NCBI RefSeq assembly: GCF_000332215.1
Contig: NZ_ALWB01000018.1
Location: 1-34,984 of the forward strand
DNA: 34,984 nucleotides
Direction of reading: 5' to 3'
Source of the DNA: Pseudanabaena biceps PCC 7429
GTDB lineage: Bacteria; Cyanobacteriota; Cyanobacteriia; Pseudanabaenales; Pseudanabaenaceae
The translations under genes were made by a program, and so were the position numbers. Below, one piece after another: positions 1 through 34,984 of the stretch. Under the pieces are notes generated by a model. The model was not told the origin of the DNA, made no database searches, and saw nothing but the letters and a program-made list of their open reading frames with translations. Positions within the stretch are counted from its first letter, which is position 1, and the number at the start of each line of letters is the position of its first letter.

Positions 1-97
1 GGTCTAGGTTCGATACTTTCATCTCTGTATTAATATCTGAATCCTCTTTTTGCTTTTTGGTAATTATTTTACCCTTCCATTACGAGCGGAATGTGGG
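1..97. other. Left edge, non-coding tail of the GHKL/SNF2 operon
   Basis: Short AT-rich stretch downstream of the SNF2 helicase stop codon. On the minus strand an ATG at positions 20-22 opens a frame (MKVSNLD) that runs off the edge, 75 bases after the helicase stop. It could be the first codons of a fourth co-oriented gene, but seven codons are too few to support a call. No terminator hairpin is seen here, so the operon may continue to the left. Confidence 0.3.
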
Positions 98-2797
98 TTA
101 GATAATTTTGTTGCAAGCTGGATAAAAAATTGCGATCGCTTGTAAAGTTGGTATTTGAAAAGGTAAGTCAAGTATATGTAAATTTGCTCTCAAAAATATC
201 TCTGCTTGATCTAGTTGTTGATAGATAAATTCACCTGATTCATTTACTAGATCAGAATTTGTATTGCTAGATAGTTGGTTAAGCTGTTGGAGCAGTTGCC
301 AATCTTTTAAAAGTGCAAATTGATTAGAACGCCCTGTAATTGCCGCTATCGCCTGTCTAACATTTATCTGTTTACTAGTTACGCGATCGGCAATCCTAAA
401 AACAAACAGAGGATGCTCAAGGTTGATTAGGCAGGTAACACCCACAGGTAAATCAATTGCTTGTTGTAGTGCTTGACCAAATAGTCGGTGTCCGACTCCA
501 AGCAAGGAAGGCATTGTGGATTTATCACGACGACTGCGCTCAAAATGCATATTTTCATAACGCTTCTGGATAGCTGGTTCTACCAACCAATCATCTGGGG
601 TAATAAAAGACAGTCCTTCAGGAGTTTGGGTAATTCGTCGTTTATTAATGTGCAACATATTAATCAAAAACGGTTGTAGATCTGGCAAATCTACCTGTGG
701 AAGAAGTGGTGATGCTTGCTGAAAATCAAACTTGTCGCAACTGCCAACCATTTCGCGTACAGTAGCGATTGCATCTTTCCCCCCAAACTTTGCAGTTTTG
801 AGATCAAACCACTGGTTTAAATCTTCTTTCTTTCCATTAGCTTCGCTAAATATTTCTTGGAATAATTTCGGCGATGTCATCCCTAACACAAGTTCTAGTA
901 AATCCTCTGGTTCCGCCATTACCGCATCTAACGACTGCATAATATTCTCGATTTTCTGGTTAAGTTTATCCCAAATACGAGTTTCGACAGTATCAGGATT
1001 ACGCAGTGTAATAACTTCTACTATATGCTTTTGTCCATAGCGATTTAAACGACCCACGCGCTGATGTAAACGCATAGGATTCCATGGCAAATCGATATGA
1101 ATGAGTGAGTAACAATTCTCTTGCAAGTCAATACCTTCGCCACCTGCTTCTGTGGACACAAGAAAACGCACTTCACGTTCATTAAACTTCTTAGCAGCAT
1201 TTTCTCGCTTTTCAAATAGCGGTGTTTTATGTCCTTTAACTCCTTCTGCCTTTTCTTCTCCATTAATAAAGGTAATACATCCATCTCCATACTGAGAAAT
1301 TAAAGCTGACATGAGGAGTGATTGAGTCGCTTTGTATTCTGTAAAAAATAGAACTTGGCGATCAGCAAAACGAGTTTCTAAGATATTTAGAATTGCAGTG
1401 ATTTTTGTCTCCGTCTCTACCTTTTGAGCAGCGGTAATCAAATCCTCTAGCCAAGGTATTTCATTTTCAACAAGGCGTAAATTTTCAGTTAGTGCTAATA
1501 TTTCTTCTTCTAATTGAGATAGTTCATCGCTTGTTTGAATATCTTCTTCTTCAAACTGTGAGATGAGTGTACGGTCAATTTTCTGTTTTTGCTGCTGAGC
1601 TACTTCTAGCTTCTTTAAATTTTCTCGATTACGTTGTAAACGTCTTTCTAATGCACGTCTAATTGCGGCAACTGAACTGGAAGCAAGCTTTTGCATACAG
1701 ATAAGAATTAACATAACAGCTCGCTGATTGAAATCATCAAGTCCAGATGCGTATGCTTTACCTGTAAGAATAAAATCAGTTAGCTTTTCATAAAATTCTG
1801 CTTCAGATTCTGAATAGCTATATGTTTCAGAAGATACGGTATGAGGCGAAAAAAGCTTTTTCCCTTTCATATCAGTAACAGATTGTTTATTATTACGGAG
1901 CATCACTTGACGCAGCAATCGCATTTGGGTTTGTAGATTTATTTCTGATGAAACAGCCAGTTTTGGGTTGAATAAGTCATCACGCAATAATTTTAAAAGT
2001 GCAAAAAATTGGTAGTGTTTACCACGATGAGGTGTACCAGAAAAGAAAACTGCTGATTTGACTCTTTTAAATTCGTTGATGAGACGATCAATAAAGCTGT
2101 AACCAAGCGTCATTTCTTTTTCATCGGCATTAAGGTGATGTGCTTCATCAATAATTAATAAATCCCAAGGTTCTGCTTCAAACATCCGTTTATGGCGACC
2201 TCGGCTATCTTTCCTCAAAGTAGGCAATGAGGCAACAACTTGATGACTAGTATTCCAAAAATCGCTCTTAGGAGTGTCTGCTTCGGTTGTATATTTCGTC
2301 AGGCGAATATCAAACATCGTGCGTAGACGATACTGCCATTGCTCGACTAGCGAAGCAGGACAAAGTATGAGAATACGTTTAACTACACCTTTATTGAGCA
2401 ATGTCCAAAGAATCAAGCCTGCTTCAATAGTTTTCCCAAGTCCTACGTCATCAGCAACGAGCCATCTCGTGGGCATTTCTTGCACAACTCGGCGACATAC
2501 CCAAAGTTGGTGGGGTAATAAATCAATTCGCGCTAAGGAAAAAACACCCCATACATCATTAATCGATCTGATTGCTAATGCTTGAATTTTGGCTAATACT
2601 TCAGTCGAATCATGCCATTCTGAGGATAGAAGTGCTTCTTGTAAGGATTGTAAAAGTTTAATTTCGTGCTTAGGGCATTCATGTATATCGCCACTATCAA
2701 ACCGAACGATGACTGTCCCCTCATCGTCTAATCGAACTTCTCCTGTGCCAAAAATAGCATGAGTTACGCGATCGCCTTTTTTAAATATTCTGGTCAC
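98..2797 (-). CDS. SNF2/RapA-type superfamily II helicase
   Basis: ATP-dependent DNA translocase or remodeller of the SNF2 family, 899 aa. Residues 8-48 look like a small SH3/DUF3553-type beta domain (KKGDRV..FGTGEV). The helicase core follows: Q-motif-like LLPHQLWV (93-100), Walker A DDVGLGKT (116-123), DEAH near 214-220, motif III SGTP near 255, and the second RecA lobe with EAGGEGIDLQ and motif VI HQRVGRLNRYGQ near 580. A charged coiled-coil insert lies at roughly 385-455. About 250 residues after the core have no recognised motif. The start is GTG, two bases after the stop of the giant upstream gene, so translation is probably coupled. DISARM DrmD is also a SNF2 helicase, but no other DISARM gene is present. 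Helicase identity is firm; the system role is inferred from the neighbours. Confidence 0.9.
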   Translation of the reverse strand: MTRIFKKGDRVTHAIFGTGEVRLDDEGTVIVRFDSGDIHECPKHEIKLLQSLQEALLSSEWHDSTEVLAKIQALAIRSINDVWGVFSLARIDLLPHQLWVCRRVVQEMPTRWLVADDVGLGKTIEAGLILWTLLNKGVVKRILILCPASLVEQWQYRLRTMFDIRLTKYTTEADTPKSDFWNTSHQVVASLPTLRKDSRGRHKRMFEAEPWDLLIIDEAHHLNADEKEMTLGYSFIDRLINEFKRVKSAVFFSGTPHRGKHYQFFALLKLLRDDLFNPKLAVSSEINLQTQMRLLRQVMLRNNKQSVTDMKGKKLFSPHTVSSETYSYSESEAEFYEKLTDFILTGKAYASGLDDFNQRAVMLILICMQKLASSSVAAIRRALERRLQRNRENLKKLEVAQQQKQKIDRTLISQFEEEDIQTSDELSQLEEEILALTENLRLVENEIPWLEDLITAAQKVETETKITAILNILETRFADRQVLFFTEYKATQSLLMSALISQYGDGCITFINGEEKAEGVKGHKTPLFEKRENAAKKFNEREVRFLVSTEAGGEGIDLQENCYSLIHIDLPWNPMRLHQRVGRLNRYGQKHIVEVITLRNPDTVETRIWDKLNQKIENIMQSLDAVMAEPEDLLELVLGMTSPKLFQEIFSEANGKKEDLNQWFDLKTAKFGGKDAIATVREMVGSCDKFDFQQASPLLPQVDLPDLQPFLINMLHINKRRITQTPEGLSFITPDDWLVEPAIQKRYENMHFERSRRDKSTMPSLLGVGHRLFGQALQQAIDLPVGVTCLINLEHPLFVFRIADRVTSKQINVRQAIAAITGRSNQFALLKDWQLLQQLNQLSSNTNSDLVNESGEFIYQQLDQAEIFLRANLHILDLPFQIPTLQAIAIFYPACNKII

Positions 2798-2799
2798 TT

Positions 2800-5700
2800 T
2801 TAGTTATCCTCATCAATAAAGTCATAGTCTTCTCTAATTGGAATGCTATCTAATTGTAGATCTCTTACTCTTTCAGAGTTCCCAGAATATAATTCAAATG
2901 GGATATCAAAAGCATTTTCAAATGTAGGTGAAATATTTAGTGACAACTCATTGATTTTCTCAGCTAGGAAGCTAGAAATAAATCCAGAGTATGTAGGATT
3001 AGGGTTATCCAGCCCTGAGCATCCCAAACGGGTTAATAGTCGTCTCACGTTGTAGCGAGGGACAAAACAGTGCTGAATTACTTGATTTTTGGGATGTATT
3101 ACTCCAAGACGAACTAGCTCTCTGATTACAAAATTTAGACCAATACCTAGATTTAGTGGAGGTGCATTTAGAGGGCTACCTTGAAACGCGGGATTTATAG
3201 ATGGTGCAGTAATTTGAGCTAGATTAATAAATGTGTGTTGATCAATTGTTTTAAAGATGTGTATGTACTGATCCAGATATCTGGCAGTACGGTAAATAGA
3301 TGGAAATTTTTCCATCCAATAATTCCATTGAGTACGATCAACCTGCGGATCGATATATTGATCAAGAACATTCATCCAGTCGCTATAAAGGTTCTGTGGA
3401 TCTGGTCTTGAGAAAATATCCCACCAACCATTGTGCAGACAAAAACGGATAAAGTTTCGATGAGATTCATGCTTAGTTCTTCCCATTTTGTGGGTAAATC
3501 CAAGAAAGAATAACATCATCCAAGCACTGCGATCTTCTTGTTGAATTAGGTTACAAAAGTCATCAAACGGCTTAGGGTAAAGGCGTTGATTGTACTTGTC
3601 TATCTCCCGACTATAGTTGTCTTGCCACCATTCAGAGATTCTACGCAAGAGGTCATCAGGGTTTGCCAAAACTATATCATTAGGCTCGTAGTCGTTATTA
3701 TTAGGTATATATCCAGCTAAATTGTTACTATCACCAGTTATTTGATCCCAAGAACGTTTACCTTCGATCGCTTCATTAACTCTCAACTGATAGGCATTAA
3801 CAGTTAATATTGCCTGAATAGCTTGGTTGTTTTCCATCCAAGTTCCAATAATTGAATTTTTTGAATTTTTCAATATCTCAGTAAATAATTGTTTCTTCTC
3901 TCCCTTATTCAGATATTCAAGAACAGCATTTTGCATTTCACTAGTATTCGCACGGATTGCCCATCCAGTCATTTCTTCAGGGCTAATCGTTTCTCTTCGT
4001 TCCCGACATATTAAGAAAAAAGTTCTTCCACTATCTATGTAATTTTCGTTTAGTAAGCGATCATTAGGGGCAAATGCAGCTAATAGTTGCTCTTCTCGCT
4101 CCCTTGCGTCACAAATTAAAATATTAGATGGATTAATATATTCACCATTTTGATTGCAAAATAGTGCGGTTTGCAAAATATTTCTGATCTCCTGATATTC
4201 ACCAGATTCAGATATTTGAATTTTTCTTAAAAGCTCGTCTGTTAAAACTTCTCCAACACGCGAAGCTTGATCAGGGGTAATAGAATTTACATCTTCTACG
4301 CCAATTTCCCAAGATAAAATATTATGAAAACTGACAGTTCTAGGTGATCTATTTGATATTGAACTGCCCAATAATCTTCTAACTATTTCCCAATTGCTAG
4401 CATTTACAACTTTATTCGGTGAATAATTTGATTGAAATCCTGACCAAGATGTAATCAGTCGAAAATATTCTTCATAATCTTGCTTAGAGATAAATCCCTG
4501 AAGAACGTATTTTACATCTGGAACAGAAACTAAGCATTGATAGCTACCAGACAAGCCATTTGGCAATGCACGATGTCTAGTTATAAGTTGTCCTATACTT
4601 TGACCAAATATAGCTTTAAGAATGCTTTTTGCTGATTCGTCAAGATCTTTTTTAAGCCAATCAACTACTAACACTTCGCATATAAACTGCCAGAATTCAT
4701 AGGCACTGACATTATTATCAATTTGTAGCGCCTCAATTAAAGATGCAAGACTAGTTTGAGTCGAGTCAAAAAGATGGATTAATGCGTCTGCTAGACTTTT
4801 ACCAATATTTTGGGCAGTTGCTAAATTATTAGGAGAGTTACGATCTAAGCTAGTTCTGCCAGTGGTTATGTCAAACTTTCCATTAATAGCAAAACGCAAA
4901 CTTAATTTCTCCTTGGTAGGAGCAGTTACCCAAAAAGTTGGTATATCTTTCAGAGGGGATCTGTTATCTGATAGATTCTGAGGAAATACGATCGCAATTT
5001 CTGCATCGTCTAATTGAAAACATAGAGTATTGTGCGTTTGCCACCCTTGCTCATTATTAAGCTTGATCTGACCCACTGCAATGCGGTTACTATTGAAAAG
5101 GTTGGTTGCATTCCAGTTGATGTCCACTACCCTATCTTGAGATCGGTCAGCAAACTTGCATTTCTTAAGCGATCTAGAAAAAGCTAGTAATAGACCAAGA
5201 GAGGTCTTAAATTCATGAGTGATTTCTTGAGGGTTGGTATTCAAACTTTGAACAAAAGGTAGATCGATTAAAGTACCGCCCAATCCGTCTAAATTGGGAA
5301 CTATCTCTGTTAGGCTCTGTTTATAACCTTTTATTAATTGATAATCTTGTTCTGCTTGATTAGTTCTAGGCAAAGCCACAGGTAACAAGCCAGATTCAAT
5401 GGAAAAGCTCATATCTCCACTGATGACTTTAGGTTCATTACAGATCAGATAAACTGACTTAAATCCTAATCCAAATTTTCCAGTTACATTCTCTGACTTA
5501 TCAGAGATGTTGAAAGATAACATCTTTAACAGGTCACGATCAAAACCGCGATCGCTAAAATCATTATTAGCTCCAGCATTTGGTAAATTAAATACATTTA
5601 TAGGTCTTCCCCAGTGCATGATTCTCAGCCCTTGAAGACTTATTTCAAATACAAAAGTTCTCTTTCGATCATCTAGTGCATTGTTTGTCATTCCTAGTAA

Positions 5701-8307
5701 CTCTGTTAACGCATCATCAGCGTTTTGAAATAGTTCAAAGGGAATACTATTTACATCATAACCATATTGTCCGCAACCAATTTTGCAACGAATTGATTCC
5801 AAAACATGATGACTGACATCTAGATTATTAGTCACTAGATTCTCAATCTCAGTAATAGTTTTACTAATTTCTTCTTGCTTAATAGACTGTCTTGCTCTTA
5901 AAGCAGGTGAGCTTTGCCTTTCTTCGGCAGTGAGTTGATAGCGTAGCTCTTCCCATCTCTTCAATTTTTGCTTGAGTTCGTCGTTTCTATTTTTAACGCC
6001 TAAGGTATCCAGAGTATGACGTAAATCTTCAAGAATATGCTTTCTAGTTACCTCAATATCTAATTGCCTAGATGTACGAATATCTTCCCAAACTTCTTCA
6101 ATGCGCTGACTAGAGCCAGTGATGTCACCAAATTTTTTGACTGATCTAAATAAGATATCCTTCAACTGATGTGAGTTGCTATTAGTTACGGTAAGTTGTC
6201 TAAGAGAAATTTGAGTAGTTGCATAATTTAAGTTTCCAATAAATATATGTTCTAGATTTTCGCTCGAAACTCTCATTGCACTTATACAATTATCTAGTAA
6301 ATTTTGCACCTCAATAGTTTGATTGCTATCAGATACAATCCTAATTACAAAGCGTCTACTTTTAACATCAGTACCAAAGACTAATCTATCCCTTAATTCT
6401 TCAAAATCTCTCCTTTGAAGGTAACCTTGTGCAAGTTGTCTAGTCTGTACATCAGAGCCAGTTAATAGACATACAAATAAACCTATAAGTTCAGAAGAAA
6501 TATAGGGAAGCCAAGATCGGAAGTATTTTTCTAAAATATTTGCGTTCTGATTTGTTGGAAAATTTAAGTTGTTTTTGGAATTAGAAGAACTTACTGCTAA
6601 TATACCTGATGTCGTTTTTGGGTTGATTTTAGAGTCCAAATAAGAAGCAAGGATATCTCTCTGTTCTGAGCTTAAAATAGATTCTAGAATAATGCCAGTA
6701 AATTGCTTTCCATCGCATAGCTTAGAAGGATTTTCCCATTGACCCAAAGAGTTTAATAGTTTGATATTAGGCAATATTTTGTCACGAAATTGAGGATACT
6801 TACAAGCTAAAGTTAAGTATTGATTAAAAATCCTAACTGACCTATTTGAAGCAGATGCATGATTATTAGTAATCCAATTTAATACGTTTGTTAAAACATT
6901 AGTATTACTAATTGGTTTTAATATTTCGGGTAAAAAATATTCCTTGAATTGCTCTTCAGACATTCTATTGGTTAGAGTCAAAATTGGAAACTCTTCAAAT
7001 CCATCTAAAATCCCACGAAAATCTCTAATATCCAAATTATCTTGAATCAAATCACCTATCCAATAGTTATCAACTAAACCAATTACTACTCCAATTTGTT
7101 GTAATGCAGCTTCGCCAGAAGTGAATAGGGTTTTTAATCTAGAATCATTTAGACAAACATCAATATCATTCTGTAAGAGTCTGGGTGTAACATAATCGCA
7201 AATATCACGTATTTCCTTAGGAGATAATATTTCCGATATTTCTCTGTTTAATTCAGGATAATTTATAACCTGCTGAGGGGTTACAGGTCTATTATCAATA
7301 TCAATAAGCCATTTAGAATTTTGTAGTTTACCAAAATTAGGAGTGGAGACTGTTTGACTTCTATCTTGAAGTATTCTTAGCGTATCTAGAATGAGAGGAC
7401 AATTATTAGAAACATTAGGAAAGTAAGCTTGATCTAGCAAAAAGCTCAAGATGTTGTTCTCAAACCAATCAGTGCATATATCCCTTAAATTTTTCTGAGT
7501 TCTAAGTGCATTTCTAACGCCATCAGCAAGCATTGATAAAGTCACTAGATTACTACTTCTATCAATACTAAGAATACGCTCTAAGCCTTCTTCCAAAATC
7601 TGTAATTCTTTGACAGAGCAGAAAACAACATTTGTAGGAGCAACTACTTCACCTGACTGCAAAGGGAGCCATGAGGTTGATCTCAAGATTCTCTTTTGTT
7701 CATCCGTGGCTTGAGGAAAGAGCCTTAGTAGTATTTCGGCATAATGTGCTGGGTTAGGCTGTTTAACAATAAAATTAATAGCACTTTGTGGAGTCCATTC
7801 TGGAATCCAATCAGGTCTTTGGGTATTTTGAACTAGTATTACTACTTCTGCTAAAAGCGGATCTAAGTCAAAGTTAGGATTGACTCTATAAGTATGCTCA
7901 TTAATTTGAGTAAAGCTACCCGTAGTTGTTTCATGCAACTTCAGACTGCGCCATAGATCTTGTCGATTGAAACTACTAACCTGTCTTAGTAGTTCATCTC
8001 TTTCTTGAGCGGATAAAAGACGAGGATTAATCAGAGTTGGCTGAATTCTGTCAAGAATATTGCTTAATATTAGTTCTTGAATCCTTAAACTCGCCCATTG
8101 TCCTTTAGGTATGGTATCTGCAATTTTTGAATCTAAAATACGCCAAGTTTCAATAACTGTTCTTGCAATTGCAACCCACAAGTTGCTTTGCTCTGATTCT
8201 GAGACAATATACAGAATCTCTTGACTATCGTAGCGATCGCGATCGCCATGTAATAAAAATCTGATTTCGTAAAAATTTGTATGTAAACCAATGTTGATAG
8301 TATTCAT
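2800..8307 (-). CDS. Giant 1835-aa protein with central GHKL (Hsp90/sacsin-like) ATPase domain
   Basis: I do not recognise a named family for the full length. About 800 N-terminal residues have no motif I can name. A charged helical segment follows (about 770-835), then a GHKL ATPase domain with N-box FELFQNADDA near 855-865 and the glycine lid TGKFGLGFKSVY near 943-954. The remaining roughly 850 residues are unassigned. The N-box Glu/Asn/Asp and GxGxG-type lid suggest real ATP binding, as in Hsp90, MutL and sacsin. The ATPase domain is central rather than N-terminal, which is unusual for this superfamily. The gene starts two bases after the 706-aa GHKL gene and ends two bases before the helicase, so the three probably form one unit. 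HIP1 sites are sparser and the gene is more AT-rich than the brx genes, which suggests a separate origin. Role in defence is inferred from context. Confidence 0.75.
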   Translation of the reverse strand: MNTINIGLHTNFYEIRFLLHGDRDRYDSQEILYIVSESEQSNLWVAIARTVIETWRILDSKIADTIPKGQWASLRIQELILSNILDRIQPTLINPRLLSAQERDELLRQVSSFNRQDLWRSLKLHETTTGSFTQINEHTYRVNPNFDLDPLLAEVVILVQNTQRPDWIPEWTPQSAINFIVKQPNPAHYAEILLRLFPQATDEQKRILRSTSWLPLQSGEVVAPTNVVFCSVKELQILEEGLERILSIDRSSNLVTLSMLADGVRNALRTQKNLRDICTDWFENNILSFLLDQAYFPNVSNNCPLILDTLRILQDRSQTVSTPNFGKLQNSKWLIDIDNRPVTPQQVINYPELNREISEILSPKEIRDICDYVTPRLLQNDIDVCLNDSRLKTLFTSGEAALQQIGVVIGLVDNYWIGDLIQDNLDIRDFRGILDGFEEFPILTLTNRMSEEQFKEYFLPEILKPISNTNVLTNVLNWITNNHASASNRSVRIFNQYLTLACKYPQFRDKILPNIKLLNSLGQWENPSKLCDGKQFTGIILESILSSEQRDILASYLDSKINPKTTSGILAVSSSNSKNNLNFPTNQNANILEKYFRSWLPYISSELIGLFVCLLTGSDVQTRQLAQGYLQRRDFEELRDRLVFGTDVKSRRFVIRIVSDSNQTIEVQNLLDNCISAMRVSSENLEHIFIGNLNYATTQISLRQLTVTNSNSHQLKDILFRSVKKFGDITGSSQRIEEVWEDIRTSRQLDIEVTRKHILEDLRHTLDTLGVKNRNDELKQKLKRWEELRYQLTAEERQSSPALRARQSIKQEEISKTITEIENLVTNNLDVSHHVLESIRCKIGCGQYGYDVNSIPFELFQNADDALTELLGMTNNALDDRKRTFVFEISLQGLRIMHWGRPINVFNLPNAGANNDFSDRGFDRDLLKMLSFNISDKSENVTGKFGLGFKSVYLICNEPKVISGDMSFSIESGLLPVALPRTNQAEQDYQLIKGYKQSLTEIVPNLDGLGGTLIDLPFVQSLNTNPQEITHEFKTSLGLLLAFSRSLKKCKFADRSQDRVVDINWNATNLFNSNRIAVGQIKLNNEQGWQTHNTLCFQLDDAEIAIVFPQNLSDNRSPLKDIPTFWVTAPTKEKLSLRFAINGKFDITTGRTSLDRNSPNNLATAQNIGKSLADALIHLFDSTQTSLASLIEALQIDNNVSAYEFWQFICEVLVVDWLKKDLDESAKSILKAIFGQSIGQLITRHRALPNGLSGSYQCLVSVPDVKYVLQGFISKQDYEEYFRLITSWSGFQSNYSPNKVVNASNWEIVRRLLGSSISNRSPRTVSFHNILSWEIGVEDVNSITPDQASRVGEVLTDELLRKIQISESGEYQEIRNILQTALFCNQNGEYINPSNILICDAREREEQLLAAFAPNDRLLNENYIDSGRTFFLICRERRETISPEEMTGWAIRANTSEMQNAVLEYLNKGEKKQLFTEILKNSKNSIIGTWMENNQAIQAILTVNAYQLRVNEAIEGKRSWDQITGDSNNLAGYIPNNNDYEPNDIVLANPDDLLRRISEWWQDNYSREIDKYNQRLYPKPFDDFCNLIQQEDRSAWMMLFFLGFTHKMGRTKHESHRNFIRFCLHNGWWDIFSRPDPQNLYSDWMNVLDQYIDPQVDRTQWNYWMEKFPSIYRTARYLDQYIHIFKTIDQHTFINLAQITAPSINPAFQGSPLNAPPLNLGIGLNFVIRELVRLGVIHPKNQVIQHCFVPRYNVRRLLTRLGCSGLDNPNPTYSGFISSFLAEKINELSLNISPTFENAFDIPFELYSGNSERVRDLQLDSIPIREDYDFIDEDN

Positions 8308-8309
8308 AG

Positions 8310-10430
8310 TTAGATTAATTTCCTTAGTAAGTTTTGACGATCGCCTAGACTTGATAGCTTAGGTTTTAGCCTAAGAAAGTCTAGACAGGAACTTCGATTA
8401 CATTCTCTAATCGTTTCCTCAAAAAGGATGAGAGCTATGCGTTGCTCAACGAGAAAAATTTGTGTATCGCTTAATGCCTCAGCCAGAGCAGTCGCCCAGT
8501 CTTGAGAGTAGTAAGTAGTATCTATAAATATTCTCTTTTCCTGTTGAGCATTTTCTAGCTCTCTAATAGATAGGTAACGGTAATTAGTACTTGTATTTTG
8601 CTGGATTACTTTAGCTTTAATAAATTGAGCATCTTGAGCATCTTTATTTATTGCCAAAATTAATTGTTTTTTATCAGAAACAGATTCTAAAACACTAACT
8701 ATGAAATTAAAAACTTCTTGTTTGTCTAAATCTGACATTGAATTTAGATCAAGTTGACAATCAATTAATTGTGAAATTTCCTGCGATCGCCAATGTCCCC
8801 ATAAGTGACTATCAAAAAGATTAGATTTTTTTGGATCGATCAAAAAGTAATCTTCTGCATACTTACTCAACTGTGGTAATGTTTGCCAAATTTGCTTAGA
8901 AGGAATAGTAGGTAAAGAACGCATTGGCTTAGATCTATGATCGACTAAATGCCAACGATTTCCAGATCGATGAATACGATAGACGATCGCTGAATTCAGG
9001 CAAAGACCTGATTTAAAGATTTGGCTCTTATACAAGGAAGACTGCGCGATCGCCGAACATATTAACGATATTTCCTCTTCAGGTATTTGTAAATTCTCAA
9101 TAAAATTCCATAACGCACTTAAAGCTAGTGGTAACGTGCCTTTTGCAACTAAAAACTCGTTCCATTGTCTTGCGATTGGTGACTCTACCTCTTCTATTCC
9201 ATCACGAACTCCTTTTAGGAACTCAATGTAGCGCCGCCCAGAGTCAAGAAAAAAATAGCCATGCAGTAAAAACGTATAGTCCCACTTGCTATCAATGTCG
9301 ATTTGTTCAAACTCAGCTATATCTCTCTCATCGTCTGCAACGGGCAAAAAGACTGCCCATTGAATTAACAATTTCCCTGTTTGAGCGGAAGATTTTGTGC
9401 GTGAAATGATCGCAGAACAATGAGAATCAGGCTTGTCTGGAGTATTTTTAGGGTTGCCTTTATCATCCTCTGTAAGTCTTTGTGGCCAATTTGGAGAGTC
9501 GTAAATCGTTTTTACTAAATTATTTTCTAGCTTAATCTCTTTGCCGAGATACTGAACAAAATCTTGATTGTCAGATCTATTTACCCCTCCATCAAAAGAT
9601 CTCACTATGTTTGGCTCTAGAGAATCCCGATCGCTTGATTCACTATCATGACGCTGAGATACACTAAACTGCTTTTCCAGTCTACCTGAGTCAGATGCAA
9701 TCCAGTAATTCACCGTGTTTAGCGATCGCAGCATAGGCAGTAGAGTCGCAACTTTTACATCTAGCCTTTCTGAAAGGTGATGGCTTATAGAATCAATATT
9801 GGGATAGGTATTTGACAAAATCCAGCGATCGCGATCTGACTCTTGACGCAAAGGTATCCATAAAACAAAAAACTGCTGATCTGCTTGAATTAGCCCTTGC
9901 GCCTGTAAGTAATCCGTTAAATATTGTCTGTCTGTTGACGATATTCCCTCCCAATCTGGGCGTTGGATATCCTGCCAGACTGGATTCATTGGGTCAACTT
10001 GCTTTGCCCAAGGATTAACGAAGGCTTGATACTCTTTTTCTTTACTCGACTTTGCTAAGTAGAAAAATGCTTCACAAAAATGGAAGATACTCTTCTGTCC
10101 TAAGCCAAACTTACCAACCTTACTGGTATCCGATGCATTAAGATCCGCACCAAACCAAAGTATAGCGCGTTCATCTTTATCTGAAAAATCTCCATTATTG
10201 ATAAAAACTAGAGCTGGTCTTTTTAGCAGTGGGTGACTGATATCAGGGTTAAGACTTTTTGATTTGAGATTTTGCACTAGGGCGATATGCAATGTACTTG
10301 CCCCCCCATCGTTAGCATTCTGAATAATTTCTTTAATAACGGGAAATCCTTCTTTGTACCTCTCTTTGAGCAAAGTTTGAATTTGATTAATAATTGCGAT
10401 CGAAGGAGTCGAAAATCCCGTGTATGACAT
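8310..10430 (-). CDS. GHKL (sacsin/Hsp90-like) ATPase, 706 aa
   Basis: The N-terminus carries a clear GHKL nucleotide-binding fold: N-box IKEIIQNANDGGAS (Glu34, Asn38, Asp41), VFINNGDF at 75-82 (G1 region), and the ATP lid VGKFGLGQKSIFHF at 105-118. This matches the sacsin N-terminal ATPase-like group, in which the nucleotide site lies within the first 120 residues. The remaining 580 residues have no motif I can name. It is the first gene of the three-gene run and is followed after two bases by a second, much larger GHKL protein. Two different GHKL ATPases in tandem suggest a heteromeric clamp or chaperone-like assembly, as GHKL domains usually dimerise on ATP; that is inference. Iyer, Abhiman and Aravind described GHKL ATPases (paraMORC) in restriction-modification operons with helicases, a loose parallel. 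Confidence 0.8.
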   Translation of the reverse strand: MSYTGFSTPSIAIINQIQTLLKERYKEGFPVIKEIIQNANDGGASTLHIALVQNLKSKSLNPDISHPLLKRPALVFINNGDFSDKDERAILWFGADLNASDTSKVGKFGLGQKSIFHFCEAFFYLAKSSKEKEYQAFVNPWAKQVDPMNPVWQDIQRPDWEGISSTDRQYLTDYLQAQGLIQADQQFFVLWIPLRQESDRDRWILSNTYPNIDSISHHLSERLDVKVATLLPMLRSLNTVNYWIASDSGRLEKQFSVSQRHDSESSDRDSLEPNIVRSFDGGVNRSDNQDFVQYLGKEIKLENNLVKTIYDSPNWPQRLTEDDKGNPKNTPDKPDSHCSAIISRTKSSAQTGKLLIQWAVFLPVADDERDIAEFEQIDIDSKWDYTFLLHGYFFLDSGRRYIEFLKGVRDGIEEVESPIARQWNEFLVAKGTLPLALSALWNFIENLQIPEEEISLICSAIAQSSLYKSQIFKSGLCLNSAIVYRIHRSGNRWHLVDHRSKPMRSLPTIPSKQIWQTLPQLSKYAEDYFLIDPKKSNLFDSHLWGHWRSQEISQLIDCQLDLNSMSDLDKQEVFNFIVSVLESVSDKKQLILAINKDAQDAQFIKAKVIQQNTSTNYRYLSIRELENAQQEKRIFIDTTYYSQDWATALAEALSDTQIFLVEQRIALILFEETIRECNRSSCLDFLRLKPKLSSLGDRQNLLRKLI

Positions 10431-10823
10431 GAATTAGAATTTATGCTTGCTTGTAAAATCCAGAAAAAACTTAAAAGTAAAACTTGGAGATTTAAATACA
10501 TTCTAAATTAATCATTAAATCTAAATATAGCTAGTTATTCCAATATTCGGGCGAATAGCCTTAAAATCAAAATCTTTCTTAATAATGATGAAATCGCGAA
10601 AAATAAGTCATTATCAGATTAGACTAGTCACTATCAAAGGCGATCGCCTGTAAGTTCAAAGCACCAGAGATTTACGAAGTATGGCTACCACTACTGCAAC
10701 AACTCTTCCTCAAGTTGGAATGTTGGCGACTGTCCGCAATCGCAAAGACTTGATTACTGTTCTTGAACTTACTCAAGTCACGTCCGCAGAAATTTGGCAA
10801 TTGGTGCAGGTTGAATATTACCC
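10431..10823. other. 393-bp gap between brxHI and the GHKL/SNF2 operon
   Basis: The minus-strand leader of the GHKL/SNF2 operon must lie here, so the trio is probably transcribed apart from BREX. A 6-bp-arm palindrome, TATTCG-GG-CGAATA, lies at 10544-10557, about 115 bases upstream of the GHKL start, and could be an operator. One HIP1 site lies near 10640. The plus-strand remnant ORF fills the brxHI-proximal end. I could not choose a convincing sigma-70 promoter. Confidence 0.4.
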
Positions 10824-10827
10824 CTAA
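10681..10827 (+). pseudogene. N-terminal remnant of a helicase-like gene (48 codons)
   Basis: ATG-initiated plus-strand frame, 48 residues, ending ..QLVQVEYYP and a TAA. The segment VGMLATVRNRKDLITVLE followed by LVQVEY resembles the small beta-rich N-terminus (VRNR...V.VEY) that I associate with large SNF2-type helicases of defence islands. That match is from memory and is inference. The frame stops just where such proteins would continue, and its stop overlaps the brxHI stop codon (10824-10826) on the other strand. This looks like a deletion or recombination junction that removed the rest of a helicase gene. Alternatively it is a chance short ORF. Confidence 0.45.
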
Positions 10828-12965
10828 TTGGTAAAACGCTTTAAGAAACTGCTAGCACTTTCCCAATTAAGTAGATAACGTTCAATAGTCTCAAGAGCAT
10901 AAGCTTCGGGGAGTAGAGGTTGAAACTTACTAAAGCGATAGAGAGGAAGTTGAGCAAGGATATTGGAACGATGTGCTTCGCTTTGCCAATCGAAAGACGA
11001 TCGCAATCTATCTAAAGCCGATCGCAATAACTGAACACTCACATCAGAACCTTCGATCCCAATTTTAAAATTATCAGCAATTACTTTCCATTCAGGGCGG
11101 AGATCGGCAAGGAGATATTTGATCGTGTAATTAATTTGTCCCCCTGCAAATGTCCACCATGTAACGCGATCGCCATCATCGATCGCCGTGAAAGATTGCT
11201 GACTGAGTAGTACACCCAGATCTTCACGTTTTTCTGTGATTGCATAACGAGATTGAGCGTCGATGTAGGGATAGTCGATGTCGGTAGTGAGGATCTCGTA
11301 AATTTTTTGACAGAGTTCATAGCTGAGGATTTGCGGCGAAAAACTATTCCAGTTTGGCTTTTTACCTTTTGGAGAGAGAACTACGCGAATTGAGCGTTCC
11401 TTGTGATCGATCGCTTCAACTAGCCAAGCCTTGCCACCTAAGAGGAAAGAACTCATACTTGGAACTAATTTATCGGCAAAGTCTTGTTCTAGAGAACCAA
11501 CGGTATAACCTGCTGCGGTCTTGACTTTATAGAGAACGGGGCTACTGAATACGGCATAGAGTTCCATACAGTTTTTGCGCCCAAATATCTTCTCGGCTCT
11601 TTCACCGATGGATAGTAAGCCGCCCGACTGAAAAAAATAACCTTCCCTAATGCCATGCTGAATCAAGATTTGATATTCTGTCTCCGCGATGCCCTGAAAA
11701 TCAGGAATTAGAGATAATTGCTCCCAAGCAAGTTCGGGACTAATCGCTCCAAATTGCAAGGTGAGCGCTAGTAATTGATGGACTAAAACTGTCCATGTGC
11801 GGTTATGACACTTTACAGACTCCACCCAGCCCGATCGTGCTAATTCAACAATAGCGATCGCTTGTAAAACTGTCTCAATATTTTCACAATAAAAGGTGGT
11901 ATTTGCTGCCTTACCTGCGCGTCTGCCTGTGCGTCCTAATCTTTGTAAAAATGATGACACAGTACTAGGAGCATTGGCTTGGAGAACAAGATCAAGATCG
12001 CCAATATCAATTCCTAATTCGAGGGTACTCGTACAGAGAATGCAAGCATTCATTCCCTTTTGAAAATTCTCTTCGGCGATTTCGCGTTCAATGCGGGAGA
12101 CAGAACTATGATGCACAAATACATCTGTGCCGCGATCGCGCATTCGTTCCGCGACATCTTCCGCAAGCGCTCGACTTTGACAAAAGAATAGGCTTTTATT
12201 ACCTTGTGCTTTGCGACTAGCTTCACGGGCGATCGCGCCGATCTCATTACGCTGTAGGATTGCAATTTCACGCTTAGCAGGAATTTTTGGCGGATCAATC
12301 ACGATTCTTTGGCGCTGTGATGAGCCTTGCATCCAGTTGAGAATTTGCTCTGGATTGCCCACAGTGGCGCTCAGTCCAACTCGCTGCACATCGCACTTTT
12401 GATTAGTAGGTAAATCTTGATTTGCGGCGGTAATCAGCCGCTCTAGAACTGAAAGTAAATGTGTCCCGCGATCACTACCTGCGAGGGCATGGATTTCATC
12501 AATAATTACAGCACGGAGATCGCCAAATAGTCTCACATGAGGGACTTTGGCTGATAGCAGCATCACTTCGAGAGATTCGGGAGTGGTGAGTAGAACTTCG
12601 GCAGGTTCTTTGAGAAAGGCTTGCTTATCTTTGCCTTTAATATCGCCATGCCATACAAAACTACGCAAACCAACCATTTCGGTATAGGTAGCAAAGCGAT
12701 TGCATTGATTATTGAGCAGGGCTTTGATCGGCGCAATATAGAGTATGCCTACGCCCTGTGATTCATGCTCGATTAGATTGGCTAATAGAGGAAATATGGC
12801 GGCTTCAGTTTTCCCCCCTGCGGTGGGAGCAAGCACGATCGCATTTTTACCATCAAGGATTGCTTGACCTGCAAGTTCTTGGACTGGACGCAAGGATGAC
12901 CAACCGAGGCGATCGGCAATCGCCTGTTGTAAGCGGGGCGGAAATCTGGCAAAAGTGGAACGCAT
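10824..12965 (-). CDS. brxHI: BREX type 6 Lhr-like helicase BrxHI
   Basis: Superfamily II DNA helicase of the Lhr-like group, 713 aa, last gene of the BREX operon. Visible motifs are the Q-region RPVQ (27-30), Walker A APTAGGKTE (46-54), DEIH near 155, SAT (GLSATVGNP) near 200, and motif VI LGRTGRRAGKA near 345; a DUF1998-type tail is not apparent. Length suits BrxHI of type 2 and type 6 BREX. It starts two bases after the brxD stop, so the two are coupled. The brxD plus brxHI pair distinguishes types 2 and 6 from type 1, which uses brxL. Its stop codon lies at the junction with the remnant helicase frame, so its last residues could have been altered. Confidence 0.88.
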   Translation of the reverse strand: MRSTFARFPPRLQQAIADRLGWSSLRPVQELAGQAILDGKNAIVLAPTAGGKTEAAIFPLLANLIEHESQGVGILYIAPIKALLNNQCNRFATYTEMVGLRSFVWHGDIKGKDKQAFLKEPAEVLLTTPESLEVMLLSAKVPHVRLFGDLRAVIIDEIHALAGSDRGTHLLSVLERLITAANQDLPTNQKCDVQRVGLSATVGNPEQILNWMQGSSQRQRIVIDPPKIPAKREIAILQRNEIGAIAREASRKAQGNKSLFFCQSRALAEDVAERMRDRGTDVFVHHSSVSRIEREIAEENFQKGMNACILCTSTLELGIDIGDLDLVLQANAPSTVSSFLQRLGRTGRRAGKAANTTFYCENIETVLQAIAIVELARSGWVESVKCHNRTWTVLVHQLLALTLQFGAISPELAWEQLSLIPDFQGIAETEYQILIQHGIREGYFFQSGGLLSIGERAEKIFGRKNCMELYAVFSSPVLYKVKTAAGYTVGSLEQDFADKLVPSMSSFLLGGKAWLVEAIDHKERSIRVVLSPKGKKPNWNSFSPQILSYELCQKIYEILTTDIDYPYIDAQSRYAITEKREDLGVLLSQQSFTAIDDGDRVTWWTFAGGQINYTIKYLLADLRPEWKVIADNFKIGIEGSDVSVQLLRSALDRLRSSFDWQSEAHRSNILAQLPLYRFSKFQPLLPEAYALETIERYLLNWESASSFLKRFTN

Positions 12966-12967
12966 GA

Positions 12968-14287
12968 TTAAAATTCAACAACGGCGTAAACTTCATTTTC
13001 TTCTGGTTCAGGATCGCAATAGGGCAAGCCTGACTTGATGCGGAGCTCATAGTCATTGAGGGTATCTTCGGGCAGAGATAAGGCACTGATCGGCTCGAAG
13101 TCAGGGTTATCAATAACCAAATCCAGAAGATTCACATATTGCCGTAAGAATTGACGTGGCACTACGCCCACATCGCCTTTAAAGCCTTTAGTTACTTCTG
13201 CAATCAGGCGATCGATAAATTCAAGGGTGATTTTTCGTTCCAAATGAATGCGATCGCCAGCGTTAAAAAGTTCACGCAGTCTGAGGGCAACTTCCTTTAA
13301 ACGAATAGCATCAAAGGGGGTGAGTTCCAATTGGGGCTGACGCGGACTACTAAAGCCGCTATAGGTTTCAAACTTGATGCGATCGTGAAGAGGCGTTAGT
13401 CCCGCAATGCCACGTTTTGTATCAAAAAAGTCGGGCGTACCTGTAAAAATCCATAGCAACCCATGAAAGCGATCGGCGGCATCACAGATTTGTCTAATGC
13501 CATTTAAGGATTTACCGCGCACATCTTGACGCATTCGTAAAATTGTTTCCGCTTCATCAATGACGATCGCCCAGCCCTTGTAACCTGCCGCCTTGACGAT
13601 CTGCAAAATGCCAAGTAAATAGTCGAGGGCTTCACGGCTGCCAATATCGCCTTTAATCCCTGCAATTTTTTTGGCGCTTGCCGCGACATTTTCACTGCCT
13701 GATAGCCAAGAAATGAGGGCGCTGGCTTCGGCAAAGTTTCCCTGTTGCTTGAGGGTAAAGATGGTTCGCAATACTCGTGTCATGTCTTCAGGAACTTGCC
13801 CCCCTGTCATGGAAGCAAGTTCTTCATCGAGGCGATCGCGCACGGCATCATCAAAATTAGGATCGTCTTCATCCTTGCCCCCAGCGATCAGCATATCTTC
13901 AACTCTCGCAATCCAGCGATCGAGAATATCGCCTAGTGCCCCCCTTGGGCATACATTTGTGCCAAGCTCCTGTACGGCTTTGCGATAGACATCATCAAAT
14001 TTATGGAAGTGCAAATCATTATCGGAAACGACAATAAAACTAGTGGCAAAGCCACGATCGCGGGCTTCGAGGGTGGCAAGGCGAGACATAAAGGTTTTAC
14101 CGCAACCATAACCACCTCGCAAAAACTTAAACACGCCTTCACCATCAGCAGCGAGTTCGAGTTGGCGTTGGATTTCCTTACGAGATCGATCTATGCCGAC
14201 AGCAAATGCTTCTAGTCCCCGTTCTGGCACAACTCCCGATCGCAACTTTTCAAAAACATGTTCGGTATCCTTAGCACTCAAATTCAT
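12968..14287 (-). CDS. brxD: BREX ATP-binding protein BrxD
   Basis: P-loop ATPase of 439 aa. Walker A GGYGCGKTF is at 58-66, and the Walker B strand GWAIVIDEAETIL lies near 240-252, with an Asp-Glu pair as in AAA+-like enzymes. The sequence LRGGYGCGKTF..RLA with an N-terminal R.GVVPERGL segment is typical of BrxD (formerly DUF2791) from type 2 and type 6 BREX. Its precise biochemical role in BREX is not established; it may assemble with the BrxHI helicase encoded next to it. It is separated from pglZ by 148 bp filled by an inverted-repeat element. The ATG start gives the expected family N-terminus. Confidence 0.9.
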   Translation of the reverse strand: MNLSAKDTEHVFEKLRSGVVPERGLEAFAVGIDRSRKEIQRQLELAADGEGVFKFLRGGYGCGKTFMSRLATLEARDRGFATSFIVVSDNDLHFHKFDDVYRKAVQELGTNVCPRGALGDILDRWIARVEDMLIAGGKDEDDPNFDDAVRDRLDEELASMTGGQVPEDMTRVLRTIFTLKQQGNFAEASALISWLSGSENVAASAKKIAGIKGDIGSREALDYLLGILQIVKAAGYKGWAIVIDEAETILRMRQDVRGKSLNGIRQICDAADRFHGLLWIFTGTPDFFDTKRGIAGLTPLHDRIKFETYSGFSSPRQPQLELTPFDAIRLKEVALRLRELFNAGDRIHLERKITLEFIDRLIAEVTKGFKGDVGVVPRQFLRQYVNLLDLVIDNPDFEPISALSLPEDTLNDYELRIKSGLPYCDPEPEENEVYAVVEF

Positions 14288-14332
14288 AGCTACACAGTTT
14301 TATTTTTTAACTGACGTTACATGGAAGATTAT

Positions 14333-14437
14333 AAGACCCTCACCCCTAGCCCCTCTCCCAAAAAAGGAGAGGGGAACAAGAAATTAGTCTTACTCCCCCT
14401 CGCCCTTAATGGGAGAGGGGGCTGGGGGGTGAGGGTT
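14333..14437. repeat. GC-rich interspersed inverted repeat, copy 1
   Basis: Outer arms start CCCTCACCCCTAGCCCC and end GGGGGCTGGGGGGTGAGGG. They enclose two small hairpins (CCCCTCTCC/GGAGAGGGG and CCCCTCGCCC/GGGAGAGGGG). The element lies between brxD and pglZ and its right arm reaches the pglZ stop codon (14436-14438). The same architecture recurs inside pglX at 19314-19419. It is a REP/MITE-like cyanobacterial repeat and could stabilise or attenuate the operon mRNA. No U-tract follows it on the minus strand, so intrinsic termination is doubtful. Confidence 0.85.
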
Positions 14438-17078
14438 ATCTCTTAATATACCGCTTGCCAGAAGCGACATTTTCAACTTGAACCCCAAAGGGGATCTGCT
14501 TGACAAATTCCTCAAACTTGAGGGAAAAGCTCCGCGCTTTGCGTGATGAGCCAAGCATTTGCACAAGTTCAGTTTCCACGATCGCGCCATGTTTTTCTAG
14601 ATGTTCAAATACCTTGATGATCGCAGGATCATCAAAATTATCTTGCCAGCGATCGCTTGTAGATAAACTTGCTACAGGCTCAATAATAACCATATCTATA
14701 GCGATCGCTTCCGTAATAGTACTCGGATCTTGAAGAGAATCTTGAATCTGTGTTTGCGATTTAACACGCTTAGTTTTAACAGATGATCGCTTAGTGACTG
14801 ATTGCTTAGTGACGGTCAGGACAGGAATTACTCGCTCCTGTAAACTATTACCTCCATGAGCAAAAGAAGCATTACTCAGTTTAGTTCTACCCTTAAAAAT
14901 GGCAGTATCATTCCGAAATAGTAGATAGCCCTCTTGACCTTCATAATTTAGCGATCGCAAAGGCACGGATACACAATCAGCCTCGCGGCGGTAATCATCA
15001 AGACGCACATAGCGGCGGGTGGCGGTGGCATATTCCACTTCTTTGACGGTGTGATCAAGGAGCATGAAGCCATGATCGGCGGTGAGGATGCAGGTATGAA
15101 TCCCAATCTTTTGGAGATTATTAATCGCTGCTTTCAGTTGTTGAATCCAAGTGGTGAAGGCAATCAGCCCCATATTTGCTTCACCCGCATCATCGATTTC
15201 TCGACTATGGATTACGAGCAAGGCGGCATTTTTAGATAGACTTCCTAAAGTCTCACTCGTTGATTGCGCGACCTGTTGCAGCGAGAGACTAGATAACGAA
15301 TGTCGATCACGACTAGAACTAAATGTGCGATCGCCGATCACCCGCGCCCGACTATCAGGATCTTTGACAGTATATTCTCCCGCCTTAATCCCTTTACTAA
15401 AATCTTTACCATCGGGTAAGCGGATTTTGCCATCACTCGACACAGGGGCGATCGCATTCATGCCCATCGCCGTAATCGTTGGTAGTTCGGCATAGCAACC
15501 AATCAGGTTAGTCTGGAAATCCTCTTTATTTAATTTGTTCATCAGTTCCATTGCCATTTCATAGCGAAAGGCATCAACTAAGAAAATAGCAACGCGATCA
15601 CCTTGCTCAACTTGTCCTAGAGAAGGATGGCGCTTCGCGCCATCCTTCTCTGGAGTAGTAATTAATGGCAGACAGTAACGCTCAAAGATATAGCGCTGTT
15701 GTAATTCTTCTTCAGGTAGGAACCCAACCTGATCGCAAAGTTTGGCAAAACCCCTCGCCAAATCATCAGCCCAGTCACGATAAAGCTGCCGCAAAAAATT
15801 AGTCACCGTCACCATTGACGCAAATTGTGGCAAGTTACTATTTGACATTTGCAACCGTAGTTGCTCAAAGCGACGATGGTAATAATCCACAATCCAAGCT
15901 TTTTGGGTATAGATATCAAGTGCTTCTCGTAGGGTTTCCACTCCGTTTAAGACATGATTTTGTTGAGCAATTATCTGTCCAAACTGTGCTGCTATTAACA
16001 CCCAACCCCAAAGGCGGCGTTTTTGTGAATCCTGCTGTATCCATAGGGAAGGAGCATTAATCCGCGATCGCCCCCAGATGCTCGCCTGTTGCCAATTTTG
16101 AGTGAGCAAGGCTTGAATAGATGCATTGAGCATCACCCGATCTTCAGTGGCGAAGGTGTCAATCTTACCGAGGTCATTGGGAGAGATCTGGTCAAATTCA
16201 GGCTTGATTTTTGCTTCTACTTCTTCAGAGATCGCCATGTAGCGGATGGGATAGCGATCGCGTAGATGATTAATTAGATTTTGACATTGCGCTTGTAAAG
16301 GTTTTGGGAGCGATCGCAATGGCTGTAATTGTGGTAAATAGGGCGATCGGGTGAGGTCGTTGGTATATTCCACACACATCAACCAAGCGACAAAGGCAAG
16401 TTCTAGACGATCTATATCTACAGGATCATCTTTAAGGAAGAACTGCAAAAAGGTAATATCCATCCCTGTATGAATATAGAGATGTTCGATGAGAATATTT
16501 AGCTCAGATGCGCTATGGATTTTGGTGCGGAGATTGCTATTGTGATCGAGCAAACCATCGAGAATCCATTGATGGTCTAATCCTGCCAAATAACTACGGA
16601 TATTACCAGTTTTAGAATTATGAGAATTATGTCGATTTAATTCCTGATCTAGCCAAGTTTCCGCCCCTGCTAGAGTGAGGTCGGGAGTTTTGAGCAAATC
16701 AGCGATCGCATCGGGGGCGACTTTACCCGTGACCGCCTCACGCACAAGAGTATTCAGGGCTTTTTCGTAGCGTTTACCAGCCCGATATAGTTCTAATAGT
16801 GGTGTTTGCTTAACCGTATTAGTGTTGTGGTTTGGCAAATGAATTAATAACGGTTCAGGATCGAGTCCATTGCCATAGTTTTCTAGTTGCAGCAAAATTT
16901 CCAGATAGCTACCCCGAAAACCCACCACAGGAAAATCAAAATCACCTGTTTGATGACGAGTGATCAGGCGATCGACAAATTCGGTATAGCGACTATCGGC
17001 ATCGAGCCAAAGGACAATTCCCTGACGGCGGATGGTTTCTTTAATGTCGTTTTCAAGATAACTGGCGATCGCGGACAT
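14436..17078 (-). CDS. pglZ: BREX alkaline phosphatase-superfamily protein PglZ
   Basis: Core BREX protein, 880 aa, present in all BREX types. The alkaline phosphatase-like domain in the C-terminal half shows the metal-site segment VAIFLVDAFRYEMAMELM near 495-512 and LTADHGFMLLD near 662-672, the Asp/His pattern of PglZ domains. The N-terminal half contains the start-proximal motif VLWLDADSRYTEFV (22-35). The C-terminal 100 residues are low-complexity and basic, then end in a small winged-helix-like segment. A perfect hairpin repeat is translated in frame at residues 477-487 (see 15619-15651). The ATG start has no clear Shine-Dalgarno sequence. The gene is separated from pglX by a plus-strand cassette, so pglZ-brxD-brxHI may have its own promoter upstream of 17078. 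Confidence 0.9.
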   Translation of the reverse strand: MSAIASYLENDIKETIRRQGIVLWLDADSRYTEFVDRLITRHQTGDFDFPVVGFRGSYLEILLQLENYGNGLDPEPLLIHLPNHNTNTVKQTPLLELYRAGKRYEKALNTLVREAVTGKVAPDAIADLLKTPDLTLAGAETWLDQELNRHNSHNSKTGNIRSYLAGLDHQWILDGLLDHNSNLRTKIHSASELNILIEHLYIHTGMDITFLQFFLKDDPVDIDRLELAFVAWLMCVEYTNDLTRSPYLPQLQPLRSLPKPLQAQCQNLINHLRDRYPIRYMAISEEVEAKIKPEFDQISPNDLGKIDTFATEDRVMLNASIQALLTQNWQQASIWGRSRINAPSLWIQQDSQKRRLWGWVLIAAQFGQIIAQQNHVLNGVETLREALDIYTQKAWIVDYYHRRFEQLRLQMSNSNLPQFASMVTVTNFLRQLYRDWADDLARGFAKLCDQVGFLPEEELQQRYIFERYCLPLITTPEKDGAKRHPSLGQVEQGDRVAIFLVDAFRYEMAMELMNKLNKEDFQTNLIGCYAELPTITAMGMNAIAPVSSDGKIRLPDGKDFSKGIKAGEYTVKDPDSRARVIGDRTFSSSRDRHSLSSLSLQQVAQSTSETLGSLSKNAALLVIHSREIDDAGEANMGLIAFTTWIQQLKAAINNLQKIGIHTCILTADHGFMLLDHTVKEVEYATATRRYVRLDDYRREADCVSVPLRSLNYEGQEGYLLFRNDTAIFKGRTKLSNASFAHGGNSLQERVIPVLTVTKQSVTKRSSVKTKRVKSQTQIQDSLQDPSTITEAIAIDMVIIEPVASLSTSDRWQDNFDDPAIIKVFEHLEKHGAIVETELVQMLGSSRKARSFSLKFEEFVKQIPFGVQVENVASGKRYIKR
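15619..15651. repeat. Perfect hairpin repeat inside pglZ
   Basis: A 33-base perfect inverted repeat: 15-base arms (AGAGAAGGATGGCGC) around the loop TTC. It is an exact 11-codon in-frame addition and encodes EKDGAKRHPSL just before the metal-site strand. The core GGCGC-GAA-GCGCC (either strand) is shared with the hairpin at 27164-27194, while the outer arms differ but still pair perfectly. It belongs to the same class of small palindromic repeats. Confidence 0.85.
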
Positions 17079-17163
17079 AGAAAATGAGCAATATTTTTGC
17101 TTTGTGCGAAAATGATCGTAACAGTTTATTCACGGCTTACTCATTTATTACGGGAGAAAAGTC

Positions 17164-17394
17164 ATGGAAATTACCAAAACACAGTTTAAGACGCAGTTTG
17201 AGAGCATTTTAGAAAGCTTAAATCAAAATAATGAGGACATTATTATTATTGATAATGGCAAGCCGCTATTTAAGGTTTCTAAATACCAGAAATCAGTCAG
17301 CACTAGGGAACTATTTGCACCCCTGCGAGGAAAGGTGAAATATTATGAGGATTTAATGACTCCAACTTGGGATGAATGGAGCGAAGTATTATAG
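17164..17394 (+). CDS. Phd/YefM-like antitoxin, apparently without its toxin
   Basis: Small 76-aa protein starting MEITKTQFKTQF with IIIIDNGKPLFKVSKY at 26-41, the beta-strand pattern of Phd/YefM DNA-binding antitoxins. The C-terminal part (LFAPLRGKVKYYEDLMTPTWDEW) is the toxin-binding-type tail seen with VapC/PIN-domain partners. A good ribosome binding site (GGGAG, seven bases before the ATG) supports the start. No PIN or RelE toxin follows; xisH begins 18 bases after the stop instead. It may be an orphan antitoxin, or it may regulate the xisHI pair. It is divergent from pglZ with an 85-bp gap that must hold both promoters. Confidence 0.7.
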   Translation: MEITKTQFKTQFESILESLNQNNEDIIIIDNGKPLFKVSKYQKSVSTRELFAPLRGKVKYYEDLMTPTWDEWSEVL

Positions 17395-17412
17395 TCGTTA
17401 AGGATAAAGGAC

Positions 17413-17826
17413 ATGGCAAGAGATTTATTTCATGATGCGGTCAGGAATGCCCTAGTCAAAGATGGTTGGATAATTACGGAAGATCCATTGTTTTTGAAAA
17501 TAGGAGGCGTTGAAATTTATATTGATCTTGGAGCCGAAAAATTAATTGCGGCTGAACGAAATAACGAAAAAATTGCTGTAGAGATTAAAAGTTTTATCAA
17601 TCCTTCATCGCTTACTGACTTTCATTTGGCAATGGGACAATTTCTAAACTATCGAGTAGCATTAAAAGTAGGAGATCCAGATCGAAAACTGTTTCTAGCT
17701 GTGCCAGATAACGCTTATCGAACTTTCTTTCAAAAGGAATTTGCGCGTATGGTTATTGCCGAATATCAACCCGAAATCTTAGTTTATGATATCGAAAATG
17801 AGGTGATTGTCACATGGAAAATCTAG
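17413..17826 (+). CDS. xisH: XisH-family protein (fdxN-element excision controlling factor family)
   Basis: XisH family, 137 aa, close to full family length. Starts MARDLFHDAVRNALVKDGW and contains DLGAEKLIAAERNNEKIAVEIKSF at about 37-60, the PD-(D/E)XK nuclease-like core (Asp37...Glu57-Ile-Lys). XisH was named for Nostoc heterocyst fdxN-element excision, but most cyanobacterial copies, often multiple per genome, are unlinked to any such element and are better read as a two-gene module of unknown, possibly TA-like or nuclease, function. It overlaps xisI by 13 bases. It is inserted between pglX and pglZ on the opposite strand. Family assignment is confident; function is open. Confidence 0.88.
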   Translation: MARDLFHDAVRNALVKDGWIITEDPLFLKIGGVEIYIDLGAEKLIAAERNNEKIAVEIKSFINPSSLTDFHLAMGQFLNYRVALKVGDPDRKLFLAVPDNAYRTFFQKEFARMVIAEYQPEILVYDIENEVIVTWKI

Positions 17827-18158
17827 AGAAAATTGCCAAATATCGTGCGATTGTCAAACAAATCCTTAGCCAATATGCATCCTATAAACCATCCTATGGC
17901 GATATTGAGATTCAAACCCTATTTGATACGGAACAGGATCATTATCAAGTTCTAGGTGTTGGTTGGAACAAGAAAGAAAGGATTTACGGTTGTTCTATGC
18001 ATTTAGATATTAAAAATGGCAAGATTTGGATTCAAATTAACAATACTGAAATCGATATAGGTCAAGCTCTTGTAGACAAGGGTGTACCAAAGGAAGATAT
18101 CGTGATTGGTTTTCAGCCTGTATATATTCGCCAAGTTTCTGGCTATGCGATCGCCTAA
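17814..18158 (+). CDS. xisI: XisI-family protein
   Basis: Partner of XisH, 114 aa, full length for the family. Characteristic stretches are YRAIVKQILSQYA (11-23), DHYQVLGVGW (42-51), GCSMHLDIKNGKIWIQ (57-72) and the C-terminal KEDIVIGFQPVYIRQ. Its start overlaps the end of xisH by 13 bases in another frame, so the two are translationally coupled and the products probably interact. It is convergent with pglX; the 180 bases between them are filled with hairpin repeats. No cognate DNA element to be excised is recognisable around it. Confidence 0.88.
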   Translation: MENLEKIAKYRAIVKQILSQYASYKPSYGDIEIQTLFDTEQDHYQVLGVGWNKKERIYGCSMHLDIKNGKIWIQINNTEIDIGQALVDKGVPKEDIVIGFQPVYIRQVSGYAIA

Positions 18159-18176
18159 AGAAAAAAAACGAATCGT

Positions 18177-18344
18177 AGGGGCATAGCATTCCTGCGACTA
18201 TCTTGGCTTGTGGCAACCATTTTTAAACAGGAATGCTTTGCCCTCTTTGATGTTGAAAGGAGAATCACGCATAAAGAGGGTAGAACATTTGCAAATGGAG
18301 ATTGTCGCGAGGAGTTGCGAGATTGGGGCGCAAATGCTCTACCC
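18177..18344. repeat. Chain of three abutting inverted repeats between xisI and pglX
   Basis: Three hairpins follow each other and share their boundary bases. First, 18177-18194 pairs with 18228-18244 (core GCATTCCTG/CAGGAATGC). Second, 18241-18248 pairs with 18273-18280 (CCCTCTTT/AAAGAGGG). Third, 18278-18292 pairs with 18330-18344 (GGGTAGAACATTTGC against GCAAATGCTCTACCC, one mismatch). The last arm supplies the pglX stop codon at 18339-18341. Sited between convergent genes, the chain could act as a two-way transcript end, though there is no strong U-tract. Confidence 0.75.
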
Positions 18345-21300
18345 CTGCGGCACGGTTTCTTCTTCCAATTCAAGGAGTAAAAGATCTTCTTCTTTATTCT
18401 TTTTGCGTTCCCTGCGTTTTTGTTCCTTTTGTCGTAAGTCTAAAACTAGCTCAGGATTGTCTTTGATAAACGCATCGCGTAGAGATTGAGAATCGGGTTC
18501 TTCGATGTGGAAATCGGGAGATATTTCATCCTGCAAACGCAGTTCCCACTCGTAGGCTTTGGCGGGGTGATATTTCCAGAAGAGACTGTGGGCGACGGCT
18601 AGGGATGGGTCTTTTTGGCATTTTTCATCGACGCGGCTGGGGAAATAGCGGGCGGCGAGGTGTGACCAGTCATAGTCTTTTTTGTTTTGGGCGGTGCTGA
18701 GTTCTGACCACCATGTTTTGGGCTTGTTCCATTGGGGTTCGAGCAATGTCCAGAGGGTGGCGCTGTTGATCATTACGCCGTCATCGAGATCCATTTTGAA
18801 GGTGGCATCGACTTCACGGGGTGGATCACTGGGTTTGGTGGGTGGTGCGCCACGTTCGGCGATCGCTTGGACTTTGGTGATCAGGTCTTGCAGTTCTTCT
18901 TGGAGTTTGATTAGTTCGCTATAGCGTTTTTCGGCTGTGGCTCTTGCCTTAGTGTCAGCTTGGTTACGCGCCGCCATGAGGTCGTTGATCTCACCGAGGA
19001 GGTGGTTTTGGTCGGGGAGGAGGTGGTCAGCGAGGAGGGTTTGCAGGGTGTTGTCTGTCCATTGGTGGATGGGGATGATCGCGACAAAGTTCTTTTTGGT
19101 GGATGAGATGGGGAAGTAGATCGGGCGTTGGTCGTAGCGTTTGAGGTGGTCTTCTTTGAAGTAGTCTTGGCGTAACCATTCGCGGAGTGTTTTTTTAGAG
19201 ATATTTGCGCCATGTTCTGCCCATGCCTGATGGATGGGGGCGGCGGCGGGGTGGGTGAGGCGATCGCCGATTTCGGGGAGGTCTTGGCTATAGGCGGAGA
19301 GGTAGAGGATAGAAAGACCCTCACCCCCAGCCCCTCTCCCATTGAGGGAGAGGGGAGCAAATTCTCTTGCTCCCCCTTCTCCCGTTCTGGGAGAAGGGGG
19401 CTGGGGGGATGAGGGTCTTCCAAACCGTCCCAATGCTAACCCCACAGCGTAGGAAATAAAGTCTTGCGCGGTGGGTGGGTCGTATTCGGGATGGTAGGGA
19501 GGGAGGGGTGTGCCTGCGGGTCGGTCTACGGCGGTTTGCGCCCATGTTTGGGCGGTGCGCCAAGGGCTAGGTCGGGGGCTAATAAATTCTACGGATGTCT
19601 CGCGTCCTGCTTCATGTTCGCTAAATGCTTTTTCAAGTTCTCTAAATATCTCGTCTGCGGATTCTATGGGGAATAATGGAAGTCGGTTTACATCTCCAAC
19701 TTCAAAACCTACACTGGGATTTAGTGAGATTAAAATTTCTTGTGACAAATTACTGTTGATTAGACAAAGACAGTTTGCAAATCTTTCTGGAAAAATAGAT
19801 GATCCTTTATTCCCAAATACACTCTTATATCTATGTATCCTACCTCTAAATGAAGATCCTATCATAGAGAAAGCAATGCCTTTCCTAAAGTAAAAAGAAC
19901 GGCTTGGCATACCATTTCCACCTCCTTTAGAGCCGAAATAGTCATATAGAATTTGCTTTTCAATAGCAGAATTTTCCCAACGTATAACTATATCAAGTGG
20001 TTCAAACCACGACTTTCCAGACGCTCCTTTAATATAAGGAACCCATTTATATTGAGGTAATTCTGATAAATCATCTATGGGACAAATAAATAGTTCATTC
20101 GGGTTTATCTCCCAAGGATAGCGAAGGAATCTAGTATTATTTGCCGTTGCCATTCCTTGCTTAACATCTGTTTCATCGCCTAATTTTGGAGTTTTGTCGT
20201 AGAGTTTAAGAAAGGCATCATCCCACCAGTAAATGAGAGGCTTTTCTTTGATGACATTAAAATTTTGCGTTTTGAACTCATATCTTCCCACATGAGCCAA
20301 TACCGCCGCCCGTTTGCGATTCGTTCGCTGGCTATCCCTTGAATTGTCATCTAATGGAGTCGGTTGGATCGCAATACTAAAAGATTCTGATGGATTCTTT
20401 TTTACAAAAATACTCATCACCGTAGAAACAACTTCATCAACAATTGCCTCAAAACCACCGCGATCTATATCCCCTAACAATCGCAGATCATAATTCTCAA
20501 TCAAAAACTCCCGAATTGCCGAATATTGACTGATAAACATCCAATTTCGCATCGTCAGCAACGCCGAAAAACCACCATCCTTTGCCAACTCCAAACCACG
20601 CTGCAAAAACGCCGCATAGAGATCCGCCTTCCCCTTGGGGTAATGCTTCGACAAATAACCAGCATCCGCCATCTTACTTGTCCCCTGATACGGCGGATTC
20701 CCAATTACCAGATCATACTGACCTTCCCGCACCATCCTCACAAACCTCACCCCCGCCGCCAACTGCTCACCCCACAGCCGCACCCCCAGATCATCACTCT
20801 GCGATCGCTGCTGCAAAAACCTCTCCAACGCCTCCAACACCGTCACCTGCGCCAGCGCCTTATCAAAATCTAATCGCGCCTGAGCAGGACGAAAACCCTC
20901 AAACAAACTACCCTGCTGCGGCTCTAGCAACACCTTCACCTGTGTTTCATAATCAGCGATCGCCTGTGTCACCGCCCCATCCACCTTCAGCAAACTACCC
21001 CACACATCCGCCCCCTTCAGCGCCTCCACAATCTGCATCGTCAACTTCGGCGGAATCCCCGTCTCCTGCTTCACCTCATCATAAAAATTCAACAACTCAG
21101 GATCATCTTTCGGCAAATTCGCCAAATTCAAATTCGCCGCCACCAGATTAATCTGCTTCGGTGCAGCATCCTTACAAAGCCCCTTCGCCTTCAGCCACAA
21201 CGCCGCCGCCGCCATCTGCACCGCCCGCGCATCAATATCAATCCCATAGAGATTATTCTCTAAGATGCTATTAGCGATCGCCGCATCCGACCAAACTTCC

Positions 21301-22589
21301 CCCCGATGCCGCAATTCTTCTTGATAAAAAGCAAACAGCAAGTCAAAAGCAATCACAAGGAAATGCCCCGACCCACAGGCAGGATCGATGAGTTTGAGGT
21401 TGCGGAGGGAAAGATTAGCTTTATCAAGGCTACTCTGTTCATTCAAGTCTGTTTGTCTACGTTGCAAGGTTTCGATCCCCCCCAGCCCCCCTTGTGAAGG
21501 GGGGAGAAGAGAAAGAGAATCTTTTCCCCCCTTTTCAAGGGGGGTTAGGGGGGATCTTCCATCCTCCTTGTGCGGAGAAACTTCAAGAGAATCTTTTCCC
21601 CCCTTTACAAGGGGGGCTAGGGGGGATCTCACCCAATACTTCCAACGCTGTTCTTGCTCATTCTCAATGGGCATCAACTCATCTAGCGCCACATCCCCCG
21701 CCTCCCGCCTTTGTCGCCAATCCTGTCGCCTTGTTTCTAGAGTTTCCAGAGTGCGATCGCTCACCGCCTCCGCAACCCAACCATTCGCCGCGCAAATATC
21801 GAGCCATTGATTATTCAAGCTATTTTGCAATAGCCACTCCACCATATAGCGCTCCGTAAACATTTGCGTCTTACTGGCGATTTCGTGCGGCTCTACCTTA
21901 CCGCCATCATTCATCTTTTGATCAATACTCTCCCGTTCAGGATCATTCCAATATTGATAGATCCATCCCAAGGTCGTATCATCACGCCAAGCATCCGCCT
22001 CAACCTTGTCTAGCGCCTCCACTAAATACCGCAAAGTCAACGCAGGCATAGGAATAAGCTCAATATAGCCATTCAATCCGCCGCGCCCAAATAAACCCGA
22101 CAAGTCTAGCGCCAATTCATCAAACACCAATCGCAACAGCAACCCATAGCCCTGATCTTCCTCTTGCAAAAACTCTGGTGCATAGTCCCGAAATTCCTTA
22201 AACGCAGGGCTTTGCCATCCTCCTGTAACTAATTTGGGCTTCAGCAACCCCATCGCCTCTAAATGCTTAATCACCGCTAACCGATTCAGCCAAGTCGCCG
22301 CCGCCAACTTTTCGAGATCCTGCCGATGGCGATCGCGTAATTCCTGTTTGAGTTTTGGCGATTGCTTGCCCTTATGAACCGCAAGATCCCCCTTCACCAG
22401 TTCTTCCAGATATTTCTCTAACCTCTCCCGCTTACAATGACGCTCCTCATCTAGCTGCACCTGTTCTAGCTTTACGCCCATCAGGTATGTGGACTCCACG
22501 GCGTTGTGTAGGTCAGTAATCAGGCGATCGCGCAAATTGCGAATGGTTTTGGAGAGTTGAGATTTAGCTGTAGGAGTGAGGTAGGTCAT
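18339..22589 (-). CDS. pglX: BREX adenine-specific DNA methyltransferase PglX
   Basis: BREX N6-adenine methyltransferase that marks self DNA, 1416 aa from the ATG at 22589 (a TTG four codons upstream is possible). Motif I DPACGSGHF is at 402-410 and motif IV NPPY at 631-634, giving the gamma-class Eco57I-like order; the C-terminal 600 residues should hold the target recognition and helical domains. Two repeat clusters are translated in frame: residues about 321-373, containing RSPLAPLVKGGK-type units, and about 1058-1093, rich in Pro and Gly. These make the protein longer than it would otherwise be and lie outside the catalytic motifs. Its start overlaps the GNAT gene by 26 bases and has no clear Shine-Dalgarno, so translation is probably coupled to the toxin gene. 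The last codons lie in another repeat. Confidence 0.92.
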   Translation of the reverse strand: MTYLTPTAKSQLSKTIRNLRDRLITDLHNAVESTYLMGVKLEQVQLDEERHCKRERLEKYLEELVKGDLAVHKGKQSPKLKQELRDRHRQDLEKLAAATWLNRLAVIKHLEAMGLLKPKLVTGGWQSPAFKEFRDYAPEFLQEEDQGYGLLLRLVFDELALDLSGLFGRGGLNGYIELIPMPALTLRYLVEALDKVEADAWRDDTTLGWIYQYWNDPERESIDQKMNDGGKVEPHEIASKTQMFTERYMVEWLLQNSLNNQWLDICAANGWVAEAVSDRTLETLETRRQDWRQRREAGDVALDELMPIENEQEQRWKYWVRSPLAPLVKGGKDSLEVSPHKEDGRSPLTPLEKGGKDSLSLLPPSQGGLGGIETLQRRQTDLNEQSSLDKANLSLRNLKLIDPACGSGHFLVIAFDLLFAFYQEELRHRGEVWSDAAIANSILENNLYGIDIDARAVQMAAAALWLKAKGLCKDAAPKQINLVAANLNLANLPKDDPELLNFYDEVKQETGIPPKLTMQIVEALKGADVWGSLLKVDGAVTQAIADYETQVKVLLEPQQGSLFEGFRPAQARLDFDKALAQVTVLEALERFLQQRSQSDDLGVRLWGEQLAAGVRFVRMVREGQYDLVIGNPPYQGTSKMADAGYLSKHYPKGKADLYAAFLQRGLELAKDGGFSALLTMRNWMFISQYSAIREFLIENYDLRLLGDIDRGGFEAIVDEVVSTVMSIFVKKNPSESFSIAIQPTPLDDNSRDSQRTNRKRAAVLAHVGRYEFKTQNFNVIKEKPLIYWWDDAFLKLYDKTPKLGDETDVKQGMATANNTRFLRYPWEINPNELFICPIDDLSELPQYKWVPYIKGASGKSWFEPLDIVIRWENSAIEKQILYDYFGSKGGGNGMPSRSFYFRKGIAFSMIGSSFRGRIHRYKSVFGNKGSSIFPERFANCLCLINSNLSQEILISLNPSVGFEVGDVNRLPLFPIESADEIFRELEKAFSEHEAGRETSVEFISPRPSPWRTAQTWAQTAVDRPAGTPLPPYHPEYDPPTAQDFISYAVGLALGRFGRPSSPQPPSPRTGEGGAREFAPLSLNGRGAGGEGLSILYLSAYSQDLPEIGDRLTHPAAAPIHQAWAEHGANISKKTLREWLRQDYFKEDHLKRYDQRPIYFPISSTKKNFVAIIPIHQWTDNTLQTLLADHLLPDQNHLLGEINDLMAARNQADTKARATAEKRYSELIKLQEELQDLITKVQAIAERGAPPTKPSDPPREVDATFKMDLDDGVMINSATLWTLLEPQWNKPKTWWSELSTAQNKKDYDWSHLAARYFPSRVDEKCQKDPSLAVAHSLFWKYHPAKAYEWELRLQDEISPDFHIEEPDSQSLRDAFIKDNPELVLDLRQKEQKRRERKKNKEEDLLLLELEEETVPQG
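19314..19419. repeat. GC-rich interspersed inverted repeat, copy 2, inside pglX
   Basis: Same design as the copy at 14333-14437. Outer arms AAGACCCTCACCCCCAGCCC pair with GGGCTGGGGGGATGAGGGTCTT (gapped), enclosing two small hairpins, CCCCTCTCCC/GGGAGAGGGG and CCCCCTTCTCCC/GGGAGAAGGGGG. It is read through by pglX without breaking the frame and encodes a segment with SSPQPPSPRTGEGG and NGRGAGGEGLS. Confidence 0.88.
21474..21629. repeat. Cluster of three GGATCCCCCC-type repeats inside pglX
   Basis: Three related palindromic units: 21474-21503 in one orientation, 21517-21556 and 21589-21629 in the other. The last two share GAATCTTTTCCCCCC, CAAGGGGGG and AGGGGGGATCT. The cluster stays in frame in pglX and is translated as units like RSPLAPLVKGGKDSL and RSPLTPLEKGGKDSL, then LLPPSQGGLGGI. 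This is a known type of cyanobacterial dispersed repeat. It lies upstream of the catalytic motif DPACGSG, in what should be a surface loop. Confidence 0.88.
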
Positions 22590-23100
22590 AGAGGAGAGCA
22601 ATCGATTTCATCGGTAAATAGAGTTTCATAGAGTGCTGCTTAAATCTTTGAAAGCCATATTTCAGATAAAAGCTAACGGCGGATTCATCCAAGGCTTCAG
22701 CAATCACGGCTAAGGATGCAACTTGCTGCGATACATCAAGGGATTTTTGCAAAGCGTCAACTAACATCAACTCTCCAAATCCTTGACCACGATAACGAAG
22801 ATCCACCGCTAGACGACCTAATAATGTCGCTGGCAATTGGGGATATCGAGGTAGATTTTTGGCAAAGTTGTCATCAAGATCCGTAACTTCAACGGTGTAA
22901 GCTGAGAGAGTATAGTAAGCCAGAATGTAATTTTTAGATTGACCGTCAGGCGCATCTACAAGGACAAAGACAGACGCAATGTATTTTTTCAGATCTTGGG
23001 ATGCTTGCTTATGAATATAGCGATTAAGACTCTCATTGCCACAATCAAAACTGCTGCGATCGTGTTTTTGGCGATCAAAAGATTCAATTTTAAGAACCAC
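22564..23100 (-). CDS. TacT-like GNAT acetyltransferase toxin
   Basis: GNAT-family N-acetyltransferase, 178 aa, of the toxin group paired with DUF1778 antitoxins; characterised members (TacT, AtaT) acetylate the amino group of aminoacyl-tRNA and block translation. Visible features are FDCGNESLNRYIHKQASQD at 18-36, typical of this group, the acetyl-CoA loop RLAVDLRYRGQGFGELM (95-111, R-x-x-G-x-G), and FYLKYGF near 145-151 with the likely catalytic tyrosine. It starts on the final base of the antitoxin gene and overlaps pglX by 26 bases. It therefore sits inside the BREX operon, and its transcript must run into pglX. Substrate is inferred from the family. Confidence 0.88.
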   Translation of the reverse strand: MVLKIESFDRQKHDRSSFDCGNESLNRYIHKQASQDLKKYIASVFVLVDAPDGQSKNYILAYYTLSAYTVEVTDLDDNFAKNLPRYPQLPATLLGRLAVDLRYRGQGFGELMLVDALQKSLDVSQQVASLAVIAEALDESAVSFYLKYGFQRFKQHSMKLYLPMKSIALLYDLPHSYS

Positions 23101-23390
23101 TATCCCCTCAACACCTGTTGATGTCGTAACGCCGCCGCCCTTAATCGCGCATTGGGTTCACTAGGATTCAGGATTGCCTGTACAAAGGTTTCACTGTCTT
23201 CTAAATTCAGCTTCAACGATTGGTGACGGGCGATCGCTTGACAAGCAGAGGCTTGGACACTGGCAATCACAAAATCAGTCAGGGTGCGTCCTTCAAGGTC
23301 AGCCGCCTTTTGCCATAGTGCTTTAATCTCTGGACTAACACGAGCTTCTAATCTGGCAATAGTTTTTGATGGTGTTTTGAGACTACTCAT
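23100..23390 (-). CDS. TacA-like DUF1778 antitoxin
   Basis: Ribbon-helix-helix antitoxin of the DUF1778 family, 96 aa from the ATG at 23390. A TTG 22 codons upstream extends the frame, but this ATG has GGGAG at a suitable distance, gives the normal family length and starts MSSLKTPSKTIARLEARVSPE. The N-terminal RLEARVSPEIKALWQKAADLEGRTLTDFVIAS segment is the DNA-binding RHH; the C-terminal tail with SLKLNLEDSETFVQAIL would wrap the GNAT toxin. It is followed by the toxin with a one-base overlap. A consensus TATAAT promoter with a palindrome lies just upstream, so autorepression of an internal promoter is likely. Confidence 0.88.
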   Translation of the reverse strand: MSSLKTPSKTIARLEARVSPEIKALWQKAADLEGRTLTDFVIASVQASACQAIARHQSLKLNLEDSETFVQAILNPSEPNARLRAAALRHQQVLRG

Positions 23391-23442
23391 AGGTTTGGCT
23401 CCCAAGATAAAATCAAAATAAAATGATGAGTTGTCAGTTTTA

Positions 23443-23471
23443 ATTATATACGGCAATTAGCCGTAAGTAAA
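23443..23471 (-). promoter_or_regulatory. Promoter plus palindromic operator of the DUF1778-GNAT pair
   Basis: Read on the minus strand: TTTACT at 23471-23466 (-35-like, 4 of 6), exactly 17 bases of spacer, then a perfect TATAAT at 23448-23443. The 17-base spacer is itself an inverted repeat (TACGGC-TAATT-GCCGTA), as expected for an RHH antitoxin operator. The -35 lies beside the brxC stop codon, so pglX can be transcribed from here without brxC. Confidence 0.6.
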
Positions 23472-23472
23472 T

Positions 23473-26400
23473 TTAGATCAACCGAATCCGTATATTTTTC
23501 TTATTTTCCAACTGCTTCAATAAGCGATCGCGAAAGGTATCGACTAAGGCATTCACCTCATCAGGATTGCGAAGTTCACGATTGCGTAAATCCGTAAGCA
23601 CATCAAGGGTGAGAACCTGCTCCTGAGTCTCTTCCGAAATTAAGCGATCGAGAGTGGCATTAGCTTCCATTTCTGCTTGCTCTAATTGTCGTATTGCCGA
23701 GTCGCGTAACTGGATCAGCGTCGGATAGAGAGCATCGATCGTGGTTTTAATCTCTGCCTGTCGGATCGGACGGATCACATAGTCAGCCTTTTCTTCACTG
23801 AGTCGCGCAAAGCCATGTCTCGTCTTTACCCTTGCTGCCACTGCTTCTAGTTGGAGATATTGAGCATCAAGCAAGTCATGCCTTACCTCACGATAGCGCA
23901 AGGCGATCGCCTCAATACTAGGGGTTAAACTTGTCAGATCGCGCCAAGGGCGTTCCGCTTGCAGTTGTTGACGTAGGGCGATCGCCATCGGTTCGAGGTC
24001 TGCTAATTTGCCCATACCGCGCAACTGTTCCACGCAATGAATATAAACATCATGGGCTTTTTTGACTTGGGCGATCGCCTCATTAGTCAGTTCGCTATTT
24101 TCGATACTTAGGCGCTGCATCCCATCTTGCAAAACTTCTAAATGTCGTTTGACGGCTCTTACGGTGTCTTCAATTTGGCGCGATTGACAGCAATCAGTTA
24201 GGGCTTTTTGCAATTTTTGCAAGCTGTCAGGGAGTTGGTGGCGATCGTCATAGTTTTGATCGGCGACATCCTGTAACCGTAAGGGTAATCGGTTATATTT
24301 CCCTTCTAACTCCCGTAATAGAGAAGCCTTATAGGGAAAATATTTAAACACGGCATCGGCGATCGCTTCTTTCTCACGGTCTAGTTCTACTTGTAAATAG
24401 TCATTAAAAAATTTACAAATGGCATTGCGATCGCGCACGGTGATATCGCTTTCTGTAGAAAGTAAAATTTCCGCCTTTTTCAGATCGCGCTCTTTCTTAA
24501 ATAAATCCTCCACACCCACATCCGCGTATGAACTAATCATTTGCTGATTTTCGGTACGAATACGAATTTTATTTGCTCGTAGCAGTCCCAACAGACAAGC
24601 ACGGACAAGATCGGAGGCGTAGCCATAGGGCGCACTGCCAAATATTGTTAATAGGCTACTACCCGCTAAACCATTATTTCGTGCTATTGCCTCATAGATC
24701 AGCGTGGGAATTTCGCCATTACAGGTGGGTACATATTTCCCCGCATCTAGGCTCAAAATTCCCAACTCCCTCTCCATAAACTTCTGGGATACGCCCGAAA
24801 GTTGTTTTTTGAACAATTGTTCTAACTCGCTAGGGGCGATCGCCATGTCCTGAAAATGGGGATAAACATCAGGTAAAATACTCTCAGCGGTGTGTTGCAA
24901 CAGACTCGAAAAAGTAAGCCCCTGCGCGTCCAGTTGCCGCCCCCGAAAATAGAAGCTTCCCCTCACAAAGGCATTAGAGATAGCTTCTTTGAGAATTGAA
25001 TCAAGGCGATCGGCTTCCGACTGTTCTTCGATCAACAGCCTTTGCTTATTAGGTGATAGCGCTGCAAATCGACCTTGATATTTGCTGATCATTTGCCGCG
25101 ATCGCACCTGTCTTCTCGCTAGTTCAGGAATATCGCTGATATTCCCCACTACCCATAACAGGCGATCGCGATAGGCTTCCTGTCCAGTCTGGGCAATCCA
25201 AATCGTGACATCTTCTTTGAGATCATCACGGATATAGCGCAAATCGACAATTGCTGTCGCCACATCATTAGGTGAGATCAAGCGCTCATCCTTGCGCTGA
25301 CGTTCATCGCTAAAGTAAGCCTGCCAACGGAAAGAACGTCCTTTATATTTAGGATTTTCAGTATCGCCGATCAGCACCTTGAGTTTTTCCATCAAGATCG
25401 CGGTCATTTTTTCATCATTCACACCCTCGCTATCACGCTCTCTTTGCCATTCCTGCCCTGCGGAGCTTTGCAGTTTATAACCCAATTTCTCAGAGTAGGT
25501 AATATGTCCGCGATCGCGTAATTTATCGAGGGCAATCTGTATCTCTGGTTCATTGTTACCTACACCAAGGCTGTCATAAAGGCATTGACTAATCAATTTT
25601 GCTGTCGTTGGCTGAGATTCTTGAATTAGTTGTAATAAAGCGATCGCCTTGGCAACTTTGAGCGCCAATTGATCACCGACAATTTCGCGATCTCCCAAGA
25701 TCCGTGTCATCGTATTTTGAGTATCCACATCCAACGCCGTCTGCTGAATCTCGTAGATCGCATCAATGGTGACTAAAGCTCCCAGCTTGCGATCGCCTAG
25801 CCCTTGTGTCCGAAATAATTCTCCTAGCATTTGCAGCAACCCGCGCACGGCATAGTCATCACCTTTGACACGGGTAGAGGTCAAGCGCAAGCTACTGGTA
25901 ATCTGCATAAACAGATCGATGTAGTTGGGCAGCAGGGGATAAACCTCTAGAAAATCCTCTTCCGAAATATTCTCACAACCATAGGCATAGAGCTTCAGAT
26001 CGGAACGATGTTGTTGAAACAAATTTCGCAACTCTGCTTCATGGACAGGTGACTTTTGCAATAGACGTTTATGCACAACATCACGAATATTCGCAGGTGT
26101 CAGATGCACCCGAAATCTGGGCGGAAATCGATCCTTGAGCTTGCCAATATTCCCTTGATCGATGCCATCTTCTAGTTGTTGTTGCCCCGTTGCCAACAGC
26201 CACACCCGCCCCTTCAGTTTTTGACCGAGATCTTCTACAAAAGACTGTAACTTCAGCATCCGATTGTCATTTTGATGGATATATTGACTGACTTCATCAA
26301 TGGTAATAAACAGTGTTTTGCTAGGAGCGCGACGATTGAGCATGGCGGCGATCGCCTTAGTCGTTTCATCCACGGCTGAACCTAGCCCCGTTCTACTCCC

Positions 26401-27141
26401 CGCCCGACTGTCGATCCAACTCATCGGCTCAATGTACTTTTCAGGCTCAAGACGATGCAAAATCAGAGAGAAATCCTCTTCAGCTAATTCACTATTTTTG
26501 ATCTGCTCCCAAGGCTTACCGATGGTGGTGATCGCACATTCTAAAAAAGCATCCCAACGCCCATCGATTTCTAACTTCAGTTCATGCTCAGCGACATAAT
26601 TACTAGTTTTGCAATAGCCCAAACGTTTCTGGATTTCGCGTTTAGCAACTTGATGGATATCTTCATTTTCCCGCGCTAAAGAGCCTATATCAAATACCAC
26701 CGCGATCGCCTCGATCCGCTTGGTTAACTTTTGCCAAGCCTCCTTAAATTCGGTGGACTTAGGCGAATCATCCCGCGACAATAAAGCATCAGCAAGTTTT
26801 TGTCCATTTGGCATTTGGCGATCGTCTAGCGCAAGTCCCAACAACTTCGCAAAGCTAGATTTCCCCGAACCATAAAACCCCGAAATCCAAGCAGCAGGTA
26901 ATGTAGTCCCTGACCGATTCGGCTGTTCTAAATCTTGGGCGATCGCCTTAAGTAAACGCACAAACTGCTCGTGAATGCCCTGATTGGTACGAGTATGGCG
27001 CGGGTCATTTTCAGCATAGCCCCCCGTGATGATATATTCCGAAACCTCTTCCCATAATTTAGCTGGCTCCTGTTCATGGAAATAGACCACAGGCGCAATG
27101 TCCCGCGTTACGTCCCTAGCAAAAATATCTTTAACAAGCAT
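23473..27141 (-). CDS. brxC: BREX P-loop protein BrxC
   Basis: Large BREX ATPase, 1222 aa, the usual size for BrxC/PglY. The N-terminus MLVKDIFARDVTRDIAPVVY is typical. Walker A GFYGSGKSS is at 88-96, and the Walker B strand LFITIDEVSQYI lies near 278-290. The C-terminal third (about 960-1190) is strongly helical and charged, consistent with coiled coil. BrxC is required for BREX defence and is thought to work with PglX and PglZ in a large complex on DNA. The ATG has GGAG eight bases upstream. It is separated from brxB by about 60 bases containing a perfect hairpin repeat, and its stop abuts the promoter of the inserted TA pair. Confidence 0.93.
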   Translation of the reverse strand: MLVKDIFARDVTRDIAPVVYFHEQEPAKLWEEVSEYIITGGYAENDPRHTRTNQGIHEQFVRLLKAIAQDLEQPNRSGTTLPAAWISGFYGSGKSSFAKLLGLALDDRQMPNGQKLADALLSRDDSPKSTEFKEAWQKLTKRIEAIAVVFDIGSLARENEDIHQVAKREIQKRLGYCKTSNYVAEHELKLEIDGRWDAFLECAITTIGKPWEQIKNSELAEEDFSLILHRLEPEKYIEPMSWIDSRAGSRTGLGSAVDETTKAIAAMLNRRAPSKTLFITIDEVSQYIHQNDNRMLKLQSFVEDLGQKLKGRVWLLATGQQQLEDGIDQGNIGKLKDRFPPRFRVHLTPANIRDVVHKRLLQKSPVHEAELRNLFQQHRSDLKLYAYGCENISEEDFLEVYPLLPNYIDLFMQITSSLRLTSTRVKGDDYAVRGLLQMLGELFRTQGLGDRKLGALVTIDAIYEIQQTALDVDTQNTMTRILGDREIVGDQLALKVAKAIALLQLIQESQPTTAKLISQCLYDSLGVGNNEPEIQIALDKLRDRGHITYSEKLGYKLQSSAGQEWQRERDSEGVNDEKMTAILMEKLKVLIGDTENPKYKGRSFRWQAYFSDERQRKDERLISPNDVATAIVDLRYIRDDLKEDVTIWIAQTGQEAYRDRLLWVVGNISDIPELARRQVRSRQMISKYQGRFAALSPNKQRLLIEEQSEADRLDSILKEAISNAFVRGSFYFRGRQLDAQGLTFSSLLQHTAESILPDVYPHFQDMAIAPSELEQLFKKQLSGVSQKFMERELGILSLDAGKYVPTCNGEIPTLIYEAIARNNGLAGSSLLTIFGSAPYGYASDLVRACLLGLLRANKIRIRTENQQMISSYADVGVEDLFKKERDLKKAEILLSTESDITVRDRNAICKFFNDYLQVELDREKEAIADAVFKYFPYKASLLRELEGKYNRLPLRLQDVADQNYDDRHQLPDSLQKLQKALTDCCQSRQIEDTVRAVKRHLEVLQDGMQRLSIENSELTNEAIAQVKKAHDVYIHCVEQLRGMGKLADLEPMAIALRQQLQAERPWRDLTSLTPSIEAIALRYREVRHDLLDAQYLQLEAVAARVKTRHGFARLSEEKADYVIRPIRQAEIKTTIDALYPTLIQLRDSAIRQLEQAEMEANATLDRLISEETQEQVLTLDVLTDLRNRELRNPDEVNALVDTFRDRLLKQLENKKNIRIRLI

Positions 27142-27163
27142 CGTGTTTTCTCCATTGGTAATT

Positions 27164-27194
27164 GCGGGTGTCGGCGCGAAGCGCCGACACCCGC
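27164..27194. repeat. Perfect hairpin repeat between brxB and brxC
   Basis: Perfect inverted repeat with 14-base arms (GCGGGTGTCGGCGC) around the loop GAA. It has the same GGCGC-GAA-GCGCC core as the hairpin inside pglZ. It could act as an mRNA processing or stability element between brxB and brxC. No T-run follows on the minus strand, so it is not called a terminator. Confidence 0.85.
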
Positions 27195-27202
27195 CTTTGC
27201 TT

Positions 27203-27835
27203 CTAGCTATAAATACGGGGACGATAATCGCGATCGGTGGTTTGTTCTCCCATAAATGATAGCGAACTTACATCTTGTCTGTCTCCTGGGTAGAGCAGCA
27301 CGATCGGTAGATTGCTCGTCTTGCCATCAAGATGACGAAGTAATCCTGATGAACGAAAGAAAGGATACAAACCTCCCACACGGCTTAATAGGATTAACTT
27401 TTTGTCAGGTGTAGCATTAGGCATAAACTCATTGATTTTCCTAATTATGTCCTGTGCAATCCCATCAGCCCCTTCAACTTCAGGAGTTAATTTTTCCTTG
27501 AGATAGTTCAAACCGCGATCGCTAGTCTTATCCGCTAATCTTTTTTCCATAGCAATTAATCGTTCTAATGACGGCGGCGACTTACTTTTTAATCGCTCAA
27601 TGAATAATTGCAATAGCGATATAGATAAAACATTCCAACCCACGGCTTGTAATTCATCTTGCATTTGTTTCAGCTTTCGGCGCATCTCAAATTCTCTGTC
27701 AGGGGGATAAACAGCGATCGCAAATTGATAGTTCCGCATGGTGCTAATTTTTGCTCCTCCTTCTGCCATTAGGTCAGTCTTGAGAGCAGATACCACGCGA
27801 TCAATTACATTATTTGCCGAACTACGATTAGTCAT
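27203..27835 (-). CDS. brxB: BREX protein BrxB (DUF1788)
   Basis: BrxB of the DUF1788 family, 210 aa from the ATG at 27835. That ATG overlaps the brxA stop as TAATG; a start 12 codons upstream is possible but gives a non-family N-terminus. Recognisable stretches are NVIDRVVSALKTDLMAEGGAKISTMRNYQFAIAVY at the N-terminus, RVGGLYPFFRSSGLLRHL near 153-170, and the C-terminal PIVLLYPGDRQ..LSFMGE..DRDYRPRIY, which is diagnostic. BrxB is small, non-enzymatic as far as is known, and shared by types 1, 5 and 6. Its biochemical role is unknown; it is needed in type 1 systems tested. Confidence 0.93.
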   Translation of the reverse strand: MTNRSSANNVIDRVVSALKTDLMAEGGAKISTMRNYQFAIAVYPPDREFEMRRKLKQMQDELQAVGWNVLSISLLQLFIERLKSKSPPSLERLIAMEKRLADKTSDRGLNYLKEKLTPEVEGADGIAQDIIRKINEFMPNATPDKKLILLSRVGGLYPFFRSSGLLRHLDGKTSNLPIVLLYPGDRQDVSSLSFMGEQTTDRDYRPRIYS

Positions 27836-28719
27836 TACTCTAAATTCTCCCGATCTAATCGCAACGCCCAATCCTTAAGATCAGCACATTGCCACCCAAA
27901 GTCAATAAGTTCTCCCATGCGGCGAAAATCAAGATTTGGTAAACGTTGTAAACGAGTCTCTAGCAAACTCCCAGTCAAACCCACTGATCGCCAGTAAGGA
28001 TTATCGAGCAAAGTTCCCTCAAAAGTTAAAGCCCGTAAAAAATATAACCAATACTCCACAGCGCGATCACTTACTTGGGGATATAGCAAATTGCGTTTAC
28101 CCATTTTGTCCGAACATAGCCCCACCGATGCTGCCGCCGCAATTAGCCCTGTTGCCATTCTGGCGATCGTTGCAGGTGACCAGTGATCTCTTCCCATGTT
28201 TTGGCTGACCCATCGTCCTACGATGTCACGATCAATATTCGAGTCCGTAATATCTGTGCTTAAAATCCGCCGTTGTCCCAGATAATGATCTGTAAAGGCG
28301 CGATAGAGTGGATCGACGAGTTGTAAATGCCAATGACAGAGATTACGTCTTGTTAATAAATCACGGGGCTGCCATTGCTGCAAAACCAATAGCGCCACGG
28401 GATAAGCATCATAGCGCTGCGAAAACTCCTTGAGTAGTAATTGCGTTCGTGCCATGCTCTTACTACCAAACCAGCGCTTCTCAAAAGCAATTTCAGCAAG
28501 TTGATTGATTTTGTCAGTTTTATTAGTAATGCGATCTCGATCAACTTCCAAATTCAGGACATTTGGATGGCAATTTTGCCAGTAGCTATAACTTTCTTCA
28601 ATCGCCAAAGGAACTCGCATTAGCCTTGTGTGCAACGACCTAACCTCCGCGCCATAATTTGCAGATAAGTCCATAGATAAGTCCATAGATAAGTCCATAT
28701 TTTTACTCAAACTAACCAT
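27835..28719 (-). CDS. brxA: BREX protein BrxA (DUF1819)
   Basis: BrxA/DUF1819, up to 294 aa from the first ATG at 28719. Start choice is ambiguous: AGGAG lies only one base before that ATG, and three further in-frame ATGs at 28698, 28686 and 28674 arise from a 12-bp tandem repeat. The conserved region begins around EVRSLHTRLMRVPLAIEESYSYW. Other visible stretches are EIAFEKRWFGSKSMARTQLLLKEFSQRY, ALLVLQQWQPRDLLTRRNLCHWHLQLVDPLYRAFTDHYL, and a C-terminal YWLYFLRALTFEGTLLDNPYW. The E. coli homologue is a helical DNA-binding protein. The frame overlaps the end of brxE, and its stop overlaps the brxB start, so brxE-A-B are translationally coupled. Confidence 0.92.
   Translation of the reverse strand: MVSLSKNMDLSMDLSMDLSANYGAEVRSLHTRLMRVPLAIEESYSYWQNCHPNVLNLEVDRDRITNKTDKINQLAEIAFEKRWFGSKSMARTQLLLKEFSQRYDAYPVALLVLQQWQPRDLLTRRNLCHWHLQLVDPLYRAFTDHYLGQRRILSTDITDSNIDRDIVGRWVSQNMGRDHWSPATIARMATGLIAAAASVGLCSDKMGKRNLLYPQVSDRAVEYWLYFLRALTFEGTLLDNPYWRSVGLTGSLLETRLQRLPNLDFRRMGELIDFGWQCADLKDWALRLDRENLE
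28664..28699. repeat. 12-bp tandem repeat, three copies, at the brxA start
   Basis: Unit GATAAGTCCATA (plus strand) repeated three times without mismatch. Read on the minus strand each unit gives ATGGACTTATCT, i.e. MDLS, so copy-number change would add or remove start codons and four-residue blocks without a frameshift. Confidence 0.9.
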
Positions 28720-28723
28720 ACTC

Positions 28724-29281
28724 CTAAGCAATCAGATAAAACGGCATTGAATAATTTTGATCAAACGGGACAAGCGCCGCAACTAGAAATAAGAGATTTT
28801 GCTGGTCAGAATCAGACCTTCTAATTTCGCGCCCCCCAGCCACAAGCTCATATTTACTCTCACCACAGCGATCACTAACTTGCTTGGCGATCGCCTCACG
28901 ATCAAAGCCGTCTTCCCAAGCGATCGGCAATTTCAGATTTTCACTCAGTCGTTTTCTTGCTGCAAGGCGATCGTGTAATTTCTCATCTAAGTCAAATCCC
29001 CAAAAGAAAATCGTTCGCAATTTATCAGGATTAGCCATTCTTTGCCTAGCCCGCCGATCCGTAGCGATCGCGGCTGATCGAGCAGACTCCCATCCTGCAT
29101 ACACCTTGGTGCGTGGCAGCAACCGAGCCAATAGATCGCCGCCACCCAGATCATCAATTAAATCAGTGCGCCACCAACCTAACCGTGATGGCTCACAGTT
29201 TGCTTCTCCTGCCCATGCGATCGTCATTTGCCAATCCAAGATCAGATCCAACAAATCTAGATCAACTGCAAGAACACTCAT
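28724..29281 (-). CDS. brxE: BREX type 6 protein BrxE
   Basis: First gene of the BREX operon, 185 aa. The segments DLLDLILDWQMTIAWAGEA (9-27) and CEPSRLGWWRTDLIDDLGGGDLLARLLPRT (29-58) match what I recall of BrxE, a protein restricted to BREX type 6. Together with brxD and brxHI it sets the type. Function is unknown; no catalytic motif is seen. It is divergent from parA across 148 bp. The ATG has AGG seven bases upstream. A TATAAG at about 65 bases upstream of the ATG on the minus strand is a possible -10, but no matching -35 was found. Confidence 0.88.
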   Translation of the reverse strand: MSVLAVDLDLLDLILDWQMTIAWAGEANCEPSRLGWWRTDLIDDLGGGDLLARLLPRTKVYAGWESARSAAIATDRRARQRMANPDKLRTIFFWGFDLDEKLHDRLAARKRLSENLKLPIAWEDGFDREAIAKQVSDRCGESKYELVAGGREIRRSDSDQQNLLFLVAALVPFDQNYSMPFYLIA

Positions 29282-29382
29282 TCAAGTACCTTATCTTCCT
29301 TTTATTTTTTGACAGTGGGCTGCGTTTCGCACTACTTACTCTAAGTATCTTATATTTATTTGATGCAGCTATAAAATTAAAG

Positions 29383-29400
29383 TCATATATTGATATATGA
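29383..29400. promoter_or_regulatory. parS-like palindrome upstream of parA
   Basis: TCATATAT-TG-ATATATGA, perfect 8-base arms, 30 bases before the parA start. The same site in the other orientation occurs just after parB at 31404-31421. It probably acts as a partition site and as an operator for parAB, possibly also affecting the divergent BREX promoter. Confidence 0.65.
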
Positions 29401-29429
29401 TGTCCTTGATTGTTTAGACATATCAACAA

Positions 29430-30236
29430 ATGCAAAGCCGAATTGCCGTTCTCAGTAATGCTGGCGGAAGTGGTAAAACCACATTATCTGTGCATATTGC
29501 TTATGAAATGAGCCTTTACGGATTGTCAGTTGCCTTAATGGATCTCGATCCACAAGGCTCCTTAAGCCTATTTTGCGGTTTGCCACAACCCGAACCTGAA
29601 CAAACCCTAGCATCAGTATTAAACAATGATTTTTCTGGACAATGGCCATTAGAAAAGTGTTGGACAGAAAACACTAATAAGGTAGATGTAGTCCAAGGAG
29701 GGATGATCTTAACAAGAGTCGCCGATGAGATGGTATTACATCGCCGAGGAGCCTATTTACTTGGCGATTGCCTAAAAGACCATCCCATTTCCCACGATTT
29801 AATTATCTTTGACTGCCCTGCAACCCTTGGACCTCTAACTTTATTAGCATTATCAGCTTGCACCCATGTTTTAGTTCCAGTCCAACTTGAGCCAAAGTCA
29901 ATCCAAGGTTCCGCCAAATTAATTGAATGGGTATTTCACAACAGCAAACAATTAAGGCTCGATCCCCAGCCACAGGTCATGGGATTTGTACCAAATCAAT
30001 ACGATGCCAGACGCGCAACCCACCGCCAAATATTAGAAGATCTCCCAACCCAACTTGACCAATTAGGGATTCACTGTTTCCCTCCTATCAGAGACTCGGC
30101 GGAGTTTATCAATGCTAGTGGGCAAGGTTTACCATTACATCTGTATCGCCATCAACATCCCGCCCAAGCTGACTTCAAAGAAGTTTCTGAACATGTTGTG
30201 CAATTAATCGGTAAGAAAGTGAAAAGGAAAAAATAA
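29430..30236 (+). CDS. parA: ParA-family partition ATPase
   Basis: ParA/Soj-like ATPase, 268 aa, that would position plasmid copies by ATP-dependent DNA binding with ParB. Walker A NAGGSGKTT is at 10-18, the A' box VALMDLDPQGS at 34-44, and the Walker B strand LIIFDCPATLG near 123-133. The usual signature lysine of the deviant Walker A (KGGxGKT) is Ala11 here, as in the carboxysome-positioning protein McdA, which also lacks it at this place; a lysine at about 156 (EPKSIQG) might substitute. Two bases separate it from parB, so it is a partition operon rather than an mcdAB pair. No long N-terminal HTH is present. No strong Shine-Dalgarno precedes the ATG. Confidence 0.9.
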   Translation: MQSRIAVLSNAGGSGKTTLSVHIAYEMSLYGLSVALMDLDPQGSLSLFCGLPQPEPEQTLASVLNNDFSGQWPLEKCWTENTNKVDVVQGGMILTRVADEMVLHRRGAYLLGDCLKDHPISHDLIIFDCPATLGPLTLLALSACTHVLVPVQLEPKSIQGSAKLIEWVFHNSKQLRLDPQPQVMGFVPNQYDARRATHRQILEDLPTQLDQLGIHCFPPIRDSAEFINASGQGLPLHLYRHQHPAQADFKEVSEHVVQLIGKKVKRKK

Positions 30237-30238
30237 TC

Positions 30239-31375
30239 ATGGCAGCTCGTAAAGCCCCCAATATCGCTGACTACTTCTCAGGCGCAAAGCAAACCCAACA
30301 ATTGTCCAACGCTGAGGAAGAGATTGCTCAACTCAAAACCGAAATTGAGCGGTTAAGAGCATCTGACTCCGAAGAAGTCGAAGTTCAGCTATCCACATTA
30401 AAGGAACAACTAAAGTCTCAATCTGGAGTAGTAGATTTAGAAATCACCAAAATCATTCAGAACCCCGATCAACCCCGTCGTACTTTTCTGAATGAAAGCA
30501 TTGTGGCAATGTCTCAGTCCTTAGCATCAGATGGTCAGCTTTCGCCAATTATTGTCATAGCCCAAGAAGATGAGAGCTATTTACTTTTTGACGGTGAGCG
30601 TCGTTGGCGTGCGGCGAGGGAGCTAGGATGGTCAACTATCAAAGCTGTGACGATGGATGCGCCGCAGGAACTACACCGTAAGGCTTTATTAACATCTTTA
30701 CATCGTGAAGATCTTAACCCACTCGATAAGGCTGAAGCAATCATTAAAGAAATTTCGCTAAACGTGGGATTAAAAGTCGATGACATCCCCAGAGCTTTAT
30801 CTACGGTCATTCGGAGATTGAATAAGAAAAAACGACTGTCTGAAGTCATGGCTAAGTTAGCATCTAATGACTCTAGCCAAACGGTGGAAGTAGATCCTAA
30901 CTATGTCAATGAAACTGAACACAATGTTTTAAGAATTCTACTAGAGTTACAACTCAATCCTGCTTCTGTTGATGCTAACTTGCTACCAATGTTGGGCTTA
31001 GCAGATGATCTCAAAGATGCGATTCGCAATCTGGGGCTAAAGGGAGTCCATGCGATCGCCTTGCAAAAACTTTCGGCGAAGAATCTAAATTTGTCCCAAG
31101 CCAAGGCAAAACGAGTAAGAGAGGATTTAACTAAAAAGGTTGTCCAAGAGAATTTGTCAGTTTTACAAACTCGCAAGCTGGTCAATGAGGCGATCGCTAA
31201 GCATAGTCCTAGCCAAGAGAGTACGATCGATGCAAATAAACAGTTAGGCAAAATCAAGCAAAGTGTTGATCTAATTTCTTCAGATTTACTACGATCTGCC
31301 GATCCTACAATTTTAAGAGATGTCTATGATTTACTAAAGCAAAAGATGACAGAAATTGAGTCTTTGATTTCATAG
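30239..31375 (+). CDS. parB: ParB-family partition protein
   Basis: ParB-like DNA-binding protein, 378 aa, the centromere-binding partner of the preceding ParA. The N-terminus (28-65) is a charged coiled coil. The ParB/sulfiredoxin-type domain begins near VDLEITKIIQNPDQPRRTF and includes the CTP-binding GERRWRAARELGW (box II) around 118-130 and NPLDKAEAI after it. The HTH region and a helical C-terminus follow. Predicted to bind the TCATATAT-NN-ATATATGA palindromes that flank the operon. Its presence next to parA without a replication gene in view suggests a plasmid or a large second replicon, but this alone cannot prove it. Confidence 0.9.
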   Translation: MAARKAPNIADYFSGAKQTQQLSNAEEEIAQLKTEIERLRASDSEEVEVQLSTLKEQLKSQSGVVDLEITKIIQNPDQPRRTFLNESIVAMSQSLASDGQLSPIIVIAQEDESYLLFDGERRWRAARELGWSTIKAVTMDAPQELHRKALLTSLHREDLNPLDKAEAIIKEISLNVGLKVDDIPRALSTVIRRLNKKKRLSEVMAKLASNDSSQTVEVDPNYVNETEHNVLRILLELQLNPASVDANLLPMLGLADDLKDAIRNLGLKGVHAIALQKLSAKNLNLSQAKAKRVREDLTKKVVQENLSVLQTRKLVNEAIAKHSPSQESTIDANKQLGKIKQSVDLISSDLLRSADPTILRDVYDLLKQKMTEIESLIS

Positions 31376-31399
31376 CTGTTTAATTTTGTTTTATTTAGG

Positions 31400-31425
31400 T
31401 TGGTCATATATCAATATATGACCAA
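31400..31425. promoter_or_regulatory. parS-like palindrome downstream of parB
   Basis: The TCATATAT-CA-ATATATGA site extended by TTGG and CCAA, giving 12-base perfect arms. It is the reverse complement of the core of the site upstream of parA. This is the strongest single palindrome near parAB and the best candidate for the partition site. The rest of the 31376-31527 gap shows only an HIP1 site and AT-rich DNA. Confidence 0.7.
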
Positions 31426-31536
31426 TCGTTAGCAGCGATCGCCTCAAACATCAAAAGTCAATTAAGGTAGATATAGGCAATCTCTACTTTTTATAGAGTA
31501 CATTAATTAAATCAACGTGTATATTTTTTGTATGTC

Positions 31537-32667
31537 ATGATTTTTGATGTTCATCACTCTAAAATTGAAAAGTTAGATAGCAATAACCTTGTCGTATTAC
31601 TCAAGAAATTACTTCACGCTGAGGCTCAATGTATTGGGATACCTCTGCGAGGAGTTTCGGTTCCTCTTCAAATTACGACCCCCGATGGTGGTGAGGATGC
31701 CAGATTTTCAATTGAGATTAAATGGACAGAATATCTCGAACAAACAAATTATTTACCCTCTAGATTCTGTATATTTCAGTCAAAAGCTACAAATTTAAGA
31801 AAAGCAGGATGGAAAAAAGAAGTTTGGACAAAGGATAGTCAAAAAAGGGGATCTCAAAAAAAGCTAAATGAAGCTTTAAAAAATGTTATCGCTGAAAATG
31901 GTTTTTATATAGGCTTTACTTCCGCCTCAATCGGAGATCAAAAGAAAGATGAACAAATTGAGGCTATCAAACAAGGTATTCGAGAAGCTGGGGGTAATCC
32001 CGATCAACTGGGGATTGATATTTATGATGCTAATAAAATTGCGACTTGGGTATCTCAATATCCTGCGATCGCAGTTTGGCTTAATGAACAAGAATCAGAA
32101 CTTAATCTAAAAAGCTATGAAACAATTGAAAGCTTGGGGAAAATATTAGATATTTCTAAAGTACTCCTAGTTGAAGACAAAGCTGATCGATTTCAAATAA
32201 TCGAGAACAAAGAAAGAAGCTCACTTTCTTTCCATAAAGTAAAGGAAAGAATTGTGGATTACCTAGCCGATCCTAGAAGAACGATAAGGATTTATGGGGC
32301 TTCTGGGCTAGGTAAAACACGATTTGTATACGAAGTCTTTAAGGATGAGACAACCACAATAAAACTTTCATTATCAGTATCTACAATTTACTGCGACTTA
32401 GAAAAAATAGGTCATAAAATTTTGTCAGATGTTGAAAGTTTCTCAGCATCAAGTAAGTTAGCGCTCATCATTGTAGATAACTGTCCTCGTGAGACTGCAA
32501 TTAAGCTTAATGAAATAGCGAAGAAAGAAAGTAGCAATCTCAAAATCATAACGATTGGCAATGACAATCAACCTATAGACAAAGATGATTGTTTGAATAT
32601 TTCAGTTACTCCTGCCGATGAAACTCTAATTGAAGGGATCATTCGACAACGCTATCCCAAAAGCTGA
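31537..32667 (+). CDS. STAND NTPase with nuclease-like N-terminus, 5' part of a frameshifted gene
   Basis: N-terminal and NTPase part of an Avs-like defence protein. The start is the ATG at 31537 (MIFDVHHSKIEK); a TTG three codons earlier is possible. Residues about 45-90 carry TTPDGGEDARF and, 25 residues later, FQSKAT, the D...(Q/E)xK pattern of PD-(D/E)XK restriction-type nucleases. A P-loop IYGASGLGKT lies near 250-260 and a Walker B strand LALIIVDNC near 308-317, matching STAND ATPases. The frame ends RQRYPKS at a TGA straight after an AAAA run. Removing one A (32659-32662) continues smoothly into the next ORF as RYPKADNSDIEF. As it stands the protein lacks its sensor part. Confidence 0.75.
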   Translation: MIFDVHHSKIEKLDSNNLVVLLKKLLHAEAQCIGIPLRGVSVPLQITTPDGGEDARFSIEIKWTEYLEQTNYLPSRFCIFQSKATNLRKAGWKKEVWTKDSQKRGSQKKLNEALKNVIAENGFYIGFTSASIGDQKKDEQIEAIKQGIREAGGNPDQLGIDIYDANKIATWVSQYPAIAVWLNEQESELNLKSYETIESLGKILDISKVLLVEDKADRFQIIENKERSSLSFHKVKERIVDYLADPRRTIRIYGASGLGKTRFVYEVFKDETTTIKLSLSVSTIYCDLEKIGHKILSDVESFSASSKLALIIVDNCPRETAIKLNEIAKKESSNLKIITIGNDNQPIDKDDCLNISVTPADETLIEGIIRQRYPKS

Positions 32668-34702
32668 TAACTCAGATATTGAATTTATCAAAAATCTAAG
32701 CGATGGATATCCACGTATTGCTGTACTAGCTACTGATAACTACTCAGAAGGATTACCGATTCTAAAATCTATAGAAGATGTCGTAGAACGTGTCCTTAAA
32801 GGCTGTGGCATAACTTGTATAGAACAAGTTCGAGCTATTGAGTGTCTTGCTTTATTTACTGAATTAGGAGCAGATGAAACCCTAAGTGAAGAACTTGACT
32901 TTGTTGCTCAAAATTTAGCTCGTCAAACTGGGGATGAAATGTATGAATATCTAGCCCAAGCCGCAAAATCTTTTCTTGTAGACTATAACGGCTACTTTTT
33001 TATCGCAAAACCTTTGCCTATAGCTAATTTTCTTGGATTAAGAAGGCTAGATCTATTGCGTGTAAAAAATATTCTTAATTTCATTGAGAATGCACCACCA
33101 AGATTACAGTCATCCTTTTTAAAGCGATGGGAGTATTTTGACACTTCAAAAACATTAGCTAAAGTTACCGAGATCTTGTTAGCAAGAGATGGCTTGTGCA
33201 GATCGCTAGAAAGTTTAAATACAAATATTGGTTTACAATGCCTTGATGCTTTAGTACACATTGATCCAATTAGTGTTGCTTATACTATTGAGCGAATATT
33301 CGGAAAACTATCAATAGATGAACTTCAGCAGGTACAATCAGGACAAGATTATCTGATAAATGTTTTAGCAAAACTTGTTTTTCCTCAAAACACTTTTCAT
33401 ATTGCAGCAAAATTACTATTAAAATTAGCATCCGTCGAAAAGCAAACTTGGGGAAATAGTTCAACTAGCATCTTTATACAACTTTTTCAAATATATTCAA
33501 GTGGAACTGAAGTCGAACCATCAGAACGTTTTCGCATCTTGGATGATCAGCTTAATTCTAATGATGAAAGGATCGTTAAGATATGTATTGAAGCTTTACA
33601 AAATACTATTCAAACAAGTTATCGAGGCTGGACTGGAGACTCTAATAAAATAGGAACGCAACCTCCTCTTAAACATTGGAATCCAGAAACTTGGGATGAA
33701 TTATTTGATTTTATTAGAGAAGGTCTTCAAAGACTAAATAAAATTCGTGTTAGAAATAAAACTTTTGCTTGTAAATGTGAAGAAATTATTGCTTTAAATA
33801 TTCGAGATTTAATTTCTTATGAAAGTCTTATTGGAGATATTGAAAATATTTTACAAGACATAATTAATGATAAAGGAATTTGGCTTGAGGCGATTAAAGC
33901 AATTAGTAATTGGTTATATTACGATAGAAAAAAGGCACCAGAAACTTTATCGATAAGAGTAAGAAAACTTTATGATACGCTCATGCCAACCGATCTAATA
34001 CAACTAGCATTGCTATATACAAAATTTGGGCAGATGGATATTTACGATCCAGATTCAATTTACGATACGAACAATACATCTAATGAAGATTTTGAATACT
34101 CGTCCAAAAAAGCGAAAGAAGTAGCGGCTAAAATTGCTGTAAATTCGGATCTTACGCAACAAGTGATCCAAATAATGGTACAAGAACAGCTACATAATGT
34201 ATATCCATTTGCCTATGAATTGGCAATAAAAGTGGAAGATCCATTAAAAATATTTCAAATTGCAGTCAAAGAGTTTGAAAAATCTATAGAAAATAAAGGT
34301 ATTCAATTTCTCAGTGGATTAATTTCTGGTATTGACAAAAATGGAAGTGATATTGTAATTAAATGCATCCAAATTGCTCAGCAATCTAATCGTCTAAAAG
34401 ATCAAATGGTAAGTATATACAATGCTGTAGATATTTCTGCGGAAAGGCTAAATGAAATTGTACAGCAATTAAAAGACGGAAGTATTAAAGCACCTGAGTG
34501 TGTATATTTCTCTTATGGAAGGAGATTGAATAGTCTTAACGTCAAAGAAATCTTACCTTTAATTGATGAGTTGTATTTAAATCAAGAACCTGTCGGTATA
34601 TGGACTGCTCTAAAAATCATTCTTATGTACCAATATAACCGCTCAAATCTTGATAAACAATTAGCTAAACGAATTAAACAACTAGGGGAGCATCTCAATT
34701 AG
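32630..34702 (+). CDS. STAND NTPase C-terminal helical part, 3' part of a frameshifted gene
   Basis: The frame opens 38 bases inside the 5' part in the +1-shifted frame; residues before ADNSDIEF are probably not native. It begins at the end of the ATPase module (IEFIKNLSDGYPRIAVLATDNY, the winged-helix-side segment) and continues as about 650 residues of alpha-helical, ARM/HEAT/TPR-like solenoid, the position of the phage-protein sensor in Avs proteins. Joined, the two parts give roughly 1050 aa, a normal size for such STAND proteins. AT-rich with almost no HIP1 sites. The stop lies eight bases from the stop of a convergent transposase, so the C-terminus may have been altered by the insertion. 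Confidence 0.65.
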   Translation: MKGSFDNAIPKADNSDIEFIKNLSDGYPRIAVLATDNYSEGLPILKSIEDVVERVLKGCGITCIEQVRAIECLALFTELGADETLSEELDFVAQNLARQTGDEMYEYLAQAAKSFLVDYNGYFFIAKPLPIANFLGLRRLDLLRVKNILNFIENAPPRLQSSFLKRWEYFDTSKTLAKVTEILLARDGLCRSLESLNTNIGLQCLDALVHIDPISVAYTIERIFGKLSIDELQQVQSGQDYLINVLAKLVFPQNTFHIAAKLLLKLASVEKQTWGNSSTSIFIQLFQIYSSGTEVEPSERFRILDDQLNSNDERIVKICIEALQNTIQTSYRGWTGDSNKIGTQPPLKHWNPETWDELFDFIREGLQRLNKIRVRNKTFACKCEEIIALNIRDLISYESLIGDIENILQDIINDKGIWLEAIKAISNWLYYDRKKAPETLSIRVRKLYDTLMPTDLIQLALLYTKFGQMDIYDPDSIYDTNNTSNEDFEYSSKKAKEVAAKIAVNSDLTQQVIQIMVQEQLHNVYPFAYELAIKVEDPLKIFQIAVKEFEKSIENKGIQFLSGLISGIDKNGSDIVIKCIQIAQQSNRLKDQMVSIYNAVDISAERLNEIVQQLKDGSIKAPECVYFSYGRRLNSLNVKEILPLIDELYLNQEPVGIWTALKIILMYQYNRSNLDKQLAKRIKQLGEHLN

Positions 34703-34984
34703 GCACTGAGTAAATATACTTAGGGGCATAGAAGTAGCCATTGAGATAAGCACAGCGATGTTTCAAAACTTGAGCAACATTTTGCTGATTCCACTGAGCA
34801 CCCGAAATCTTGACCCGACGACCAATTTGTTTAATTGTCGATTCAACTGAGCCAGAGCCAATGTTAATTCCCTGTTTTTGTAGGTAACCATACTCAGGTA
34901 TACGATGGCGATGATTGCGTAAATAAGCAAGAAAATTGATAGCTCGTTTGAATTTACAACCTGAAAATAAGAAAATCGCCTGCT
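34695..34984 (-). mobile_element. ISKra4-type transposase, C-terminal end (runs off the window)
   Basis: The minus strand encodes 95 residues ending YIYSVPN and a stop. It includes YGYLQKQGINIGSGSVEST, IKQIGRRVKISGAQW and QNVAQVLKHRCAYLNGYF, the C-terminal signature that I associate with ISKra4-family DDE transposases (Glu of GSGSVES is the likely catalytic Glu). No inverted repeat of the element is recognisable; its end must lie within or just before the STAND gene's 3' end, since the two stop codons overlap within eight bases. The 5' part of the transposase is outside the window. Confidence 0.8.

What the first reader, a model, noticed from the sequence alone, without database searches (positions are those of the whole stretch)
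98..10430. Candidate undescribed defence system: two tandem GHKL ATPases plus a SNF2 helicase
Three minus-strand genes with two-base gaps encode a 706-aa GHKL ATPase (N-box, G1, lid intact), a 1835-aa protein with a second GHKL domain in its middle, and a SNF2 helicase. It lies next to BREX type 6. No methyltransferase, recognised nuclease or DrmA/B/C is in the trio, so it matches no named system I know. A GHKL pair closing on DNA, driven or loaded by a translocase, is a plausible design.
Basis: partly seen in the sequence, partly recalled or inferred. Interest (0 to 1): 0.85.

Follow-up and report, generated by a model that had tools for sequence, protein, structure and literature searches.

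The report
Paired sacsin-type ATPases with SNF2 translocase
Three neighbouring genes in a Pseudanabaena-like cyanobacterium form an unnamed, widely spread and probably anti-phage unit, in which two sacsin/Hsp90-type ATPases appear to control an output slot that is filled by a SNF2 DNA motor here and by a DNA-modifying toxin domain or a predicted nuclease domain in relatives.

Summary
In detail: SNF2 (899 aa), GHKL2 (1835 aa) and GHKL1 (706 aa) are intact minus-strand genes with two-base gaps beside BREX type 6. The trio is a real conserved unit. Of 83 relatives of GHKL2 (about 12 phyla), 64 have an orthologous SNF2 directly beside it, and the two GHKLs are usually one fused protein. Among 373 cyanobacterial genomes the SNF2 occurs only in the three that carry this GHKL2. 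It is not DISARM: PADLOC calls the SNF2 'DrmD', but DrmA/B/C are absent from nearly all loci. It is not BREX either: most loci lack BREX.

The most informative new fact is a swap. All 64 loci with SNF2 share a helical C-terminal domain on GHKL2. All 19 without SNF2 lack it; 18 carry instead DarT (with a Macro gene) or a NOV_C or similar predicted nuclease, and one is truncated. A tree shows several swaps, and two loci keep a 64-residue SNF2 remnant. So SNF2 most likely sits in the output slot, gated by the GHKL pair, rather than loading it. Antiphage activity is untested. No named system matches in the databases and papers searched; closest kinds are paraMORC/MORC-helicase systems and GHKL-Shedu (VcSduA).

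The parts
8310..10430 (-). GHKL1: 706-aa sacsin-type GHKL ATPase, first gene of the trio
   Evidence: SACS 69.9 bits, P_loop_sacsin 67 bits; closest solved relatives are sacsin SR1 (E 8e-15)
9681..10394 (-). GHKL domain of GHKL1 (aa 13-250): N-box E34..N38, N78-N-G80 in place of DxG, GKFGLGQKS lid/G2
   Evidence: boundaries; E34, N38 in 80/80 sequences, N78 in 76/80
2800..8307 (-). GHKL2: 1835-aa protein with a central GHKL domain
   Evidence: family of relatives
5908..8307 (-). N-terminal half of GHKL2 (aa 1-800): mostly helical, repeat-like with short strands; fast evolving (median 23% identity to relatives)
   Evidence: model pLDDT mostly 80-90 with a low-confidence stretch about 229-348; identity
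4738..5790 (-). GHKL plus transducer-like domain of GHKL2 (aa 840-1190): E858..N862, H898-W-G-R, GKFGLGFKS
   Evidence: fold match to GyrB 43K Z 14.9, Hsp90 Z 14.8, sacsin Z 14.3; motifs invariant
2863..3660 (-). C-terminal helical domain X of GHKL2 (aa 1550-1815), present in every locus that has the SNF2 and absent from every locus that lacks it
   Evidence: model pLDDT over 90 for most of it; invariant W1596, R1729, E1730, D1801; no fold match found
98..2797 (-). SNF2-family helicase-like ATPase, 899 aa, RapA/BrxHII/DrmD-like group
   Evidence: motifs invariant in 66/66
2429..2449 (-). SNF2 Walker A, DVGLGKT
10824..29281 (-). Neighbouring BREX type 6 operon (brxHI, brxD, pglZ, pglX, brxC, brxB, brxA, brxE), not part of the trio

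Best explanation
The trio is a self-contained accessory immune module. GHKL1 and GHKL2 work as one two-headed ATP switch: they are one fused polypeptide in most relatives, both keep the catalytic Glu and Mg-binding Asn, and GHKL domains act by closing on each other when they bind ATP. The long, fast-evolving helical regions of the pair sense an infection cue (protein or DNA; unknown). ATP-driven closure then releases or positions an output held at the C-terminus of GHKL2. In most lineages and in the window that output is the SNF2 translocase, docked through the helical domain X; it would move on invading DNA and strip off or block replication and transcription complexes. In cyanobacterial relatives the same slot holds DarT (a DNA ADP-ribosylating domain, with a Macro-domain gene as likely antidote) or a NOV_C predicted nuclease. 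Shown: the unit is conserved, the tail and SNF2 swap together, the motifs are intact. Inferred: defence role, sensing by the pair, docking of SNF2 on domain X, the translocase as output, and what it does to DNA.
For: Conserved unit: 64 of 83 loci have the orthologous SNF2 next to GHKL2, 63 of 64 on the same strand, most gaps between -67 and +70 bases; GHKL1 and GHKL2 fused in 46 of 64. Reciprocal: SNF2 orthologues (E<1e-150) in 3 of 373 cyanobacterial genomes, the same three that hold GHKL2 of this type; on plasmids the SNF2 is found in 5 records, all also with GHKL2. Swap: all 64 SNF2 loci carry domain X; all 19 without SNF2 lack it. 8 of these have DarT-type tails (Pfam DarT 83-93 bits in the three scanned), each with a Macro-domain gene close by (10 loci in all, none with the SNF2). 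8 have NOV_C over the Pfam cut-off (24-50 bits), 2 have a NOV_C-like tail (one scanned, under the cut-off), 1 is truncated by its contig. Tree of the GHKL2 core without the tail: at least 4 tail changes, NOV_C alone needs 3, and Oscillatoria L055 (NOV_C) lies inside the DarT clade. Remnant: L069 and L087, with NOV_C tails, keep a piece of a trio-type SNF2 (in L069 64 residues, 89% identical to the window's) and a truncated Macro gene downstream. Rates: SNF2 median 51% identity to relatives, GHKL1 29%, GHKL2 N-half 23%, as expected if the GHKLs face changing targets. Accessory: 3 of 26 same-genus genomes, conjugative and mega-plasmids, neighbours include BREX, type I and IIG R-M, McrBC, PDC-S68, true DrmD. 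Precedent: GHKL-Shedu VcSduA, where GHKL and nuclease mutants each abolish defence (PMC12137116); NOV_C/DUF3883 was called a REase domain in PMC3710099.
Against: No experiment found shows that the trio defends against phage. Tail swapping shows that the slot is shared, not that the SNF2 is an effector: domain X plus SNF2 could be a different sensing or loading arm that the DarT and NOV_C versions do not need. Physical docking of SNF2 on domain X was not modelled. The atypical G1 residues (Asn, His) leave open whether both GHKL sites hydrolyse ATP. Domain X has no recognised relatives. The 80 loci are the best of 159 found through GHKL motif patterns, so counts are not a census. Enrichment of defence neighbours was not compared with a background.
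Confidence: 0.55

Rival explanations
1. One reading: the SNF2 translocase drives or loads a GHKL clamp on DNA, and the closed clamp (as in SMC-like or MutL-like systems) is what stops the invader. The GHKL pair is the effector and the SNF2 the motor or loader.
For: GHKL proteins such as MutL and GyrB act on DNA, and MORC/paraMORC GHKLs with SFII helicases were proposed to loop DNA (PMC2292703). The GHKL2 fold includes a transducer-like part. SNF2 is the best conserved subunit.
Against: Cyanobacterial relatives keep the GHKL pair but lose the SNF2 and domain X and gain DarT or NOV_C at the same place, so the pair does not need the translocase in general. By sequence GHKL1 is nearest sacsin, and by structure GHKL2 is about equally near GyrB, Hsp90 and sacsin, which does not favour a DNA clamp.
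Confidence: 0.2
2. It is a partial or variant DISARM: the SNF2 is DrmD and the GHKL proteins are accessory DISARM genes.
For: PADLOC PDLC02634 'DrmD' matches full-length at 1356 bits; in Trichormus variabilis plasmid C the trio lies near drmA, a DUF1998 (DrmB-like) gene and drmC; true DrmD-like genes lie near about 9-12 of 83 loci.
Against: NCBIfam DrmD equivalogs are not met (291 of 610; 191 of 950 bits). A DrmB-like gene was seen in 2 of 64 trio loci (L039, L041) and DrmA/DrmC in one; none among recurrent neighbours. In L039 they are on the other strand. Genuine DrmD (PDLC02621) is a separate neighbour gene.
Confidence: 0.05
3. It is an accessory part of BREX (here type 6), modulating or backing up BREX.
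For: In the window it follows brxHI on the same strand after 393 bases; the pair sits between pglX and pglZ in Desmonostoc (L057), and the trio lies among BREX genes in L094 and L108.
Against: Most of the other loci, including two of the same genus, show no BREX genes within the flanks. The recent BREX survey PMC12839542 has no mention of GHKL or sacsin in its main text.
Confidence: 0.08
4. Not antiviral: a plasmid or chromosome maintenance or anti-plasmid module, or a stress chaperone with a translocase.
For: Carried on plasmids; ParA/ParB-like genes flank the window's BREX; sacsin and Hsp90 are chaperones.
Against: Sporadic distribution, toxin/nuclease tails in relatives and neighbouring defence genes fit conflict better; anti-plasmid action would still be defence.
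Confidence: 0.12

Closest known systems
MORC/paraMORC GHKL plus SFII helicase operons (Iyer, Abhiman and Aravind 2008, PMC2292703)
   Same: GHKL ATPase genes in operons with superfamily II helicases, one group with SWI2/SNF2, in predicted defence loci
   Different: There nuclease and methylase genes are usual; here the GHKLs are two sacsin-type domains, no nuclease or methylase is in the trio, and the output slot is swapped
VcSduA, GHKL-Shedu / paraMORC3 (PMC12137116)
   Same: GHKL domain proposed to control an effector at the C-terminus; both activities shown to be needed for defence
   Different: One short protein with a DUF4263 nuclease; here two long GHKLs and a separate SNF2
Tiamat (PADLOC TmtA)
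   Same: Large protein with a GHKL domain; weak hits, best 43.8 bits, mostly to the GHKL region
   Different: Recalled as a single-protein system; here no match over the rest of the protein
DISARM DrmD and BrxHII/RapA-group SNF2 proteins
   Same: Same helicase group: BrxHI/BrxHII model 265 bits, DrmD PDLC02621 268 bits, RapA closest solved relative
   Different: Separate subfamily, always with the GHKL pair in the loci seen
DarTG
   Same: DarT domain and Macro gene in a sister version of this family
   Different: There a two-gene toxin-antitoxin; here DarT is the tail of a GHKL switch, and the window's version lacks it
Human sacsin SR1 (PDB 5v44-5v47)
   Same: Closest solved relatives of GHKL1 by sequence; fold match to GHKL2
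   Different: Eukaryotic chaperone-like protein

Membership tests
DISARM | DrmD as recognised by NCBIfam equivalogs | tested here: not met
   291.1 bits against cut-off 610 and 191.3 against 950; PADLOC PDLC02634 does match
DISARM | Core DrmA, DrmB, DrmC next to the gene | tested here: not met
   Window has none up to the contig end; a DrmB-like gene near 2 of 64 trio loci, DrmA and DrmC near one
BREX type 6 | Trio is a constant part of BREX operons | tested here: not met
   BREX genes near only a few of 83 loci
GHKL ATPase superfamily (sacsin-type) | Bergerat fold with N-box Glu/Asn and G1/G2 glycines | tested here: met
   Fold match Z about 14 for GHKL2; SACS and P_loop_sacsin over cut-off for GHKL1; residues invariant apart from the G1 Asp
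GHKL ATPase superfamily (sacsin-type) | ATP binding and hydrolysis | not testable with these tools
   G1 Asp replaced by Asn or His; needs biochemistry
Prokaryotic MORC/paraMORC systems | MORC/paraMORC-specific GHKL sequence | tested here: inconclusive
   GHKL1 profile hits MORC2 only at E 0.05, sacsin at 8e-15; no paraMORC profile was compared
Shedu (GHKL type) | DUF4263 nuclease domain | tested here: not met
   No Pfam nuclease family among the hits of the three proteins
Tiamat | Full-length TmtA similarity | tested here: not met
   Only the GHKL region and its surroundings match, 43.8 bits or less
DarTG | DarT domain | tested here: not met
   Absent from the window's GHKL2; present in sister loci
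Antiphage defence system in general | Protects cells from phage | not testable with these tools
   No experiment available

The most novel reading that the evidence does not exclude
A family of immune modules in which a fast-evolving pair of sacsin/Hsp90-type ATPases recognises infection and unlocks one of three interchangeable DNA-directed outputs: DNA ADP-ribosylation (DarT), a NOV_C nuclease, or a SNF2 translocase docked through a new helical adaptor domain. In the window's form the output would be a nuclease-free motor, and the GHKL pair would be a portable sensor comparable in role to STAND or NACHT sensors.
Probability: 0.45. Interest if true: 0.8.

Novelty: new variant of a known kind. 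Interest (0 to 1): 0.66.

Why it matters
If right, it would give sacsin-type Hsp90-like ATPases, best known from a human ataxia gene, a bacterial immune role as a sensor-switch with exchangeable outputs. The natural swaps make it directly testable which part senses and which part acts. It would also correct the database label 'DrmD' for one SNF2 subfamily, which may inflate DISARM counts.

Tried and rejected
Hidden nuclease in the C-terminal part of GHKL2: model is all helical there, no metal-binding set is conserved, Foldseek found nothing at E<0.001 and VIA no Z over 4.7; the tool warns that this tests domain X only weakly, so no claim of a new fold is made. HEPN-like R-x5-H (R1610, H1616) considered: R in 84%, H in 71%, so not a conserved active site. 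Active REase at the end of the SNF2: conserved D691, D703, D804, D832 but no ExK-type motif; PMC12839542 describes an inactive REase at that place in related helicases. Phage or viral origin: no relative in viral contigs (one scan, P0002) or phages. Literature: searches for sacsin, GHKL, SNF2, DISARM and antiphage terms found no description of this trio; the library lacks many subscription papers, and DefenseFinder models were not available. Terminator scan between brxHI and GHKL1 found none and promoter matches at chance level, so separate transcription from BREX is not shown.

Full report
CHECK OF THE OBSERVATION. The window is the start of contig C18 of a cyanobacterial genome whose nearest named relatives for these genes are Pseudanabaena. 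The three genes are as described: SNF2 98-2797, GHKL2 2800-8307 and GHKL1 8310-10430, all minus strand, gaps of two bases, no internal stops. BREX type 6 lies upstream on the same strand: brxHI, brxD, pglZ, pglX, brxC, brxB, brxA, brxE. GHKL1 is sacsin-type well over cut-off; GHKL2 is under the sequence cut-offs, but its predicted structure is a clear GHKL plus transducer fold (GyrB Z 14.9 with 279 residues at 5.1 A, Hsp90 Z 14.8, sacsin SR1 Z 14.3 and rmsd 3.5 for 5v46). N-box Glu and Asn are invariant in both proteins. The G1 Asp is Asn in GHKL1 and His in GHKL2, in nearly all relatives, so 'G1 intact' is not exact.

IS THE TRIO A UNIT? Yes. The GHKL2 search of 84,980 species genomes gave 159 relatives; the best 80 were kept, and three named plasmid loci were added. 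In 64 of 83 loci a full-length orthologue of the SNF2 lies next to GHKL2, 63 on the same strand, most gaps within a few tens of bases; GHKL1 and GHKL2 are one polypeptide in 46 of the 64. The loci span Cyanobacteriota, Pseudomonadota, Chloroflexota, Planctomycetota, Acidobacteriota, Thermodesulfobacteriota, Myxococcota, Actinomycetota, Bacteroidota, Bacillota, Kiritimatiellota and Deinococcota (and plasmid records). The reverse search agrees: among 373 cyanobacterial genomes the SNF2 orthologue occurs in three, the same three that hold GHKL2 of this type; on plasmids it occurs in five records, all with GHKL2. The unit is rare and patchy: 3 of 26 same-genus genomes.

IS IT A NAMED SYSTEM? One of the three genes is filed under a name. 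PADLOC's PDLC02634 'DrmD' matches the window's SNF2 over its whole length at 1356 bits. NCBIfam's two DrmD models reject it, and true DrmD is another gene that sometimes lies nearby. A DrmB-like gene was found near 2 of 64 trio loci and DrmA/DrmC near one; scanning 85 neighbours from 49 trio loci showed no recurrent DISARM core. The one trio locus seen beside a full DISARM core is Trichormus variabilis plasmid C, where the DISARM genes are on the other strand. BREX genes occur near a few loci only. RefSeq calls the proteins hypothetical or helicase. The papers searched contain no description of this set.

THE SWAP. This is the main new result. GHKL2 of all 64 SNF2 loci ends in a conserved domain X (window aa about 1550-1815). 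All 19 loci without SNF2 lack domain X. Eight of these end in DarT (Pfam scans of three: 82.9, 92.7 and 92.3 bits; the others assigned by the same sequence), and all eight have a Macro-domain gene close by. Eight end in NOV_C over the Pfam cut-off. Two gammaproteobacterial loci have a NOV_C-like tail (17.3 bits in the one scanned, under the cut-off). One contig ends before the tail. A tree of the GHKL2 core, built without the tail columns, needs at least four tail changes; NOV_C alone needs three, and Oscillatoria L055 (NOV_C) is nested in the DarT clade with support 99-100 (FastTree). Two NOV_C loci, L069 and L087, still hold a piece of a trio-type SNF2 (L069: 64 residues, 89% identical to the window's) and a truncated Macro gene downstream: leftovers of earlier contents of the slot.

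HOW IT MOST LIKELY WORKS. The pair is common to all versions and evolves fastest (GHKL2 N-half 23%, GHKL1 29% median identity to the window, SNF2 51%). Fusion of the two GHKLs and the known dimer-closing action of GHKL proteins suggest an ATP switch. What changes is the output: DNA ADP-ribosylation, predicted nuclease, or domain X plus SNF2. Since versions without the translocase exist, the translocase is probably not the loader of the pair but its output. VcSduA is a tested precedent for a GHKL controlling an effector at its C-terminus. NOV_C/DUF3883 was called a REase domain in PMC3710099. The SNF2 belongs to the RapA/BrxHII/DrmD group; in PMC12839542 such helicases carry an inactive REase after the motor, and no catalytic motif is conserved here. 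A motor that acts without cutting, for example by clearing replication or transcription complexes, is therefore the best guess; this last step is inference.

LIMITS. No experiment shows defence. Neighbour enrichment has no background control. Docking of SNF2 on domain X was not modelled. Domain X and the N-terminal half of GHKL2 were only weakly tested by fold search. The loci are the best hits of one motif-seeded scan, not a census.

Noticed in passing
window 17413-18158 (+): XisH/XisI pair (PF08814 188.7 bits, PF08869 149.4 bits) inserted between pglX and pglZ of the BREX operon on the opposite strand; a related pair lies beside a 1476-aa helicase-like ORF in another Pseudanabaena (L038 4458-5194).
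   Followed up: partly
window 22564-23456 (-): TacA-type antitoxin (PF08681 89.4 bits) and GNAT acetyltransferase, a likely TacAT toxin-antitoxin, inside the BREX operon between brxC and pglX.
   Followed up: partly
window 29430-31375 (+): ParA and ParB-like genes next to BREX, suggesting that the contig is a plasmid or plasmid-derived.
   Followed up: no
L069 15508-16223, L087 15538-16253: SNF2 remnant (72-aa ORF) and truncated Macro gene behind a GHKL2 with a NOV_C tail: leftovers of earlier slot contents.
   Followed up: yes
L057 7564-15025: GHKL1-GHKL2 pair with NOV_C tail sits inside a BREX operon between pglX and pglZ in Desmonostoc muscorum.
   Followed up: partly
PADLOC models PDLC02634 and PDLC02572: PDLC02634 is labelled DrmD but describes the trio's SNF2; PDLC02572 is labelled DrmA but best matches a DrmD-like SNF2 (1751 bits). 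Both labels may mislead DISARM calls.
   Followed up: partly
L040 12607-23727 and L130 2628-12622: Deinococcus wulumuqiensis plasmid pDrdI carries an annotated SNF2/DEAD helicase directly after a very large ORF at two places; at the first, a NucS_C-like nuclease gene (27.8 bits) follows directly.
   Followed up: partly
L042 12499-19596: Synechocystis sp. B12 plasmid: GHKL genes fused and apparently broken, with IS5 elements where the SNF2 would be.
   Followed up: no
L043 6789-16672: Sphingomonas plasmid pC33 has a distant version with the large protein split differently (1607 + 799 aa) before the SNF2.
   Followed up: no
L097 and L098, C-terminal 200 aa: Gammaproteobacterial fused pair without SNF2 has another nuclease-like tail (EVK motif, NOV_C 17.3 bits in L097, under the cut-off).
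   Followed up: partly
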